Source: Parafrankia irregularis (GTDB taxonomy: Bacteria > Actinomycetota > Actinomycetes > Frankiales > Frankiaceae). Taken from it: DNA of 64,000 nucleotides. How positions within the stretch are numbered: position 1 is the first letter of the stretch; the number at the start of each line of letters is the position of its first letter. Below the pieces are notes generated by a model. It was given only the letters and a program-made list of their open reading frames with translations. It had not been told where the DNA came from and made no database searches. Both the position numbers and the translations under genes were made by a program. Positions 1-64,000 of this stretch are shown in pieces. The stretch covers positions 434,001 to 498,000 of the forward strand of contig NZ_FAOZ01000003.1 of NCBI RefSeq assembly GCF_001536285.1, in the 5' to 3' direction.

Positions 1-1
1 C

Positions 2-637
2 CGGTTCGACGAGGGCACCGAACGCCAGATGATCATGGATGCCGCCGTCCGGCTCATGAAGGGCAGCGGGCACGCCGAGATGGCGGTCGTCGACGTCCTC
101 GCCGGGACAGGGCTGTCGACCCGGGCCTTCTACCGGCATTTCGGGTCGAAGGAGGCGCTGCTGCTGGCGCTGATCCACCGCGAGGCCGAGGCGGTGGCCC
201 GGTCCATGACCCGGGCCGTCGAGCGCGCCCGGGAGCCGGCCGCCGCGCTGGAGGCCTGGCTCGACCGGCTGCTCGACACGTTCTTCGAGCCGCGACAGGT
301 CGCACGCTCGGCGCTCTTCACCACCGCCGCCGCGGGCGCCGCGGTCCCGCTGGCCGAGAAGCTGGACGACATCCGCTGGATCCTCGCGCGGCCCCTGGCT
401 GACGTCCTGCGTGCGGGCAATGACGCGGGCGTTCTTTTCTCACCGAATCCGGATGCCGACGCCATCAGCCTGTTCGGGCTCGTGGGTGCCGCCAGCCATT
501 CGGCGCACGCCAATCTGGAGGGCCGCCCGGCGGTGCGGGCCCAGGTGATTCGTTTCGCCTGGCCGGCCTTCGGCCTGCCCGCAGCGACCAACACCGCGGA
601 TGACGCCTCCGCGCAGCGGGGTACCACACAGCACTGA
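2..637 (+). CDS. TetR-family transcriptional regulator, 5' end cut by the window
   Basis: The reading frame is open from base 2, so the true start may lie upstream of the window; in-frame ATGs occur at 29 and 35. The N-terminal part holds a TetR helix-turn-helix, seen as VVDVLAGTGLSTRAFYRHFG followed by SKEALL, the usual recognition helix and first helix of the core. The rest is all-helical and divergent, as expected of an effector-binding and dimerisation domain. TetR proteins normally repress adjacent genes until a small ligand binds. The regulated gene cannot be named because the region upstream is not visible, and the gene downstream is 232 bases away with its own probable control. Family assignment is firm; function is open. 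Confidence 0.85.
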   Translation, partial: RFDEGTERQMIMDAAVRLMKGSGHAEMAVVDVLAGTGLSTRAFYRHFGSKEALLLALIHREAEAVARSMTRAVERAREPAAALEAWLDRLLDTFFEPRQVARSALFTTAAAGAAVPLAEKLDDIRWILARPLADVLRAGNDAGVLFSPNPDADAISLFGLVGAASHSAHANLEGRPAVRAQVIRFAWPAFGLPAATNTADDASAQRGTTQH

Positions 638-869
638 GCACGTCCGGCGACTACCCGGATTCACGCCCGTTCCCAGTTGTGCCGCCGTACTGCGCCGGAT
701 GCGTCCGCAGGTCGGCTACCTGCTGCGATACGGACATCACCCGGGCACCGTGCGCATCAATGCTTCGCCTGGGATTCACGTCGCGACGGGTCTCCCGTTA
801 CCGGGCCGTCCCCGGTTGCCGCCAGCGTGGTTCAGGTTTCGTCTTGACCACCGACAAACGGAGCATCCC

Positions 870-1922
870 ATGCGGTTGCGAAACACCCGGGTCACCCTGA
901 CCCGAGCCCTGGCCGGGTCTCTCGCGGTCGCCGCGCTGACCGTCACCGCCGCCACGACCGCGATCGCCGCCACCACCGCCGGCGACGCCACGCCGTCCCC
1001 GACGGCGACGGCGACGGCGACGGTGACCGCGGCGCCCACCGCCGCCGCGACGCCCACCGCGACCACGACCACGGCGGCGACCGCCGCGGCGGCAGCCGCA
1101 CCGCAGGATCTGGCGGCGACGCTGATCCGCCGCTACGCCGCCTTCGACGCCAACCAGGGTGTCGCGGTCGACGGCAGGTACTTCTACGCCGTCGACAACC
1201 GCACCGTCACCAAGCACGACCGGGCCACCGGCGCCCCGCTGCTGCAGTTTGTCTCCGACGCGACCGGCCCGCTGATCCACTTCGACAGCGGCACGGTCGT
1301 CGACAACAAGCTCTACCTCGCCCACTCGAACTACAACCAGGTCCCGATGGCGAGTTCGATCGAGGTCCTCGACACCAGGACCATGCGCCACATCGAGACC
1401 TTCAGCTTCGGTATCGACCGTGGTTCGCTGACCTGGATCGACCGCCACGACGGCGCCTGGTGGGCCGGCTTCGCCAACTACGACACCAACGGCGCCGACG
1501 GCAGGCCCTACGGCGGCGGCAGCCAGAACACCCAGGTCGTGAAGCTCAACGACAGGTTCGAGGTCGTCGAGGCCTGGATCGTCCCGGCGAACCTGGTCGA
1601 CCGGTTCCGTCCGATGAGCAACTCGGGTGGCTCGTGGGGCCCCGACGGCCGGCTCTGGCTGACCGGTCACGACAACGCCGAGGTCTACGTCATGGAGCTC
1701 CCGGAGGCGGGCACCACGCTGACCTGGGTCGCCACCGTCGCGCTGCCCGACGTCGAGGGCCAGGCCATCGCCTGGGACCGCTCGGACAAGAAGCACCCGA
1801 CGTTCTGGGCCATCAAGCGGACGACCAAGGAAGTCCTCAACTTCGAGGTGCCCTTCAAGTCGATCAAGGAGGCGCCCGCCGCACCGTTCCGCGTGGTCGG
1901 CCCCGGCTCGTTCGTGCCCTGA
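870..1922 (+). CDS. Secreted Ala/Thr-rich protein with propeller-like domain, function unknown
   Basis: This is a 350-residue protein starting at the ATG at 870, which has a weak GGAG ribosome binding site. The frame is open back to 600, but that stretch reads as noise and would bury the signal peptide. Residues 1 to about 33 form a typical export signal: two arginines, then a hydrophobic stretch ending in AIAA. About 45 residues of Ala/Thr/Pro follow, which looks like a flexible linker. The mature part carries repeated short blade-like motifs (VAVDGRYFYAVDN, GPDGRLWLTGHDN), suggesting a beta-propeller of the SMP-30/NHL kind. I recognise no catalytic motif. Secretion is well supported; the activity is unknown. 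It ends at a hairpin-rich region. Confidence 0.7.
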   Translation: MRLRNTRVTLTRALAGSLAVAALTVTAATTAIAATTAGDATPSPTATATATVTAAPTAAATPTATTTTAATAAAAAAPQDLAATLIRRYAAFDANQGVAVDGRYFYAVDNRTVTKHDRATGAPLLQFVSDATGPLIHFDSGTVVDNKLYLAHSNYNQVPMASSIEVLDTRTMRHIETFSFGIDRGSLTWIDRHDGAWWAGFANYDTNGADGRPYGGGSQNTQVVKLNDRFEVVEAWIVPANLVDRFRPMSNSGGSWGPDGRLWLTGHDNAEVYVMELPEAGTTLTWVATVALPDVEGQAIAWDRSDKKHPTFWAIKRTTKEVLNFEVPFKSIKEAPAAPFRVVGPGSFVP

Positions 1923-1928
1923 CATCCA

Positions 1929-2012
1929 CCTCCGCGTGAACGCGGAGGATTCCAACGTGTTCGTTCCCCCGCTCCGCGGGAAAACGGATTCCTTCCCGGC
2001 CTGAAGGCCGGG
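1929..2012 (+). repeat. Hairpin series resembling a solo IS200/IS605-type element end
   Basis: Three hairpins stand in a row. The first has 8-bp arms at 1929-1936 and 1941-1948 with a TGAA loop. The second has 5-bp arms at 1968-1972 and 1976-1980. The third has 7-bp arms at 1995-2001 and 2006-2012, again with a TGAA loop. GGATTCC occurs just after hairpin 1 and just before hairpin 3. The layout recalls the right ends of IS200/IS605 (TnpB-type) elements in actinomycetes. No tnpA or tnpB lies nearby, so it is either a relic or a coincidental terminator array. The resemblance is from memory, not from alignment. Confidence 0.45.
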
Positions 2013-2053
2013 GCATCGTCCCGGGTATCTCGGTGACAGTCGTCTGACGCGCG

Positions 2054-2094
2054 ACGGTACCGGCCTGCCCGCACGGCGGGCAGGCCGGTACCGT
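2054..2094. terminator. Perfect 19-bp hairpin between convergent genes, probable bidirectional terminator
   Basis: Bases 2054-2072 pair perfectly with 2076-2094 around a three-base loop. A further partial copy of the right arm (CAGGCAGGCCGGTAC) follows at 2096-2110. The hairpin lies between the end of the secreted-protein gene and the end of the minus-strand SDR gene. That is where a terminator serving both directions is expected. There is no U-tract, which is common for actinomycete terminators. Confidence 0.65.
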
Positions 2095-2207
2095 GCAGGC
2101 AGGCCGGTACATTGAGCCTTTTCCATCGGGCGGGTCCGTCCCGCGAACCGACCCCGTCCAGCCCTTCGCAGCCCGGCCAGGCCACTCCTGGCTTTCAGAT
2201 GGGCAGC

Positions 2208-3110
2208 TCAGATGGGCAGCAGGGTGTGCCCGGCCTGGGTGGGGTTCACGCCGGCTCCGAACCGCTCGGCGCGCGCGCGGAGCGTAGCGGCGGCCTCGTC
2301 CCGCCCGAGCATCAGGCAGTACTCCCCCGCCCGGATGCCGCGCAGCACGTCGTCGGCCAGCTCCCCCAGCGGCTGGATGGGAACCTCGTGGCCGGCCTTC
2401 GCCGCGCTCTCGACGATCCCGGCCACGGTCATCCCCGGGGTGGTCCGTGGCGTCTCCCGGGCCAGCTCCGCCGGCCGGTTGCGGTCGGACGTCCACAGGC
2501 CGGTGTCGAGCAGTCCCTTGCCCGAGGGCAGAAACAGCGACACCGCGATCGGGTGCCCCTCCTCCGCGAGCTGGGCTCCCAGGCACTCGGTGAGGATGGA
2601 CACCGCCGCCTTGCTCGCCGCGTACACCGACGCGTTCGGCATCGGCTCGACCGCCCCGTCCCCGGACGAGGTGTTGACGACGTGCCCGGGCTCCCCGGAG
2701 GCGATCATCCGCGGGACGAACGAGCGGATGCCGTTCGCGACGCCGTAGACGTTCACGCCGAACGTCCAGCGCCAGTCGTTCGGCGTCGACTCCCACACCT
2801 TCGCCCCGGGCGGGCCGACACCGGCGTTGTTCACCAGCACATGGGTGCGCCCGTAGCGCCGGAAGACCTCCGCGGCCAGTTCCTCGACGGAGGCCTCGTC
2901 GGAGACGTCCGCGACGATGCCGTCGACCTTCGCGCCGGTCTGTTCACGCAGCGCGTCGACGGTCGCCGCCAGCGCGCCCGCCTCGATGTCGGAGAGCACC
3001 AGCAGCGCGCCGGCGCGGGCGAACGCCTCCCCGAGCGCGCGGCCGATGCCGGCGGCCCCACCGGTGATGACGACGACCCGGCCGGCGAAGTCGGTGATGG
3101 GCGCGTTCAT
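2208..3110 (-). CDS. Short-chain dehydrogenase/reductase
   Basis: This is a 300-residue classical SDR. The cofactor-binding glycine motif TGGAAGIG is at about residues 16-23, the structural NNAG at about 93-96, and the catalytic pair YAASK with an upstream serine (NTSSGDG) lies near residues 145-165. NAD(P)-dependent oxidation or reduction of a hydroxyl/keto group is expected; the substrate is not readable. The start codon overlaps the stop of the upstream amidohydrolase by four bases (ATGA), so the two are probably translationally coupled. The C-terminus is longer than in minimal SDRs of about 250 residues and may form a lid or extra dimer contact. Confidence 0.85.
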   Translation of the reverse strand: MNAPITDFAGRVVVITGGAAGIGRALGEAFARAGALLVLSDIEAGALAATVDALREQTGAKVDGIVADVSDEASVEELAAEVFRRYGRTHVLVNNAGVGPPGAKVWESTPNDWRWTFGVNVYGVANGIRSFVPRMIASGEPGHVVNTSSGDGAVEPMPNASVYAASKAAVSILTECLGAQLAEEGHPIAVSLFLPSGKGLLDTGLWTSDRNRPAELARETPRTTPGMTVAGIVESAAKAGHEVPIQPLGELADDVLRGIRAGEYCLMLGRDEAAATLRARAERFGAGVNPTQAGHTLLPI

Positions 3111-4330
3111 GCCGCGCCGCCGTCCCGGGCCGGGCCGTGGATCTCCTCGACGGTCGGGCCGATCCGGTCGACGACCGGCGCGAGCTTCGCCAGGTCGAAG
3201 TCGTACAGCTCGGCGGCGTTGAGCCCGAGGATGCGCCGGGTGTCGGCCTCCGGCACGTCACCGAACCGGTCGCGCAGCCACTCGCGGGTGTGCGGCCAGG
3301 TGCCCTCCGGATGCGGGTAGTCGTGCCCCCACATCAGCCGGTCGACACCGATGTCGTGGCGGCGGTCGATCTCCAGCGGGCCCATGACGGACGACGCCAT
3401 CCACACGTTGCGCCGGTAGTAGTCCGACGGCTTCATCCGCATGCCGTCGCGGAAGGTCTTCGGGCCGAACTTGCGGGTCGAGTGGTCGCCCTCCCACTTC
3501 GCGTCCATCCGGGCCAGGATGTCCGGCACCCACCAGGCGCCGTTCTCGGCCAGCGCGTACTTCAGCTTCGGATGACGCTCGAACACGCCGCCGAGCAGCA
3601 GGGCCCAGAACGGCCGGGCCGCCCACCAGTACGACTCGGTGGCGTAGATGGACAGGAAACCGGGTGCCCAGGTGTAGTCGGTGGGGCCGACACCGGAGTG
3701 AGTGTGCACGACCAGCCCGGCCTCGGCGCACACCGACCACAGCGGGTCGTACACCGGGTCGTTGTAGGCCGGGTAGGTGCCCCACTTCGTCGGGATCATG
3801 ATCCCGCCGCGCAGTCCGTTCTCGGCCGCCCACTCGGTCTCCGCGACGGCGGCGGCCACGTCGTGCAGCGCCGGGATGATCGCGATGCCGTAGCGGCGGT
3901 CGGGCTCGCTCTGGCAGAACTCCGCGGCCCACCGGTTGTGCGCCTTCGCGCCGGCCATCACCAGCACGGGGTCGCTGTCACCGGAGGAGTTCAGGCCGGA
4001 TCCGAACGGCGACGCCGAGACGCCGCCGACACCCGCCGAGTCCGCGTCGGGGAACACGACCTCGGCGGCCACACCCTCGGAGTCCATCTCCTTGGTGCGC
4101 ACGGTCGGGTCCCAGGCGCCCTCCATCCCGCCGTGGTCGCCGATCTCGGAGTTCCACTCGGCGAGGAACTTCAGGTGGTCGTCGGCGGTCACCAGCGCGG
4201 ACGCCTGGACGTCCGCGGCCTGGGCGTCGTCGAACGCCTGGCGGTAGCGGGGCTCGACGTACTCGCGGTACTGCTCCGGCGGGAGCCCGGCGTGGGTGTC
4301 AGTGGAGATGATTAAGTACCGGTCGCTCAT
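3107..4330 (-). CDS. Amidohydrolase-2 family metal-dependent hydrolase/decarboxylase
   Basis: The protein has 407 residues from the ATG at 4330, which is preceded by GAAGGA. The open frame runs further upstream into the next gene's territory without family similarity, so the longer version was rejected. It is a TIM-barrel amidohydrolase of the ACMSD/resorcylate-decarboxylase branch. Near the N-terminus STDTH replaces the HxH metal motif, VVHTHSG gives the central histidine, and MWGHDYPHPEGTWP near the C-terminus supplies the distal metal/acid residues. Members hydrolyse or decarboxylate cyclic acids, often in ring catabolism. Its partners here (Rieske oxygenase, acetoacetate-decarboxylase-like protein, SDR) support a ring-cleavage or decarboxylation step, but the substrate is unknown. 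Confidence 0.82.
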   Translation of the reverse strand: MSDRYLIISTDTHAGLPPEQYREYVEPRYRQAFDDAQAADVQASALVTADDHLKFLAEWNSEIGDHGGMEGAWDPTVRTKEMDSEGVAAEVVFPDADSAGVGGVSASPFGSGLNSSGDSDPVLVMAGAKAHNRWAAEFCQSEPDRRYGIAIIPALHDVAAAVAETEWAAENGLRGGIMIPTKWGTYPAYNDPVYDPLWSVCAEAGLVVHTHSGVGPTDYTWAPGFLSIYATESYWWAARPFWALLLGGVFERHPKLKYALAENGAWWVPDILARMDAKWEGDHSTRKFGPKTFRDGMRMKPSDYYRRNVWMASSVMGPLEIDRRHDIGVDRLMWGHDYPHPEGTWPHTREWLRDRFGDVPEADTRRILGLNAAELYDFDLAKLAPVVDRIGPTVEEIHGPARDGGAA

Positions 4331-4410
4331 GTTCTGTTCCTTCGGCCTTCTCGTTCTCGTCGTCGGTCGCGCGGGCACGGGCGTCAGGCTCAGGGCCCCA
4401 GGATCAGGAC

Positions 4411-5172
4411 TCAGTGGTCGTAGCGGCTGAAGGCGTACGGCTCGAACGCCACCGGGTCGACGGGGCCGACGACGCTGGCCTTGTTGGCCGAGGAGCGCGT
4501 CGTGTAGGTGATCGACACCGTCTCCAGGACGGGCAGGTCGACGACGGGCGCGGTGGGCTCGTCGCGCAGCACCAGCTTGCCCTCGACCCGCTCCATGGTG
4601 ACCGGGGTGCGCACCTGGTCGAAGCGGACCAGTAGCGGGTCGCCGTCGAAGCCCGACCCGGAGACCGCGGGCAGGAACTTGAACCACCACTGGGTCGCCG
4701 GGTAGGGCGCGGGCACCGGCAGCGTCTCGGCGACGTCCCCGACGATCTCGACGAAGGTGACGCCGTTGCGCGCGATCCGGCCCTCGACGTGGTCGCCGTC
4801 GCGGGTCAGCTCCAGGCTGGCGAGCTTCTTCGGCTCGCCGTGCTTCTCCCGGCTGATCGAGATCGCCGACTCCAGGTCGATCGGGATCAGCAGCGGGTAC
4901 TCACCGGTCACCCCGTCGTGGACGGCGTCGACCGCGAAATAGCCGACCAGCTCCTTGTAGTGGTGTTCACCGAAGTGCAGGTCGATGTCGGTGACCCGCA
5001 CATGCACCCGTGGCTGCTCCGGTGGCGTGAGCGGCGGCGGCAGCACCTCGGCGAGGCGCGCCGGGTCGGTCAGGTAGACCACTTCCAGCGACGGGATCGG
5101 GGGTAACCCGCTGCCCACGTTGGACTCGGCCTCGGAGCTCTTCTCGATGGTGCGTACCCAACGGTTGCCCAT
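4411..5172 (-). CDS. Acetoacetate decarboxylase-like protein
   Basis: This 253-residue protein starts at the ATG at 5172. A strong GAGGAGG lies just upstream, so the 21-residue longer frame is not needed. The acetoacetate decarboxylase fold is indicated by SREKHGEPKKLASLEL near the middle; the adjacent lysines of PKK match the Schiff-base pair of the family. The family decarboxylates beta-keto acids or, in divergent members, hydrates or cyclises keto acids. It sits between the Rieske oxygenase and the amidohydrolase on the minus strand with short gaps (80 and 123 bases), consistent with one transcription unit. True acetoacetate specificity is doubtful because the divergent members vary widely. 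Confidence 0.75.
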   Translation of the reverse strand: MGNRWVRTIEKSSEAESNVGSGLPPIPSLEVVYLTDPARLAEVLPPPLTPPEQPRVHVRVTDIDLHFGEHHYKELVGYFAVDAVHDGVTGEYPLLIPIDLESAISISREKHGEPKKLASLELTRDGDHVEGRIARNGVTFVEIVGDVAETLPVPAPYPATQWWFKFLPAVSGSGFDGDPLLVRFDQVRTPVTMERVEGKLVLRDEPTAPVVDLPVLETVSITYTTRSSANKASVVGPVDPVAFEPYAFSRYDH

Positions 5173-5295
5173 CAGGCCCTCCTCATGATGGTGGCGGTGG
5201 CGGATTTCGGGCAGCACGAACAGAGCTCGCGTCACGCCGTCGCGTGCACGAGCTCCGTTACAGTGCGGCCGGGCTCGCGGTCAGTGCGCTCGCCG

Positions 5296-6375
5296 TCAGT
5301 GCTTCGTCGCGCCGTCCGGCCAGGAGTAGAACTGCTGGCACCAGCGGCGCTGCTCGGTGATCGCCTTCTCGGAGGGGCGCAGCACCGGCGGGTTCTTGTA
5401 GATCTTGTTCTCCCAGATCGGGAGGTCCTGGCTGATGCCGTCGGTGAAGGCGCGCGAGGCCTTCTCCGCCGCGTCCTCCCCGTTCTTCGCCGGAGCGGTG
5501 AAGATCCAGCGGACGTGCACGTTCTCCTCGTCGATCGGTGTCGTCGAGGAGATGAACGTCGTGTACTTCTTCACCCGCAGCACACCGAGGCCCAGCCCGT
5601 AGCCCTCGCGGACGAAGTTGCCGTCCATCGCGACCGCCCGCTTGTAGTGGCCGTCGATGACGAAGTCCTGCTCGGGGATGGCCGGTGTGCCGTGCACGTA
5701 GAGGAAGTGGGGGGTGTCGACGTTGTTCTCGGCCATCTCCTGGCAGCACGTCGCGATCTCGAAGTCCTTGACCACGATCGGCAGCCAGGCGGGGTCGTGG
5801 AACTCCTCGACCTCGGGCACCTCGTAGGTCGGCGCCTCCTTCTCCAGGTGATGCCAGGCCCAGATCATGTGGTTGCGCTCGACGACCGGGTAGGTGCGGG
5901 CGGCCGCCGTCTTCGGGATGTAGTCGATGTCGTCGTAGGGAACCTCGACGCAGGAGCCGGTGGCGCCGTCGAAGCGCCAGCCGTGGAACGGGCACTGCAG
6001 CGACCCGTCGACGACCCGGCCGCCGACGCCGAGGTGGGCGCCCAGGTGCGGGCAGTAGGCGTCGAACAGGTACGGCGTGCCGTCGGTGCCGCGGAACAGC
6101 ACCAGGTCCTTGCCGAAGTAGAACAGGGACTTGGTGCGCCCCGGCTCGACCTCGTCGGCCCGGGCGACGATGAACCAGCCGTTGGGAATCGGGAACGGGA
6201 AGCGGGGCGTGCTCTCCCGCCGGACCTTCGTTCGCCGGGAGAGATCGGTCAGCGTGTCGGGGCGCAGCGGCATGGGCAGCCCGACGAGCTCGTCGTCGGC
6301 GGTCGTGGTGACCGCGTTGGTTCCGTAGAGCTCGGCGCCGCGACGGCTGGCCGGGGCCCCGTCCGAGGTGGTCAT
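5296..6375 (-). CDS. Rieske non-heme iron oxygenase, large subunit
   Basis: This 359-residue oxygenase starts at the ATG at 6375, preceded by GGGAGG. The N-terminal Rieske domain binds [2Fe-2S] through CPHLGAHLG and, about 18 residues on, CPFHGW. The mononuclear iron site is seen in ENNVDTPHFLYVHG, which provides Asp and two His. The arrangement resembles 3-ketosteroid 9-alpha-hydroxylase (KshA) and related single-component oxygenases that hydroxylate polycyclic or alicyclic substrates. No ferredoxin or reductase gene is adjacent, so electrons must come from elsewhere in the genome. It is divergent from the CoA ligase at 6541 and is probably co-regulated through the AT-rich site between them. 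Confidence 0.88.
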   Translation of the reverse strand: MTTSDGAPASRRGAELYGTNAVTTTADDELVGLPMPLRPDTLTDLSRRTKVRRESTPRFPFPIPNGWFIVARADEVEPGRTKSLFYFGKDLVLFRGTDGTPYLFDAYCPHLGAHLGVGGRVVDGSLQCPFHGWRFDGATGSCVEVPYDDIDYIPKTAAARTYPVVERNHMIWAWHHLEKEAPTYEVPEVEEFHDPAWLPIVVKDFEIATCCQEMAENNVDTPHFLYVHGTPAIPEQDFVIDGHYKRAVAMDGNFVREGYGLGLGVLRVKKYTTFISSTTPIDEENVHVRWIFTAPAKNGEDAAEKASRAFTDGISQDLPIWENKIYKNPPVLRPSEKAITEQRRWCQQFYSWPDGATKH

Positions 6376-6426
6376 GGCGTCTGCCTCCCAGAAAGGTCCG
6401 CACCGTAGCGTGACGTAGGTGGGATA

Positions 6427-6439
6427 AGATATACAATCT
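6427..6439. promoter_or_regulatory. AT-rich operator-like site AGAT-N5-ATCT
   Basis: In the 165-base space between the divergent Rieske and CoA-ligase genes stands AGATATACAATCT, with AGAT and ATCT inverted around five bases. It is strikingly A/T-rich for this genome. The core TATACAAT recurs at 9453-9460 before the ABC importer operon. FadR-type GntR proteins often bind TNGTNNNACNA-like sites, and such a regulator is encoded at 14787, so this is a plausible operator, possibly overlapping a -10 element. The link is inference. Confidence 0.4.
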
Positions 6440-6540
6440 GTGGCGATCGGGAGGGGCTGAAACCGATCACTGAACCGACATTCAACATGAGCCTCACCGA
6501 GTTCACAAGCCCAAACGGCTCGACTTCCGAGGAGCGCCAC

Positions 6541-8172
6541 GTGACCGACGGCGTCTGGGGCAGCGCGCCCCGGCACACCACGACCGAGTTACTGCTGCAG
6601 CGGGCCGACAAGGAGCCCGACTCGGAGTACCTGGACGTCTGTGGGACCAAGCTGACCGCGGGCGAGGTCGTCACGGCCGCCGCGGCCCTCGGCGGCGCGC
6701 TGCGGGAGCTGGGCGTCGGACCCGGCGACCGGGTCGCCACACTGCTGGAGAACTCCCCGGAGGCGCTGCTGGTCTGGTGGGCGACCCAGTGGGCGGGTGC
6801 GGTCGCGGTGCCGGTGAACACCGCCTACAAGGGCGAGTACCTGCGCCACCAGCTGCGTGACTCCGGGTCGACGGTGCTGGTCGTGGGCGCGGACCTGGCC
6901 GACCGGGCGCAGGCGGTCAGCGCCGACCTCGACGGCCTGCGCCACGTCGTGGTGACCGGGCCCGACGCGCTGGAGTTCCCCGGCGCCACGGCGCACCGGC
7001 TCGACGACCTGCTCGCCGCCACCCCGCTGACGGCCCCGGTGGAGCGCGACCCGTCCGATCTGGCCACCTTCATCTACACGGGTGGGACCACCGGGCTGTC
7101 CAAGGGCTGCATGCTCAGCCACAACTACCACGAGGCGCTCGCCCAGCAGATCGGCTACAGCTGGGGGCGCACCGCGTCCGACGTGCTGTGGACGCCGCTG
7201 CCGATGTTCCACTACAACGCGCTGGTCACCGCGGTGGTCGGGGCCCTGGTCTTCGGAGGCCGCTCGGCGATCTACCGGAAGTTCTCGGTGTCGAACTTCT
7301 GGCCCGAGATGAACCGCACCGGCGCCACGATCACCTCGACGCTGGGCACCATGGCCTACCTGCTCGCCCATGACGTCGACCGGCCGGAGATGCCGCGTTC
7401 CGGCGCGGCGCAGGCCAACAGCTCGCTGCGGCTGATGGGAGCGGCCCCGCTGCCGCCCGAGGTCGACGACGTCATCCGCGAACGGTTCGGCATCGAGACG
7501 TTCTCCGGCGCCTACGGTGTCACCGAGGCCAGCCTGATCTCCTGGCAGCCGCCCGGTGTGCGCAACAGGCCGCGGGCCGCCGGGGTGATCAACACCCGCT
7601 ACTTCGACGTCCGCATCTTCGACGACTCCGACGTCGAGCAGCCGCGCGGCACCGACGGCGAGATCGTCATCCGGCCGAAGCTCCCGCACGTGATGTTCGA
7701 GGGCTACTGGGGCCGCCCCGAGGCGACGGTCGAGGCCAGCCGCAACTGGTGGTACCACACCGGCGACATCGGGAAGATCGACGAGGACGGCTACCTCTAC
7801 TTCGTCGACCGCAAGGCCGACTACCTGCGCCGGCGCGGCGAGAACATCGCCAGCTTCGAGGTCGAGCGCATCCTCATGGGCCACGGCCAGCTCGCCGACG
7901 TCGCCGTGCACGCGGTGCCGAGCAAGCTCACCGAGGACGACGTCAAGGTCACGGCCATCCTCACCCCGGACGCGACGCTCACCGAGGAGGAGCTGTTCCG
8001 CTGGTGCGTCGACGCGCTGCCGTACTTCGCGCTGCCGCGCTACATCGAGTTCCGCGCCGAGCTGCCCCGCAGCCCCGTCGGCCGGGTGCTCAAGCGGGAG
8101 CTGCGCGCCGAGGGCGTGACCGCCGGCACCTGGGACGTCGAGGCCGCTGGCATCACCTACGACAAGCGCTGA
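6541..8172 (+). CDS. AMP-forming acyl-CoA synthetase/ligase
   Basis: This 543-residue enzyme starts at the GTG at 6541, six bases after GAGGAG. An in-frame ATG at 6487 lacks a ribosome binding site. Adenylate-forming motifs appear in order: the P-loop-like YTGGTTGLSKG near residue 178, then GAYGVTEAS, then HTGDIGKIDEDGYLYFVDRK, and the C-terminal lysine in SPVGRVLKREL. It activates a carboxylic acid to its CoA thioester with ATP. The context (Rieske oxygenase and thiolase next door, importer downstream) suggests entry of an imported cyclic acid into CoA-linked catabolism. The closest broad class is crotonobetaine/carnitine or long-chain-type ligases. Its stop overlaps a possible start (8172) of the thiolase gene. 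Confidence 0.9.
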   Translation: MTDGVWGSAPRHTTTELLLQRADKEPDSEYLDVCGTKLTAGEVVTAAAALGGALRELGVGPGDRVATLLENSPEALLVWWATQWAGAVAVPVNTAYKGEYLRHQLRDSGSTVLVVGADLADRAQAVSADLDGLRHVVVTGPDALEFPGATAHRLDDLLAATPLTAPVERDPSDLATFIYTGGTTGLSKGCMLSHNYHEALAQQIGYSWGRTASDVLWTPLPMFHYNALVTAVVGALVFGGRSAIYRKFSVSNFWPEMNRTGATITSTLGTMAYLLAHDVDRPEMPRSGAAQANSSLRLMGAAPLPPEVDDVIRERFGIETFSGAYGVTEASLISWQPPGVRNRPRAAGVINTRYFDVRIFDDSDVEQPRGTDGEIVIRPKLPHVMFEGYWGRPEATVEASRNWWYHTGDIGKIDEDGYLYFVDRKADYLRRRGENIASFEVERILMGHGQLADVAVHAVPSKLTEDDVKVTAILTPDATLTEEELFRWCVDALPYFALPRYIEFRAELPRSPVGRVLKRELRAEGVTAGTWDVEAAGITYDKR

Positions 8173-8204
8173 TGGGGCAGGACCGGTTGATGGGGCAGGA
8201 TCGA

Positions 8205-9350
8205 ATGACCGAGCAGGTTGTCATCGTCGGGGCGGCGCTGTCCGACTGTGGGCGGGTGGACTCGACGACGCCCTTCGCCCTGCACCAGCAGGCCGCGGCC
8301 CGGGCACTCGCCGACGCGGGGCTGAGCCACACAGACGTCGACGGCGTGGCCTCGACCGGCCTCGGCGTCCTCGCGCCGGTCGAGCTGGCCGAGTACCTGG
8401 GGCTGCGGCCGACCTGGACCGACTCCACCAGTGTGGGCGGCAGCGCGTGGGAGGTGATGCTCGAGCACGCAGCCGACGCGATCCGGGCCGGAACCGCGAC
8501 CACCGTGCTGCTCGTCTACGGGTCGACGGCACGCTCGGACCTGAAGAACCGGCTGCGGACGGCGAACCTGTCCCTGTCCTCGCGCGGGCCGAGCCAGTTC
8601 GAGGTGCCGTGGGGGCACACCCTGATCGCCAAGTACGCGATGACGGCGCGGCGGCACATGCACGAGTTCGGCACGACCATCGAACAGCTCGCGAACATCG
8701 CCGTCGACACCCGGTTCAACGCGGGCCTCAACCCGGACGCGATGTACCGGGAGCCGCTGACGGTCGACGACGTCCTCGCCGCGCCGATGGTGGCGACGCC
8801 GTTCACCAAGCTGCACTGCTGCATCCGCAGCGACGGCGGCGGCGCGGTGGTGCTGACGTCCGCCCGGCGTGCCGCCGACCTGCCGGGCCGGGCGGTGCGG
8901 GTGCTGGGCACCGGCACCGCGAGCAACGTGACGACGATGTCGGAGTGGGCGGACTTCACCCGATCGCCCGCCGAGGTGTCCGGCCGGCTGGCCTTCTCCC
9001 GGGCCGGGCTGACCCCCGCGGACGTCGACGTCTGCCAGTTCTACGACTCGTTCACCTCGACGGTGCTGCTGACCTTCGAGGCGCTGGGGTTCTGCGGCCG
9101 CGGGGAGGCCGGCGGCTACCTGGAGGGCGGCACGATGCGGGTGGGCGGGGCGATGCCCACCAACACCGACGGCGGCGGGCTGTCGGCGTGCCATCCCGGC
9201 ATGCGCGGCATCTTCCTGCTGGTCGAGGCCGTTCGCCAGCTGCGCGGGGAGGCCACCGGACGGCAGGTTCCCGACGCCCGGGTGGCCTGTGTGAACGCCA
9301 CCGGGGGCTGGTTCAGCTCGGCCTCGACGGTGCTGCTCGGAGTCGACTGA
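8205..9350 (+). CDS. SCP2/lipid-transfer-type thiolase-like protein
   Basis: About 381 residues from the ATG at 8205 (MTEQVVIVG, the usual thiolase opening). In-frame ATGs at 8172 and 8190 lie in an 18-base direct duplication and would add GQDR repeats. The thiolase fold is intact, but where degradative thiolases carry the nucleophilic cysteine this protein has SVGGSAWE, with no Cys. The late histidine (CHPGMRG) and a C-terminal NATGGWFSSAS loop are present. Missing nucleophile plus this pattern points to the SCP2/Ltp2-like group, which often does retro-aldol or condensing chemistry with a DUF35 partner. No DUF35 gene is adjacent. The substrate is probably the CoA ester made by the preceding ligase. 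Confidence 0.8.
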   Translation: MTEQVVIVGAALSDCGRVDSTTPFALHQQAAARALADAGLSHTDVDGVASTGLGVLAPVELAEYLGLRPTWTDSTSVGGSAWEVMLEHAADAIRAGTATTVLLVYGSTARSDLKNRLRTANLSLSSRGPSQFEVPWGHTLIAKYAMTARRHMHEFGTTIEQLANIAVDTRFNAGLNPDAMYREPLTVDDVLAAPMVATPFTKLHCCIRSDGGGAVVLTSARRAADLPGRAVRVLGTGTASNVTTMSEWADFTRSPAEVSGRLAFSRAGLTPADVDVCQFYDSFTSTVLLTFEALGFCGRGEAGGYLEGGTMRVGGAMPTNTDGGGLSACHPGMRGIFLLVEAVRQLRGEATGRQVPDARVACVNATGGWFSSASTVLLGVD

Positions 9351-9393
9351 GCGCCGGCCGAGCGCCGCCTGGAGGGTCGGGCGGGGGAACGAA

Positions 9394-9409
9394 CACCACG
9401 AAGGTGGTG
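9394..9409 (+). terminator. Short hairpin downstream of the thiolase gene
   Basis: CACCAC and GTGGTG pair around GAAG, 44 bases after the thiolase stop. It is a small but perfect 6-bp stem within the 308-base gap before the importer genes. It may end the ligase-thiolase transcript; there is no U-tract. Confidence 0.4.
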
Positions 9410-9449
9410 CCGGTACACAAACCCTTGCCACGTTCCGGCATATGTGATT

Positions 9450-9480
9450 GATTATACAATATCTAAAGATCACTGCAGTG
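9450..9480. promoter_or_regulatory. AT-rich control region upstream of the ABC importer operon
   Basis: The gap 9351-9658 contains an unusually A/T-rich block. GATTATACAATATC (9450-9463) shares TATACAAT with the site at 6427-6439, and the perfect palindrome CACTGCAGTG follows at 9471-9480. The block lies about 180 bases before the first importer gene and is the best promoter/operator candidate for it; TATACAAT may also act as a -10 element. The GntR regulator at 14787, inside this operon, is the natural candidate binder. I see no convincing -35 hexamer and nothing else coding-like in the gap. Confidence 0.45.
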
Positions 9481-9658
9481 ACGCCACTTCCCGGGTCACG
9501 CGTGGTCACCCGCCCGCCCCGCCAGGGCCCGTGCCGCTCCCGCACCGGGCCGGGACTCCTGGCACCGGGGGTGGCGCGCCTATCTCCACAGATCCAGCAC
9601 AACTCCGATGAGACATCGCAGCCGAGTCGTTGCCGCCGACGGCGGTTTTGGAGGCATT

Positions 9659-10459
9659 ATGCCGACGCCGACACCCACCGCGGCGCCGCCCGTCACCGGA
9701 GCAGCGCCGCTGTTACGCCTGTCCTCGGTCAGCAAGCGCTTCGGCGGGGTGCGCGCACTGACCGACGTCGACCTCACCGTCGCCGCCGGAACCGTCCAGG
9801 GCCTCATCGGGCCGAACGGCGCGGGCAAGACCACCCTTTTCGACATCATCTCCGGCATCACCCCCGCCTCCGAGGGAACGGTCCACTTCGCGGACCACGA
9901 TGTCACCGCCGTCTCGGCCACCCGGCGCGCGCGGCTCGGCATGCGCCGCACCTTCCAGCGGGCCCAGGTCTTCAGCTGGCTGTCGGTGGAGGACAACGTG
10001 CTCGCCGGGCTCGAGTGGCACGGTGGCGGTGGCGGTGTCCTCGCCGACCTGCTCTCCCTGCCGTCGCGGCGCACGCTGGAACACCAGCGCCGCGAGCGGG
10101 TCGCGGAGGTCCTCGAGTGGTGCGGCCTCACGGAGCTGCGCAAGGTCTCCGCCGGCGCGCTGCCTCTCGGCCAGCAGCGCCTGCTGGAGCTCGCCCGTGC
10201 CATCGCCGACCGCCCCCGGCTGCTCCTGCTCGACGAGCCGACGTCCGGGCTCGCCCACGCCGAGTCCGACCGCTTCGGGGAGCTGGTGCTGTCGCTGCGG
10301 GGCGAGGGATGCGCGGTGGTGCTCGTCGAGCACGACGCCGCCTTCGTGATGCGGACCTGCGACCGCATCACCGTGCTCGACCTGGGCTCCGTCCTCGCCG
10401 AGGGCACCCCGGCCGAGATCCAGGCCAACCAGGCCGTCCGCGACGCCTACCTCGGCTGA
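9659..10459 (+). CDS. Branched-chain amino acid-type ABC transporter ATP-binding protein (LivG-like)
   Basis: This 266-residue ATPase starts at the ATG at 9659, behind a clear GGAGG; an earlier ATG at 9608 has no such site. Walker A is GPNGAGKTT, the signature loop is the LivG-style LPLGQQRLLELARA rather than LSGGQ, Walker B is LLLLDEPTSGL, and the switch histidine is in LVEHD. The region RRTFQRAQVFSWLSVEDNV is typical of LivG. It should energise import by the LivH/LivM parts of the fusion at 12019 together with that protein's own LivF domain. The downstream neighbour is the matching lipoprotein receptor (53-base gap). Confidence 0.9.
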   Translation: MPTPTPTAAPPVTGAAPLLRLSSVSKRFGGVRALTDVDLTVAAGTVQGLIGPNGAGKTTLFDIISGITPASEGTVHFADHDVTAVSATRRARLGMRRTFQRAQVFSWLSVEDNVLAGLEWHGGGGGVLADLLSLPSRRTLEHQRRERVAEVLEWCGLTELRKVSAGALPLGQQRLLELARAIADRPRLLLLDEPTSGLAHAESDRFGELVLSLRGEGCAVVLVEHDAAFVMRTCDRITVLDLGSVLAEGTPAEIQANQAVRDAYLG

Positions 10460-10512
10460 CAACGGCTCCCGCACCGCTCGTTCGTTTCAAGGAATCACCA
10501 GGGAGTGCATCA

Positions 10513-11850
10513 ATGCGAACCATCCGATTAGTGGCGGCGGCAGCCACCGCGCTCGCGGTCATCGCGAGTGCCGTGGGGTGCTCGTCGGACGGCACACCGC
10601 AGGACGGCCCGACCGTCGCCGCCGACACGGTGAAGGCAGGCCCGCCGTCGGGCTGGAGTGACGGCGGCTACACGGTCGACGCGGCCAGCCTGAAGTGTGG
10701 CCAGACCGCCTCCAACCCCACCCGCGGCGTCACCGACACCGAGATCACCATCGGTGGCCTGGCCTATCTGACCAGCGCCAGCGGCAGCTCGATGGCCGGC
10801 ACCGAGCTCGGCGCGCAGGCCCGGTTCGACCGGGCGAACGCCGAGGGCGGCGTCAACGGCCGCAAGATCAACTACGTGGGCACCCTGGATGACGGCAACG
10901 ACCCGGCGCGCAACAGCGCCCAGGCCAAGGCGCTGGTCGACAAGAACATCTTCGCCGCGGTCCCGGTGATGACAAGCAGCGCGAACTATCTCGACACCTT
11001 CTGCGGCGAGACGGTTCCCTTCTTCGGCTGGGGCTTCAACCTCGGCTTCTGCCAGACATCGATCGGCTTCGGTATCACCGGCTGCCAGTTCCCCGAGGGC
11101 GACGTCACCTCGACGACGTACGGCCTGATGATCCAGGCCATGTTCGGCGGTGACGCCACCGGCAAGACGACCGCTCTCGTCGGTGTCGACAACGACTCGG
11201 CACGGGCGGGCCTCAAGCAGCTCGGCGAACAGATTCGCTCCGTCGGGGTGAAGACCGTCTACGAGGAGAACCCGATCCCCGTCGCGGGCATCACCGACAC
11301 CACCGCGGTGGTCAACGCCCTGATGACGTCCAACAACGGCGCCCCGCCGGACGTCGTCCTCTACGTCGCCGACTTCAACTCGGTCATCAAGATGACCGCC
11401 GCGATGACGGCTGCCGGGTACGAGGGCAAGAACCTCAACCCGGTCGGTTACGACCCGCGCCTCGCCGGATTCAAGGACCTGCAGAAGTCCTACACGATCG
11501 TGCAGTGGCAGCCCGGGGCCGACACCAGCGTCCCGGCCATCAAGCAGCTCACCGAGGACTTCGCCAAGTACGCCCCGGACCAGGCCATCAGCCTGCCGGC
11601 GATGGCCGGGTACTGGGCGGCCGACATGTTCATCCAGGCAGCCACCAAGGTCGGCCCTGAGCTCACCGTCGACAAGCTCCTGAAGGTGCTCAACTCCGAC
11701 TACTCCTACTACGTCGAGGGCGCCGTGCCCGAGACGCGGTGGCCGCTCAACCACAACATCTCGGCTCCCTGCGCCTCGATCGTCCAGCTCAACGGCGACA
11801 AGTACGACATCACCAGCAAGCTCTCCTGCGGTTCCCTGATCAAGAAGTAG
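10513..11850 (+). CDS. Substrate-binding lipoprotein of Liv-type ABC importer
   Basis: The protein has 445 residues from the ATG at 10513. The signal ends in a lipobox (ASAVGC, Cys about residue 24), so the mature protein is anchored to the outer face of the membrane. A Peripla_BP_6-type domain follows, starting at TDTEITIGGLAYLTS and containing GGVNGRKINYV, the characteristic turn of this family. Such receptors bind branched amino acids, aromatic acids or other carboxylates. Given the CoA ligases on both sides, a carboxylic acid is the more likely ligand here. The frame is open from 9448 through this gene only because the ATPase gene is read in another frame. Confidence 0.9.
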   Translation: MRTIRLVAAAATALAVIASAVGCSSDGTPQDGPTVAADTVKAGPPSGWSDGGYTVDAASLKCGQTASNPTRGVTDTEITIGGLAYLTSASGSSMAGTELGAQARFDRANAEGGVNGRKINYVGTLDDGNDPARNSAQAKALVDKNIFAAVPVMTSSANYLDTFCGETVPFFGWGFNLGFCQTSIGFGITGCQFPEGDVTSTTYGLMIQAMFGGDATGKTTALVGVDNDSARAGLKQLGEQIRSVGVKTVYEENPIPVAGITDTTAVVNALMTSNNGAPPDVVLYVADFNSVIKMTAAMTAAGYEGKNLNPVGYDPRLAGFKDLQKSYTIVQWQPGADTSVPAIKQLTEDFAKYAPDQAISLPAMAGYWAADMFIQAATKVGPELTVDKLLKVLNSDYSYYVEGAVPETRWPLNHNISAPCASIVQLNGDKYDITSKLSCGSLIKK

Positions 11851-11882
11851 CTCCACCGCACAACAGCAAAACAGAAACGCAA

Positions 11883-11921
<39 letters not shown>

Positions 11922-11926
11922 GTAAT

Positions 11927-11974
11927 ACCGCCTGGCCGGAGCCGGAACGGAAAATCCGCGCCCGGCCAGGCGGT
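11927..11974 (+). terminator. 13-bp hairpin between receptor and permease genes, possible attenuator
   Basis: ACCGCCTGGCCGG (11927-11939) pairs perfectly with 11962-11974 around a 22-base loop. It sits inside the operon, after the receptor gene and 45 bases before the permease fusion. Binding-protein transporters commonly use such a structure to make the receptor more abundant than the membrane part, by partial termination or 3'-end protection. Confidence 0.6.
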
Positions 11975-12018
11975 CCCAGAAATGGCGGCGGCGCGGGCCG
12001 CGACCAAGGAGGAATCGC

Positions 12019-14790
12019 GTGACCGAGTTCTTCAACCTGGTGGTCGCGGGGCTGGTCACCGGCGCGTTATACGCGATCCTCGCGTCCGGTCTGACCCTCA
12101 CCTACCAGACCTCCGGAGTGTTCAACTTCGGGCAGGGCGGCGTCGCCTTCTCGACGGCCTACCTGTTCTTCCAGCTCAACACCGGCCAGGGCCTGCCCGT
12201 CGTGCCGAGCGCGATTCTGTGCGTCGGCGTGTTCGCGCCGGCGCTGGGCTGGCTGCTGCACCGGATCCTGTTCAACCCGCTGCGCGACGCGTCCATCGCG
12301 GCGCGGATGGTCGCCACCCTCGGCCTGCTCATCGCGCTGCCCGCGCTGTGCCTGTGGATCACCGCCATGCTGCGGGAGAAGGCCAGTCTGGACCTGCCGA
12401 CCGTCGAGGACGTCTTCCGGTTCCCGGGCCTGGGGCCCAGCCCCAAGGAGATCTACAAGCTCGGCAACGGCCTGATCCTGGACAGCGACAAACTGGCCAT
12501 TCTCGGCGCCGCGATCTTCTCCGCGCTGCTGCTGTGGTACCTCGTGCGCCGCACCCGCATCGGCCTGGAGATGCGCGCCTCGGTGAGCCGGCCCGCCATC
12601 GCCGCCCTGCGCGGCGTCGACCCGGACCGTGCGTCCGCGGTCTCCTGGATCACCTCCTGCGGGCTGGCCGGCCTGGTCGGCGTCCTGCTGGCCCCGATGT
12701 TCGGCCTGGCCAACTTCACCTACAACACGCTGCTGTTCGTCTCGATCCCCGCGGTGGTACTGGCGCGTTTCGCCTCCATTCCGCTCGCGATGGCCGGCGG
12801 CCTGCTGCTCGGTGTCGCGCAGAACCTGGTGGACGGCTACGTCGACCTCGACATCACGGGATTCCCGACCGCCGTCCCGTTCATCATTCTCTTCCTGCTG
12901 CTGTTCTTCTTCGGCGCCGAACGCGGCCGTTCCGCCGGCACCACCCTGGAGGAGAAGCCGCCCGCCGAGGACCCGACCGAGGTCTCGCCGTGGCGCCGGC
13001 GCGCGCTGTGGGGCGTCGTCACCGTCGGGCTGCTCTCCTACACCGCCTGGGGCGCCACCGACTTCTGGGCCGGTCTGCTCGCCGAGGGCCTGGCAACCGC
13101 CATCGTGCTGATGTCGTTCACGGTCGTCACCGGCATCGGCGGCATGGTCAGCCTCGCGCAGGTCGCCTTCGTCCTCGCCGGGGCCTTCACCACCGGCATC
13201 CTGCTCTCCCATGACGTCCCGTATCTGCCCGCGCTGCTCGCCGGGGTGGTCGTCGCCGCCCTGACCGGCGCCGTCATCGCGCTGCCGACCCGGCGTCTCG
13301 GCGGACTGCCGCTGGCGCTGTCCACGCTGGCGCTGGCGTTCATCGGCCAGAACCTGCTGTTCCAGATCCGCGACATCTCCAACGGCTCCGGCGGCTGGGC
13401 GATCCCGGCACCGGACCTGGGCATCGTCGACACCGCCAACCCCCGGTGGATGGTCGTGATGCTGCTGGTGCTGCTCGGGCTGACCATCTGGCTCGTCCAC
13501 GCCCTGCGCACCTCCAGCACGGGCCGGGCGATGCTCGCCGTCCGCTCCAGCGACGTCGGCGCGCAGACCAACGGCATCGCCGTCGGGCGCATGAAGCTGC
13601 TGGTCTTCGTCATCTCCGCGGCCATCGCCGGGTTCGGCGGCGTGCTGCTCGCGACCACCCGCGGCCGGGTCACCAACACCGACTACGACGCGTTCCTCGG
13701 GCTGGTCTGGCTGGCGACCACCATCACCTTCAGCATCCGCCGCCCCGCCGGAGCCGTCCTCGCCGGCCTCGTCGCCGCGCTCGCCCCGCAGGCGTTCGAG
13801 AACATCCCGGACTCCACCCACTTCATGCAGATCCTCTTCGGGCTCGGCGCCATCGGTCTGGCCCGCGACCCCGACGGCGCGCTGGCCGCCATCGGCCGCG
13901 CCACCCAGCAACGCCGCCGCCGCCAGGCCGGCTCGGCAGCAGGTGCGACCTCGCCTGCCCCGGCGGCTCCCTCACCAGCGGTCGCCGTTCCTGTGGGCGA
14001 CGTGCCCACGGCCGCCGGTGCCCTCGAAACGGCGGTGGAGCCCGTCCTGCGGGTCCGCGGGCTGCACGCCGGCTACAACGACATCGAGGTCCTGCACGGC
14101 GTCGACCTCGTGATCGGCCCGGGCGAGGCATTGGCCCTGCTGGGCAGCAACGGTGCCGGCAAGACCACGCTGTGCGCGGCGATCGGCGGCCTCGTCACCC
14201 CCACCGCGGGCATCATCGAGCTCGCCGGCGAGGACGTCACCGCGATCCCGGCGCAGCGCCGCCGGCGCGACGGCATCTACCTGGCGCCCGAGGGCCGCGG
14301 CATCTTCCCCGACCTCACCGTCGAGGAGAACCTGACGATCTGGCTGCGCGACCGGGACGAACGCGACCGCGCCTACGAGGCCTTCCCCTCGCTGGCCCGC
14401 CGCCGCGGGCAGGCCGCGGGTGCGCTTTCCGGCGGTGAGCAGCAGCAGCTCACGCTCGCCCCGGCGCTCGTCCGCCCGCCCCGCCTGCTCATCGCCGACG
14501 AGCCGTCGCTCGGCCTGGCGCCGCTGGTCACCGAGCAGATCTTCGCCGCGCTCGGCCAGCTGCAGCAGCAGGGAACGGCCCTGCTCATCGCCGAGGAGAA
14601 GACCCGCAACGCGCTGTCCGTCGCGGGGCACGCCGCCTTCCTCACCGTCGGCCACATCACCTGGGCCGGCCCGACCAGCGAGCTGGACACCGAGGCGCTG
14701 GCCACCGCCTACCTCGGCAACGCCACAGCCGGCGCCGCCCCGGCCGCCCCTGCCACAGCGGCGACCGCGGCCGTCCAGGTGGCTGAATGA
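12019..14790 (+). CDS. Fused LivH-LivM-LivF: two permeases and an ATPase in one protein
   Basis: This 923-residue protein starts at the GTG at 12019, behind AAGGAGG. Three full modules lie in order. Residues 1 to about 305 are a LivH permease (GLTLTYQTSGVFNFGQGG). Residues about 325-635 are a LivM permease (GIGGMVSLAQVAFVLAGAF). An Arg/Ala/Pro linker (about 636-672) leads to a LivF ATPase from about 675, with Walker A GSNGAGKTT near 708, LSGGEQQQ near 803 and Walker B LLIADEPSLGL. Normally these are three genes. With the separate LivG-like ATPase and the lipoprotein it forms a complete importer. One unusual detail is that the switch region reads LIAEEKTRNA, with Glu-Lys where the H-loop histidine (LVEH/VEQ) is often found. 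Its stop overlaps the GntR start by four bases. Confidence 0.9.
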   Translation: MTEFFNLVVAGLVTGALYAILASGLTLTYQTSGVFNFGQGGVAFSTAYLFFQLNTGQGLPVVPSAILCVGVFAPALGWLLHRILFNPLRDASIAARMVATLGLLIALPALCLWITAMLREKASLDLPTVEDVFRFPGLGPSPKEIYKLGNGLILDSDKLAILGAAIFSALLLWYLVRRTRIGLEMRASVSRPAIAALRGVDPDRASAVSWITSCGLAGLVGVLLAPMFGLANFTYNTLLFVSIPAVVLARFASIPLAMAGGLLLGVAQNLVDGYVDLDITGFPTAVPFIILFLLLFFFGAERGRSAGTTLEEKPPAEDPTEVSPWRRRALWGVVTVGLLSYTAWGATDFWAGLLAEGLATAIVLMSFTVVTGIGGMVSLAQVAFVLAGAFTTGILLSHDVPYLPALLAGVVVAALTGAVIALPTRRLGGLPLALSTLALAFIGQNLLFQIRDISNGSGGWAIPAPDLGIVDTANPRWMVVMLLVLLGLTIWLVHALRTSSTGRAMLAVRSSDVGAQTNGIAVGRMKLLVFVISAAIAGFGGVLLATTRGRVTNTDYDAFLGLVWLATTITFSIRRPAGAVLAGLVAALAPQAFENIPDSTHFMQILFGLGAIGLARDPDGALAAIGRATQQRRRRQAGSAAGATSPAPAAPSPAVAVPVGDVPTAAGALETAVEPVLRVRGLHAGYNDIEVLHGVDLVIGPGEALALLGSNGAGKTTLCAAIGGLVTPTAGIIELAGEDVTAIPAQRRRRDGIYLAPEGRGIFPDLTVEENLTIWLRDRDERDRAYEAFPSLARRRGQAAGALSGGEQQQLTLAPALVRPPRLLIADEPSLGLAPLVTEQIFAALGQLQQQGTALLIAEEKTRNALSVAGHAAFLTVGHITWAGPTSELDTEALATAYLGNATAGAAPAAPATAATAAVQVAE

Positions 14791-15461
14791 CCCGGACCAG
14801 GCAGCACATGGAACGTCGCAGCAGTGGACGTCAGGTCGCGGACCACATCCGCGGCCTGATCTTCAGCGGCGCGCTGCGTCAGGGTGACCGTGTCCGCCAG
14901 GACATGATCGCCGAGGAGCTGGGCGTCAGCCGCATCCCGGTGCGCGAAGCGATGATCACGTTGGAGAGCGAGGGCTGGATCGCGATCGAGCCGCACCGCG
15001 GGGCGTTCGTCCACGGCCTGGACCGCAACTCCGTCATCGACTACTACGCGCTGCTGGGCCACCTCTACGGTCTGGCGGCCGAGCAGGCCACCGAACGCGG
15101 TGACCCGGCCGGCTTCGCGGCGCTGGCCGCCGCGGAGCGCCGGCTGTGCCAGGCCGAGGACGCCGAGGAGCTTCTGCGGGCCAACGAGCAGTTCCTCCGC
15201 CAGATCTTCGCGATGGCGAACTCGCCCCGGCTGTCGTCGTTCTCCCGGCTGATGACCGGGATCATCCCGGGCAACTTCTTCGCCCTCGTTCCCAGCACCA
15301 TCGGGGGGCAGAAGAGCGGAGTGGCCGCCGTCATGCGGGCGATGGCGGCCGGCGACGGCGGCAGCGCGGCGGCGGAGTTCATCCGCATGCTGCGCAGCCA
15401 CGGCGGGCATGTGGTGGAGCTGCTGGACGCACGCGACATCCTCTGGCACCCCGCGGCCTGA
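14787..15461 (+). CDS. GntR-family regulator, FadR/FCD subfamily
   Basis: This 224-residue protein starts at the ATG overlapping the permease-fusion stop (ATGA). The winged helix spans residues about 14-75 with the family signature LGVSRIPVREAMITLESEGW. The helical C-terminal part is shorter than many FCD domains and keeps the NEQFL and H-containing tail (RSHGGHV) expected of metal/ligand binding. FCD regulators sense carboxylate effectors. Coupling to the importer suggests it controls this operon and perhaps the Rieske/ligase pair, through the TATACAAT-bearing sites at 6427 and 9450; that link is inferred. Confidence 0.88.
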   Translation: MTRTRQHMERRSSGRQVADHIRGLIFSGALRQGDRVRQDMIAEELGVSRIPVREAMITLESEGWIAIEPHRGAFVHGLDRNSVIDYYALLGHLYGLAAEQATERGDPAGFAALAAAERRLCQAEDAEELLRANEQFLRQIFAMANSPRLSSFSRLMTGIIPGNFFALVPSTIGGQKSGVAAVMRAMAAGDGGSAAAEFIRMLRSHGGHVVELLDARDILWHPAA

Positions 15462-15506
15462 CGACCCATCTCACGACCACCCGTTACAGGGACAGGAGCC
15501 AGCTCG

Positions 15507-17006
15507 ATGTCCGACATCTCTGCCGCCCCGGCGGACACCTCCGTGTTCTCCGAGCCGCGGCTGCTGATCGGCGGCGCCCTGGTGCAGGCGCGGGCCGGCC
15601 GCACCTTCACCAACATCAACCCCGCGACCGAGCAGGTCCTCGGCCTGGTCGCCGACGCCGGCGCCGACGACATGGACGCTGCCGTCGCCGCCGCCCGAAC
15701 CGCGTTCGACACCACCGACTGGTCGACGAACACGCAGCTGCGGCTGCGCTGCCTACGCCAGCTGTCGGAGGCCCTGGAGCGTTACAAGGAGGACCTGCGC
15801 GGGCTGACCGTCGCCGAGATCGGTGCTCCGGTCTCGCTGACCCACGGCCCGCACCTCGACGCGGCGTTGGGGATCGTCTCCTACACGGCGGACCTGGCCG
15901 AGAAGTACGCCTGGGACACCGACCACGGCGTGTACGACTCGCCGGTCACGTACTCCACCAGCCGCCGGGTGGTGGCGCGGGAGCCGGTCGGTGTCGTCGC
16001 GGCGATCACGCCGTGGAACGTGCCGATGCAGATCAACCTGGCGAAGGTGGTGCCGGCGCTGGCCGCCGGTAACACGGTGGTGCTCAAGCCGGCACCGGAC
16101 TCACCGTGGACGGCCACCGTGCTCGGCCGCCTCGTCGCCGAGGAGACCGACATCCCGGCCGGGGTGTTCAACGTCGTGACGACGTCGGACAACCAGGTCG
16201 CGCAGCGCCTCGCGGAGGACCCGCGGGTCGACATGATCAGCTTCACCGGTTCGACGGCGGTGGGCCGGCGCCTGATGGCCGCCGCGGCGCCGACCATCAA
16301 GAAGACGTTCCTGGAGCTGGGCGGCAAGTCCGCGCACATCGTGTGCGACGACGCCGACCTCGGCAAGGTCATCCCGATGGCGGCCACAGTCGCCTGCTTC
16401 CACTCCGGGCAGGGCTGCGCGATCGACTCCCGGCTGCTGGTGGCCCGCCCGCTCTACGACGACGCCGTCGCCGCCATGAGCGAGGCGCTGGCGAACTTCC
16501 CCTACGGCGACCCGACCGACCCGTCGGTGCTGATGGGCCCGCAGATCAGCGCGGTGCAGCGGCAGCGGGTCCTCGACCTGATCGCCGTCGGGGTGGCCGA
16601 GGGGCAGAAGGTCGCCGTCGGCGGCGGTGTGCCCGCGCACCTGCCGACCGGTTTCTTCACCGAGCCGACCCTGTTCGTCGACGTCGACCCCGACTCGGCC
16701 GTCGCCCAGCAGGAGTTCTTCGGCCCGGTCGCGGTGATGATCCCGTTCGACACCGACGACGACGCCGTCCGCATCGCGAACAACTCGATCTACGGGCTGG
16801 CCGGGTCGGTGAGCTCCGGTTCGCTGGACCGGGCGATGGGCATCGCACGGCGGGTGCGCACCGGCTCCATCAACGTCAACGGCGGCCAGTACTACGCGCC
16901 CGACATGCCCTTCGGCGGGTACCGGCAGAGCGGGCTGGGCCGTGAGATGGGTGTGCCCGGGTTCGAGGAGTACCTGGAGACCAAGGTCATCGCCGTCGGA
17001 GTCTGA
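15507..17006 (+). CDS. NAD(P)-dependent aldehyde dehydrogenase
   Basis: The protein has 499 residues, the standard family length, starting at an ATG after an AGGAG site. The Rossmann segment TPWNVPMQINLAKVVPALA, the FTGSTAVG loop, the general base Glu in LELGGKSAH (about residue 269) and the catalytic Cys in FHSGQGC (about 303) are all present. It oxidises an aldehyde to the acid. In this operon it could supply the acid later activated by the CoA ligase at 17058. The substrate cannot be read from sequence; the closest style is betaine/aromatic-aldehyde-type ALDHs common in xenobiotic operons. Confidence 0.9.
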   Translation: MSDISAAPADTSVFSEPRLLIGGALVQARAGRTFTNINPATEQVLGLVADAGADDMDAAVAAARTAFDTTDWSTNTQLRLRCLRQLSEALERYKEDLRGLTVAEIGAPVSLTHGPHLDAALGIVSYTADLAEKYAWDTDHGVYDSPVTYSTSRRVVAREPVGVVAAITPWNVPMQINLAKVVPALAAGNTVVLKPAPDSPWTATVLGRLVAEETDIPAGVFNVVTTSDNQVAQRLAEDPRVDMISFTGSTAVGRRLMAAAAPTIKKTFLELGGKSAHIVCDDADLGKVIPMAATVACFHSGQGCAIDSRLLVARPLYDDAVAAMSEALANFPYGDPTDPSVLMGPQISAVQRQRVLDLIAVGVAEGQKVAVGGGVPAHLPTGFFTEPTLFVDVDPDSAVAQQEFFGPVAVMIPFDTDDDAVRIANNSIYGLAGSVSSGSLDRAMGIARRVRTGSINVNGGQYYAPDMPFGGYRQSGLGREMGVPGFEEYLETKVIAVGV

Positions 17007-17057
17007 CCGGCCGCCGACCAGTCCCGAAAGACCGAAGACCGAAGCCTGGAGGAAACC

Positions 17058-18857
17058 ATGGCAGGCTGGCCCGATCTCACCCGCATCCCGCCGTCGCTGC
17101 TCCCCGTCCTGACCGGGCCGGGCGCGCCGTTCGAGCTGGTGCGCGAGGACGTCCGCGGGGTCGAGATGGCGGTCTTCGCCCAGCGGCCGCGCAGCCTGCC
17201 GGAGCTGCTCGCCGCGGCCGCCCGGGAGCATCCCGACCGCCCGTACCTGGTGCTGCCGGAGCGGACGGTGACCTACGGTGAGGCCGCGGACGCCGCACGG
17301 GCGGTCGCCGCGGTACTGCGGAGCCGTCACGGGATCTCCGCCGGCGACCGGGTGGCCCTGGCCGGAGCCAACAGCGCCGAGCACGCGCTGACGATCTGGG
17401 GCGTGCTCCTGCTCGGCGCCGTCGTCGTCGGTCTCAACGGCTGGTGGACGGGACCCGAGCTCGCCGCCGGTCTGGCGCTGACCGAACCGGCGCTGCTGGT
17501 CGCCGACGAGCCCCGGCTCGCCCGCCTCACCCAGCTCGACGCCGACGCGGGCAGCAAGGTGGTCGCGGAAGCGGTCGCCGGCGCGGTGTCGTTCACCGAC
17601 CTGGTCGCCGCGGCGGCGGAGACGGCCGGCGAGACCGGGGAGTCCGGGGAGTCCGGGTCGCCGGCCTTCGAGCCGGCCACCATCGGTGAGGACGACGCCT
17701 GCGCGATCCTGTTCACCAGCGGTACCAGCGGCCGTCCGAAGGGAGCGTTGATCAGCCACCGTGGGCTGGTCAACTTCGCGATGGACGCGGCGCTGCGCGG
17801 CGCGGTCGAGGCCGTCTCCGGGGCCGCTCCCCCGCCGGCGGGCACGCCCGTGTCGGTGCTGACCGGGCCGTTCTTCCACATCTCCGGGCTCGGGCCGCTG
17901 ACGGCCGTGGCGCCTCGCTCCGGGATGACGCTCGTGCTTCCGGCTCCCGGTCGCTGGGATCCCGCTGTCCATCTGGAGCTGACCGCCCGCCATGGCGTCA
18001 CCCAGTGGAGCGGCGTACCGACCCAGATCCTGCGTCTGCTGGAGCATCCCGACCTGGACCGCATGGCCCGGCCCACGATCAGGGGTGTCGGCTGCGGTGG
18101 CGCGACGATCTCGCCGGAGCTGCCCCGCCTGCTCGAGCAGCGGATGCCGGGTATTCCGCTGACCAACGGCTACGGGATGACCGAGACCTGCGGCCTGGGC
18201 ACGGCGATCAGCGGCCCGCGCCTCGCTGCGCATCCCACCTCGGCGGGCGTACCCACGCCGACCGCCGAGGTCGCCGTCCGGGACGAGTCCGGTGCCGAGA
18301 TCACCGACGGACGGATCGGCGAGCTGTGGATCCGCTGCCCGAGCACCTTCCTCGGCTACTGGGGCGAGCCGGTCAGCCCGGTGGACGACCAGGGCTGGTA
18401 CCCCACCGGGGACTACGGCCGGTTCGAGGGCGGTCTGCTCCAGGTCGAGAGCCGACTCCGCGACATGATCGTGCGCGGCGGCGAGAACATCTACCCGATC
18501 GAGATCGAGAACCGCCTGCTCGAACACGCCGATGTGGCCGACGCCGCGGTGATCGGCGTGGCGCACCGTGAGCTCGGCCAGGAGGTGCTGGCCGTGATCG
18601 TTCCCCGCGACGGCGCCGTGATCGACCCGGCCGACGTCCGCGCGTGGGTGGGCGCATCGCTGGCGGCTTTCAAGGTGCCCGCGCACGTCACGACCGTGAG
18701 CAGCCTCCCCCGCAACACCACCGGCAAGGTCCTCAAGCAGGACCTGCGCAAACGCTTCGACGTCCCACCCGGCACCGACGCCGCGAACGAGACCGAGAGC
18801 GGCACCGGCACCAGCGCCGACGCGGGCGTCGGCAGCGGGACCGCGGCGGCCCGATGA
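17058..18857 (+). CDS. AMP-forming acyl-CoA synthetase/ligase
   Basis: This 599-residue adenylate-forming enzyme starts at the ATG at 17058, behind GGAGG. Motifs in order: LFTSGTSGRPKGALISH (about residue 218), GYGMTETCG, TGDYGRFEGG, RGGENIYPIEIENRLLEH, and the catalytic lysine in TTGKVLKQDLRKRF (about 560). The last 30 residues are a Gly/Ser/Thr/Ala tail of no known function, and a small GETGESGESG repeat lies before the P-loop. It makes a CoA thioester from a carboxylic acid. The following TetR and enoyl-CoA hydratase genes fit a beta-oxidation-like pathway. The stop overlaps the TetR start (ATGA). Confidence 0.9.
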   Translation: MAGWPDLTRIPPSLLPVLTGPGAPFELVREDVRGVEMAVFAQRPRSLPELLAAAAREHPDRPYLVLPERTVTYGEAADAARAVAAVLRSRHGISAGDRVALAGANSAEHALTIWGVLLLGAVVVGLNGWWTGPELAAGLALTEPALLVADEPRLARLTQLDADAGSKVVAEAVAGAVSFTDLVAAAAETAGETGESGESGSPAFEPATIGEDDACAILFTSGTSGRPKGALISHRGLVNFAMDAALRGAVEAVSGAAPPPAGTPVSVLTGPFFHISGLGPLTAVAPRSGMTLVLPAPGRWDPAVHLELTARHGVTQWSGVPTQILRLLEHPDLDRMARPTIRGVGCGGATISPELPRLLEQRMPGIPLTNGYGMTETCGLGTAISGPRLAAHPTSAGVPTPTAEVAVRDESGAEITDGRIGELWIRCPSTFLGYWGEPVSPVDDQGWYPTGDYGRFEGGLLQVESRLRDMIVRGGENIYPIEIENRLLEHADVADAAVIGVAHRELGQEVLAVIVPRDGAVIDPADVRAWVGASLAAFKVPAHVTTVSSLPRNTTGKVLKQDLRKRFDVPPGTDAANETESGTGTSADAGVGSGTAAAR

Positions 18858-19486
18858 CGACCGCCTCCCCGCGTGAGCTGCGCCAGCGTGAACAGGCCGA
18901 GCGGGTCCGTGAGCGGGTGATCGACGCCGCGGAGGAGCTGTTCGGCCGGCACGGCTTCCGGGAGACCAGCCTGCGGCAGGTCGCCGAGCGGTGCGAGATG
19001 TCGGTCGGGGCGCTCTATCTGCACCTGCCCAACAAGGACGAGCTCCTGCGGGCCGTCATCGACCGACGCGGCGGGGCGCTGCTGGGCCGGATCCGCTCCT
19101 TCGCCGAGGCGGACGGGGCGGGCATCGACCTGCTCGTGGGACTCGTCCGCAGCGAGATCATGTTCTATCGTGCCTACCCGGACTTCGGCCGGCTCATGAG
19201 CCGGCTGTACTCGTCGGGCCTCGCCGTCTCGCCTCAGCTCAGCGAGGACATCGCCAACGGGTACACGGACGCGATGCGGCTGGAGGCCGAGGTGATCCGA
19301 CGCGGGCAGCGCGACGGCACGATCTGCGGCGGCGACGCCGACAGTCTCGCCCGGCTGCTCGCGTCGATGGTCGGGGCCTACCGCAACGCCGAGGCGACCC
19401 GCCCCGACGGGACGGCAGGCATCGCCGAGGAGCAGTTCGTCGAGATGGTCCGCCGCGCGTTCGCCACGCCGGCCGCCGCCGGCTGA
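18854..19486 (+). CDS. TetR-family transcriptional regulator
   Basis: This 210-residue protein starts at the ATG at 18854, which overlaps the CoA-ligase stop by four bases. The N-terminal helix-turn-helix is clear: RVIDAAEELFGRHGFRETS, then LRQVAERCEMSVGALYLHLP and NKDELL. The C-terminal part is helical and divergent. Many actinobacterial CoA-ligase operons carry such a regulator sensing an acyl-CoA. Translational coupling suggests it reports on the ligase product, but no operator was identified. Confidence 0.88.
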   Translation: MTTASPRELRQREQAERVRERVIDAAEELFGRHGFRETSLRQVAERCEMSVGALYLHLPNKDELLRAVIDRRGGALLGRIRSFAEADGAGIDLLVGLVRSEIMFYRAYPDFGRLMSRLYSSGLAVSPQLSEDIANGYTDAMRLEAEVIRRGQRDGTICGGDADSLARLLASMVGAYRNAEATRPDGTAGIAEEQFVEMVRRAFATPAAAG

Positions 19487-19540
19487 CCACAGGTACGGCT
19501 CCCGCGCGAGCCCAGCAGAAGACGGAAGGATCTCGAGTTC

Positions 19541-20386
19541 ATGACGGCAACGAGCGCCCAACAGCCAGCCGGCGGGGCCGGCGAGCAGCACGCCCGGCTG
19601 ACCGAGCACGACGGCATCCTCACCGTGACGATCGACCGCCCGAAGCTCAACCTCATCAGCGCCCAGGTCACCAGCACCCTCTGGCAGGCCGCCAACCTGC
19701 TCTCCGACCGGGACGACCTGCGCTGCCTGGTCATCACCGGTGTCGGCCGGTACTTCACCGCCGGTGTCGACCTGTCCGAGCCCGTCGGCAACCGGCAGGG
19801 AAACCCGGAGACGGAGCATCTGCACCCGGGCTGGAACATGCGGCGCAACTACCGCAGCCACCACGCGCTCTACGACGAGTTCGAGGCGATCGAGAAGCCG
19901 ATCATCATCGCCGCCCAGGGCATCTGCCTGGGCGGCGGGGTGGAGATGGCGGTGTCGTGCGACTTCCGGTTCTGCACACCGCAGGCCGAGTTCGCGGTGC
20001 CGGAGATCCACATCGGGGTGCTGGCCGGCAGCGGCGGCACCAGCCGCCTCACCCGCATCGTCGGCCCCGCCTGGGGAAAGTGGATGGCGATGGCCGGCCG
20101 CAAGGTCACCGCCGAGCAGGCGCTGCGGATCGGCCTGGTGCACGACATCTTCCCGACGGAGACGTTCCTGGAGGACGTGTACGCGTTCTGCCGCGAGCTC
20201 ACCACCATCCCGGCCGAGGCGCTCGGCGTGGCGAAGCTCGCCGTCGACATGTACGCCGACATCTCCGACCGCACCGCCCAGCGCCACCTCGACCGTCTGC
20301 TGGTCACCAACCTGCTGAACACCCCGGAGTTCAAGGAGCGCAGCGCCCGCCTCGGCTTCGGTGGCGCCAAGAAACCCCAGAGCTGA
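19541..20386 (+). CDS. Enoyl-CoA hydratase/isomerase (crotonase family)
   Basis: This 281-residue protein follows a GGAAGGA site. Crotonase features are the oxyanion-hole segments FTAGVDLSEP (about residue 70) and AAQGICLGGGVEMAVSCDF (about 125-143), then AVPEIHIGVLAGSGGTSRL. The second catalytic Glu of classical hydratases corresponds to the EIHIG region. It should hydrate or isomerise an enoyl-CoA formed from the acid activated by the ligase at 17058. It is the last gene of the importer operon and runs towards the LacI gene, with about 106 bases between the two ends. Confidence 0.88.
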   Translation: MTATSAQQPAGGAGEQHARLTEHDGILTVTIDRPKLNLISAQVTSTLWQAANLLSDRDDLRCLVITGVGRYFTAGVDLSEPVGNRQGNPETEHLHPGWNMRRNYRSHHALYDEFEAIEKPIIIAAQGICLGGGVEMAVSCDFRFCTPQAEFAVPEIHIGVLAGSGGTSRLTRIVGPAWGKWMAMAGRKVTAEQALRIGLVHDIFPTETFLEDVYAFCRELTTIPAEALGVAKLAVDMYADISDRTAQRHLDRLLVTNLLNTPEFKERSARLGFGGAKKPQS

Positions 20387-20492
20387 CCGGTGAGGCTGCC
20401 GCGCGGGCTGTCCTCTGCGCCCACAGCGGCCTCATCTGCCAGCCAGCAGGCTCGTGCAGCACCAGCGCCATCAGATGTAGTTCAGGTGCAGT

Positions 20493-21491
20493 TCAGGTGG
20501 ATTCGCGTTGGATGAGAGCAGGCCCCGGCACGTTGTGTGAGATGGGCCCAGGTCGCTGTTCGACTTTGTGAAGGGCGAAGTCGGCGAACCTGCGCCCGAG
20601 TGCGACCGTGTCGATCCGAATGGTGGAGAGCCCAGGTACGAACATCGTCGCGATCGGCGCATCATCGTGGCCGATCACCGCGAGATCAGTCGGCATCCGC
20701 AGGCCCGCGCGAACTACCGCGCCAGCGACCGCGGCGGCGACGTCATCATTGAAGGCGGCAACGCCGGTGATGCCCGCGCCGAGCCATCGGCGGACCGCCT
20801 CGCCGGAACCGTCACGATAGTCGATCCATTCCAGGCCGGGTTCCGCCAGGCCAAGGGTACGAGCCCGGTCGACCGCGGCCTGGTATCGGGCGGTGACCAT
20901 TGAGGATGTGTGCGCCTGCGCGAAGGCGGCGTAGACCAGGTTTCGGTGGCCCCGTTCGTGGAGGTGGTCGACCTGTTGCTCCGGCCCGGCGCTGATCGCC
21001 AGGGACGCGTCGACGGGCTCCGCTCGATCGGGATGCGGATAGATCCTCCGGACCCCGCAGGCGAGCATGGACGCGACGTCGGAGGGGCTGAACCGGGCGG
21101 GACCGACCACCAGGTCGGGGCTGAGCGCCTCCCACAGTGGCCGGGCTGTCTGGTCGGCCTGGCGGGTGTAGGTGACCAGTGAGTACCCGGCTTTGTCGAG
21201 CGCGGCAGAGGCTTCGTCCAGGTAGTTGCGCAGCCGGAACTCGATCGGCCAGTCCGGCAGCACGAGCAGGATGATGCGGCTGCGGCCACTGGCGAGCGTG
21301 CGTGCGGCGCTGTTGGGCCGGTAGCCGAGACGTTCCGCCGCTTGTAGTACCCGTTCGCGGGTGCCCTTGGGGATGGTCTGGCCTGGGGTGTTGTTCAGAA
21401 CGAACCCGACGGTCGCCCGGGACACCCCCGCTTCGCGGGCGACATCCAGGGCGGTCGGCCGCCGGCTGGCGGTCGGCTCCGACACTGCCAC
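20493..21491 (-). CDS. LacI-family transcriptional repressor of the glycoside island
   Basis: This 332-residue protein carries the LacI headpiece at residues about 13-60 (ALDVAREAGVSRATVGFVLN, then NSAARTLASGRS as hinge). A periplasmic-binding-protein-like effector domain follows, ending in DLAVIGHDDAPIATMFVPGL. It is divergent from the GH2 gene. Between them lie a promoter and a perfect ACTAGC-N4-GCTAGT palindrome, repeated 20 kb away before the sugar-acid operon. Repression relieved by a mono- or disaccharide from plant glycosides is the likely mode. The operators overlap its own upstream region, so autoregulation is likely. Operator assignment is inference from position and repetition. Confidence 0.88.
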   Translation of the reverse strand: MAVSEPTASRRPTALDVAREAGVSRATVGFVLNNTPGQTIPKGTRERVLQAAERLGYRPNSAARTLASGRSRIILLVLPDWPIEFRLRNYLDEASAALDKAGYSLVTYTRQADQTARPLWEALSPDLVVGPARFSPSDVASMLACGVRRIYPHPDRAEPVDASLAISAGPEQQVDHLHERGHRNLVYAAFAQAHTSSMVTARYQAAVDRARTLGLAEPGLEWIDYRDGSGEAVRRWLGAGITGVAAFNDDVAAAVAGAVVRAGLRMPTDLAVIGHDDAPIATMFVPGLSTIRIDTVALGRRFADFALHKVEQRPGPISHNVPGPALIQREST

Positions 21492-21530
21492 TGTCTCGCC
21501 CTCTCCCTCCCAGCCCGAAGTAGGTCGGAC

Positions 21531-21587
21531 TTGTGCGCGCTAGTTGTCGATGCTAGCTTACGTCGCACATCACTAGCTCCCGCTAGT
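21531..21587 (+). promoter_or_regulatory. Promoter and double operator before the GH2 operon (site A)
   Basis: TTGTGC (21531-21536) and TAGCTT (21554-21559) are separated by 17 bases, a good sigma-70-type promoter reading towards GH2. The spacer contains GCTAGT (21539-21544). A perfect 16-base palindrome ACTAGC-TCCC-GCTAGT lies at 21572-21587, just past the expected start of transcription. The same arrangement occurs at 41297-41351, and its promoter half at 48637-48665. CTAG is normally rare in such genomes. It is the presumed binding site of the adjacent LacI protein. Confidence 0.75.
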
Positions 21588-21723
21588 GGCGCCGGCCACG
21601 GAGAGGGTCGCCCCCACCGGGCCCGCCCCGGTTCCAGGCCTGCCGGCCTGCCGCGGGATCCGTCCTGCCGCCGACCGCCGTCGCCGGTGGCGGCCTGCTT
21701 GGTACCTGACCAGGAGAGCTGGA

Positions 21724-24303
21724 TTGATCCGTACATCGTTCAACGACGGCTGGTCGTACCGCCGGAAACCCGACGCCTTCCAGGCCCTGCTCGGCAGGGC
21801 GAACGAGGGTTGGGAACCGGTGCGGTTGCCGCACGACGCGATGATCCGTCGCGAGCGGAACGGCACCGATCCGGAAGCAGGTCACCGGGGCTACTTCCCG
21901 GCGGACGGCTATGAGTACAAGAAGACGTTCTTCGTTCCGGAGGAGTACCAGGAGCGCCGGGTCACGCTGGAGTTCGAAGGCGTCTACCGCCAGGGCCGTG
22001 TCTATGTCAACGGCGATCTGGCCGGGCAGCGCGCCAGCGGCTACTCGGCCTTCTGGATTCGCGCCGACCACCTGCTGCGCTACGGAACGGACAACGAGGT
22101 CCGGGTGGAGGCCCGCAGCGAGGACGACACCCGGTGGTACACCGGCGGCGGTATTTATCGCGACACGAGCATCATCGTTTCCGGGCTGCTGCACCTGGCG
22201 TTGGCGGGTGTACGGATCACGACCCCCGTCATCGAGAACGACCAGGCGGTCGTGGCTGTGGCGACCCAGATCCAGAACGAGTCGGCGGTGACACGGACCA
22301 TCGAGGTCTCGAACGAGATCGTGGACGCCGACGGCGCGATCGTCGCCAGGGACGTCGCACCGGTCACCGTGTTCCCGGGCGACGAAGCCGTCCTGCGCCA
22401 GCGACTGCTCGTCGCCGACCCCCGGTTGTGGGGTGTGGAGCGCCCCAACCTCTACACCTGCCGTACCGCTGTCACCGCCGGCGGCGAGCGGCTCGACGAG
22501 CAGACGACGCGCTTCGGTATCCGTTCGCTGACCGTCGACCCGCGGCGCGGCCTGCGGATCAATGGTGAGACCGTGAAGCTGCGCGGTGCCTGTGTTCACC
22601 ACGACAACGGTGTGCTCGGGTCGGCCACCATCGACCGGGCCGAGTGGCGCCGGGTGGAAATCCTCAGACAGGCCGGGTTCAACGCGATCCGCAGCGCCCA
22701 CAACCCGATCAGCAGGGCGCTGCTCGAGGCGTGCGACGAACTCGGAATGCTCGTGATGGACGAGCTGAGTGATGTCTGGACCCGTTCGAAGTCCGCTCAC
22801 GACCATGCCGGCGACTTCGCCGGCTCGTGGGAGTCGGACCTGCGTTCGATGGTCGTCAAGGACCTCAACCATCCCAGCGTGGTCCTCTACTCCATCGGAA
22901 ACGAGATCCCGGAGGTGGGCACCGCCGCGGGGGCGGTGCTCGGTCGCCGGCTCGCCGAGAAGGTTCGCGAACTCGACGGCACCCGGTTTGTCACGAACGC
23001 CGTGAACGGCCTGCTCGCCGCGGGACCGGAGCTTTTCTCGACCACGGCTGCCGACAGGGCCGAATCCGCTGAAAGCAGCACCGCGGACGGCGGCTCGGCC
23101 GGCGGCGGGACTGGCGACGTCAACGAGCTCATGACCCGCTTTCGCGAGTTCATGCCGACGTTGATGACCTCGGAGCTCGTGACGACCCGGACCGCGGAGT
23201 CCATGGCCTACCTGGATGTCGCCGGCTACAACTACCTCGAATCCCGGTATGAGCTCGACCGGACGCTGTTCCCCAACCGGGTGATCGTCGGGACCGAGAC
23301 GTACCCGTCGGACATCGACCGCAACTGGCGGATGGTGCGGGACAACAGTCACGTCATCGGGGACTTCACCTGGACCGGCTGGGACTATCTGGGCGAGCCC
23401 GGGATCGGCAGGGTCGAGTACCAGAGCGATCCCCCACCGCCGGCTGGTGGGACACCGGGTCACCGGGGTGCTTTCCCGTGGCTCACGGCCTGGTGTGGTG
23501 ACATCGACATCACCGGTCACCGACGCCCGGCCTCGTACTACCGGGAGATCGTCTTCGGGCTGCGAACCGAGCCCTACATCGCGGTCCATCGCCCCGGGCG
23601 GCACCGCGAGCCGGTCCGGCTGGCGACCTGGTGGTCGTGGAGCGACTCGGTCTCCAGCTGGAGCTGGAACGGCCACGAGGACAGGCCGGTCCGTGTCGAC
23701 GTCTATTCCGCCGCGGATGAGATCGAACTTCTCGTCAACGGGCGTTCGGTCGGCAGGGCGCCGGCAGGAGAGAAGAACCGGTTCACCGCCTCCTTCGAAA
23801 CCGTCTACCAGCCTGGCGAGCTCACCGCCGTCGCCTACACCGACGGCGGTGAGACCGGCCGCACCTGTCTGAGTTCCGCCACCGGCGACGTCCGGCTCGA
23901 CGTCACGACCGACCGGAACCAGATCACGGCCGATGATCGCGATCTGGCCTTCGTGTCCGTCACGCTGGTCGACGCCGACGGCAATCTGTACAACACCGCC
24001 GATCGCCGGGTCGCCATCGAGCTGGCCGGGCCGGGAATCCTGCAGGGCTTCGGCAGCGCGGACCCGCGGTCGGAGGAGAACTTCTTCGACACGGTGCGGA
24101 TGACTTTCGACGGGCGGGTGCTCGCCGTCGTTCGTCCCAGCGCGCCGGGCGCGATCACAGTGACCGTCACCGCCGATGGCTGCCCGCCCGTGGACGTCCG
24201 CATCGAGGCGGCACCGGCAGGCCGGGCCGAGGAAGTCCCGATCACCGGCACGCCGTCGGGTCACCCCGACCACAGCGCGGCAGGGAGCCATCCATGCAGC
24301 TGA
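21724..24303 (+). CDS. Glycoside hydrolase family 2 (beta-galactosidase/glucuronidase-like)
   Basis: This 859-residue protein probably starts at the TTG at 21724, behind AGGAG; the open frame extends to 21586 but without a start site. The GH2 sandwich domain begins at FNDGWSYRR, and the TIM barrel holds the acid/base in SIGNEIPE (about residue 393) and the nucleophile in VGTETYPSD (about 524). Between them lies a low-complexity Ala/Ser/Gly insertion (about 437-462). C-terminal Ig-like domains follow (WSWNGHEDRPVRVDVYS). There is no signal peptide, so it acts inside the cell on imported glycosides. Exact sugar specificity (beta-galactoside, glucuronide or arabinoside) is open. It overlaps the next gene by ten bases. 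Confidence 0.88.
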   Translation: MIRTSFNDGWSYRRKPDAFQALLGRANEGWEPVRLPHDAMIRRERNGTDPEAGHRGYFPADGYEYKKTFFVPEEYQERRVTLEFEGVYRQGRVYVNGDLAGQRASGYSAFWIRADHLLRYGTDNEVRVEARSEDDTRWYTGGGIYRDTSIIVSGLLHLALAGVRITTPVIENDQAVVAVATQIQNESAVTRTIEVSNEIVDADGAIVARDVAPVTVFPGDEAVLRQRLLVADPRLWGVERPNLYTCRTAVTAGGERLDEQTTRFGIRSLTVDPRRGLRINGETVKLRGACVHHDNGVLGSATIDRAEWRRVEILRQAGFNAIRSAHNPISRALLEACDELGMLVMDELSDVWTRSKSAHDHAGDFAGSWESDLRSMVVKDLNHPSVVLYSIGNEIPEVGTAAGAVLGRRLAEKVRELDGTRFVTNAVNGLLAAGPELFSTTAADRAESAESSTADGGSAGGGTGDVNELMTRFREFMPTLMTSELVTTRTAESMAYLDVAGYNYLESRYELDRTLFPNRVIVGTETYPSDIDRNWRMVRDNSHVIGDFTWTGWDYLGEPGIGRVEYQSDPPPPAGGTPGHRGAFPWLTAWCGDIDITGHRRPASYYREIVFGLRTEPYIAVHRPGRHREPVRLATWWSWSDSVSSWSWNGHEDRPVRVDVYSAADEIELLVNGRSVGRAPAGEKNRFTASFETVYQPGELTAVAYTDGGETGRTCLSSATGDVRLDVTTDRNQITADDRDLAFVSVTLVDADGNLYNTADRRVAIELAGPGILQGFGSADPRSEENFFDTVRMTFDGRVLAVVRPSAPGAITVTVTADGCPPVDVRIEAAPAGRAEEVPITGTPSGHPDHSAAGSHPCS

Positions 24304-26753
24304 ACGCAACCTCGAGTCCGGAGACGCGCGCGACCGAACTCCTGCGGAAGCTCACCGTCGAGGAGAAGGCACAGCAGATCACCGGGATCATGCCTGTCGG
24401 CCTGCTCGGTGTCGGCGGCCTGCTGCCTGACGAGGCGGATCGCCTGCTGGGGCTGGGAATCGGGCACGTCTCCGCGCTGGGCATGCTGGGTCACAAGACA
24501 CCCGACGAGGTGGCGAGGGCGGTCAACGAGGTCCAGCGTTTCCTGGTCACCCGTACCCGGCTCGGCATTCCCGCGATCTTCCATGTCGAGGCCTTGAACG
24601 GGGTGGTATCGCCCGGCTTCTCGACGTTCCCGACGGCGATCGGGCTGGCCGCGACCTGGAACCCGGCCGGGGTCGAGGAGATGGCCGGCGTCCTGCGCCG
24701 GCAGGTCCGGGCGATCGGCCATCCGTTCGTGCTCTCACCGGTGATGGACGTCGCACGGGACGCGCGCTGGGGTCGAGTGCACGAGACCTACGGCGAGGAC
24801 CCGTATCTGGTCTCGGCGATGAGTGTCGCGTTCACCCGAGGCCTGCAGGGAACCGACCTGCGCGAGGGCGCCATCGCGACCGGCAAGCACTTCCTCGGCT
24901 ACGGCGCCACCGAGGCAGGTCAGAACATGGCGAAGACCACCGTCGGCGCCCGCGAGCTCTACGAGGTGTACGCCCGCCCGTTCGAGGCCGCCATCAGGCT
25001 CGCCGGGCTCGCGGCGGTGATGAACTCCTACAGCACCGTCGACGGCGTCCCGGCCGGCGCGAGCCGTGACGTCCTCACCAACCTGCTGCGCGGCCGCCTC
25101 GGCTTCACCGGCACCGTCGTCTCCGACTACGACACCATCGGCCACCTGCACCGGCGGCTTCGGGTCGCCCGGGACGCCGCGGAGGCCGGCAAGCTGGCAC
25201 TGGCGGCCGGCCTCGACGTCGAGCTGCCGATCGCCGAAGGTTACGGCCCTGCGCTCGCCCGGGCGGTCCGCGACGGCGACGTTCCCATCGGGCAGCTGGA
25301 TCAGGCCTGCTGGCGGGTGCTGCGGGACAAGTTCGCGCTGGGCCTGTTCGACCAGCCCTACGTCCCCGAAGACCCGGTGGTCATCAACGCGACGGCCCGT
25401 GACGGCGTCGAGCTCTCACGTCGTCTCGCCGAGCAGTCCATCACGCTGCTCAGGAACGACGGGCTACTGCCGCTGTCTCGCGGCCTGCGGCGCATCGCGG
25501 TCATCGGCCCGCACGCCGACAGCGTCACGGTCGCCTTCCCGGCCTACACCTACCCGGGCGCGTTGCAGATGTTCGCCGCCCGGTTCCGGGGAGAAGGGGC
25601 CACCATTCCCGGTACCGAGCAGATGGCCGGAGCGGTCTCGGAGGATGCCGTCCGGATGATGATCGAAGAGCTTTCCGGCCCGCTGGAAAAGACGATCGAC
25701 GACTACCTGCGCGAGATGTACGGCGCGCAGTCCATCGCCGAAGCCGTCCGCGCCGCGGCCGTCGACGCCACGGTGACGGTGGCCGCCGGGTGCGGAGTGC
25801 TCGACGGGGAACCCGCCGACATCCCCGCGGCGGTGGCGGCGGCCCAGGACGCCGACGTCGTGATCCTCGCCCTGGGCGGCCGGGGCGGCTGGTTCACGGC
25901 CGACATCACCGAAGGCGAGGGCAGCGACACCGCCGACATCGGTCTTCCGGCGAACCAGGTCGCGCTCGTCCAGGCGGTGGTGGCAACCGGCACCCCGTGC
26001 GTGGGTGTCGTCCAGACGGGCCGGCCGTTGGCACTGACCGCGATCGCCGAATCCCTGCCGGCGCTGCTGTACGGCTACTACGGCGGGCAGCACGCGGCCG
26101 CGGCCCTCGCCGAGGTTCTCTTCGGTACCGCGAACCCCGGCGGCAGGCTCCCGATCTCGCTTCCCCGCCACTCCGGGCAGGTTCCGATCCACGTCGGTCA
26201 GCCGACCGGCTCCGGCTTCCGGCGGACCGAACACGACATGCATCAGGGCTACCTGGACATGCCGTCGACTCCACTGTTCCCGTTCGGTCATGGCCTGAGC
26301 TACACCACGTTCGACTACACCGATCTCGCGATCAGCCCGTCCCAGGTCGACATCGACGCGGCGGTGTCCGTCCGGCTGACGGTGCGCAACACCGGTGAAC
26401 GCGCAGGCGACGAGGTCGTCCAGCTTTACCTGGCCGACCAGGCCACCGGTGTCACCCGGCCCGCCCAGGAGCTGGTCGGGTTCACCCGACTCAGCCTCGC
26501 ACCGGGCTCGGCGTCGACCGTCGAGTTCACCGTGGCCATGAGCCAGCTCGGCTACGTCGGCCTCGACGGACGCTTCCTCCTGGAGCCCGGGCCCATCCGG
26601 GTCCTCGTGGGCGGCTCATCCGAGGACATCCGCCTGCGGGGCGCCTTCGAGGTCGTCGGCGAACCGGTGGTTCTCGAGGGCCACCGCACCTACCTGTCCA
26701 CAGTCACCATCGGCGACGCCTTACCCGCGTCGCGGACAACCCTCCGAAAGTAG
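24294..26753 (+). CDS. Glycoside hydrolase family 3 (beta-glucosidase/xylosidase-like)
   Basis: This 819-residue enzyme starts at the ATG at 24294, behind GGGAG, inside the end of the GH2 gene. The N-terminal GH3 barrel contains KHFLGYGATEAG and the nucleophile Asp in VVSDYDTIG (about residue 278). The alpha/beta sandwich domain (about 370-630) and a C-terminal fibronectin-III-like domain (PFGHGLSYTTFDYTD, then VSVRLTVRNTGERAG) follow. There is no signal peptide. It would remove terminal beta-glucose, xylose or arabinose from imported glycosides. A second GH3 enzyme with the same domain order lies at 33479, suggesting paralogues with different linkages or aglycones. Confidence 0.9.
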   Translation: MQLNATSSPETRATELLRKLTVEEKAQQITGIMPVGLLGVGGLLPDEADRLLGLGIGHVSALGMLGHKTPDEVARAVNEVQRFLVTRTRLGIPAIFHVEALNGVVSPGFSTFPTAIGLAATWNPAGVEEMAGVLRRQVRAIGHPFVLSPVMDVARDARWGRVHETYGEDPYLVSAMSVAFTRGLQGTDLREGAIATGKHFLGYGATEAGQNMAKTTVGARELYEVYARPFEAAIRLAGLAAVMNSYSTVDGVPAGASRDVLTNLLRGRLGFTGTVVSDYDTIGHLHRRLRVARDAAEAGKLALAAGLDVELPIAEGYGPALARAVRDGDVPIGQLDQACWRVLRDKFALGLFDQPYVPEDPVVINATARDGVELSRRLAEQSITLLRNDGLLPLSRGLRRIAVIGPHADSVTVAFPAYTYPGALQMFAARFRGEGATIPGTEQMAGAVSEDAVRMMIEELSGPLEKTIDDYLREMYGAQSIAEAVRAAAVDATVTVAAGCGVLDGEPADIPAAVAAAQDADVVILALGGRGGWFTADITEGEGSDTADIGLPANQVALVQAVVATGTPCVGVVQTGRPLALTAIAESLPALLYGYYGGQHAAAALAEVLFGTANPGGRLPISLPRHSGQVPIHVGQPTGSGFRRTEHDMHQGYLDMPSTPLFPFGHGLSYTTFDYTDLAISPSQVDIDAAVSVRLTVRNTGERAGDEVVQLYLADQATGVTRPAQELVGFTRLSLAPGSASTVEFTVAMSQLGYVGLDGRFLLEPGPIRVLVGGSSEDIRLRGAFEVVGEPVVLEGHRTYLSTVTIGDALPASRTTLRK

Positions 26754-26810
26754 GCCAACGGTGTCCGACATGTTCGGGTTCCGGGCAGCACCCGCCGACC
26801 AGGCGCGCTC

Positions 26811-29030
26811 ATGAGCGCCGCCGACACCTCCACCGGGGAGTCCGTGCCCTCGGTAGCCGGTCTGGCAGCCGGTCTGATCGACGCGGAGGCGGAACGGCAG
26901 CAGCGGCAGGCTCAGGAACAGCGGGACGTACTGTTCGCGGACGATCTCCTGCCGGGTGTCGGTGGCGAGGCGCTGTCGCTGCGCGAGGGGCTGGCCGCGG
27001 GCGGGTCGCTGACCTTCCTGATCCTGGTGCTGCTGAACGCCCTGGACGAACTGGAGTCGGCGGCGCTGTCTGTGTTGGCGCCGGACATCAGGGACTCCTT
27101 CGGGCTCTCCGACGGCGCGATCGTGTTCATCTCGGCGGCGGCTGGCGCCTTCCTGGTGCTGGGTGCCCTGCCGATGGGCTATCTGGCGGACCACCTGCGG
27201 CGCAGCCGCGTGATCGGCTGGGCCGGTGTCGCGTTCTCGGCGATGGTCCTCGCCTCCGGCCTGGCAGCGAACGCGTTCCTGTTCTTTCTGGCCCGGTTCG
27301 GTGTCGGGGTCGCGAAGTCGAGCAACAACACGGTGCACGGCTCGCTGATCGCCGACGCCTACCCGATCGGGGTACGGGGCCGGCTCTCCGCCTCCATCTA
27401 CGGCGCGGCGCGCGTCGCCGGCGCGCTGAGCCCGCTGATCGTCGCCGGAATAGCCACCTGGGCCGGCGGGGACGACGGCTGGCGCTGGCCGTTCCTGATC
27501 CTCGGGCTGCCTGCCCTGGCAGTCGCGATCATCGCGTTCCGGCTGCCGGAGCCACCGCGGGGCCAGCAGGAGATGCGCTCGGTCCTCGGTGAGGTGGTGG
27601 AGGACGCCGAGCCGATGCCGATCTCGGTCGAGGCCGCGTTCGCCCGGCTGATGCGCATCCGCACCGTGAAGACGGCGATCATCGCGTTCTCCGCACTCGG
27701 GTTCAGCCTGTTCACCACGAGCGTCCTGGCGAACCTGTGGGCTGATGACCACTACGGCATGTCGACGTTCCAGCGGGGCCTGATGGGCTCGCTCGGCGGT
27801 GCCGCGCTGGTCGTCGCGCTGCCGCTGGTCGCACCCCGCTACGACCGGCTCTACCACCGTGACCCGCAGCGTGCGGTGCGGCTGCTCGGCCTGTGCGTGC
27901 TGCCGGGCGCGGTGCTGCTGCCGGTCCAGTGGCTCATGCCGGGCTGGGTCGGTTTCATGCTGCTGAGCATTCCGGGTGCGGTGTTCGCGTCGGTCGCGTT
28001 CGCGATGGTCGGCCCGGTGGTGCAGTCGGTGACGCCCTACCGGCTGCGCGGGCTGGGCATGGCGCTGGCGGCCGTCTACATGTTCTTCGTCGGTGCCACC
28101 GGGGGCGCGATCCTCTCCGGGCTGATCAGCAACGCCTACGACCCCCGGGTCGCCGTTCTGGTGATCGGGATCCCGGCGACCCTGGTCGGCGGCCTGATGA
28201 TGATCCGCGGCGCGTCGTTCGTGAAGAGCGACCTGTCGCTGGTGGTCGCGGACCTGCGCGAGGAACTCGCCGAACGCGACCGGCAGAAGGCCGATCCCGA
28301 GAACATCCCGGTGCTGCAGGTCAACAACATCGACTTCTCCTACGGCAACGTGCAGGTCCTGTTCGACGTCGCGTTCGAGGTACGCCGCGGCGAGACCCTG
28401 GCGCTGCTCGGGACGAACGGCGCCGGCAAGTCGACGATCCTGAAGGTCGTCTGCGGGCTCGGTACCCCGTCGCGGGGCGTCGTGCGGCTCGGCGGCCGGA
28501 CGATCACCTACGTCTCGCCGGAACAGCGCGGGAAGTACGGCGTGCACCTGCTGCCCGGCGGCAGGGGCGTGTTCGCCGACATGACCATCCGGGAGAACCT
28601 GGAGATGGCGGCGTTCCGGATGCGCCGCGACCGCGCCGACCGCGACCGCCGGTTCGGCTATGTCCTCGGGCTGTTCCCCGACCTCGCCGGCCGCCAGTCA
28701 CAGCTGGCGGGGTCACTGTCCGGCGGCCAGCAGCAGATGCTGGCGCTGGCGATGGTCCTCCTGCACGACCCCGAGGTACTGCTCATCGACGAGCTCTCCC
28801 TCGGCCTCGCGCCGGCGGTGGTGCAGGACCTGCTTGCCATCCTCGAACGGCTCAAGGCCGACGGGCTGACGATCGTCGTCGTCGAGCAGTCGCTGAACAT
28901 CGCCCTCGCCATCGCCGACCGGGCCGTGTTCCTGGAGAAAGGCCAGGTCCGCTTCACCGGGCCGGCCCGTGAGCTCGCCGAACGCGACGACCTGGCCCGC
29001 GCGGTGTTCCTCGGCCGGGAAGGCGGCTGA
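26811..29030 (+). CDS. MFS transporter fused to a LivF-type ABC ATPase
   Basis: This 739-residue two-part protein starts at the ATG at 26811, with only a weak ribosome binding site. Residues about 60-480 form a complete twelve-helix MFS carrier with the family motif A (GYLADHLRRSRV) and an N-terminal LNALDELESAAL segment resembling the Spinster-like group. From about residue 505 a LivF-type ATPase follows: Walker A GTNGAGKST (about 532-540), LSGGQQQMLALAM (about 635), Walker B LLIDELSLGLAP, and VEQS in the switch position. No stop or frameshift separates them. The next gene fuses LivH, LivM and LivG, so this ATPase half probably completes that importer while the MFS half may move the same or a related solute. 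The chimera is unusual. Confidence 0.88.
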   Translation: MSAADTSTGESVPSVAGLAAGLIDAEAERQQRQAQEQRDVLFADDLLPGVGGEALSLREGLAAGGSLTFLILVLLNALDELESAALSVLAPDIRDSFGLSDGAIVFISAAAGAFLVLGALPMGYLADHLRRSRVIGWAGVAFSAMVLASGLAANAFLFFLARFGVGVAKSSNNTVHGSLIADAYPIGVRGRLSASIYGAARVAGALSPLIVAGIATWAGGDDGWRWPFLILGLPALAVAIIAFRLPEPPRGQQEMRSVLGEVVEDAEPMPISVEAAFARLMRIRTVKTAIIAFSALGFSLFTTSVLANLWADDHYGMSTFQRGLMGSLGGAALVVALPLVAPRYDRLYHRDPQRAVRLLGLCVLPGAVLLPVQWLMPGWVGFMLLSIPGAVFASVAFAMVGPVVQSVTPYRLRGLGMALAAVYMFFVGATGGAILSGLISNAYDPRVAVLVIGIPATLVGGLMMIRGASFVKSDLSLVVADLREELAERDRQKADPENIPVLQVNNIDFSYGNVQVLFDVAFEVRRGETLALLGTNGAGKSTILKVVCGLGTPSRGVVRLGGRTITYVSPEQRGKYGVHLLPGGRGVFADMTIRENLEMAAFRMRRDRADRDRRFGYVLGLFPDLAGRQSQLAGSLSGGQQQMLALAMVLLHDPEVLLIDELSLGLAPAVVQDLLAILERLKADGLTIVVVEQSLNIALAIADRAVFLEKGQVRFTGPARELAERDDLARAVFLGREGG

Positions 29031-29035
29031 CCACC

Positions 29036-31903
29036 ATGCAGATGCCCACCACCCAGCTGCTGTTCGACGGTGCCGTCAGTGGCCTCGTCATCGGCCTGCT
29101 CGCGATCAGCATCGTCCTCGTCCACCGTTCCACCCGCGTCATCAACTTCGCCGTCGCGAACATGGGCCTCATCGGGTCGGCACTGTTCGCGCTGTTCGTC
29201 GTCCGGTGGAACGTCCCCTACTGGGTGGCGCTGCCACTGTCGCTGCTCATCGGCGCGGCCTTCGGCGCGCTCGTCGACCTCACGGTGATCCGGCGGCTGT
29301 TCTCCGCGCCCCGGGTCATCCTGCTGGTCGCCACCATCGGTGTCGCCCAGCTCGCCCTCACCGTCGTCACCGCCCTCCCGGACCTCGACGACCACCCGAG
29401 TGAGCACTACCCGGTGCCCTGGGGAGGCGCCTGGTCGCCGGCGAGCGACCTGCGGATCACCGGGGCACAGCTGAGCGCCCTGGTCACGGTCCCTGCCGTC
29501 GCCCTCCTGCTCGGCCTCTTCCTGAGCCGCACCGTGCTCGGCCGCACCGTCCGGGCCTCGGCCAGCAACCCCGAGCTCGCCCGGCTGCAGGGCATCAGCC
29601 CGAAGGCCGTCTCGACCGCCATGTGGGCGCTGGCCGGGCTGATCGGGACACTCTGCCTCATCCTGATCTCGGCACAGAACAGGTCGCTGGACCAGATCGC
29701 CACGCTCGGCCCCACCACCCTGGTCCGCGCCCTGGCCGCGGCGGTGATCGCCCGGATGGTGTCGCTGTGGACCGCGATGCTCGCCGGTGTGCTGCTGGGG
29801 CTGCTGCAGTCGTTCGTCCAGTTCAACTGGCTCGACCAGCCCGGTCTCACCGACCTGGTCATCCTCCTGCTGGTCCTGGCCGCGGTCCTCGTCGTCAGCC
29901 GCGGCCGGGATACCGGGACCTCGGCGTTCTCGTTCGCCCCCAGGACCGCACCGATCCCCGAGCGGCTGCGTGACATCTGGTGGGTCCGCCACCTGGAGCG
30001 CGGCCCGCTCCTGCTCCTCGGCCTGCTCGCCGTCGTCCTGCCGCTGCTGGTCCACCAGCCATCCCGGCAGCTGCTCTACACGATCATTCTCTGCTACGCG
30101 ATCTGCGCGGCCTCGGTCACCATCCTCACCGGCTGGGCCGGGCAGCTCTCCCTCGGGCAGATGGCCTTCGCCGGCCTCGGCGCCCTCACCGCCGCGGCGC
30201 TGAACCGCGGCCTGCGGATCCCGTTCGGGGGCAGCACCCTCAGCCTGAACGCGTTGCCCTTCCCGTTGTCCGTCCTGCTCGCGAGCCTCGGCACGGCCGC
30301 CCTCGCCGCGCTGGTCGGCACCGGGGCGCTGCGCGTGCGCGGGCTGCTTCTGGCGGTCAGCACCTTCGCCTTCGGTATCGCCGCCGAGCAGTACCTCTAC
30401 CGGCGCGAGCTGTTCCAGGACGAAGGGGCCCACAGCGCCTCGTTCCCCCGCACCACCGCCTTCGGCATCGACATCACCAGCCAGCGCAGCTACTACTACC
30501 TCGTCCTGGTGGTACTCGCCGTCGTGCTGGCCGTCGTCGCCCGGCTGCGCCGCTCCGGCATCGGGCGGACCACCGTCGGGGTCCGGGACAACCCGGCGAC
30601 CGCCGCCGCCTACACCGTCGGCACGACCCGGGTGAAGCTGCGCGCGTTCGCGCTCGCCGGCGGCATCGCCGGCCTCGGGGGAAGCCTGCTCGCCGGAACC
30701 GTCCAGAACGTCCCCTACGCCGACAGGTACTTCCTGTCCGCCGACTCGCTCGCGCTCGTGTCGATCGTGGTCATCGGCGGCCTCGGCTCGGTCTACGGCC
30801 CCGTCCTCGGCGCCATCTGGGTCATCGGCCTGCCTGCCATCTTCCCCGACAACGACCTCATCCCGCTGCTCACCTCCAGTCTCGGCCTGCTCATCCTGCT
30901 GCTCTACTTTCCCGGCGGCCTCGTCCAGATCGGCTACGCCGCCCGCGACGCCTTCCTGCGCCTCGCCGACAGCCGGCTCGGCCCCGCACCCACCACCGCT
31001 CCGAGGGCCACCGCGGCGAAGGCGCTCACCCGAACCGTCCCCCGCGAACCGCTCCCCACAGGACGGCCGGTCCTCACCACCAGCGACCTCCGGGTCCGGT
31101 TCGGTGGCCTCACCGCCGTCGACGGGGTGTCCCTCCACGTCCAGCCGGGCGAGATCGTCGGGCTGATCGGCACCAACGGCGCCGGCAAGTCCACCCTGAT
31201 GCACGCCATCGGCGGCTTCCTCGCCGCCGACGGCACCGTCGAGCTCGCCGGGCAGGACATCACCAACGCGAGCCCGGCCACCCGCGCCCGCGCCGGACTC
31301 GGCCGCACCTTCCAGACCGCCACCCTCTTCCCCGAGCTCACCGTCCGCCAGACCGTCCAGATCGCGCTGGAGGCACGCGGCCACACCAGGCTCCTGCGCA
31401 CCGCCCTGCACCTGCCCCACAGCTTCCGCCACGAACGCGCCCAACGAGCCGCGGCCGACGACCTGATCGGCTTCCTCGGCCTCGGCCGCTACGCGGACGC
31501 GTTCATCGCCGACCTGTCCACCGGCACCCGCCGCATCGTCGAGCTCGCCGGCCTGCTCGCCCTCGACGCGCGCCTGCTCTGCCTCGACGAGCCGACCGCG
31601 GGGGTGGCCCAGCGGGAGACGGAAGCGTTCGGGCCACTCATCCAGGAGATCCGCCGCGAACTCGACGCCGCCATGCTCGTCATCGAACACGACATGCCCC
31701 TGATCATGGGCATCAGCGACCGCGTCTACTGCCTCGAGACCGGACGGGTCATCGCCGAGGGTGCGCCGGGAGTCGTCCGCGACGACCCGAAGGTCATCGC
31801 CAGCTACCTCGGCACCGACGAACGCGCCATCAGCCGGAGCGGCAGCGTGCCCGGACCGGCGGCGAACGACAACGAGGCCATCGGCACGCCGGCGTCCCCG
31901 TGA
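29036..31903 (+). CDS. Fused LivH-LivM-LivG: two permeases and an ATPase in one protein
   Basis: This 955-residue protein starts five bases after the MFS-ATPase gene. A LivH-type permease (residues 1 to about 300, with VHRSTRVINFAVANMG) and a LivM-type permease (about 325-640, GWAGQLSLGQMAFAGLGAL) are followed by a Pro/Ala/Thr linker. A LivG-type ATPase starts near 679: Walker A GTNGAGKST (about 711), GRTFQTATLFPELTVRQTV, the signature LSTGTRRIVELAGLL, and Walker B LLCLDEPTAGV (about 850). It pairs with the LivF domain of the preceding chimera and the lipoprotein downstream. The first importer in this window (12019) instead fuses LivF to the permeases, so the two operons made complementary fusions. 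Confidence 0.9.
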   Translation: MQMPTTQLLFDGAVSGLVIGLLAISIVLVHRSTRVINFAVANMGLIGSALFALFVVRWNVPYWVALPLSLLIGAAFGALVDLTVIRRLFSAPRVILLVATIGVAQLALTVVTALPDLDDHPSEHYPVPWGGAWSPASDLRITGAQLSALVTVPAVALLLGLFLSRTVLGRTVRASASNPELARLQGISPKAVSTAMWALAGLIGTLCLILISAQNRSLDQIATLGPTTLVRALAAAVIARMVSLWTAMLAGVLLGLLQSFVQFNWLDQPGLTDLVILLLVLAAVLVVSRGRDTGTSAFSFAPRTAPIPERLRDIWWVRHLERGPLLLLGLLAVVLPLLVHQPSRQLLYTIILCYAICAASVTILTGWAGQLSLGQMAFAGLGALTAAALNRGLRIPFGGSTLSLNALPFPLSVLLASLGTAALAALVGTGALRVRGLLLAVSTFAFGIAAEQYLYRRELFQDEGAHSASFPRTTAFGIDITSQRSYYYLVLVVLAVVLAVVARLRRSGIGRTTVGVRDNPATAAAYTVGTTRVKLRAFALAGGIAGLGGSLLAGTVQNVPYADRYFLSADSLALVSIVVIGGLGSVYGPVLGAIWVIGLPAIFPDNDLIPLLTSSLGLLILLLYFPGGLVQIGYAARDAFLRLADSRLGPAPTTAPRATAAKALTRTVPREPLPTGRPVLTTSDLRVRFGGLTAVDGVSLHVQPGEIVGLIGTNGAGKSTLMHAIGGFLAADGTVELAGQDITNASPATRARAGLGRTFQTATLFPELTVRQTVQIALEARGHTRLLRTALHLPHSFRHERAQRAAADDLIGFLGLGRYADAFIADLSTGTRRIVELAGLLALDARLLCLDEPTAGVAQRETEAFGPLIQEIRRELDAAMLVIEHDMPLIMGISDRVYCLETGRVIAEGAPGVVRDDPKVIASYLGTDERAISRSGSVPGPAANDNEAIGTPASP

Positions 31904-31974
31904 GCAAAGCACCCGCAACATCCACCGAGATCCCTCCCTTTCCGCCAGCCATCGTTTTTCTGGAGTTCCCTCAG

Positions 31975-33294
31975 ATGACTTCGCGTCGCCGTGCCCACCG
32001 ATTCGGGTCCTTATTCCTCGCGGCTACCGCCGCGCTCACCTTCGCCGCGTGCAGCGTCGAGTCGGACGACGACAGCGGCACGCCATCAGCCGGGGGGGCT
32101 ACTCCCGAGGCGTATCCACCTCCGCCGGCCTCGGCGACCGCGCCCGGGGTCACCTCCGACAGCATAAAGATCGGCTTTGTCTATCCCGACCTGGAGAAGG
32201 TCAAGCAGTATGTGGATGTCGACCACGGTGACTATCAGGCCGTCTTCCAGGCACTGGTCGACAAGGTGAACAAGGACGGCGGCATCGCCGGCCGCAGAAT
32301 CGTTCCGGTGTTCGGCGCGGTCGATGTGCTGTCGCCCGCCGGGGCCTCGGAGACCTGCGTCAGGCTGACCGAGGACGAGAAGGTCTTCGCCGCGCTCGGC
32401 AGCCTCAACGCCGAAGATGTGAACTGCTATGTGCAGACCCACAAGACGCTGGTCGTCGGCGGCGATCTCACCGCCGAGCGCTATGCCAGGGCCCAGGCGC
32501 CCTGGGTTTCCGACCTCCGAGGCGGCGACGAGCTCGGCGAGGGCCTGCAGCTGTACATCGACAAGGGCGTCCTGCGGGGCAGGAAGCTCGCGGTCGTCGC
32601 CTACCGCGACGACCAGGCCGTCCTGGACAAGGTCGTCCTGTCCACCCTGCGCTCGAAGAACATTCCCGTCACCGAGACGGGTGTTCTCGACGCCGACACC
32701 ACCGACCCCGCCGCCGTCTCGTCGCAGCTGAACGTCTTCATCCAGAAGTTCCAGTCGGCGGGTGTGGACACCGTGCTCCTCGTCGGAGGCTCCCAGGCCC
32801 AGTTCCCGACCGAACTGCAGAAGACCGGCTATCGCCCCCGCCTGTTGTTCGCGAATGCCAACACGGCCAGTTCCTACGTGCTGACGAATCGAAACGGCGA
32901 TCTCAGCGTCCTCGACGACTCACTCGCCCTCGGGCAGGCGACGAACTACTCCGACCCGAAGATCAACCCGTGTAGCTCCACGGTCGAGGCCGCCCTGCCC
33001 CAGACCAGGGGAAAGATCGTCGAGCCGGCCCTCACGCCTGCCGGGCAACCCTCCTGGGGCACCTCCGAATCCGTGGCCTGCCGCTACCTGACCCTGTTCC
33101 AGGCCATCGCCGAGAAGGCAGGCAAGGACCTCACCTACAAATCCTTCCAGGACGCCGCCTTCTCGCTGGGCAGCTTCCACATACCGACGCTCGTCGACGC
33201 GGCGACGTACAGCCGCCAGTCGCCGGCCGGCGACATCCCGCCGACGATCCTTCCGTGGGATCCGGCGAAGAAGGCGTTTCTTTCCGCCGGCTGA
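31975..33294 (+). CDS. Substrate-binding lipoprotein of the glycoside-island importer
   Basis: This 439-residue protein starts at the ATG at 31975, 71 bases after the permease fusion. The signal peptide ends in a lipobox (LTFAAC, Cys about residue 24) and is followed by a Ser/Asp/Pro/Ala linker. The receptor domain begins at TSDSIKIGFVYPDLEK and contains NKDGGIAGRRIVPVFG, typical of Peripla_BP_6. Ligands of this class are usually amino acids or organic acids. Its place among glycosidases suggests a glycosylated or acidic plant compound. It is quite different from the receptor at 10513, so the two importers probably differ in substrate. Confidence 0.88.
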   Translation: MTSRRRAHRFGSLFLAATAALTFAACSVESDDDSGTPSAGGATPEAYPPPPASATAPGVTSDSIKIGFVYPDLEKVKQYVDVDHGDYQAVFQALVDKVNKDGGIAGRRIVPVFGAVDVLSPAGASETCVRLTEDEKVFAALGSLNAEDVNCYVQTHKTLVVGGDLTAERYARAQAPWVSDLRGGDELGEGLQLYIDKGVLRGRKLAVVAYRDDQAVLDKVVLSTLRSKNIPVTETGVLDADTTDPAAVSSQLNVFIQKFQSAGVDTVLLVGGSQAQFPTELQKTGYRPRLLFANANTASSYVLTNRNGDLSVLDDSLALGQATNYSDPKINPCSSTVEAALPQTRGKIVEPALTPAGQPSWGTSESVACRYLTLFQAIAEKAGKDLTYKSFQDAAFSLGSFHIPTLVDAATYSRQSPAGDIPPTILPWDPAKKAFLSAG

Positions 33295-33478
33295 CCAGCC
33301 GTTGCCCGAACGCCGCCCCGCCCGGCCGGCGACAAACGGCCGGGCGGCGGCTCACCCGAGCAGGCCGGCCACCGGGACACCGGGCCACCGGTGTCAGGAG
33401 ACAGGACATGTCGTTCCCGCTTCCGGTCGGAGAGACACCGCGCATGCCGGGCGAACCGCGCCATGGAGAGGAAAAGTC

Positions 33479-35914
33479 ATGACCGCCACCGCGTTGACCC
33501 CCGGCAAGGTCGCGGACCTGCTCTCCCAGCTCACGCTGGAGCAGAAGGTCGCCCAGCTCACCGGATTCGCCGTCACCGACCTCGTCGTGCGTCCGACCAG
33601 CCCCAGGCCCGGCGGCGCGGGCGCGGGCGCGGAGAAGGCCGGCCCGACCATCGACGTCGAACGGTTGCCGGCGCTGCGGCCGCACGGGGTGGGGCACCTG
33701 TCACTGGGGTGGTTCCTCGGCCACGACGCCGACAGCCTGCGGTCCGATCTCGCGCGGGTCCAGGCGGCGGTGCGCGAGGCGACACCGTTCGGGATCGGGG
33801 CGCTCGTGCACATCGAGGCGATCAGCGGCCTGCTGCACAGCTCGGGCCCGCAGTTCCCGACCTCCTGGGCGCAGGCGGCCACCTGGGAGCCGGCGCTTGT
33901 GACGCGCGCCGCCGCCGTGACCGCCGCCCAGATGCGCGCCGCCGGGATCCAGCACGCGCTGTCACCGGTCATGGATCTCGCCCGGGATCCACGGTGGGGC
34001 CGCGTGCACGAGACCTACGGGGAGGACCCGGAGCTCGCCGCGCAGTTCTCCGTCGCGTTCGTGCGCGGCATCCAGGGCACCGACGGCTCCTCCGGAGTGC
34101 TCGCGACGGGCAAGCACTTCGTCGGTTACGGCGCCTCCGAAGGAGGGCTCAACCAGGCCGCCACCCAGCTCGGCCGGCGCGCGCTCGTCGACGAGTACGC
34201 CGAGCCGTTCCGCCGCGCCATCGCCGAGGCCGACCTCGCGACCATCATGAACTCCTACAACGAGATCGACGGCGTCCCCTGCGTCGCGGACCGCTGGCTG
34301 CTCACCGAGCTGCTGCGCGACCAGCTCGGCTTCACCGGCCTCGTCGTCAGCGACTACGACTCCGTGACACTGCAGACCCGCTTCTTCCACACCGCGGACT
34401 CGCCGGGGCGGGCCGCCGTCCAGGCGGTCAGCGCCGGCCTCGACGTCGAGCTCCCCGGCGACACCAACTACTCCCACCTGGTCGAGGAGGTCAGGAGCGG
34501 CCGGTTCGACGAGTCGATCATCGACACCGCCGCCGCCCGCGTCCTCACCGCCAAGGCCCGCGCCGGCCTCATCCCCGGCATGTCGGCGCGCGGACCCGCT
34601 CCCGCACCCAGGACACCGGATCCCGGCGAGCCGGCGGCGGTACGCCGTGCCATCGCCGAGCGGGGCATCGTCCTGCTCGACAACGACGGGACACTGCCGC
34701 TCACGCCCCGGGCCGGCCGCATCGTGGTGGTCGGCCCCGCGGCCGACGAGCTGCGCATCCACTTCGGCGCCTACACCTCGGTCTCGAACGCCGAGGTGCC
34801 GCTGGGGATGGTCGCGGTGATGACCGGGCAGGTCCCCGGCGTCGACCCGGCGACCTTCGTCTTCACCGACATCTTCCAGCCCCGGATGCCGGGGATGGAC
34901 GAACGGTTCGAGGCCGAGGCCCGCAGGCTCCACCCTGACGCGCCCACCGTGCTCGACGCGCTGCGGCAGGCCGACCCGTCCGTCGTGTACGTCCCCCTCG
35001 GGCGGTTCGAGGCCGCCGCCGAGCACCCGCTGGACAGCGCCGCCGCCGAGCACCCGCTGGACAGCGCCGCCGTCGAGCAGGCGGTGGCCGGTGCCGACAT
35101 CGTCGTCGCCGTGGTCGGCGAACGGACCGGCTGGGTCGGCAACAACACCGCCGGGGAAGGCCAGTCGACTGCCTCCCCCACCCTGCCAGGCGACCAGGAG
35201 GCGCTCGTCGCCCTGCTGGCAGCCACGGGGAAGCCGCTGGTGACCGTGGTCGTCTCCGGGCGGCCGCTCCTGCTCGGCGCCGTCGCCCAGGCCTCCAACG
35301 CGGTCCTGCTCGCACCGCTGCTCGGCGAGGAGGCTGGCGCCGCGATCGCCGACACGCTCTTCGGCACGGTCAACCCCAGCGGCAAGCTGCCCAGCACCTT
35401 CCCCCGCCACCTCGGCCAGGTGCCCCTCTACCACGGGCACCACTACGGCAGTGGCTACGACCACCCGACGGGCTCCCGGCACGGCTACAACGACCTGGCC
35501 GACAACAGCCCGCTCTACCCCTTCGGCCACGGCCTGTCCTACAGCACGTTCGAGGTCGCCCTCGACGACTCCGCCGGGGCGGCCGTCGAGTATGTCGACG
35601 GGCTCCTGCGTGCCCGGCTCGCCGCGGCCAACACCAGCGGCGTCGACGGCGAGACCGTCGTCCAGCTCTACGCCCGCGACGAGGCGGCGACCGTGGTCCG
35701 CCCCGTCCGTCGGCTGATCGGTTTCACCCGGCTGACGCTGGCTGCGGGGCAGCGCGCGACCGTCTCGCTCGAAGCTCCCGTGGAGCGCCTGTTCTACACA
35801 CAGGTCGACGGCACCCGGGGCATCGAGGCCGGCGAGGTGACCCTGCTCGCCGGCTTCAGCAGCGACGATATCCGCGCCCACGCCACGATCACCGTTCCCG
35901 CGCGCACCGCCTGA
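33479..35914 (+). CDS. Glycoside hydrolase family 3 (beta-glucosidase-like)
   Basis: This 811-residue protein starts at the ATG at 33479, behind GGAGAGG; the longer open frame from 33302 is not supported. The barrel domain has VHETYGEDPELAAQ, GKHFVGYGASEGG and the nucleophile Asp in VVSDYDSVT (about residue 290). A sandwich domain and a fibronectin-III-like end (PFGHGLSYSTFEVALD) complete the three-domain GH3 layout. There is no export signal. A 27-base exact tandem duplication (35015-35068) repeats nine residues (AAEHPLDSA) in the sandwich domain. With GH2, the other GH3, GH78 and GH1 it can trim several sugars from the same scaffold. Confidence 0.9.
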   Translation: MTATALTPGKVADLLSQLTLEQKVAQLTGFAVTDLVVRPTSPRPGGAGAGAEKAGPTIDVERLPALRPHGVGHLSLGWFLGHDADSLRSDLARVQAAVREATPFGIGALVHIEAISGLLHSSGPQFPTSWAQAATWEPALVTRAAAVTAAQMRAAGIQHALSPVMDLARDPRWGRVHETYGEDPELAAQFSVAFVRGIQGTDGSSGVLATGKHFVGYGASEGGLNQAATQLGRRALVDEYAEPFRRAIAEADLATIMNSYNEIDGVPCVADRWLLTELLRDQLGFTGLVVSDYDSVTLQTRFFHTADSPGRAAVQAVSAGLDVELPGDTNYSHLVEEVRSGRFDESIIDTAAARVLTAKARAGLIPGMSARGPAPAPRTPDPGEPAAVRRAIAERGIVLLDNDGTLPLTPRAGRIVVVGPAADELRIHFGAYTSVSNAEVPLGMVAVMTGQVPGVDPATFVFTDIFQPRMPGMDERFEAEARRLHPDAPTVLDALRQADPSVVYVPLGRFEAAAEHPLDSAAAEHPLDSAAVEQAVAGADIVVAVVGERTGWVGNNTAGEGQSTASPTLPGDQEALVALLAATGKPLVTVVVSGRPLLLGAVAQASNAVLLAPLLGEEAGAAIADTLFGTVNPSGKLPSTFPRHLGQVPLYHGHHYGSGYDHPTGSRHGYNDLADNSPLYPFGHGLSYSTFEVALDDSAGAAVEYVDGLLRARLAAANTSGVDGETVVQLYARDEAATVVRPVRRLIGFTRLTLAAGQRATVSLEAPVERLFYTQVDGTRGIEAGEVTLLAGFSSDDIRAHATITVPARTA
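35015..35068 (+). repeat. Exact 27-bp tandem duplication inside the GH3 gene
   Basis: Bases 35015-35041 and 35042-35068 are identical and in frame, doubling the peptide AAEHPLDSA in the second GH3 domain. The exact identity implies a recent event. The fold is likely to tolerate it in a surface loop. Confidence 0.9.
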
Positions 35915-35936
35915 CCAGATCGGAGTCGAAGGTTCG

Positions 35937-38423
35937 ATGGCATCTCCGTGGAAAGCCAGCTTCATCGCGCAGGCGGGCGCTTCGGCCGACGGCCGGCCGG
36001 CGCCGTACCTGCGAAGGGACTTCACCGTCGGCGGCGGGCTGCGGTCAGCGACCCTGCAGGTCACCGCCCTCGGCCTGATCGAGGCGCACCTGAACGGCAG
36101 CCGGGTCGGCGACGAGGTCCTCGCCCCGGGCTGGACGTCCTACGCGCACCGGCTCGTCGTCAGCAGGCATGAGGTCACCGACCTGCTGGTCGAGGGGGCG
36201 AACACGATCGGCGCGGTCCTCGGCGAAGGTTGGGCGGTGGGGCGGCTGACCTGGGAGGAGGGCCGGCGGGCGGTGTGGGCCGGCCGGCCCGCGGCCTTCC
36301 TGCAGCTCGAACTCGACTACGGCGACCGGGTCGAGGTGGTCGGCAGCGACGCCTCGTGGCGTGTGGGGACCGGCGCGGTCCTCGCCGACAGCCTCTACGA
36401 CGGCGAGACCTACGACGCCCGGCTGCACCCGGTGGGCTGGTGCGAGCCCGGATTCGGCGACGCCGCCTGGTCCGCCGCGGAGATCGTCGACCGCGGGCTC
36501 GACGCCCTCGTCACCGGCGAGGCTCCGCCGATCCGGCGGATCGAGGAGCTGGCGGTCGTGGAGGTCCTGACAACACCCACGGGCCGGACGGTCGCCGACT
36601 TCGGGCAGAACCTGACGGGCTGGGTCCGTCTCACTGTCCGCGGCGACGCCGGAACAACCGTCACCCTGCGCCACGCCGAGACGCTCATCGACGGCGAGCC
36701 CGACTTCCGCACCAACCGGAGCGCACTGGCGACGGACCGTTACACCCTGCGCGGTGACCCCGCCGGGGAGACCTGGGAGCCGCGGTTCACCTTCCACGGC
36801 TTCCGTTATGTGGACGTGGACGGCTGGCCAGGCGAGCTCACCGCCGACGCGCTGGTGGCCGTCGTCGTCCACAGCGACGTCCGCCGCACCGGCTGGTTCG
36901 AGACCTCGAACGAGCTCGTCAACCAGCTGCACCGCAACGTCGTCTGGTCCCTGCGCGGCAACATCGTCGGCGTTCCGAGCGACTGCCCGCAGCGCGACGA
37001 GCGCCTCGGCTGGACCGGTGACCTCAACGCCTTCGCCCCCACCGCCGCCTTCCTCTACGACATGCGCGGCCTGCTGGGCTCCTGGCTGACCGACCTCGCC
37101 GCCGAACAGGCCGAGAAGGGCCACGTGCCACTCGTCGTCCCGGACGCGCTCACCATGCCGATCACCACGCCGACGGCACTGTGGGCGGATGTCGCGGTGA
37201 GCCTGCCGTGGGCGCTCTACCAGGAGTACGGAGACCCGGCGGTTCTCGCCCGCCAGTACCCGTCCATGACGGCGTTCATGGACGGTGTCGAGGCGATGCT
37301 CGACGAACGGGGTCTGTGGAACAGCGGCTTCCAGTTCGGCGACTGGCTGGACCCCGACGCTCCGGCGAACAACCCCGCCGGGGGAAAGACCGACCCCTAC
37401 GTCGTCGCCACCGCCTACCTGTGCAGGACGACCCGTGAGCTGGCCCGCACCGCCCGGGTTCTGGGGCACGCCGAGGACGCCACCCGGTACGAGGCACTGC
37501 ACCGGCGGGTGCGCGCGGCGTTCCGCGACGAATGGGTCACTCCCGCCGGGCTCCTCGCCGCCGACACCGTCACCGCCTACGCGCTGGTCGTCTGCTTCGA
37601 CCTCCTCGAACCGGCGCAGCTGACGCGTGCCGGCAGGCGGCTCGCCGAGCTGGTCGCCAAGGCCGGGCACCGCATCAGCACCGGCTTCGCCGGCACGCCG
37701 CTCGTCGCGCACGCCCTGAGCCGCACCGGCCAGCTCGACATCGCCTACCGACTGCTCCTGCAGACCGAGTGCCCGTCCTTCCTCTACCCGGTGACCCGGG
37801 GCGCGACGACGATCTGGGAACGGTGGGACGCCATCAGGCCCGACGGCTCGCTGAACGACACCGGCATGACCTCGCTCAACCACTACGCCCTCGGCGCGAT
37901 CGCCGACTGGCTGCACCGCGTCGTCGGAGGACTCGAGCCGGCCGAGCCCGGCTACCGCCGCATCCGGATCGCCCCCCGGCCCGGCGGCGGGCTCACCCAC
38001 GCCACCGTCACCCACGACACCCCGCTCGGGCGCGTCCGCGTCCGCTGGCGGCACGACCCGGACGGCCGCCTGGCCGTCGACGCCACCATTCCCGCGGGCG
38101 CCGTCGCCGAGGTCGTCCTCCCCCACCATCCGGAAGGGCTGACCGAACAGGTCGCCGAAGGAGACCACCACTGGGAGTACGACGTCCCGCCCGCCGCGCA
38201 GGATCGCCCCGGCTACACCCTCGACACGCCGTTGAACGTCCTTTTCCGCGACACCACCACCTGGGCCGCGCTGCGCGCCGTCCTGCGCCGGCACCTGCCG
38301 CAGTTCGGCGACGCGGACACCGGTACCGAGCCCTCCCTGCCGAACCTTCGTACGCTGCTGCTCTACTTCCCCGGCCAGGCCGCAGCCATCGAGAACGATC
38401 TGGCCGCCATCCTCCAGGCGTGA
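35937..38423 (+). CDS. Alpha-L-rhamnosidase, glycoside hydrolase family 78
   Basis: This 828-residue protein follows the GH3 gene by 22 bases. N-terminal beta domains (GLIEAHLNGSRVGDEVLAPG, FGQNLTGWVRL) lead into the (alpha/alpha)6 catalytic domain. There the GH78 hallmark DCPQRDERLGWTGD (about residues 346-359) supplies acidic catalytic residues, and TIWERWDAI appears near 625. The C-terminal beta domain reads HATVTHDTPLGRVRV. A further tail of about 70 residues after the usual end (RPGYTLDTPLNVLF) is unusual. The family removes terminal L-rhamnose from flavonoid, saponin and pectin-derived glycosides. There is no signal peptide, so it is cytoplasmic. No rhamnose isomerase or kinase gene is visible in the window. 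Confidence 0.9.
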   Translation: MASPWKASFIAQAGASADGRPAPYLRRDFTVGGGLRSATLQVTALGLIEAHLNGSRVGDEVLAPGWTSYAHRLVVSRHEVTDLLVEGANTIGAVLGEGWAVGRLTWEEGRRAVWAGRPAAFLQLELDYGDRVEVVGSDASWRVGTGAVLADSLYDGETYDARLHPVGWCEPGFGDAAWSAAEIVDRGLDALVTGEAPPIRRIEELAVVEVLTTPTGRTVADFGQNLTGWVRLTVRGDAGTTVTLRHAETLIDGEPDFRTNRSALATDRYTLRGDPAGETWEPRFTFHGFRYVDVDGWPGELTADALVAVVVHSDVRRTGWFETSNELVNQLHRNVVWSLRGNIVGVPSDCPQRDERLGWTGDLNAFAPTAAFLYDMRGLLGSWLTDLAAEQAEKGHVPLVVPDALTMPITTPTALWADVAVSLPWALYQEYGDPAVLARQYPSMTAFMDGVEAMLDERGLWNSGFQFGDWLDPDAPANNPAGGKTDPYVVATAYLCRTTRELARTARVLGHAEDATRYEALHRRVRAAFRDEWVTPAGLLAADTVTAYALVVCFDLLEPAQLTRAGRRLAELVAKAGHRISTGFAGTPLVAHALSRTGQLDIAYRLLLQTECPSFLYPVTRGATTIWERWDAIRPDGSLNDTGMTSLNHYALGAIADWLHRVVGGLEPAEPGYRRIRIAPRPGGGLTHATVTHDTPLGRVRVRWRHDPDGRLAVDATIPAGAVAEVVLPHHPEGLTEQVAEGDHHWEYDVPPAAQDRPGYTLDTPLNVLFRDTTTWAALRAVLRRHLPQFGDADTGTEPSLPNLRTLLLYFPGQAAAIENDLAAILQA

Positions 38424-38522
38424 CGCGGGCCCGCGCGGCCTTGTCCGAGTGACCGGGCTGGCTACCGGGCCGGCGACCGGGCCTCGGACGTCGCGGTCGC
38501 CCCGCCTCTGCGCCCAGACCGT

Positions 38523-40061
38523 TCAGACAGCGCTGGCGGTCGCGTCTTCGGCGGCCAGGGCCGCCGCCGCGCGGTACTTCTCCCGGATCTCAGGACACGG
38601 CGGTGCGGTGTGGGTGGCGGCGTCCACCGCCGGCCAGTCGGGCTGACCGGCGAGCAGCACCGCGGCGGCCTGGCGGGCGGCGCCGTCCGCGACATACTCA
38701 CCGGGCGACGGGATGGCGACCGGGACACCGAGAACCGCCGGCGCCAGTGCGCGGACCGCCCGTGAGCGGGCGCCGCCGCCGACCATCGTCACCCGCCCGA
38801 CGTCGACGTTCTGCGCCCGCATGACGTCGACGCACTCGGCCATCAGGCACAGCAGGCCCTCGACCGACGCGCGGGCGAGGTTCTCCCGGGTCGTCGAGGC
38901 GAGGGAGAGGCCGTGCAGCGAGCCGGTGGCGGTGGGCAGGTTCGGGGTGCGTTCCCCTTCGAGGTAGGGCACGAACACCAGCCCGCCCGCACCCGGCTCG
39001 GCACGCAGGGCGAGGGTGTCGAGCGTGTCGTGGTCGACCTCGAGAAGCCGGCGGGTGACGTCGAGGACGCGGCTGGCGTTGAGAGTGCAGGCCAGCGGGA
39101 GATGGTGGCCGGTGGCGTCGGCGAAACCGGCCACCGCGCCGGAGGCGTCCCGGGTGCCGACCCGCGACACAGCCGCGACCACGCCCGAGGTGCCGAGTGA
39201 CAGCAGGCACGCGCCCGGCCGCAGTCCCAGGCCCAGGGCCGCACCGGCGTTGTCGCCGCAGCCGGGGCCCAGCAACAGATGCCCGAGCCCGGCGCCGGGG
39301 TCGCCGCGGCCCACTGCCTCGCCGGGCGCCGCGACCTCGGGAAGGCGAATCCGCGCGGTCTCGCCGGGGGTGCGCCGCAACGCGAGCGCGAGCAGGTCGC
39401 GACGGTAGCCGCCGGCGGGCGCAGGATGCCCACCGAAGGCGTCGGCTGCACGGCCGGAGGTGCCCGTGGCACCGTCTGGAACGTCCGCGGTACCGGCGGA
39501 GGCGTCGTAGTAGCCGGTGCCCGAGGCGTCGGAGCGGTCGGTGCGTAGCGTGTCGAGCGAACGGGCTCCGGCCAGCCGCCAGGTGAGCCAGTCATGCGGC
39601 AGGGCGATCGCGGCGATGCGTACCGCGGCGTCCGGCTCGTGATCGGCAAGCCAGCGCAGCTTGGCCACGGTGAACGACGCGACCGGGACCGAGCCCACCG
39701 CGCCGGCCCACGCGGCGGCGCCCGCCGCGGGGTCGCCGCCGCCGAGGTCGGTGACGAGGTCCCGGGCCGCCTGGGCCGAGCGGGTGTCGTTCCAGAGCAG
39801 TGCCGGCCGGATGACGTCGCCGTCGGAATCCAGGCAGATCATGCCGTGTTGCTGGCCGGCGACCGAGATCGCGGCGACGTCGCCCAGCCCGCCGGCGCGG
39901 TCGGCCGCGGTGCGCAGCGCGGTCCACCAGTGCTCGGGGTCGAGCTCGGTGCCGTCGGGATGCGGTGCGCTGCCGGCACGGACGAACCTGCCGGACCCGG
40001 CCTCACGGATGACGACCTTGCACGACTGGGTCGACGAATCGACGCCCGCAACCAGGGTCAT
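38523..40061 (-). CDS. xylB: Xylulokinase
   Basis: This 512-residue FGGY-family kinase opens with GVDSSTQSCK. AGQQHGMICLDSDG and PALLWNDTRS are characteristic of xylulokinases, and the ATP-site segments LSLGTSGVV and MVGGGARSRAVRALAP follow. It phosphorylates D-xylulose to xylulose 5-phosphate for the pentose phosphate pathway. It lies 27 bases after xylA on the same minus strand, the usual actinobacterial pair, and ends facing the rhamnosidase gene. A Gly/Ala/Thr-rich insertion (about residues 185-210) is longer than normal but lies in a variable region. Confidence 0.9.
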   Translation of the reverse strand: MTLVAGVDSSTQSCKVVIREAGSGRFVRAGSAPHPDGTELDPEHWWTALRTAADRAGGLGDVAAISVAGQQHGMICLDSDGDVIRPALLWNDTRSAQAARDLVTDLGGGDPAAGAAAWAGAVGSVPVASFTVAKLRWLADHEPDAAVRIAAIALPHDWLTWRLAGARSLDTLRTDRSDASGTGYYDASAGTADVPDGATGTSGRAADAFGGHPAPAGGYRRDLLALALRRTPGETARIRLPEVAAPGEAVGRGDPGAGLGHLLLGPGCGDNAGAALGLGLRPGACLLSLGTSGVVAAVSRVGTRDASGAVAGFADATGHHLPLACTLNASRVLDVTRRLLEVDHDTLDTLALRAEPGAGGLVFVPYLEGERTPNLPTATGSLHGLSLASTTRENLARASVEGLLCLMAECVDVMRAQNVDVGRVTMVGGGARSRAVRALAPAVLGVPVAIPSPGEYVADGAARQAAAVLLAGQPDWPAVDAATHTAPPCPEIREKYRAAAALAAEDATASAV

Positions 40062-40088
40062 CGTCTTCTCCCGCTGCGCTCGGCGCGG

Positions 40089-41267
40089 TCAGCCGAGCAG
40101 GTGCTCGACGGCGAGCTGCTGCAGTCGGACGAAACCGAAGTCTCGTTCGGCCGCCTTGTCGGGGTCAAAGCCGTCCTGGTCGGCCAGCAGGTCGGCCGCG
40201 GTCTCACCGGGCGCCAGGGTCGGCTCGGCGAGTTCGAGTACGCCGGCGTAGGCCATCGCCTCCCGCACCCGGGGGTCCGCGCGGAACCGCTCCGCCTTCT
40301 CGGCGAGCAGCAGATAGGTCGCCATGCACGCCCGCGCCGACTCCCAGACACCGGCCAGATGCTCCGTCCGCGACGGCTTGTAGTCGAAGTGGCGGGGCCC
40401 GGTGTAGCGCGGGCCGTCGGGGTAGCCGGGGAAGCCGTTCTCGATCAGGTCGACCGTGAAGAACGCCGACAGCAGGTCGCCGTGACCGAAGACCAGGTCC
40501 TGGTCGTACTTCAGGCCTCGCTGGCCGTTGAGGTCGAGGTGGAACAGCTTCCCGCTCCACAGCGCCTGACCGAGCGCGTGGGTGTAGTTGAGATTCGCCA
40601 TCTGCTCGTGGCCGGTCTCCGGGTTGAGCCCGACGATGTCACCGTGCTCAAGCTCCGCGATGAGCGCCAGCGCGTGCCCGACGGTCGGCAGGAAGATGTC
40701 ACCACGCGGCTCGTTCGGCTTCGGCTCCAGCGCGATCCGCAGGTCGTAGCCCTGCGACCTGATGTAGCCGGCGACGGTGTCGATGCCCTCCCGATAGCGT
40801 TCCATGGCCGCGTAGACGTCCTTCGACCCGTCGTACTCGCCGCCCTCGCGGCCGCCCCACATCACGAAGGTGCTCGCGCCCAACTGGGCGGCGATCTCCA
40901 CGGCGCGCAGCACCTTGCGCAGCGCGAACCGGCGCACCGACCGGTCGTTGGACGTCAGCCCGCCGTCCTTGAAGACCGGGTGGGTGAAGGTGTTGGTGGT
41001 GACCATCTCGATCACCAGCCCGGCGGCATCCGCCGCGTCCCGGAGCCGGCGGACCCGCTGATCGCGAGTCGCCTCGTCGGCGTCGAACGGGAACACGTCG
41101 TTGTCGTGGAAGGTGATCCCCCACGCCCCGAGCTCGGCCAGCCGGCCGGCGTACTCCCAGGGGTCCAGCACCGGACGGGTCGCGGCACCGAACGGGTCCG
41201 CCCCGGGCCAGCCCACCGTCCACAGCCCGAACGAGAACCTGTCCTGGCTCGTCGGTTGCCGCACCAT
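40089..41267 (-). CDS. xylA: Xylose isomerase
   Basis: The protein has 392 residues from the ATG at 41267, giving the typical class-I actinobacterial start [19 protein letters not shown]; a longer frame to 41306 exists. The catalytic His lies in [11 protein letters not shown], the metal-binding Glu/Lys region in [12 protein letters not shown], the second His region in NPETGHEQM and the metal Asp in LFHLDLNGQ. It converts D-xylose to D-xylulose (and glucose to fructose). It is the first gene of the xylAB pair and is divergent from the sugar-acid operon. The ACTAGC-N4-GCTAGT operator at 41336 lies between them and probably controls both directions. Confidence 0.93.
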
Positions 41268-41296
41268 CCCGCATCCCACCCTTCCCGCCGAGGAAC

Positions 41297-41351
41297 TTGC
41301 ACGCACTAGTAGGCGCTGTTAACTTACAGCCCATCACTAGCGCCCGCTAGT
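41297..41351 (+). promoter_or_regulatory. Promoter and double operator between xylA and the sugar-acid operon (site B)
   Basis: TTGCAC (41297-41302) and TAACTT (41320-41325) are 17 bases apart and read rightward. ACTAGT (41305-41310) lies in the spacer and the palindrome ACTAGC-GCCC-GCTAGT at 41336-41351 just past the predicted start. It aligns nearly base for base with site A at 21531. The palindrome would also sit over leftward transcription of xylAB, for which I see a TAAGTT -10 candidate but no good -35. It is probably bound by the LacI protein at 20493. Confidence 0.75.
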
Positions 41352-41520
41352 GCTCCGGAAGACGCCGAACGAATCCCGACCACGCGAGAACGTTCGACCC
41401 GATCGCCGCGGACCGCACGACAAGATCCGCTACCGCTGTCCGTTCCGTGATCCCGTCGGCCCGGTGGCCCGGCGAGATCGCCGGCGCCAACCGACACTCC
41501 CACGCGGAGGACACCCTCAG

Positions 41521-42540
41521 ATGGAACTGACACGAGAATTCCTGCGGGCCGCCGGTCTGCCCGGCGAGGATCCGCGGGAGCTGCCGAGCAGCATCGGGCG
41601 CTTCCCTGACGGCGCGGCCTACCGGACCGAGATTCCGAGCGTCGAGGGGCCGGAGGCGCTGGCCGCGGTGCTGGCGGAGGCGGACCAGCGGGCCGTGCCG
41701 GTGCACCGCGTCTCCCAGGGCAGCGGCGGGCTGCTGCTCACCCAGGCCGAGCTGCGCACCATGGCCGAACTCGGCGCGGCAGCCGGGATCGAGGTCAGCC
41801 TGTTCGCCCGGCCGCTGGCCGGCTGGGACGTCGGCGCCGCCTCCCTCGCCCCCGGCGCCGCGGGCCTCGGGGCCCAGGCCCGCGGCGTCGAGCAGCTCGT
41901 CCACGTGCTGGAGGACATCCGCCGGATGACCGAGGCCGGAATCCGCGGGACCCTGGTGACAGACCTCGGTGTGCTGTCGATCGCCGCGCAGATGCGAGCC
42001 GCCGGGGAACTGCCCGCCGATCTACGTTTCAAGACCAGCGTGCAGATGGGGCTGGCGAACCCGGCCTCGATCCGGATCGCCGCCCGGCTGGGCGCCGACT
42101 CGTACAACGTCCCGACCGACCTGTCACTCGCGCAGATCGCGGCGGTGCGCGCCGCGGTGGACATCCCGATCGACCTGTACGTGGAAGCGCCCGACGACCT
42201 CGGCGGCTTCGTGCGGCATTTCGAGATCGCCGAGATCGTCCGCGTCGCCGCGCCGGTCTACCTGAAGTTCGGGCTGCGGGGCGCCCCCAACATCTACCCA
42301 GCAGGGACGCATCTGACCGCCACGGCGATCGCACTCGGCCGTGAACGGGTCCGCCGGGCCGAGATCGGCCTGGAACTCCTTCACCGCTACGCACCCGACC
42401 TGGCGTCCGCCGGTTCGGTGCTGCCCGCCGCCGACCTGGCCGTGCCGGCACCAACCACCGAGGCAACCACGGCACCGACCAGTCAGCCGGTGCCGACCAC
42501 CGAGCCGTCCTCGACCCACACCCCGGCGGTGGCACGATGA
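41521..42540 (+). CDS. TIM-barrel protein resembling peptidase U32, function unknown
   Basis: This 339-residue protein starts at the ATG at 41521, behind GGAGG. Repeating beta/alpha units (GTLVTDLGVLSIAAQM, LRFKTSVQMGLANP, GADSYNVPTDLSLAQIAAVR, IPIDLYVEAPDD, YLKFGLRGAPNIYPAG) suggest a TIM barrel of the U32/collagenase-like group, but I see no protease hallmark. About 35 Pro/Thr/Ser residues form the C-terminal tail. It is the first gene of the LacI-controlled sugar-acid operon and overlaps the dehydratase gene by four bases. The pathway lacks a recognisable keto-deoxy-sugar-acid dehydratase or aldolase, so a role there is conceivable but unproven. Confidence 0.6.
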   Translation: MELTREFLRAAGLPGEDPRELPSSIGRFPDGAAYRTEIPSVEGPEALAAVLAEADQRAVPVHRVSQGSGGLLLTQAELRTMAELGAAAGIEVSLFARPLAGWDVGAASLAPGAAGLGAQARGVEQLVHVLEDIRRMTEAGIRGTLVTDLGVLSIAAQMRAAGELPADLRFKTSVQMGLANPASIRIAARLGADSYNVPTDLSLAQIAAVRAAVDIPIDLYVEAPDDLGGFVRHFEIAEIVRVAAPVYLKFGLRGAPNIYPAGTHLTATAIALGRERVRRAEIGLELLHRYAPDLASAGSVLPAADLAVPAPTTEATTAPTSQPVPTTEPSSTHTPAVAR

Positions 42541-43721
42541 AAATCGCGCAGTTGGAGACGTTCGTCCTCGGCACCCCCTGGCGTGACCTGACCTACGTGC
42601 GGCTGCGCACCGACGACGGCCTGGTCGGCGTCGGTGAGACACGCATGCTCGGCCACACCCGCGCGCTGCTGGGCTATCTGGCCGAGGCCGGCGACAACCA
42701 CGTCCTCGGCTCCGACCCGTTCGACATCGAGTCTCTTGTCGGCCGGATGAAACGCGGCGACTACGGCCGCGCCGGCGAGATCGTCATGTCCGGCATCGCC
42801 TGTGTCGAGATGGCCTGCTGGGACATCGTCGGCAAGGCACTCGGGCAACCCGTCTGGCGGCTGCTCGGCGGTGCGGTCCGCGACCGGATCAAGGCCTACG
42901 CCAACGGCTGGTACACCGTCGAGCGCACCCCGGAGGAGTTCCACGCCGCCGCCCGCCGGGTCGTGGAACGCGGCTACCAGGCTCTCAAGTTCGACCCGTT
43001 CGGCCCCGGCTGGGCCGAACTCGAACCCGCCGAGCGACGCCGCTCGATCAGCCTCGTCGAAGCCGTCCGCGACGCCGTCGGCCCGGACGTCGAGATCCTC
43101 GTCGAGATGCACGGCCGGTTCTCACCCCACGAGGCCATCCGGATCTCCGCCGCGGTCGCGGAGTTCGAACCGTCGTGGGTCGAGGAGCCGGTACCACCGG
43201 AGAACCTTCGCGCGCTGGCCAAGGCCGCCGCCGGCATCGCGCTGCCCGTCGCCACCGGCGAACGCATCCACGACCGGATCGAATACCGCGAACTGTTCGA
43301 CCTCGGCGCCGCCGACATCATCCAGCCCGACATCGGCCACCTCGGCGGCATCGCCGAAACCCGCAAACTCGCCGCCACCGCCGAGACCCACTACATCCTC
43401 GTCGCCCCGCACAACGTCGGCGGCCCAGTCCTCACCGCCGCCAACCTCCACCTCGCCGCCACCACCCCCAACTTCAAGATCCAGGAACACTTCAACGACT
43501 TCGCCGACGAGGAGGTCAAACTGGCAGCCCCCGGATGCCCGCCCGTCGTCGACGGCTACTTCGCCCTGCCCACCGCACCCGGCCTCGGAGTGGAACTCGA
43601 CATCGACTTCATCCGCGACCGGCCCTCCCAGGGCGCCCACTTCGACCTCTATCAGGAAGGCTGGGAACTGCGCGGGACCCGGCCGGCAAGAGGTCCCGCC
43701 GCGGCCGGCCGAACACCGTGA
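42537..43721 (+). CDS. Enolase-superfamily sugar-acid dehydratase (mandelate racemase/galactonate dehydratase-like)
   Basis: This 394-residue protein has a capping domain (residues 1-110) followed by the barrel. Key sites are the KFDPFG lysine region near 150, the metal-site/acid residues in EILVEMHGRFS (about 188), Glu in PSWVEEPVPPEN (about 215), Glu in VATGERIH (about 240) and QPDIGHLGG (about 265). This pattern fits galactonate/xylonate/rhamnonate-type dehydratases. It should convert an aldonic acid to its 2-keto-3-deoxy form. Neighbours supply the matching dehydrogenase, lactonase and semialdehyde dehydrogenase. The sugar cannot be fixed from sequence. Confidence 0.85.
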   Translation: MKIAQLETFVLGTPWRDLTYVRLRTDDGLVGVGETRMLGHTRALLGYLAEAGDNHVLGSDPFDIESLVGRMKRGDYGRAGEIVMSGIACVEMACWDIVGKALGQPVWRLLGGAVRDRIKAYANGWYTVERTPEEFHAAARRVVERGYQALKFDPFGPGWAELEPAERRRSISLVEAVRDAVGPDVEILVEMHGRFSPHEAIRISAAVAEFEPSWVEEPVPPENLRALAKAAAGIALPVATGERIHDRIEYRELFDLGAADIIQPDIGHLGGIAETRKLAATAETHYILVAPHNVGGPVLTAANLHLAATTPNFKIQEHFNDFADEEVKLAAPGCPPVVDGYFALPTAPGLGVELDIDFIRDRPSQGAHFDLYQEGWELRGTRPARGPAAAGRTP

Positions 43722-44731
43722 CCACCGTCTGGATCGACAGCCCCGGTCATCTCGCCCTGCGCGCGTCCACGCCCGCCGCCCCAGGCCCGGGAGAGGCCCT
43801 GGTCCGGGTCGCCTGGGCCGGCATCTGCGGGTCCGACCGGGAGATCCTGCGCGGCACCCGCCCGGCCTCCTACGTCACCTACCCTGTCGTGCCAGGCCAC
43901 GAATGGTCCGGCACCGTGACAGCCGTCGGGCCCGGCGTGGACGGAGCGCTGGTCGGCCGCGCCGTCGTCGGTGAAGGATTCCGTGCCTGCCGGATGTGTG
44001 GGCCCTGCTGGCAAGGCGACACCAACCTCTGCGACGGCCCCTACGACGAGACCGGGTTCACCCGGGCCGGAGCCTGGGCCGACGAACTGGTCGTACCGGC
44101 AGCCCTGCTGCACCCCCTGCCGGACGGCACCGACCTGCGAGCAGCCGCCGTCCTGGAGCCGGCGGCCTGCTCCGCCGCCGCCTGCCTGCGCGCCGCACCC
44201 GTGCCCGGCACGCGCATCGCCGTCGTCGGCGCCGGCACGCTCGGCCTGCTCGCCCTGCAGCTCCTCGCCGCCGGCGGGCCGGACGAACTGATCGCGATCG
44301 ATCCGCGCTCCGGCCGGGACGAGCTGGCCACGGCCTGCGGCGCCACCGCGACGATCAGCCCACTGCAGGCAGGAGCTCAGCCCTGGCGAGGCCGCTTCGA
44401 CGCCGTGGTCGAAACCGCCGGCGCACCCGGCAGCGCACTACTCGCCACCACGCTCGCCCGCCGCGGCGCGACGGTCGTCCTCACCGGCCTGGCCGCCCGC
44501 GACGACAGCCCACTCCCCCCGATCGACCTGGTCACCAACCAGCTGACAGTCCACACCGTCTTCGGAGCACCGTCCCGTGCCTGGACTCACGCGGTCCGTG
44601 CGTTCACCAGCGGGATGCTGCGGCCCGACCTCGTCATCAGCCACGACCTCCCCCTGCGCGACGTCGACCGTGCCTTCGAACTCCTCGACGGCGGCGGGCC
44701 CGGGGTGACCAAGATCCTGCTCAGCCCGTAG
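43718..44731 (+). CDS. Zinc-dependent sugar/polyol dehydrogenase (MDR family)
   Basis: This 337-residue protein starts at the GTG overlapping the dehydratase stop (GTGA). The catalytic zinc ligands appear in AGICGSDREI (Cys about residue 37) and PGHEWSG (His-Glu about 62-63). The structural zinc cluster is CRMCGPCWQGDTNLC with four cysteines. The Rossmann motif is VVGAGTLGLLALQLL. Medium-chain dehydrogenases of this kind oxidise sugars, polyols or threonine. In this operon oxidation of an aldose to its lactone is the simplest reading, feeding the SMP-30 lactonase. Confidence 0.85.
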   Translation: MTTVWIDSPGHLALRASTPAAPGPGEALVRVAWAGICGSDREILRGTRPASYVTYPVVPGHEWSGTVTAVGPGVDGALVGRAVVGEGFRACRMCGPCWQGDTNLCDGPYDETGFTRAGAWADELVVPAALLHPLPDGTDLRAAAVLEPAACSAAACLRAAPVPGTRIAVVGAGTLGLLALQLLAAGGPDELIAIDPRSGRDELATACGATATISPLQAGAQPWRGRFDAVVETAGAPGSALLATTLARRGATVVLTGLAARDDSPLPPIDLVTNQLTVHTVFGAPSRAWTHAVRAFTSGMLRPDLVISHDLPLRDVDRAFELLDGGGPGVTKILLSP

Positions 44732-44771
44732 CCCAGCCCGTCGTTCCACCGCGACAGACCGAGAGCTCCTG

Positions 44772-46301
44772 ATGCCCCCCTCGAAAGCGCCCACCCCGCC
44801 GACCGAACCGTCCGCCACGACACCGGAGGCACTCGAGCGGATACTCGCCGCCGCCTCGGCCGCGGCCGCCCCCTACGGCGCGCTCTCCCCCCAGGACCGG
44901 GCCCGCATGCTGCGCGAGGTCGCCGCCGCTCTCGACGCCGACACCGACGCGCTGGTCGGCCTGGCCGGTGAGGAGACGCGGCTGCCCGAGCCGCGGCTGC
45001 GGGGCGAGCTCGTGCGCACCACGTTCCAGCTCCGGCTGTTCGCCGACCTGCTCGATGACGGCGCCTACCTGGAAGCGGCCCTCGACGCCCCTGACTCGGG
45101 CTGGCCGACCGGGCCCCGCCCGGACCTGCGGCGCATGCTCGTTCCGGTGGGTCCGGTGATCGTCTTCGCCGCGTCGAACTTCCCGTTCGCGTTCAGCGTC
45201 GCCGGTGGCGACACCGCCGCCGCCCTCGCCGCCGGCTGCCCGGTACTACTCAAAGCACACCCCGGGCACCCCGAGCTGTCGCGGCACACCGCCCGCCTGG
45301 TGACGGAGGCGCTCGCCGGCGCCGGCGCGCCCGGCGGGGTCTTCGCGCTCGTCGAAGGCGACACCGCCGGCCGCGACGCCCTCGTCGACCCGCGGGTCCG
45401 GGCCGGCGCGTTCACCGGATCCCTCCGGGTCGGGCGGCTGCTGTTCGACCTCGCCGCCGGCAGGCCGGACCCGGTCCCCTTCTACGGCGAGCTGGGCAGC
45501 ATCAACCCCGTCTTCGTCACCCCGGGCGCGGCCCATAGCCGCGGAGCCGAGATCTGGGCGGGCTACGTCGAGTCCTTCGCCCTCGGCGCCGGCCAGTTCT
45601 GCACCAAGCCGGGGCTCCTGCTGGCCCCGGCCGGCGCGGCCGAAGACGCACTGACCGCGGCGCTGTCCGGGCGAGCCGGTGCGCCGCTGCTCAACGAGCG
45701 CATCGAGCACGGCTTCCAGGCGGGCCTGGGCACGCTGACCGGGCATCCGGCGGTGCGAGTGCTCACCGCCGGCGACGCAGCGGGTGGCACGGCGGGCGCG
45801 GTCAGGCCCTCGCTGCTCGCCACCACCGCGCGCGACCTGCTCGCCGACCTCGACGTCATCGGCGCCGAGGTCTTCGGCCCCGCGTCCGTCCTGGTCACCT
45901 ACACGGACCCGGCCGAGCTGACCGCGGTCGCGGGGGCCATCCAGGGCCAGCTGACCGCGACCGTCCACGGCGACGCCGACGACCCCGTGGACGCCGCCCT
46001 CAGCCGGGACCTGCTTCGCGAGCTGTCCCGGCGGGCCGGCCGGGTGCTCTGGAACGGCTGGCCGACCGGCGTCTCGGTCACCCACGCGATGACCCACGGC
46101 GGCCCCTACCCCGCGACCACCTCGACGTTCACCTCCGTCGGGACGACGTCGATCGGCCGTTTCCTCCGCCCGGTCACCTACCAGGGGGTTCCGGACGCGC
46201 TGCTGCCGGCGGCGCTGCGCGACGCCAACCCGTGGAAGCTGCCGCGGCGACACGACGGCCGGCCGGCCATCCCGGATGACACCGGCCCGGCCCGGGCATG
46301 A
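44772..46301 (+). CDS. Alpha-ketoglutaric semialdehyde-type dehydrogenase
   Basis: This 509-residue ALDH-superfamily enzyme has IVFAASNFPFAFSVAGGDTA as the cofactor loop, FTGSLRVG, and the general-base Glu in PFYGELGSINPVFV. The catalytic Cys is in ALGAGQFCTKPG (about residue 277). The ELGSINPVF and GQFCTKPG forms are characteristic of 2,5-dioxovalerate/alpha-ketoglutaric semialdehyde dehydrogenases. These produce 2-oxoglutarate at the end of non-phosphorylating pentose and sugar-diacid pathways. The gene overlaps the lactonase gene by four bases. This is the best single clue that the operon carries a Weimberg-like route. Confidence 0.85.
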   Translation: MPPSKAPTPPTEPSATTPEALERILAAASAAAAPYGALSPQDRARMLREVAAALDADTDALVGLAGEETRLPEPRLRGELVRTTFQLRLFADLLDDGAYLEAALDAPDSGWPTGPRPDLRRMLVPVGPVIVFAASNFPFAFSVAGGDTAAALAAGCPVLLKAHPGHPELSRHTARLVTEALAGAGAPGGVFALVEGDTAGRDALVDPRVRAGAFTGSLRVGRLLFDLAAGRPDPVPFYGELGSINPVFVTPGAAHSRGAEIWAGYVESFALGAGQFCTKPGLLLAPAGAAEDALTAALSGRAGAPLLNERIEHGFQAGLGTLTGHPAVRVLTAGDAAGGTAGAVRPSLLATTARDLLADLDVIGAEVFGPASVLVTYTDPAELTAVAGAIQGQLTATVHGDADDPVDAALSRDLLRELSRRAGRVLWNGWPTGVSVTHAMTHGGPYPATTSTFTSVGTTSIGRFLRPVTYQGVPDALLPAALRDANPWKLPRRHDGRPAIPDDTGPARA

Positions 46302-47245
46302 CCGGGATCCACCAGGTGACCGGGCCGGTCACCCGCCACGGGGAGGGCCCGGTGTGGGTGCCGTCCTGGGGCGGCCTGCACCTCGTCGACATGCTTGCCG
46401 GCGACGTCCTCGCGCTCGACACCGAGACCGGCGCGGTCGGCCGCCACCACGTCGGCACCGTCGCCGCGGCCGTGCGTCCCAGGGCGGGCGGCGGCGCGGT
46501 TCTCGCGCTCGAACGCGGCTTCGCGCTGCTCGACCCGCCGCCGACGGCGCCACTCACTCCGCCGGGGCCGCCAACGGGACCGCCCGCCCTGCCGAGGTCG
46601 CCTGCCTCACCGTTCCAGGCCGGCCCGGCGGCCGCCGCGAAACCGCGTCTCCTCCCCGAGCTGTGGCCCGCCGATCGGGGGCTGCGGATGAACGACGGCG
46701 GCTGTGACCCGGACGGGCGCTTCTACTGCGGTTCGATGGCGTACGACGAGGCCACAGGCGCCGGCGCACTCCACCGGCTCGATCCCGACGGCACCACCAC
46801 TGTCGTCCTGTCCGGAGTGACGATCTCGAACGGACTGGTGTGGAGCCCGGACGGCAGCAGAGCTCACTATGTGGACACACCCACCGGCGGCATCGACGTC
46901 TTCGACTACGACCCCGACACCGGTCTCACCGGTCGGCGGCCGTGGGCAGCCGTGCCGCGGGGAAAGCCGGACGGACTCGCCGTCGACGCCGAGGGCGGTG
47001 TGTGGGCGGCGCTGTGGGGCGGCGCGGCGATCTGCCGGTACACGGCGGCCGGTGACCTCGACGAGGTGATCGCCCTACCGGTCCCGCAGGTCACGGCGTG
47101 TGCGTTCGGTGGCGCCGACCTCGCGACCCTTTACGTGACGACGTCGACGCTTCGCACGGACCTCGAGCGATATCCGACCGCCGGCGCCGTCTACGCCGTG
47201 GATGTGGGGATCCGCGGACTCCCCGTGCTGCCTTTCACGGGTTAG
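46298..47245 (+). CDS. SMP-30/gluconolactonase-family sugar lactonase
   Basis: This 315-residue propeller shows the divalent-metal ligands of the family: Glu in GEGPVWV (about residue 16), Asn in RMNDGGCDPDGRFYCGSM (about 131), Asn in ISNGLVWSPDGSRAHYVD (about 176) and Asp in GKPDGLAVDAEGGVWAALW. It hydrolyses the sugar lactone made by the zinc dehydrogenase. A Pro/Ala-rich insertion of about 45 residues (about 78-122) interrupts the second blade region and is not seen in ordinary members. The start overlaps the semialdehyde dehydrogenase stop (ATGA). Confidence 0.88.
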   Translation: MTGIHQVTGPVTRHGEGPVWVPSWGGLHLVDMLAGDVLALDTETGAVGRHHVGTVAAAVRPRAGGGAVLALERGFALLDPPPTAPLTPPGPPTGPPALPRSPASPFQAGPAAAAKPRLLPELWPADRGLRMNDGGCDPDGRFYCGSMAYDEATGAGALHRLDPDGTTTVVLSGVTISNGLVWSPDGSRAHYVDTPTGGIDVFDYDPDTGLTGRRPWAAVPRGKPDGLAVDAEGGVWAALWGGAAICRYTAAGDLDEVIALPVPQVTACAFGGADLATLYVTTSTLRTDLERYPTAGAVYAVDVGIRGLPVLPFTG

Positions 47246-47285
47246 CGCAGACAGCAACCTCCATCTGTCCGAGAGGTCTGACGAC

Positions 47286-48509
47286 ATGAGCACATTCCCC
47301 GAGAACTTCCTCTGGGGTGCGGCGACCGCGCCGCACCAGGTCGAGGGCGGCAACGTCGGTTCCGACATGTGGCGCAGCGAATGGGCGAAGAACTCCCGGT
47401 TCGCCGAGCCCTCAGGCGACGCCTGCGACCACTACCACCGGTATCCGGAGGACATCGCCACCCTGGCCGGTCTCGGCCTGAACGCCTACCGCTTCGGGGT
47501 CGAGTGGGCGCGGATCGAGCCCGAGGAAGGCTATTTCTCGCGCGCCGCGCTCGACCACTACCGACGGATGGTCGGCACCTGCCTCGAGCACGGCGTCACT
47601 CCGGTCGTGACCTACAACCACTTCTCGACCCCGTGGTGGTTCGCCGAGGCGGGAGGCTGGACGAATCCCACGGCGGCAGACCGGTTCGCCCGGTATGCGG
47701 GTCGGGTGACCGAGCACATCGGTGACCTGGTGCCCTGGGTGTGCACGTTCAACGAGCCGAACGTCATCTCGCTGATGGTGCATCTCGGCATCATCCCGGC
47801 CGCGTCCCGCGAAGACGCCCTCGGCCTGGCGGCCAGCAGGCAGCCCGAGGATACGGGCACGGCGGGAGCGGGCGCGGCGTGGGCCGCCCCCGCCGTCGAG
47901 GTGATGGCGAACGCGCATCGCAAGGCCGTGGAGGCGATCAAGTCCGGGCCGGGGAACCCCGCCGTCGGCTGGACGCTGGCCCTCATCGATCTGCAGCCCG
48001 CCGACGGCGGCGAACAACGCTGGCAGGCCGTTCGCCAGGCCGCCCTCCTCGACTGGCTCCACGTCTCCCGCGACGACGACTTCATCGGTGTCCAGACCTA
48101 CACCCGCGAACGCATCGGCCCCGACGGCGTCCTGCCTGTTCCCGGCGGGGCCCCCACCACCCAGACCGGATGGGAGGTCTACCCCGAGGCGCTGGGCCAC
48201 ACCGTCCGCCTCGCCGCACAGCACACCGGGGTGCCCGTCCTGGTCACCGAGAACGGCATGGCCACCGACGATGACGACGCCCGGATCACCTACACGACCG
48301 CCGCCCTCGAGGGGCTCGCCGGTGCCATCGCCGACGGTGTCGACGTCCGCGGCTACCTGCACTGGACGCTGCTCGACAACTTCGAGTGGACGTCCGGCTA
48401 TCAGATGACCTTCGGACTCGTCGCCGTCGACCGCACCACCTTCGCCCGCACCGTCAAGCCCTCCGCCCGATGGCTCGGCAAGATCGCCCGCGCCGGCGGA
48501 CCCGCCTGA
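47286..48509 (+). CDS. Glycoside hydrolase family 1 beta-glucosidase
   Basis: This 407-residue enzyme starts at the ATG at 47286; the open frame to 47202 lacks a start site. NFLWGAATAPHQVEGGN is the GH1 N-terminal signature. The acid/base Glu lies in CTFNEPN (about residue 157) and the nucleophile in LVTENGMA (about 322), with LHWTLLDNFEW near the end. It is shorter than the usual 440-480 residues but no core motif is missing. It hydrolyses beta-glucosides or beta-galactosides in the cytoplasm. It closes the sugar-acid operon (40-base gap). Confidence 0.9.
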   Translation: MSTFPENFLWGAATAPHQVEGGNVGSDMWRSEWAKNSRFAEPSGDACDHYHRYPEDIATLAGLGLNAYRFGVEWARIEPEEGYFSRAALDHYRRMVGTCLEHGVTPVVTYNHFSTPWWFAEAGGWTNPTAADRFARYAGRVTEHIGDLVPWVCTFNEPNVISLMVHLGIIPAASREDALGLAASRQPEDTGTAGAGAAWAAPAVEVMANAHRKAVEAIKSGPGNPAVGWTLALIDLQPADGGEQRWQAVRQAALLDWLHVSRDDDFIGVQTYTRERIGPDGVLPVPGGAPTTQTGWEVYPEALGHTVRLAAQHTGVPVLVTENGMATDDDDARITYTTAALEGLAGAIADGVDVRGYLHWTLLDNFEWTSGYQMTFGLVAVDRTTFARTVKPSARWLGKIARAGGPA

Positions 48510-48636
48510 ATCGACGGCTGCACCCCGCCCGCGGCGGAAACACCGACGCCGGCCTGACCTGGCGACCGTCCATCCGTAGACGCCCGCGCTGAAGGGGATG
48601 GAGAACTGGGACGAACAGCGGCGCCCAACCAGTAAC

Positions 48637-48665
48637 TTGCGCGCACTAGTGCTCTGCATTAGGCT
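48637..48665 (+). promoter_or_regulatory. LacI-type promoter before the PhyH gene (site C)
   Basis: TTGCGC (48637-48642), 17 bases, TAGGCT (48660-48665), with ACTAGT at 48645-48650 in the spacer. The block from AACTTGC through CACTAGT matches site B with one difference and site A with a few. The second, downstream palindrome seen at A and B is missing here. The gap 48510-48926 also holds a long structured leader (next entries). It suggests that the oxygenase/exporter genes respond to the same repressor as the glycosidases. Confidence 0.65.
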
Positions 48666-48811
48666 CCTACATGTTCCGCGGTGGGTGCACAGGCCAGGGT
48701 TCAGTCCCACAGACATGCCGATTGTCGAGCCGTGCCGCCGGACCGTGTTGATCGACAGTGGACGCGGATTTCGGTTTGCCGCCGGCCGTTTCCTGATGAC
48801 ATCGAGTGTCG

Positions 48812-48894
48812 AGCATCCTTCTCTGCGGCCCGGCTTTCCGCGGCACCGAGCAGTCCGAACAATGCGGCCCGAACGCAGAGATCAGCAGGATGCT
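48812..48894 (+). promoter_or_regulatory. Long interrupted stem-loop in the 5' leader of the PhyH gene
   Basis: AGCATCCTTCTCTGCG (48812-48827) pairs completely with CGCAGAGA (48874-48881) and AGGATGCT (48887-48894), leaving a five-base bulge (TCAGC) on the right arm. The 46-base loop contains further GC-rich pairing. It lies about 140 bases after promoter C and 32 bases before the PhyH start, so it would be part of the messenger leader. A role in attenuation or start-site control is inferred. Confidence 0.55.
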
Positions 48895-48926
48895 TGTCGG
48901 CGGCACACTCCGACGGGAGAAACGTC

Positions 48927-50162
48927 ATGCCCATACCTCTGGACCGCCGTACACGCCGCGACGGCGACCTGCGCCACGTCGACATGGAGAGTTTTCTCGC
49001 CCGGGAGTTCCCGGGGCTCGTCTCGCGCCACGGCCCTCTCGTGGCACGGGGAATCGCCTCGTTGCAGGCGCCCCCGCTCTCCATCGAGATCGGCGCCGTC
49101 TCCTGGTCGTTCTCCAGTGACGGAACGACCCTGGTCGTCACCCGTGGCATCGTCGCGGGTGCTCTGGTCGTGACGCTCGACGAGGCCGGGTTCTCCGACT
49201 GGGCGCAGAACCAGCGATCGTTCAACGCGATGCTGACCGCACGCGAGCTGCGCTACCGCGACGGGTCCGAGACGGACGTCTCCGTATGGGACTCGCTCTG
49301 GCTGACGCTGCTCGAGGGCTGGCCGGTCGTGGACGACACGACCGACTTCGTTGATCGTCATGGGGCTCCGCTCGACCTCGACCGCGTCCTCACCCCGGCG
49401 GACGACCCGGCGGACGTCGCCCACTTCCTGCGCGAGGCCGGTTACCTTCACCTGCGGGGCTGGCTGGACCCGGCGGACATGAAGGAGGTCAGCTCCGACA
49501 TCGACCGGGCGCTCCCCCACTACCGTGAGGGTGACGGGCGTTCCTGGTGGGCGACCCTGGAGGACGGCAGCCGCCGCTGTGTGCGGCTCCAGGAGTTCAT
49601 CGCCCGCTCCCCGGCGACCTCGGCCATCCTGCGGGACGAACGCTGGGACCAGTTACGCCGTGTGCTGGCCGGCGACGAACTCCTTGAACAGCCTCCGGTG
49701 CACGGTCGTGGCCCCGAGGCGCTCATGAAGCCGATCGGCGTCACGGTCGGGGCCTCCGACGTGAGCTTTCATCGCGACTGCCACTTCGGCCGCCATGCGT
49801 ATCACTGCTCGAACCTGGTCGCCGGGATCGCGGTCACCGGCAGCGGCGAGGCGAACGGCCAGCTCCGCGTCATCGCCGGGTCCCACCGCGTGCTGATGCC
49901 GGTGGAGATCGCCAAGTCCCGGCCGTACCTGCCCGTCGTCGCCGTACCGACCGAGCCGGGCGACGTCACGGTGCACCTGACCTGCACCCTCCACGAGTCG
50001 ACTCCGCCCCTCGTCGCGGAGCGCCGCGTCATCTACACCGGCTTCTCCCTTGCTCCGCGCGCGGACGACGCCACCGGTGCCCGTGGTGGCGGCGGCCAGG
50101 CCCTGGCAGCGCTTCGCGAACGGATCTCCCAGATCCTTCTCGACGACGCGAGCCGGACATGA
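48927..50162 (+). CDS. Phytanoyl-CoA dioxygenase (PhyH)-family 2-oxoglutarate/Fe(II) oxygenase
   Basis: The protein has 411 residues from the ATG at 48927, behind GGGAGA; the frame is open to 48681 but that part has no similarity and follows the leader stem. The iron triad is His/Asp in FHRDCHFGRH (about residues 282 and 284) and His in CTLHESTPP (about 356), with a 2-oxoglutarate-binding Arg in ERRVIYTGF. Residues 1-130 form an extra N-terminal part not in minimal PhyH proteins. It hydroxylates an unactivated carbon, often next to a carbonyl or on a terpenoid. A LacI-type promoter links it to the glycoside genes, so an imported or deglycosylated natural product is a fitting substrate. Confidence 0.8.
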   Translation: MPIPLDRRTRRDGDLRHVDMESFLAREFPGLVSRHGPLVARGIASLQAPPLSIEIGAVSWSFSSDGTTLVVTRGIVAGALVVTLDEAGFSDWAQNQRSFNAMLTARELRYRDGSETDVSVWDSLWLTLLEGWPVVDDTTDFVDRHGAPLDLDRVLTPADDPADVAHFLREAGYLHLRGWLDPADMKEVSSDIDRALPHYREGDGRSWWATLEDGSRRCVRLQEFIARSPATSAILRDERWDQLRRVLAGDELLEQPPVHGRGPEALMKPIGVTVGASDVSFHRDCHFGRHAYHCSNLVAGIAVTGSGEANGQLRVIAGSHRVLMPVEIAKSRPYLPVVAVPTEPGDVTVHLTCTLHESTPPLVAERRVIYTGFSLAPRADDATGARGGGGQALAALRERISQILLDDASRT

Positions 50163-50183
50163 CGACGGGCAACAGGCGTCCCC

Positions 50184-51947
50184 ATGGCGCATGAGTCCTC
50201 GGGGCACAGCGCGCACGCCCTGCGGACACTGCTGCGCCACGCCGGCGACGGCAGGATGCTGCTCGTCGGCGGTTACGCGCTGATCCTCATCGACGCGGTC
50301 GCGCAGAGTCTCACGCCGGCGGTGTTCCGGGTCGTGCTCGACCGCATCCAGCAGGACCCGCACCGGTTCCTGCACGACGGCTGGCAGGGGCCCGTAGTCG
50401 CCGCGGCCGCCCTCTCCGTGACCTTCCTCGTGGCGGCCTACTTCGCCCACACCTGGTGCCGTCGCGGCGCGACGCGCTGGGCGAACAACCTGCGACGTGC
50501 CCTGTACGAGCACGTCCAGCAGCTGTCGATGGACTTCTTCCACCGTTCACGGGTCGGTGACGTCGCCGCCGCGATCAACCAGGACATCGAGCGCCTCGAG
50601 GTGACGGTCTGGCAGGGCCTGGGGGTGTGGTGGGCGCTGGCGGTCCTGGTCATCTCGGTGGGCCTCATCGTCTGGGTCGACGCCTGGATGGCCCTGATGG
50701 CGCTGGCCCTGCTCGCGGTGGCAGTCGGGTGGACACTGCTGGTGCTCCCGCGGCTTCGCCGCCACAGTCGCGACATCCGCGACGAGCTCGGCCGCACCTG
50801 CGGGACCCTCGCCGAGATGCTCGGCGTGAACACGCTCCTGAAGGCGTTCAACGCGGAGGATGACGCGCTGCGTCAGGTGCGCGGCGGCACCGACCGGGTG
50901 CGGGCCGGCTCCGAGGCCCTCGCGCGGCTCCAGCACCGTTACGCCGACCCGCTCGGCTTCCACCTCTCGTTCGTCGCGCCTTTCCTGCTCCTGTTCGCCG
51001 GCGCCTGGCGGGCCGCGTCGGGGACGCTCTCCATCGGCGACGTCGTCGCCGTCTGGGGCTTCTGGCTGCGCGGGTCGAGTTCGCTGACCGTCGTCATGAC
51101 CAGCCTGCCCGAGGTGCTGGCCGGCCTGGCCGCCGGCGAACGGGCCGCGGAGCTGTTCGAGGAACGACCTGCGGTGAGCGATCTCCCGAGAGCTCCCGCG
51201 CTGGCCGTCGCCCGGGGCGGCATCGCCTTCGAACAGGTCTCGTTCGCCTACCCCGGACGACAGTCACACCTCGTCCTCGACGGCTTCGACCTGACAATCC
51301 CCCCGGGGCGCAGCGTCGCACTCGTCGGCTCCTCCGGCGCCGGCAAGTCCACCGTCGCCCAACTGCTGCTCCGGCTGTTCGACCCCGCCGAGGGCCGGGT
51401 GACCATCGACGGCCAGAACATCCGCGAGGTCGCCCAGGCCTCGGTACGCGCCGCCGTGGGTGTGGTCTTCCAGGAATCGGTCCTGATCAGCGGCTCGCTG
51501 GCACGCAACCTGCGGCTCGCCCAGCCGACCGCCACCGACCAGGACATCGAGGCGGCGCTCGCGGCGGCCAACGCGTGGGAGTTCGTACGCACCTGGGAGG
51601 ACGGAATCCACACCGAGCTCGGCGCACGCGGCGTCATGCTCTCGGGCGGGCAACGCCAACGCCTCGCCATCGCCCGGGTGATGCTGAAGGACCCCCCCAT
51701 CGTCGTGCTCGACGAGGCGACCAGCGCGCTCGACGCCGGCAGCGAACGCGCGGTGCTCGACGCGCTGGACCGGCTGCTGTCCGGGAGGACGTCACTGATC
51801 ATCGCCCATCGGATCGCCACCATCCGCAACTGTGACCAGATCGTCCTGATGGAACGCGGACGGGTCGCCGACGCCGGCACACACGCCTCGCTGCTCCGGA
51901 CCTCGACGACCTATCGCTCGTACTGCCATGAGCAGTCGGTGGCGTGA
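50184..51947 (+). CDS. ABC exporter, fused membrane and ATPase domains
   Basis: This 587-residue half-transporter starts 21 bases after the PhyH gene. Six membrane helices (residues about 25-300, with LSMDFFHRSRVGDVAAAINQ as coupling region) precede the nucleotide-binding domain: Walker A LVGSSGAGKST (about 376-386), Q-loop VVFQESVLISG, signature LSGGQRQRLAIARVML, Walker B VVLDEATSALD, and H-loop IIAHRI. It works as a homodimer or with a partner half-transporter. Members move lipids, drugs or secondary metabolites outward. Its coupling to PhyH suggests removal of a toxic aglycone or product, though a lipid role is possible. Confidence 0.88.
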   Translation: MAHESSGHSAHALRTLLRHAGDGRMLLVGGYALILIDAVAQSLTPAVFRVVLDRIQQDPHRFLHDGWQGPVVAAAALSVTFLVAAYFAHTWCRRGATRWANNLRRALYEHVQQLSMDFFHRSRVGDVAAAINQDIERLEVTVWQGLGVWWALAVLVISVGLIVWVDAWMALMALALLAVAVGWTLLVLPRLRRHSRDIRDELGRTCGTLAEMLGVNTLLKAFNAEDDALRQVRGGTDRVRAGSEALARLQHRYADPLGFHLSFVAPFLLLFAGAWRAASGTLSIGDVVAVWGFWLRGSSSLTVVMTSLPEVLAGLAAGERAAELFEERPAVSDLPRAPALAVARGGIAFEQVSFAYPGRQSHLVLDGFDLTIPPGRSVALVGSSGAGKSTVAQLLLRLFDPAEGRVTIDGQNIREVAQASVRAAVGVVFQESVLISGSLARNLRLAQPTATDQDIEAALAAANAWEFVRTWEDGIHTELGARGVMLSGGQRQRLAIARVMLKDPPIVVLDEATSALDAGSERAVLDALDRLLSGRTSLIIAHRIATIRNCDQIVLMERGRVADAGTHASLLRTSTTYRSYCHEQSVA

Positions 51948-51997
51948 GGCCGCCCGGGAGATCACCGTCTTCAACAGCTCGTCCTCTGACCGGGGAG

Positions 51998-52741
51998 TCA
52001 GGTGTTGCGGCCCCCGTTGACTCCGATCACCTGGCCTGTGATGTAGCCGGCCTCGTCGCGGACAAGGAATGCGCAGGCAGCTGCTATGTCCTCCGGTCGG
52101 CCGATGCGGCCGACCGGCGTGGCGGATTCCTGCTCCTCGACGCGCATGAGCCCGCCTTTCTCGGACTGGCGCAGCATGGGAGTGTCGATAAAGCCCGGCG
52201 GAATGGTGTTGACCGTGATGCCCCTCGGACCGAACTCGCGAGCGAGGACCTTCGTGAGGCCGACGACACCTGACTTGGCAGCAACATAGGAGGCGAGCTG
52301 CGGCGGCCCGGTGTTGACACTCGACGAGGATATGTTGACGATGCGCCCCCATCCCTCGTCGAGCATGCTGGGCAGCACGGCCTGGCAGCAGTGGAAGGCG
52401 CTTGTCAGGTTGACTTCCAGAGAGCGGTTCCACATGTCGGTGGTGATCTCCAGAAACGGCCCATGTGGCGTCATCCCCGCATTGTTGACCAGAATCACCG
52501 GCCGGCCGAGCCGGCCGCGCACGGATTCGACTCCGGCCTGGACGGCGGCGGCGTCCGTCACATCGACAGCAAGGCCGAGGGACCTGCCGCCGCCGGCCGC
52601 GATCGAGGCGGCGGTCTCCTCGGCAGTAGCGCCGTTCAGATCGAAGACCGCCACCGCGAGTCCGTCCGCGGCCAGCCGGCGAGCGATCGCCGCGCCGATT
52701 CCCGATCCGCCACCGGTGACGATGGCCACGCGACTGTTCAC
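51998..52741 (-). CDS. Short-chain dehydrogenase/reductase
   Basis: This 247-residue classical SDR has VTGGGSGIGAAIARRL at residues 9-24, VNNAGM near 89, NISSSSVNTGPPQLASYVAAK with Ser/Tyr/Lys (about 140-160), and the C-terminal GYITGQVIGVNGGRNT typical of FabG-like members. It interconverts a hydroxy and a keto group with NAD(P). It lies downstream of the double-hotdog hydratase on the same strand with a four-base overlap, an arrangement of hydratase plus dehydrogenase like two beta-oxidation steps. Confidence 0.9.
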   Translation of the reverse strand: MNSRVAIVTGGGSGIGAAIARRLAADGLAVAVFDLNGATAEETAASIAAGGGRSLGLAVDVTDAAAVQAGVESVRGRLGRPVILVNNAGMTPHGPFLEITTDMWNRSLEVNLTSAFHCCQAVLPSMLDEGWGRIVNISSSSVNTGPPQLASYVAAKSGVVGLTKVLAREFGPRGITVNTIPPGFIDTPMLRQSEKGGLMRVEEQESATPVGRIGRPEDIAAACAFLVRDEAGYITGQVIGVNGGRNT

Positions 52742-53976
52742 TGACCGGCTCCCCTGCCGGGGCCGGCCGGCAGCTCGACCTCGGCCGTACAGTCCACCAG
52801 AACCTGTCCGTCCTGATTCACGAGCCGCAGCCTGATGTGGACGAGCGGGGCACCCCAGACCGAGTCGGTTTCCTTACCGACGACTTCGGCGTCGAAGTAG
52901 GTGACGTCTCCCTCGAAGGCAGGAGCACGGAAGTTCGCCCTGGTATGGCGCACCATGCCATCGACGCCAGCCCAGTAGGCGAGGTAGTCGGTGCACCAGG
53001 CGCCCATCGTCGCGCCGTACCCGTAGGCACGGGACATGCCGATCTCGCTGGCTTTGTCCGCGTCGACATGGCCACGTGACGGGCCGACATAGAGGCCGTC
53101 GCGCAGCCGCGGGTCGATCCGGGCGCCTTCCTCGTCGAAGCCGAACCCGTCCACCCAGCCCGGGTCCTGATTGATCCATGGATCCTCGACGCCCGGCGGT
53201 GCCACCCAGTGCGCCGTGCCCCAGATGCCGAAGACAAACGCGCGGTACTCGGTGGTGAAACTCGCGATGCTGTGCGGGCCGATCACTCGACGCGGCAGCC
53301 TGGCGCCGACTTCCACATCGTCGAACCGCGGCGAGACGCCCAGGCGGTTCGACAGTATCCAGCCGTGGCGGACCTTTTCGATCTCCGCGAGCTCCTCGGC
53401 GGTCCAGCTCCTCACCGCACCGAGCTGCTTGTCGTACATGCCACGGCGTTCCGCCTCCGCCGCCAGGTAACGGATCGCCGTCGAGCGCTCGCGCGCCACC
53501 AGCGTGCCGCGCTGGTTGGTGTGGATCGTGTCACCGCGGGAGAACATCGTGGGTCCGGCGAACTTCGTCTCGACCACCTTGTAGTCGTGGAAGCGCCGTT
53601 GTTGGAAGAGCTGGTCGCCCACATGCACCCGCGCGCCGTAGAACCACCACTCCTCACCACCGAAGATGAGATGGCTACCGGGGATGTGGCCCACGCAGGC
53701 CGGCTGGGCGCCATGCCCGAAGTCCAGCGCGACCGCCATGGACTGAGGCGCGATGATGCCGCCGTATCTCGACCCGCGGGCGAACTCCTCGTCCCAGTGC
53801 AGAGGGTTCGGGTAGTCCATAGCCATCACCCAGCGACGGATGTCCGAGGCACTGCAGGGATCCCACAGCTGCCCGCCGCCGACCAGCTGGCCCACGCGAT
53901 GGTCGACGTCGGACAGGTCGAGCCTGGCTCCCACCGAGTCCGCGTCTGTCGGTGCCGTCGTGCTCTGTCCACTCAT
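52738..53976 (-). CDS. MaoC/FAS1-like double-hotdog dehydratase/hydratase
   Basis: The protein has 412 residues from the ATG at 53976, behind GGAG; the frame is open to 54273 without similarity. The N-terminal FAS1-like hotdog domain covers about residues 30-190 (YPNPLHWDEEFARGSRYGG, then IAPQSMAVALDFG). The second domain contains GMSRAYGYGATMGAWCTDYL and VHIRLRLVNQDGQVLVDCTAEV. The NPLHWDEEFA segment corresponds to the catalytic Asp/His region of MaoC hydratases. It should add or remove water at a CoA-bound enoyl group. Coupled to the SDR it offers hydration and oxidation, possibly of a steroid- or terpenoid-like side chain. Confidence 0.8.
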   Translation of the reverse strand: MSGQSTTAPTDADSVGARLDLSDVDHRVGQLVGGGQLWDPCSASDIRRWVMAMDYPNPLHWDEEFARGSRYGGIIAPQSMAVALDFGHGAQPACVGHIPGSHLIFGGEEWWFYGARVHVGDQLFQQRRFHDYKVVETKFAGPTMFSRGDTIHTNQRGTLVARERSTAIRYLAAEAERRGMYDKQLGAVRSWTAEELAEIEKVRHGWILSNRLGVSPRFDDVEVGARLPRRVIGPHSIASFTTEYRAFVFGIWGTAHWVAPPGVEDPWINQDPGWVDGFGFDEEGARIDPRLRDGLYVGPSRGHVDADKASEIGMSRAYGYGATMGAWCTDYLAYWAGVDGMVRHTRANFRAPAFEGDVTYFDAEVVGKETDSVWGAPLVHIRLRLVNQDGQVLVDCTAEVELPAGPGRGAGQ

Positions 53977-54397
53977 CCTGCGCTCCCGACTGTCGGTCTG
54001 ACGTCCACGGGAAATGCTCGCGCCGGCCACGAGCTGCTCACCGACGGCAGAAGGCCCGCCGGACTGCTGACGCACCGGCCCGCGAGCCACGGCCAGCAGT
54101 TGCATGGAGCGCCCGCCGGAACGTGGCGCGGTGTGCCGGCCGACCGGGGCTGGAGGTCCCCTCGCCGCCCCGCCGAGGCCGGCGGGGGACCAGCGGCGGA
54201 GCCCGGAAGACCGTATGGCGGATATTGACACCACGATGCGGTTTCGTCCAGAGTTCCTCGTGACGGGGGTCACCGGCGAGACTCGCCACGAGCTGCTCTG
54301 GACAGCCCGACCTGCTACGCCCCGACCTCCAGGACTCCCCGACCCTCCGGCGCCGACGACTCACATCCCTGTGACAATCCCGAACCGAGGATCTCGC
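53977..54397. other. 421-base divergent intergenic region
   Basis: This is the space between the minus-strand MaoC-like gene and the plus-strand Baeyer-Villiger gene. A consensus TTGACA occurs at 54225-54230, but no matching -10 hexamer follows at 16-18 bases. GCCACGAGCTGCTC occurs twice (54026-54039 and 54285-54298). Open frames crossing it lack family similarity. Promoters for both directions must lie here but I could not place them with confidence. Confidence 0.4.
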
Positions 54398-56224
54398 ATG
54401 CAGACCTGCGCACCGACCGAGACGCCCGAGGTCGACCAAGCGGCTCTCCGGGAGAAATACCTGACCGAGCGCGACAAGCGGCTTCGCCCGGAGGGACAGA
54501 AGCAGTACCTGGAAGCCGAAGGCGCATTCGAGGAGTTCTACGAGGCCGACCCGTACACGCCGGTCGTGCCGCGCCCGCCGGTCTCCGCGGATATCGACGT
54601 GGCGATCCTCGGCGGCGGGTTCGCCGGCCTCATCACCGCGACCAGGCTCAGGCAGGCCGGGGTGACCGATCTGAGAATCCTCGAGTTCGGCGGCGACTTC
54701 GGCGGAGCCTGGTACTGGAACCGCTACCCCGGCATCCAGGTCGACTCGGACAGCTACTGCTACCTGCCGCTACTGGAGGAGACCGGGTACATCCCCACCC
54801 AGAAGTACACCTTCGGCGACGAGGTCCGCGAACACTGTCAGCGCATCGGCCGGCACTTCGGCCTTTATGAGAACGCCATGTTCAGCACACTCATCCGGTC
54901 GCTCGCGTGGGACGCCTCAACCAGCCGCTGGAGGATCGGCACCAATCGGGGCGACGACATCCGGGCCCGTTTCGTCGTCATGTGCCAGGGGCCGTTCAAC
55001 CGGCCCAAGTTACCCGGAATACCGGGCATCTCCGACTTCGAAGGCCACACGATCCACACGGCCAGATGGGACTACTCCTACACCGGCGGCGACGTCCACG
55101 GCGGTCTCGACAGGCTCGCCACGAAGCGGGTGGCGGTGATCGGTACGGGCGCCAGCGGTGTCCAGGTGGTTCCGCATCTCGCCCGCGCCGCCGAGCACCT
55201 CTATGTCTTCCAGCGCACGGCGTCCTCCATCGATCAACGCGGCAACGCGGCGACCGATCCCGAATGGGTGCGGACGTTACGCCCTGGCTGGCAGCGGGAG
55301 CGGCAGCGCAGCTTCCACACGGCTGCCTACGAGGCGTTCGGCCCAGGCCAGCCCGACCTCGTCTGCGACGGGTGGACCGAGATCAGCCGCAACCTGCAGG
55401 CGCATCTGGATGCCACCGACGGGTGGGCGGCCCTCGCCGACCCGGCGGCGTTCCTCGCACTGCGCGAGACGGTGGACTACCAGGTGATGGAGAGGCTACG
55501 CCAGCGCGTCGAGGCCATCGTCGAGGATCCGGTGACGGCCGAGGCCCTGAAGCCCTACTACCGCTTTCTGTGCAAGCGGCCGTGCTTCAACGACGACTAT
55601 CTGCCAACCTTCAATCTGCCGAACGTCACCCTGGTCGACGTGTCGAGCACGAAGGGCGTCGAACGGATCACCCCGAAGGGTGTCATCGCACACGGGATCG
55701 AGCACGAGGTCGACTGCATCGTCTTCGCGAGCGGTTTCGAGATCACCACCGATCTCGACCGGCGTCTTGCCATCCACCCGTTCACGGGACGCGACGGCCT
55801 TTCACTCTATGACCACTGGGCGAAGGGCTACCGCACTCTGCACGGTATCACCAGCCACGGCTTCCCCAACCTCATGTTCACCGGGTACATCCAGGGCGGT
55901 ATCACCGCCAGCGTCACCTCCATGTTCGAGCAGCAGGCCGACCACATCGCCTACATCATCGCCGAGGCCCTTGCCCGCGGCGTCAGCACCGTCGAGCCCA
56001 CCGCCGAAGCCCAGGACGAATGGGTCGCCACCATCCGGGCGACCGCGATCGACAACACCACCTTCGTTCGGGAATGCACGCCCGGCTACTACAACAACGA
56101 GGGTGAACAGGAGATTCGTTCGGTCCTCGGCGATCCCTACTGGCCCGGTTTCTACGCCATGGAGGACCTGCTGCGGGCCTGGCGTGAAACGGGCGAGCTG
56201 ACCGGCCTCGCGCTGGGCCGATGA
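54398..56224 (+). CDS. Flavin-dependent Baeyer-Villiger monooxygenase
   Basis: This 608-residue protein starts at the ATG at 54398, behind GAGG. The FAD-binding motif GGGFAGL is near residue 69. The Baeyer-Villiger fingerprint reads FEGHTIHTARWD (about 213-224), and the NADPH-binding motif VIGTGASGVQ (about 246) follows. In the fingerprint Asp replaces the usual final Pro, a known variation in related monooxygenases. A 60-residue N-terminal extension before FAD resembles larger type-I enzymes acting on bulky cyclic or linear ketones. It inserts oxygen next to a ketone to give an ester or lactone. It begins the long right-hand catabolic block. Confidence 0.88.
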   Translation: MQTCAPTETPEVDQAALREKYLTERDKRLRPEGQKQYLEAEGAFEEFYEADPYTPVVPRPPVSADIDVAILGGGFAGLITATRLRQAGVTDLRILEFGGDFGGAWYWNRYPGIQVDSDSYCYLPLLEETGYIPTQKYTFGDEVREHCQRIGRHFGLYENAMFSTLIRSLAWDASTSRWRIGTNRGDDIRARFVVMCQGPFNRPKLPGIPGISDFEGHTIHTARWDYSYTGGDVHGGLDRLATKRVAVIGTGASGVQVVPHLARAAEHLYVFQRTASSIDQRGNAATDPEWVRTLRPGWQRERQRSFHTAAYEAFGPGQPDLVCDGWTEISRNLQAHLDATDGWAALADPAAFLALRETVDYQVMERLRQRVEAIVEDPVTAEALKPYYRFLCKRPCFNDDYLPTFNLPNVTLVDVSSTKGVERITPKGVIAHGIEHEVDCIVFASGFEITTDLDRRLAIHPFTGRDGLSLYDHWAKGYRTLHGITSHGFPNLMFTGYIQGGITASVTSMFEQQADHIAYIIAEALARGVSTVEPTAEAQDEWVATIRATAIDNTTFVRECTPGYYNNEGEQEIRSVLGDPYWPGFYAMEDLLRAWRETGELTGLALGR

Positions 56225-56273
56225 GCCAGCCCACAGCGTCGCCCGCACCAGCGCGACGGCCATCGAGGGGACC

Positions 56274-57980
56274 ATGCCGGTGAAGGTCTACGAGCGGATC
56301 CTGGACCTGTTCGAAGCCGAGGGCATCAACACCATCTTCGGCATTCCCGACCCGAACTTCGTGCACCTGTTCCACCTTGCCGAGGAGCGCGGCTGGAACG
56401 TTGTGGCGCCGCATCATGAGGAGTCGGCCGGGTTCATGGCCGAGGCGGTGTCCCGGATGACCGGGAAGCCGGCCGTCTGTATCGGCACGCTCGGCCCGGG
56501 GGTGGCGAACCTGGCCGGCGCGATGATGTGCGCCAAGGTCGAGAACTCACCGGTCATCTTCCTCGGCGGGCAGCGTGCCCGAATCACCGAGCAGCGGGTC
56601 CGCCGTGGCCGGATCCAGTTCGTGAAGCAGGCCGAGCTGTTCGCGCCGTCGGTGAAGTACTGCGCCAGTATCGAGTTCGCCGACCAGACCGACGAGGTGA
56701 TCCGGGAGGGCCTGCGCAGGGCGCTGTCCGGGACACCGGGCCCGGTCTACATCGAGTACCCCTCGCACGTCATCCAGGAGGAGCTCGACGTTCCGCCGGC
56801 GCTGCCGCCGCAGGGCTACCGGCTGGTAGGCCAGACCGCCGGCCCGGACGGGATCGCCGAGGCGGTGCGACTGATCGGCGCGGCCAGGCTGCCGGTGCTG
56901 TTGGTCGGCCACGGCGTCCACACCTCCCGGGCAGGCGCGTCGGTGAAGGCACTGGCGGACCTGATGGCCTGCCCGGTCATCCAGACCTCCGGCGGCACTT
57001 CCTACATCGACGGACTGGAGGACCGCACCTTCCCGTACGGCTTCTCCGCCTCCGCGGTCGAGGCGGTGGTGAAGTCGGATCTGTGCCTGGCGATCGGCAC
57101 CGAACTGGGTGAGCCGGTGCACCACGGCCGGGGCCGGCACTGGGCCCCGAACGACGCCGACCGGAAATGGATCATGGTGGAGCAGGACCCGCTGGCGATC
57201 GGGGTGAACCGCTCGTACGACGTGCCGCTGGTCGGGGACCTGCGGGCGATCGTCCCGCAGCTGGTCGAGGCGCTCGCCAGCGCCCCGCGCACACCGCCGC
57301 CCGATCTGGCGGGCTGGATCAGAAGGGACGCCGAGCGGCTGGCCCAGCTGGCCGAGAGCGCGCCGTCGGGCATGTCGCCGGTACATCCGGCCCGGCTGAT
57401 CGTCGAGGCGACCAGGGCCTTCCCCGCGGACGGCATCATGGTCCGCGACGGCGGCGCCACGACGATCTTCGGCTGGACGTACTCGCAGGCGAAGCCGCAC
57501 GACGTGATGTGGAACCAGAACTTCGGCCACCTCGGCACCGGGCTGCCCTACGCCGTCGGCGCCTCGGTGGCCGACGGCCGCAGGCGCCCGGTGATGCTGA
57601 TCACCGGCGACTCGGCGTTCCAGTTCCAGATCGCCGAGCTGGAGACCGCCGCCCGGCTGAACCTGCCGCTGGTCTGCGTCGTCGCCGTCGACCACGCCTG
57701 GGGCCTGGAGGTCGGCGTCTACAAGCGGACCTTCGGCCAGGGCTCGCTGGAGACCGGCACCCACTGGAGCACGAACACCCGCCTCGACAAGGTCGCCGAG
57801 GGCTTCGGCTGCCACGGCGAGTACGTCGAGCGCGACGAGGAGATCGCCCCGGCCATCAAGCGCGCCTACGCCAGCGGCCGGCCCGGCGTCATCCATGTCA
57901 GGGTCGACCCGAAAGCGAACTCCGAGGAGATGCCGAACTACGGCGAGTACGCGACGTGGGCAACGGAAGGTGCACATTGA
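56274..57980 (+). CDS. Thiamine-diphosphate enzyme with oxalyl-CoA decarboxylase/2-hydroxyacyl-CoA lyase motifs
   Basis: This 568-residue protein has the three-domain layout of the acetolactate-synthase superfamily. The activating Glu is in APHHEESAGFMAEA (about residue 49). The ThDP/Mg segment reads GDSAFQFQIAELET (about 445), the GDSAF...ExET form typical of oxalyl-CoA decarboxylases and 2-hydroxyacyl-CoA lyases rather than GDGSF. The following NN(N) metal motif is altered to VDH, with Asp at the usual Asn position. Members cleave or join carbon bonds next to a carbonyl. With the PhyH hydroxylase at 48927 an alpha-oxidation-like shortening is conceivable, but other carboligations are equally possible. 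Confidence 0.75.
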   Translation: MPVKVYERILDLFEAEGINTIFGIPDPNFVHLFHLAEERGWNVVAPHHEESAGFMAEAVSRMTGKPAVCIGTLGPGVANLAGAMMCAKVENSPVIFLGGQRARITEQRVRRGRIQFVKQAELFAPSVKYCASIEFADQTDEVIREGLRRALSGTPGPVYIEYPSHVIQEELDVPPALPPQGYRLVGQTAGPDGIAEAVRLIGAARLPVLLVGHGVHTSRAGASVKALADLMACPVIQTSGGTSYIDGLEDRTFPYGFSASAVEAVVKSDLCLAIGTELGEPVHHGRGRHWAPNDADRKWIMVEQDPLAIGVNRSYDVPLVGDLRAIVPQLVEALASAPRTPPPDLAGWIRRDAERLAQLAESAPSGMSPVHPARLIVEATRAFPADGIMVRDGGATTIFGWTYSQAKPHDVMWNQNFGHLGTGLPYAVGASVADGRRRPVMLITGDSAFQFQIAELETAARLNLPLVCVVAVDHAWGLEVGVYKRTFGQGSLETGTHWSTNTRLDKVAEGFGCHGEYVERDEEIAPAIKRAYASGRPGVIHVRVDPKANSEEMPNYGEYATWATEGAH

Positions 57981-58807
57981 CAGCCCCACCGTTCTCCTAC
58001 GTCGACCGCCGGGTCCTCGTCGTGGGCGGCGGGCGGGGCATCGGGCGGGCGGTAGCCCTGGCCCTGGCACGGGCCGGGGCGGATGTCGCGGTCGCTGCCC
58101 GCGGCCGTGAGCAGCTCGATGCGGTTGTCGCGGAGATCCAGGCACTGGGGCGGCAGGCATGGGCGTTACCCGTCGATCTGACCGAGCCCGGCGCGCCGGG
58201 CGACCTTGTCGAGCGCGCCCTCGCCGCGCTCGGCAGGATCGACGTCCTGATCAACTCGGCCGGCGACACCGGTCGCCTCGAACGTGGGACCTTCAACGTC
58301 ACCACCGACGACTTCGACCACGTCTTCGGGCTGCATGTTCGCGCCGCGCTGATGACCTCCATCCGCGCCGCCGAGTCGATGAGGGACCGCGGCATCGCGG
58401 GCGCGATCCTCACCATCACCTCGGTCGGCGGATGTTTCCCGTCACCTGGGGCAGTGCTGTACGGGGCCGCGAAGGCGGCTCTCAACCACATCACGTCGAC
58501 ACTGGGCATGGAGTTCGGAACACACGGGATCAGGGTGAACGCGATCGCTCCGGGCCCGGTCGAGACCGAGCTCATCGCCGACCGGCTCACCACCTCCGAG
58601 GACCGGGCCGCGATGGCGTCCTTCTATCCACTCAATCGGATCGGGCACGTGGACGACGTCGCCTCGGCGGCGCTCTACCTCTGCTCGGCAGAGGCGTCAT
58701 GGCTGTCGGGTGTGACCCTCCTGCTCAACGGCGGACAGCACGCGTCCAGCGGCATGTTCCGCTGGCCACGGACCCACAACCCGGTACCGCCGGGGCGGCG
58801 CATCTGA
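57977..58807 (+). CDS. Short-chain dehydrogenase/reductase
   Basis: This 276-residue protein starts at the TTG at 57977, which overlaps the preceding stop (TTGA) and has GGAAGG six bases upstream. Motifs are VVGGGRGIGRAVALAL, INSAGDTG (Ser replacing the second Asn of NNAG), ITITSVGGCFPSPGAVLYGAAK with Ser/Tyr/Lys, and NAIAPGPVETEL. The last 25 residues (FRWPRTHNPVPPGRRI) extend beyond the common end. It oxidises or reduces a hydroxyl/keto group, probably on the product of the lyase or the monooxygenase. Coupling to the lyase gene implies joint production. Confidence 0.85.
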   Translation: MTAPPFSYVDRRVLVVGGGRGIGRAVALALARAGADVAVAARGREQLDAVVAEIQALGRQAWALPVDLTEPGAPGDLVERALAALGRIDVLINSAGDTGRLERGTFNVTTDDFDHVFGLHVRAALMTSIRAAESMRDRGIAGAILTITSVGGCFPSPGAVLYGAAKAALNHITSTLGMEFGTHGIRVNAIAPGPVETELIADRLTTSEDRAAMASFYPLNRIGHVDDVASAALYLCSAEASWLSGVTLLLNGGQHASSGMFRWPRTHNPVPPGRRI

Positions 58808-58924
58808 ACCCTGCCAGGGGACGGATGCATGACGCGAGCACCCGCCGGACGACATCCCGCGGGCCGAACGAGACGACGCGAAGCCGGCAGCCGACGAGCC
58901 GGGCCGCGCAGGAAGGAGCGCCAG

Positions 58925-59755
58925 ATGGCCGCAATCGCGACGAAGAAGCTGTCGGAACGGATCGGGGTCGAGGTCCTGGACATCGATCGCGAGCGCCTCC
59001 TGCATGACGAAGAATTCCCGGACGCCTGCCTCGCCGCGCTGGCGGAGCACGGAGTTCTGCTCTTCCGGGAAATTCACCTCGACGATGAAGTGCAGGTGGA
59101 GTTCTGCCGGAGGCTGGGCGAGCTGGCCCGTTTCCGCGGATATCGGCTGCCGGAGGTAATGGAGATCAACTTTGAGCCGTCGAACCGCAACGCCGAGTAC
59201 TTCCGGAGCAACGACGGCTGGCATATCGACGGCTGCCTGGACGGCGGCCCGCCGCCGAGGGCCGGCGTGCTGACAGCGCGCGTGGTCGCCGACCACGGCG
59301 GGGAGACCGAGTTCGCCAGCAGTTATGCCGCGTACGAGGCTCTCTCCGAGGCGGAGAAGGAGCAGTACGCGAAGCTGCGCGTCGTGCACACCTTCGAGGC
59401 GGTACAGCGGCGCAGTTACCCGGACCCGACGCCGAAGCAGCTGGCCGAGTGGGCCTCGCGCCCCACACGGGAGCACCCGCTGGTGTGGGAGCAGCGGTCC
59501 GGGCGGCGGTCCCTCGTGTTCGGGCACACGGCGTCCCACATCGTCGGGATGGACCGTGACGAGGGACGGGCGCTGCTGGCCGGGCTGGAGGCCCGGGCCA
59601 CCACGCCGGACAATGTGCTCCGGCACAGCTGGTCCGTCGGCGACACGGTGATCTGGGACAACCGGGGCCTGCTGCACCGCGCCTGCCCATTCGACCGGAC
59701 TCGGCCCCGCACCATGCACCGCACCACCCTCCTCGGCGACGAACCGATCCATTGA
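58925..59755 (+). CDS. TauD/TfdA-family 2-oxoglutarate/Fe(II) dioxygenase
   Basis: The protein has 276 residues from the ATG at 58925, behind GGAAGGAG. EHGVLLFREIHLDDEVQVEF is the family N-terminal region, NDGWHIDG gives the His-X-Asp iron ligands (about residues 101-103), and LLHRACPFDRTRPRTMHRTT contains the distal His and the 2-oxoglutarate Arg. It hydroxylates an organic acid or ether-like substrate, consuming 2-oxoglutarate and oxygen. It is the second such oxygenase in the right-hand block (the other is PhyH). Its stop overlaps the TTG start of the reductase gene. Confidence 0.88.
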   Translation: MAAIATKKLSERIGVEVLDIDRERLLHDEEFPDACLAALAEHGVLLFREIHLDDEVQVEFCRRLGELARFRGYRLPEVMEINFEPSNRNAEYFRSNDGWHIDGCLDGGPPPRAGVLTARVVADHGGETEFASSYAAYEALSEAEKEQYAKLRVVHTFEAVQRRSYPDPTPKQLAEWASRPTREHPLVWEQRSGRRSLVFGHTASHIVGMDRDEGRALLAGLEARATTPDNVLRHSWSVGDTVIWDNRGLLHRACPFDRTRPRTMHRTTLLGDEPIH

Positions 59756-61788
59756 GGCACTACCCAGCGCTGTTCCAGCCGGGCAGGCTCGGGCCGCGCA
59801 CCGCCCGCAACCGGGTCTGGATGACGGCCCACGCCACCGAGTTCACCACCGACCACACCTACTCGGCCGCGCATGCCGCCTACTACGGTGAGCGGGCCGC
59901 GAAGGGCGTCGCCGTCATCACGATGGAGGCGACAGCGGTCCATCCCACAAGTCAGCCCCGCACGGGCGTCGTGCTCGCCTACGAGCCCTCGGTGGTCGAG
60001 AGCTACCGCACGGTGGCCGCCGCGGTCCAGCCGCACGGCACGCTGCTCTTCGCCCAACTCTGGCACCGCGGCCGGGAGACCGACAGCGTCGTGAGCCGCC
60101 TGCCGGTGTGGGCGCCGAGCCCAGTCCCGTGCGCGGTCTACCGGGAGATCCCGCACGAGATGACAGCCGCCGAGATCGACGAACTCGTGGAGGGCTATGC
60201 CCGTTCCGCGGCTCTCGCGGTCGACGGCGGCCTCGACGGCGTCGAGATCCACGGCCTGGCGCACGGATACCTGCTCGGCCAGTTCCTCTCCCCCGCGACC
60301 AACCACCGCACCGACGACTACGGCGGCTCCCTCGACAACCGGTTCCGCCTGGTCCGGCGCATCATTGAACGCGTGCGTGCGGCCGTACCGGCGACCATGG
60401 TGGTCGGCATCCGGATCAACGGGGACGACGGCGACGTCGAGAACGGGCTGCGGACCGCGGACTGGGCGGAGATAGCCCGGCGCATCGCGGCCACCGCGGC
60501 GGTGGACTACATCTCCGTCTCCCAGGGCACCTACCTCGACCGGATGCTCATCTACGGCGCGTCGCCCACACCCGTGGGTCATCAGATCACGGCGACCTCG
60601 TCGATCAGGTCCGCCGTCGGCGAACTGCCCGTCGTCGTCGTGGGCCGCATCACCACGCCGGACATGGCCGAAGGGGTGTTGCTGCGCGGCGACGCCGACT
60701 TCGTCGGCATGGCCAGGCAGCTCATCGCCGACGCCGAGTGGGTGAGGAAGGCGGCCGAGGGACGCGCGAACGACATCCGGCCCTGCGTCGGCGCGAACCA
60801 CTGCATCGCGTCGATCGCTCGCGCCGCGCTCTCCTGCATCCACAATCCCGCCGTCGGCCGGGAGGCCCTCCTCGCCGCGGCACCAGCCACGCCCTCGACA
60901 CCGGCCTCGACGGGGAGTGTCGCGGTCGTCGGCGCCGGGCCGGCGGGGCTGCGGGCCGCCCTGACCGCCGCCGAACTCGGCTGGGAGGTCACCGTTTTCG
61001 AGCGCGCCGACACGACCGGTGGTCAGGTGCGCTGGCTCAGCGCCGTCGAGCCCTACCGGGAGTGGCTCGGCATCACGGACTGGCTCACCGACCAGTTACT
61101 CAAGGCCGGTGTCACCATCAGGCTGGGCCACGCGGCGACCGTCGCGGACCTCGCCGGCCAGTTCGACGCCCACATCATCGCGACGGGGTCGTCACCACGC
61201 CGGGACGGGTGGACGGCATTGCGCCCGGCCCGCTGGGCCCCGGGCGCGCCCGCCGTGCCCGGGACCGACCAGTGGAACGTCTTCACCGTGCAGGACGTGC
61301 TCGGCGAGCAGGTGAACCTGCCGGCCTCGGTGCTCGTGGTCGACGACCTCGGGGATCGCCGGGCGCTCGCGGTCGCCGAGCATCTCGCCGGCGGTGCGCG
61401 GCGCCGCACCGTCGAGATCGCGACGCGGCTCACGCACGTCGGAGCGGGACTCACCGACAGTCACGATCTGCCGTCCGTCACAGGTCGCCTGCGCCGGCTC
61501 GGCGTGCGGCTGTCCGCAGGCGTCGAGCTCGTCGAGATCAAGGACGACCAGGTCACGCTCACGGACGTCCACAACGGCGAGCGGCAGCAGCGCGAGCCCG
61601 TCGACGCGGTGGTGCTGGTGACTGGACAGCGAGCGAACGACGCCTTGCTCCGGGAACTCGGCGCCGTCGAACGGCAGGTCGTGGGCGTGGGCGACTGTGT
61701 TGCCCCGCGCCGGGTGTTCGACGCGATCTGGGAGGGCGAACTCGCGGCTCGGCGGCTCGTGGGCACGTCCGCGGCCAGCGCGTCATGA
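59752..61788 (+). CDS. Old-Yellow/2,4-dienoyl-CoA reductase-type flavoenzyme
   Basis: This 678-residue protein probably starts at the TTG at 59752 (TTGA overlap), because the family opening LFQPGRLGPRTARNRVWM follows at once. An FMN barrel (to about residue 340, with GVEIHGLAHGYLLGQFLSP and NHRTDDYGGSLDNR) is followed by an iron-sulfur region and an FAD/NAD(P) domain with VVGAGPAGLRAALTAAELG (about residue 386). The cluster motif reads CVGANHC...SC; the second cysteine of the usual CxxCxxC is Ala. Related enzymes reduce dienoyl-CoA, enones or demethylate amines. Cluster assembly in this copy is uncertain. Confidence 0.82.
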   Translation: MRHYPALFQPGRLGPRTARNRVWMTAHATEFTTDHTYSAAHAAYYGERAAKGVAVITMEATAVHPTSQPRTGVVLAYEPSVVESYRTVAAAVQPHGTLLFAQLWHRGRETDSVVSRLPVWAPSPVPCAVYREIPHEMTAAEIDELVEGYARSAALAVDGGLDGVEIHGLAHGYLLGQFLSPATNHRTDDYGGSLDNRFRLVRRIIERVRAAVPATMVVGIRINGDDGDVENGLRTADWAEIARRIAATAAVDYISVSQGTYLDRMLIYGASPTPVGHQITATSSIRSAVGELPVVVVGRITTPDMAEGVLLRGDADFVGMARQLIADAEWVRKAAEGRANDIRPCVGANHCIASIARAALSCIHNPAVGREALLAAAPATPSTPASTGSVAVVGAGPAGLRAALTAAELGWEVTVFERADTTGGQVRWLSAVEPYREWLGITDWLTDQLLKAGVTIRLGHAATVADLAGQFDAHIIATGSSPRRDGWTALRPARWAPGAPAVPGTDQWNVFTVQDVLGEQVNLPASVLVVDDLGDRRALAVAEHLAGGARRRTVEIATRLTHVGAGLTDSHDLPSVTGRLRRLGVRLSAGVELVEIKDDQVTLTDVHNGERQQREPVDAVVLVTGQRANDALLRELGAVERQVVGVGDCVAPRRVFDAIWEGELAARRLVGTSAASAS

Positions 61789-61902
61789 GTCGGCGCCGTG
61801 GAAGATACCGCGCGGGCCGCAGGCGCTCGCCGCGCTGCGAGACACAGGGCACCGCCCGGTGTGTGTCCCTCCGATCCGTCCCTATCGACCAGGAGGACTC
61901 CG

Positions 61903-62661
61903 ATGTCCGGCGATCCACTCGGCTACCGGGCCAAGTTCGGTGTCGTGACGCCGTCGGTCAACACGGTGGTACAGCCCGAATATGACGCGATGCGCCCCTA
62001 TGGCGTGACGAACCACATCGCGCGCATCCACATCCCCGAGAAGCCGATCGACGGCGATGTGGGATTCCAGGAGCTCGTCGACGCCATCGACCGCGGCCTG
62101 GACGATGCCGTCCAACGGGTGCTCTGCGTCGAGCCGACGTGTGTCGTGATGGGCGTGTCCATCGAGGCGGTGTACCGGGGCGGTGTCGGCGCCGCGCGGG
62201 TCATCGAGCGGCGGCTCAACACCCGTTTCGGGGAGCTGACGCTCATCCATGCGGCGGACGCGCTGCCGGCCGCGCTGCGCGCTCTCGGTGTCGACGACGG
62301 GCCGGTCTCACTCGTGACGCCGTACATGCCGGACGCGGACGCACATCTGAAGGCCTTCGTCGAGGAGATCGGCTACGGATACCAGCAGGCGATCCACTTA
62401 CGGGCGCCCACGCCCCTGCAGATCTCGCACACACCCGAGGCGGACGTCCGCGCGGCGCTCACCGAACTCGCCGCCGGGCGACCCCGCGCGATCATCCAGT
62501 TCGGCGCGAACCTGTCCATGGCGCGGCTGGCCGACGAGGCGGAACGATGGCTCGGGCTTCCGGTCATCGCCGTCAACACGGCGACGTACTGGCATGCACT
62601 GCGCCGCCATGGGATCCCCGACCGGCGTGAGGGATTCGGCTCCCTCCTGCTCCGGCACTGA
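61903..62661 (+). CDS. Maleate isomerase/arylmalonate decarboxylase-like protein (Asp/Glu racemase superfamily)
   Basis: The protein has 252 residues from the ATG at 61903, behind AGGAGG. The N-terminal half has GVVTPSVNTVVQPEYDAM, the typical first strand and loop of maleate cis-trans isomerases. Further segments are LVTPYMPDADAHLKAFVEEIGY and PVIAVNTATYWHALRRHG. The first catalytic Cys of this group is usually in a GCTSG-like loop; here the corresponding region reads TCVVMGVSIEAVY, so the active-site cysteine may be displaced or lost. A second Cys is likewise not obvious at AVNTATYW. It may isomerise or decarboxylate a diacid from ring cleavage; the activity is uncertain. Confidence 0.75.
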   Translation: MSGDPLGYRAKFGVVTPSVNTVVQPEYDAMRPYGVTNHIARIHIPEKPIDGDVGFQELVDAIDRGLDDAVQRVLCVEPTCVVMGVSIEAVYRGGVGAARVIERRLNTRFGELTLIHAADALPAALRALGVDDGPVSLVTPYMPDADAHLKAFVEEIGYGYQQAIHLRAPTPLQISHTPEADVRAALTELAAGRPRAIIQFGANLSMARLADEAERWLGLPVIAVNTATYWHALRRHGIPDRREGFGSLLLRH

Positions 62662-62725
62662 CGGTCCCCGCGACGCGACGCGGCGGGCAGACGAACCGAC
62701 GACCAGACGAGAGGCACCGGCAGGC

Positions 62726-63520
62726 GTGCACGACGACAACCGCAACGACACCGAGCAGGGCCCGCCCGGCGTGACGCGCGACAGTGACGCCGTCCAGGTG
62801 CTGCACCGCCAGGCTCTGATCCTGGACTGCTTCTCCCGGGGACAGCCGCGGCTGCGGGCCTCCGACGTCCGGGCCGCGACCGGCCTTCCGACAACGACGG
62901 TGGCCCGGATCCTGCGCTCACTCGTCCAGGAGAACCTGCTCCAGCGGACCGGCGACTACTACTCGATCGGACTACGGGTGATGGCCTGGTCGGCCGCGGC
63001 AACCGCCGGTTCCGACCTGATCGACGCGGCCAGGCCCATCGTGAGAGACCTGCGTGACCGCACCGGCGAATCGTGCATCGTCTACGTCCGCCAGGGCGGT
63101 GCCCGAGTGGCCGTGCTCATGAGCCACTCAGAACAGTCGATCATCTACCAGGGCAAGGTGGGTCAGATCCAGCCGCTCAACGCGGGTGCCGCCGGCAAGA
63201 TCTTCATGGCCCACGAGCCGGAGGCACTCGCGCTCGCGCTCGACGCCGGCCTGCCCGCGTTCACGCCGAACACCATCACCTCCGTCGACCGGCTCACCGA
63301 CGACCTGGCACTCACCCGCCAACGCGGCTGGGCGTACTCGCCCGAGGAGCGCGAGCGAGGACTCAGCTCCATGGCGGCTCCGCTGACAGATGCACGCGAC
63401 GCCCTCGTCGGGGCGTTGGCCATCGGCGCGCCCGCGTTCCGGCTCTCACCCGAGAGCGCCGCCCAGCATGCCCCGGCCCTCGTCGAGTGCGCCAAGGCGA
63501 TCTCGCAACAGCTGCTCTGA
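62726..63520 (+). CDS. IclR-family transcriptional regulator
   Basis: This 264-residue protein probably starts at the GTG at 62726. The winged helix covers about residues 20-80 (LRASDVRAATGLPTTTVARI, then LRSLVQENLLQRTGDYYSIG). The IclR effector domain follows with TGESCIVYVRQGGARVAVL, LNAGAAGKIFMAHEP and RGWAYSPEERERGLSSMAAP. IclR proteins sense small organic acids and control adjacent catabolic genes. It probably governs the block 54398-62661 and/or the CoA-transferase gene after it. No operator was identified. Confidence 0.9.
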   Translation: MHDDNRNDTEQGPPGVTRDSDAVQVLHRQALILDCFSRGQPRLRASDVRAATGLPTTTVARILRSLVQENLLQRTGDYYSIGLRVMAWSAAATAGSDLIDAARPIVRDLRDRTGESCIVYVRQGGARVAVLMSHSEQSIIYQGKVGQIQPLNAGAAGKIFMAHEPEALALALDAGLPAFTPNTITSVDRLTDDLALTRQRGWAYSPEERERGLSSMAAPLTDARDALVGALAIGAPAFRLSPESAAQHAPALVECAKAISQQLL

Positions 63521-63606
63521 TGTCCACGTCTGACGTGTGCCGTGCCGACAGTCGAACCGTGCCGATGTCCGAACGAGACAAGTGATGTGGTGGGGTGACC
63601 ACGACC

Positions 63607-64000
63607 ATGACTGATGTGTCCGCGGCCACAAGTGATCCGCCCGGTCCCGAGGATCAGGGACGACGGGGCGACGGACCGCTCGCGGGCCTGCGGGTCCTGG
63701 AGCTTGGCCAGCTCATCGCGGGTCCCTTCTGCGGCCAGCTTCTCGGCGACTACGGCGCCGAGGTGATCAAAATCGAGGACCCGGCCGGCGGCGACCCGAT
63801 GCGGCGGTGGGGCCACACCGACGGCACCGCAGCGCCGGTGCACTGGTCGGTGCTGGCCCGCAACAAGCGATCCTTCGGCTGCGACCTGCGCAGCGTCGAA
63901 GGCCAGGACCTGGTGCGCCGCCTCGCCGCGACCGCGGACATCGTCGTCGAGAACTTCCGCCCCGGCACGCTGGAACGCTGGGGCCTGGGCTACGACGAGC
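63607..64000 (+). CDS. CaiB/BaiF family III CoA-transferase, 3' end cut by the window
   Basis: The frame runs off the end of the window; 131 codons are visible from the ATG at 63607, with an in-frame GTG at 63595 as an alternative start. The N-terminus is characteristic: LAGLRVLELGQLIAGPFCGQ, LLGDYGAEVIKIEDPAGGDP, NKRSFGCDLRSVEGQDLVRR and ADIVVENFRPGTLERWGLGY. The catalytic Asp of the family lies beyond the window. It moves CoA between carboxylic acids, here presumably to activate an intermediate of the right-hand pathway. Confidence 0.9.
   Translation, partial: MTDVSAATSDPPGPEDQGRRGDGPLAGLRVLELGQLIAGPFCGQLLGDYGAEVIKIEDPAGGDPMRRWGHTDGTAAPVHWSVLARNKRSFGCDLRSVEGQDLVRRLAATADIVVENFRPGTLERWGLGYDE

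Follow-up and report, generated by a model that had tools for sequence, protein, structure and literature searches.

A cysteine-free U32-like protein as a candidate 2-keto-3-deoxy-pentonate dehydratase in a sugar-acid operon of Parafrankia irregularis

Proteins of the DHDPS family have a barrel fold with a Schiff-base lysine, and 5-dehydro-4-deoxyglucarate dehydratase makes alpha-ketoglutaric semialdehyde (KGSA). The fold and the lysine are also described in the accessible part of PMC6336799, and, as far as the accessible sections of this paper and of PMC7374468 go, the known dehydratases of 2-keto-3-deoxy-pentonate (KDP) are either DHDPS or FAH proteins. UbiU/UbiV, TrhP and RlhA of the U32 family modify RNA or quinone. 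According to the accessible text of PMC6747719, UbiU and UbiV carry a [4Fe-4S] cluster on four conserved cysteines, and two U32 families without such a cysteine motif are named there as well. The protein described here shares with this family, including the solved structure 5d88, the barrel fold and a score above the PF01136 cut-off, but, unlike UbiU/UbiV, TrhP and RlhA, it has no Fe-S cysteines, matches the Pfam profile only in part and is encoded in a sugar-acid operon. This operon has the dehydrogenase, lactonase, pentonate dehydratase and KGSA dehydrogenase (KGSADH) in common with Weimberg operons, and the KDP step is apparently U32-like here. The DHDPS-type L-KDP dehydratase and 5-dehydro-4-deoxyglucarate dehydratase resemble the protein in the proposed reaction type, the adjacency to KGSADH and the barrel, whereas there is no sequence match and no common KGSADH neighbourhood, and the invariant lysines lie on model strands 5 and 8. 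The FAH-type D/L-KDP dehydratases (C785_RS13680/13710; GguC/AraD1) are alike in the proposed reaction but unrelated in sequence family; a likeness to GguC/AraD1 is that the U32 gene precedes ChvE/GguAB-like transporter genes in Streptomyces-type loci. We found no paper in the open-access literature that places a U32-like protein in a pentonate pathway, and the accessible part of a Streptomyces xylan proteomics paper (PMC12772271) mentions neither a peptidase nor a racemase.

The window, which is the whole stretch of 64,000 nucleotides that was analysed, contains the U32-like gene at 41521-42540 on the forward strand. The open reading frame runs from an ATG at 41521 to a TGA ending at 42540, encodes 339 amino acids and is preceded by GGAGG approximately 10 bases 5' of the start codon. 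It overlaps by four bases with an enolase-superfamily (MR/MLE) sugar-acid dehydratase gene (42537-43721), which starts with the ATG at 42537 and whose product comes closest to the models for gluconate/galactonate dehydratase but stays under their cut-offs. Further along the forward strand lie the genes for a Zn-dependent dehydrogenase (43718-44731; ADH_N/ADH_zinc_N), presumed to be an aldose 1-dehydrogenase and reaching no NCBIfam cut-off, an aldehyde dehydrogenase (ALDH) of the KGSADH type (44772-46301; Aldedh), a SMP-30/gluconolactonase-type lactonase (46298-47245; PF08450, 227.7 bits) and, as the last gene of the run, a GH1 beta-glucosidase-type hydrolase recognised with Pfam/NCBIfam (47286-48509). 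The first-pass annotation of this DNA had listed a dehydrogenase, lactonase, dehydratase and KGSADH-type enzyme, and the corresponding Zn-ADH, SMP-30/SGL, MR_MLE and Aldedh families were indeed found; that the unassigned gene comes first and is coupled to the dehydratase, and that no KDP dehydratase or aldolase is recognisable, also held, since the U32-like gene heads the operon with its four-base overlap and the operon has no DHDPS, FAH or HpcH gene. On the reverse strand, the divergent xylose isomerase gene xylA (40089-41306, with an alternative start at 41267; TIGR02631, 605.9 bits, cut-off 447) and a gene for a xylulokinase-type FGGY kinase (38523-40061; TIGR01312, 357.7 bits against a cut-off of 380) are located.

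The sole Pfam match of the U32-like protein at E<=10 was Peptidase_U32 (PF01136), with 35.1 bits (cut-off 22.4), covering only positions 6-90 of the 233 in the profile. At the same threshold there was no Pfam match to DHDPS/NAL or FAH (PF01557) profiles, and no solved structure was matched by sequence at E<=10; NCBIfam returned only a weak match to UbiU. The protein has no cysteines, a feature that the first-pass annotation had not mentioned, and can therefore not hold the U32 iron-sulphur cluster. Among the 32 relatives counted together with it, 31 have between zero and two cysteines and one, which is truncated, has five. An AlphaFold2 model based on 67 sequences shows a confident (beta/alpha)8 barrel (pLDDT 92.3, pTM 0.88) with eight strands, from beta-1 (34-38) to beta-8 (246-250). 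Residues that are invariant across the 67 sequences include E37, R63, D148, K171, S173, N180, D200, D218, Y220, E222, R232, K249, E275 and R279, and the model places K171 in strand 5 and K249 in strand 8. The nearest solved folds were lyase/mutase barrels, the U32 protein 5d88, CutC and RuBisCO-like proteins, all with similar scores. 5d88 (Mk0906) ranked fourth (Foldseek E 1.4e-6; VIA Z 14.4, rmsd 2.8, 183 residues aligned), and CutC, RuBisCO-like and lyase barrels scored at least as well, thus the match to the U32 fold is non-specific. DHDPS/NAL structures were not among the structural matches listed, which leaves room for such a match. Since many barrels score alike, the fold comparison cannot choose between DHDPS-, HpcH- or FAH-like chemistry. 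The unfamiliar fold that had been suggested at first gave way to a U32-type barrel, with PDB 5d88 among the near matches, that lacks the Fe-S ligands; the structure prediction proposed as a check delivered a confident barrel, but similarity to lyase families does not name the reaction.

Candidates for the KDP step were sought genome-wide (9.5 Mb, completeness 99.7%). The DHDPS family occurs in a single place, scoring as DapA over its cut-off, the FAH family in seven places and HpcH_HpaI in nine, eight of them over the cut-off, and none of the FAH and HpcH_HpaI places lies in the window. When the FAH neighbourhoods of this genome were inspected by eye, one contained an adjoining ALDH that shares 29.5% identity with that of the window in an alignment of 298 residues. 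Neither the NeuB family (PF03102) nor, in the whole genome, the L-arabinose isomerase (AraA) family was matched. Because the operon has all the other steps, and the only DHDPS protein of the genome is DapA, elimination points to the U32-like protein for the KDP step. The objection that this enzyme might be encoded elsewhere is weakened by the DapA assignment, yet at other places the genome still has five FAH-family genes without an assigned role.

A scan of named genomes yielded 32 loci with 68-82% identity in the best segment, from Frankia/Parafrankia, Amycolatopsis, Saccharomonospora, Saccharopolyspora, Prauserella, Actinocatenispora and others. Genes in the loci were called with a simple home-made codon model and not with a standard gene finder, so that start positions may be inaccurate and the gene lists incomplete; the tree of loci left out L020, L030, L031 and L069. 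An MR dehydratase gene adjoins the U32 gene in 10 of 32 and in 21 of 45 loci, and an IlvD/EDD gene does so in 9 of the 45, the pairing with IlvD/EDD being found in L072, L077 and L094 and, separately, in L088 and L091. In a fresh set of 20 loci from other phylum groups, the stretch contains MR in nine, IlvD in three and neither in eight. MR and IlvD are unrelated, and the metabolite they share with U32 would, most simply, be a 2-keto-3-deoxy acid. The Frankia-group loci (L001, L005, L012 and L022) keep MR, ADH, KGSADH and SMP30, and those of Amycolatopsis/Saccharomonospora vary from U32-MR-KGSADH or U32-KGSADH to U32 alone. In Streptomyces-type loci the order is MR-ADH-U32-ChvE-GguA-GguB-mutarotase, some with IclR, SMP30 and KGSADH in addition; ChvE scores over its NCBIfam cut-off, and most of these operons (MR, ADH, U32, ChvE/GguAB) have no KGSADH within the stretch. 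An IclR gene is found near U32 in 23 of the 32 loci. Several loci of f19 combine GH43 and GH51 arabinan enzymes with IclR, GntR, MR and U32, and the Thermomicrobium roseum relative (65% identity) is accompanied by IclR, an ABC transporter, MR and an MBL-fold hydrolase.

A different arrangement is seen in f25, where most of the nine relatives have genes for an SDR, an APH-type kinase and an additional enolase as neighbours. In L075, L076, L078, L079, L081, L082 and L083 the U32 gene is followed by a short SDR, the kinase and a divergent second enolase, and of the f25 genomes searched the second enolase was present in 4/4 U32-positive and 0/1 U32-negative ones. Such neighbours suggest that the substrate in f25 is a different or broader one, and the conserved module possibly feeds glycerate-type products to phosphoenolpyruvate. 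In genome G145 the U32 gene belongs to an f25-type module, and the KGSADH gene is located elsewhere, beside a DHDPS gene (L117).

The best NCBIfam match of the window ALDH was 2,5-dioxovalerate dehydrogenase, and since its 71.7 bits are far below the cut-off of 750, the enzyme was assigned by context. It is 62, 59 and 55% identical to the ALDHs of the L118, L128 and L141 operons, respectively, the DHDPS genes of which pass the cut-off of the 5-dehydro-4-deoxyglucarate dehydratase subfamily, as 3 of the 6 DHDPS neighbours tested did. With relatives beside a KGSA-making dehydratase, the window ALDH clade is probably KGSADH. Identity to the ALDH in a FAH-IlvD-SMP30 locus (L125) was 59%. A second ALDH clade occurs near U32, adjacent to it in L207 and L214 and behind MR in L203. 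The best family for the L203, L207 and L214 proteins was the KGSADH GucD (450, 529 and 544 bits, cut-off 770), which outscored the lactaldehyde and glyceraldehyde dehydrogenase models. That two KGSADH-like clades meet U32 is a pointer to KGSA as the product.

After removal of the duplicate loci L127 and L133, 77 distinct KGSADH neighbourhoods were available, which were collected partly via U32 and partly via KGSADH and are therefore not a random sample. U32 is present in 21 of these, none of which contains DHDPS, against 30 of the 56 without U32 (Fisher p 3.5e-6, for a non-random sample in which relatives are counted separately). The window and 14 other neighbourhoods have U32 with neither FAH nor DHDPS, and 6 of the 21, all from f25, have U32 together with FAH. 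At the genome level, KGSADH (E<1e-90, from a list transcribed by hand) was found in 48 of 50 U32-positive and 80 of 246 U32-negative genomes, counts that are uncorrected for kinship.

We propose that the U32-like protein acts on KDP and most likely dehydrates it to KGSA, a reading to which we assign a probability of roughly 0.52; it is probably a pentonate-pathway enzyme in an unexpected protein family. What the analysis shows is the operon, the predicted fold, the lack of cysteines, the recurring partners and the common operator sequences, and from there the reaction, substrate, chemistry and regulator binding are inferred. The neighbouring dehydratase would make KDP, the U32-like protein would convert this to KGSA, and the operon would then constitute a complete oxidative (Weimberg-type) pentose pathway of dehydrogenase, lactonase, pentonate dehydratase, U32-like KDP dehydratase and KGSADH, for which L-arabinose is the likeliest sugar. 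The 2-oxo acid would bind at the barrel mouth, where the C3 proton would be abstracted and the C4 hydroxyl lost. The invariant K171 (beta-5) or K249 (beta-8) may hold the keto group, by Schiff base or charge, and E37, D148, D218, Y220 or E222 may serve as acid/base residues. Of the two roles first envisaged for this protein, that of the missing enzyme is thus the best supported, by the pairing with dehydratase and KGSADH, the lack of sharing with DHDPS and an arabinose-type regulon, although FAH co-occurs at some loci. The module neighbours of most f25 relatives and of G145, the panB-type neighbours of three relatives at 38-39% identity, the even overall spread of araA and the five unassigned FAH-family genes of this genome also speak against it. 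An accessory role is less likely: U32 is found with unrelated families that have only a metabolite in common.

The main rival reading, with a lesser chance, is that the protein is an aldolase, which would split KDP (or a wider range of 2-keto-3-deoxy acids) into pyruvate and glycolaldehyde in a Dahms-type route, with ALDH oxidising the aldehyde. In the Foldseek comparison the predicted barrel is close to aldolase/lyase families, and invariant lysines are found on its strands, but the fold similarity is non-discriminating. The scarcity of KGSADH in the Streptomyces-type operons would fit such a route, and the U32-SDR-kinase-second enolase module of f25 would presumably suit glyceraldehyde release. 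However, the ALDHs that adjoin U32 belong to two clades that are both most KGSADH-like, and the aldolase route would need no KGSADH. It is likewise rather unlikely that the FAH genes encode the KDP dehydratases and that U32 serves the pathway in some other way, for example as epimerase, other-substrate enzyme or accessory protein. U32 and FAH are found together in the L088, L091, L209 and f25 loci, adjacent to each other and to KGSADH in L209 and both preceded by the operator discussed below in L088 and L091, and FAH-type KDP dehydratases have been published, as the accessible part of PMC6336799 describes. If a co-occurring FAH protein is a KDP dehydratase, U32 must act otherwise at those loci. 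Against this, 15 of the 21 neighbourhoods with U32 and KGSADH, that of the window included, have no FAH. Moreover, according to the same part of PMC6336799, FAH enzymes of differing D/L preference can share one cluster, so that U32 as a stereo-specific dehydratase is compatible with the co-occurrence. The FAH proteins in question have a poor family assignment; they may act on the other stereoisomer or be hydrolases of another route, but may also be the KDP dehydratases. A classical U32 function (Fe-S, prephenate-dependent hydroxylase, protease), placed here by chance, is highly improbable, for although the Pfam U32 cut-off is passed and hhalign finds UbiU (E 2.2e-5 over 118 columns), the window protein has no cysteine against the four conserved Fe-S cysteines reported for UbiU and UbiV in the accessible text of PMC6747719, and the gene contexts are those of sugar catabolism. 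In the UbiU alignment D218 falls on E161, which probably corresponds to the TrhP residue E162 described as essential in the accessible part of PMC6599085, K171 falls on a histidine, and S173 and N180 fall on identical residues.

More tentatively, and with odds that we put clearly below even, the cysteine-free U32 branch could be a third, unrelated family of KDP dehydratases, common for oxidative L-arabinose use in actinobacteria, and the U32 barrel was perhaps ancestrally a 2-oxo acid dehydratase. Since the Fe-S U32 enzymes need prephenate, a 2-oxo acid able to lose a hydroxyl, the barrel may predate hydroxylation, and the expelled hydroxyl would later have been passed on to RNA or quinone. 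If KDP dehydration by the U32-like protein is true, pentose catabolism would become the assignment of genes now labelled 'U32 family peptidase' in Frankia relatives, Streptomyces, Amycolatopsis, Saccharopolyspora, Thermomicrobium and others, and the KDP step would be filled in genomes that are seemingly unable to finish oxidative arabinose use. It would also provide a new enzyme for the conversion of hemicellulose sugars to 2-oxoglutarate-derived chemicals, and a testable clue to the use of prephenate by the Fe-S U32 hydroxylases. The gene recurs in many soil and freshwater bacteria, at loci for the breakdown of a plant sugar, probably L-arabinose.

The upstream regions of U32 loci contain a 16-bp palindrome, GTYCGAWATWTCGRAC, as a candidate operator, which the IclR protein may bind, judging from its position. 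With up to two mismatches it precedes 37/77 U32, 26/54 IclR, 1/59 MR, 2/13 IlvD, 2/14 FAH, 3/77 KGSADH, 0/36 DHDPS and 25/1955 other genes, and the enrichment at U32 and IclR is partly circular because the degenerate 16-mer was read off U32 loci, after initial guesses that missed most sites. In 17 chosen genomes, of which all 16 besides that of the window had supplied U32 loci, between zero and four sites were found at one mismatch, and none with the reversed control. The U32-like family is present in 50 of the 296 sampled genomes of the class, and all 13 genomes with exact sites are among these 50 (p 2e-11); nine of the 13 were also sources of the U32 loci, and four (G057, G112, G191 and G277) were not. 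Within genus g22 the exact operator occurs in 9 of the 19 U32-positive genomes and in none of the 8 U32-negative ones (p 0.026). Ten of the 16 exact sites are far from U32: seven precede genes for AbfB-domain, GH43, GH62 or secreted arabinofuranosidase proteins, and one a gene for a sugar-binding protein. Further sites in the 17 genomes lie in front of a GH51/ABC cluster, of IlvD with an MFS transporter and of a galactarate-dehydratase-family gene. Judged by these targets, the regulon seems to serve the use of arabinan and pentonates, which makes L-arabinose the likeliest sugar. In L132, L150, L164 and L165, from four Streptomyces-type genomes, a KGSADH gene lies apart from U32 and beside an IclR gene, and in L164 and L165 the promoter shared by these two genes contains the U32 operator with two mismatches. 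The araA counts, tallied by hand, showed no overall anti-correlation with U32 (18/50 U32-positive versus 92/246 U32-negative genomes), and a suggestive one within families (0/5 versus 6/22 in f1, and 0/10 versus 7/17 in f25).

GTYCGAWATWTCGRAC is absent from the genome of the window. The xylA/U32 intergenic region contains, nearer to xylA, another palindrome, CACTAGCGccCGCTAGTG (41335-41352), a candidate LacI-type operator and the best match in the genome. A near-copy with one mismatch (21571-21588) is situated between a LacI gene and a GH2 gene, and these two are the sole matches with fewer than three mismatches in the 9.5 Mb. The LacI-family regulator (20493-21485, reverse strand; PF00356 52.2 bits, PF13377 104.6 bits) is a candidate binder of both palindromes. 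Together with the GH2, two GH3, transporter and GH78-type alpha-L-rhamnosidase genes, the LacI gene forms a glycoside cluster (window 20493-38423), which thus has a palindrome in common with the xylA/U32 region. Upstream of U32 in L005, L012 and L022, by a divergent LacI gene, lies the palindrome AATGTTAGCGCTAACATT, which differs from that of the window, and no 8-mer upstream of U32 was common to at least four of five Frankia-group loci.

A search of the phylum gave matches in 44 of 296 genomes, 13 of which were weak and short. Relatives with 38-39% identity in L215, L216 and L217 adjoin a gene of 286-292 amino acids, identified as panB in L217; these three are stretches of approximately 30% GC from genomes of about 1.0-1.4 Mb in family f68. 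A distant relative (30% identity) is carried by a plasmid of Enterobacter chuandaensis (L056, 7222-20858), in a run that resembles a biosynthetic cluster and comprises an APH-type kinase, an enolase-like gene clustering with the f25 enolase, an aminotransferase, two iron-containing redox enzymes, an M14 peptidase, an MFS protein and a nucleotidyltransferase.
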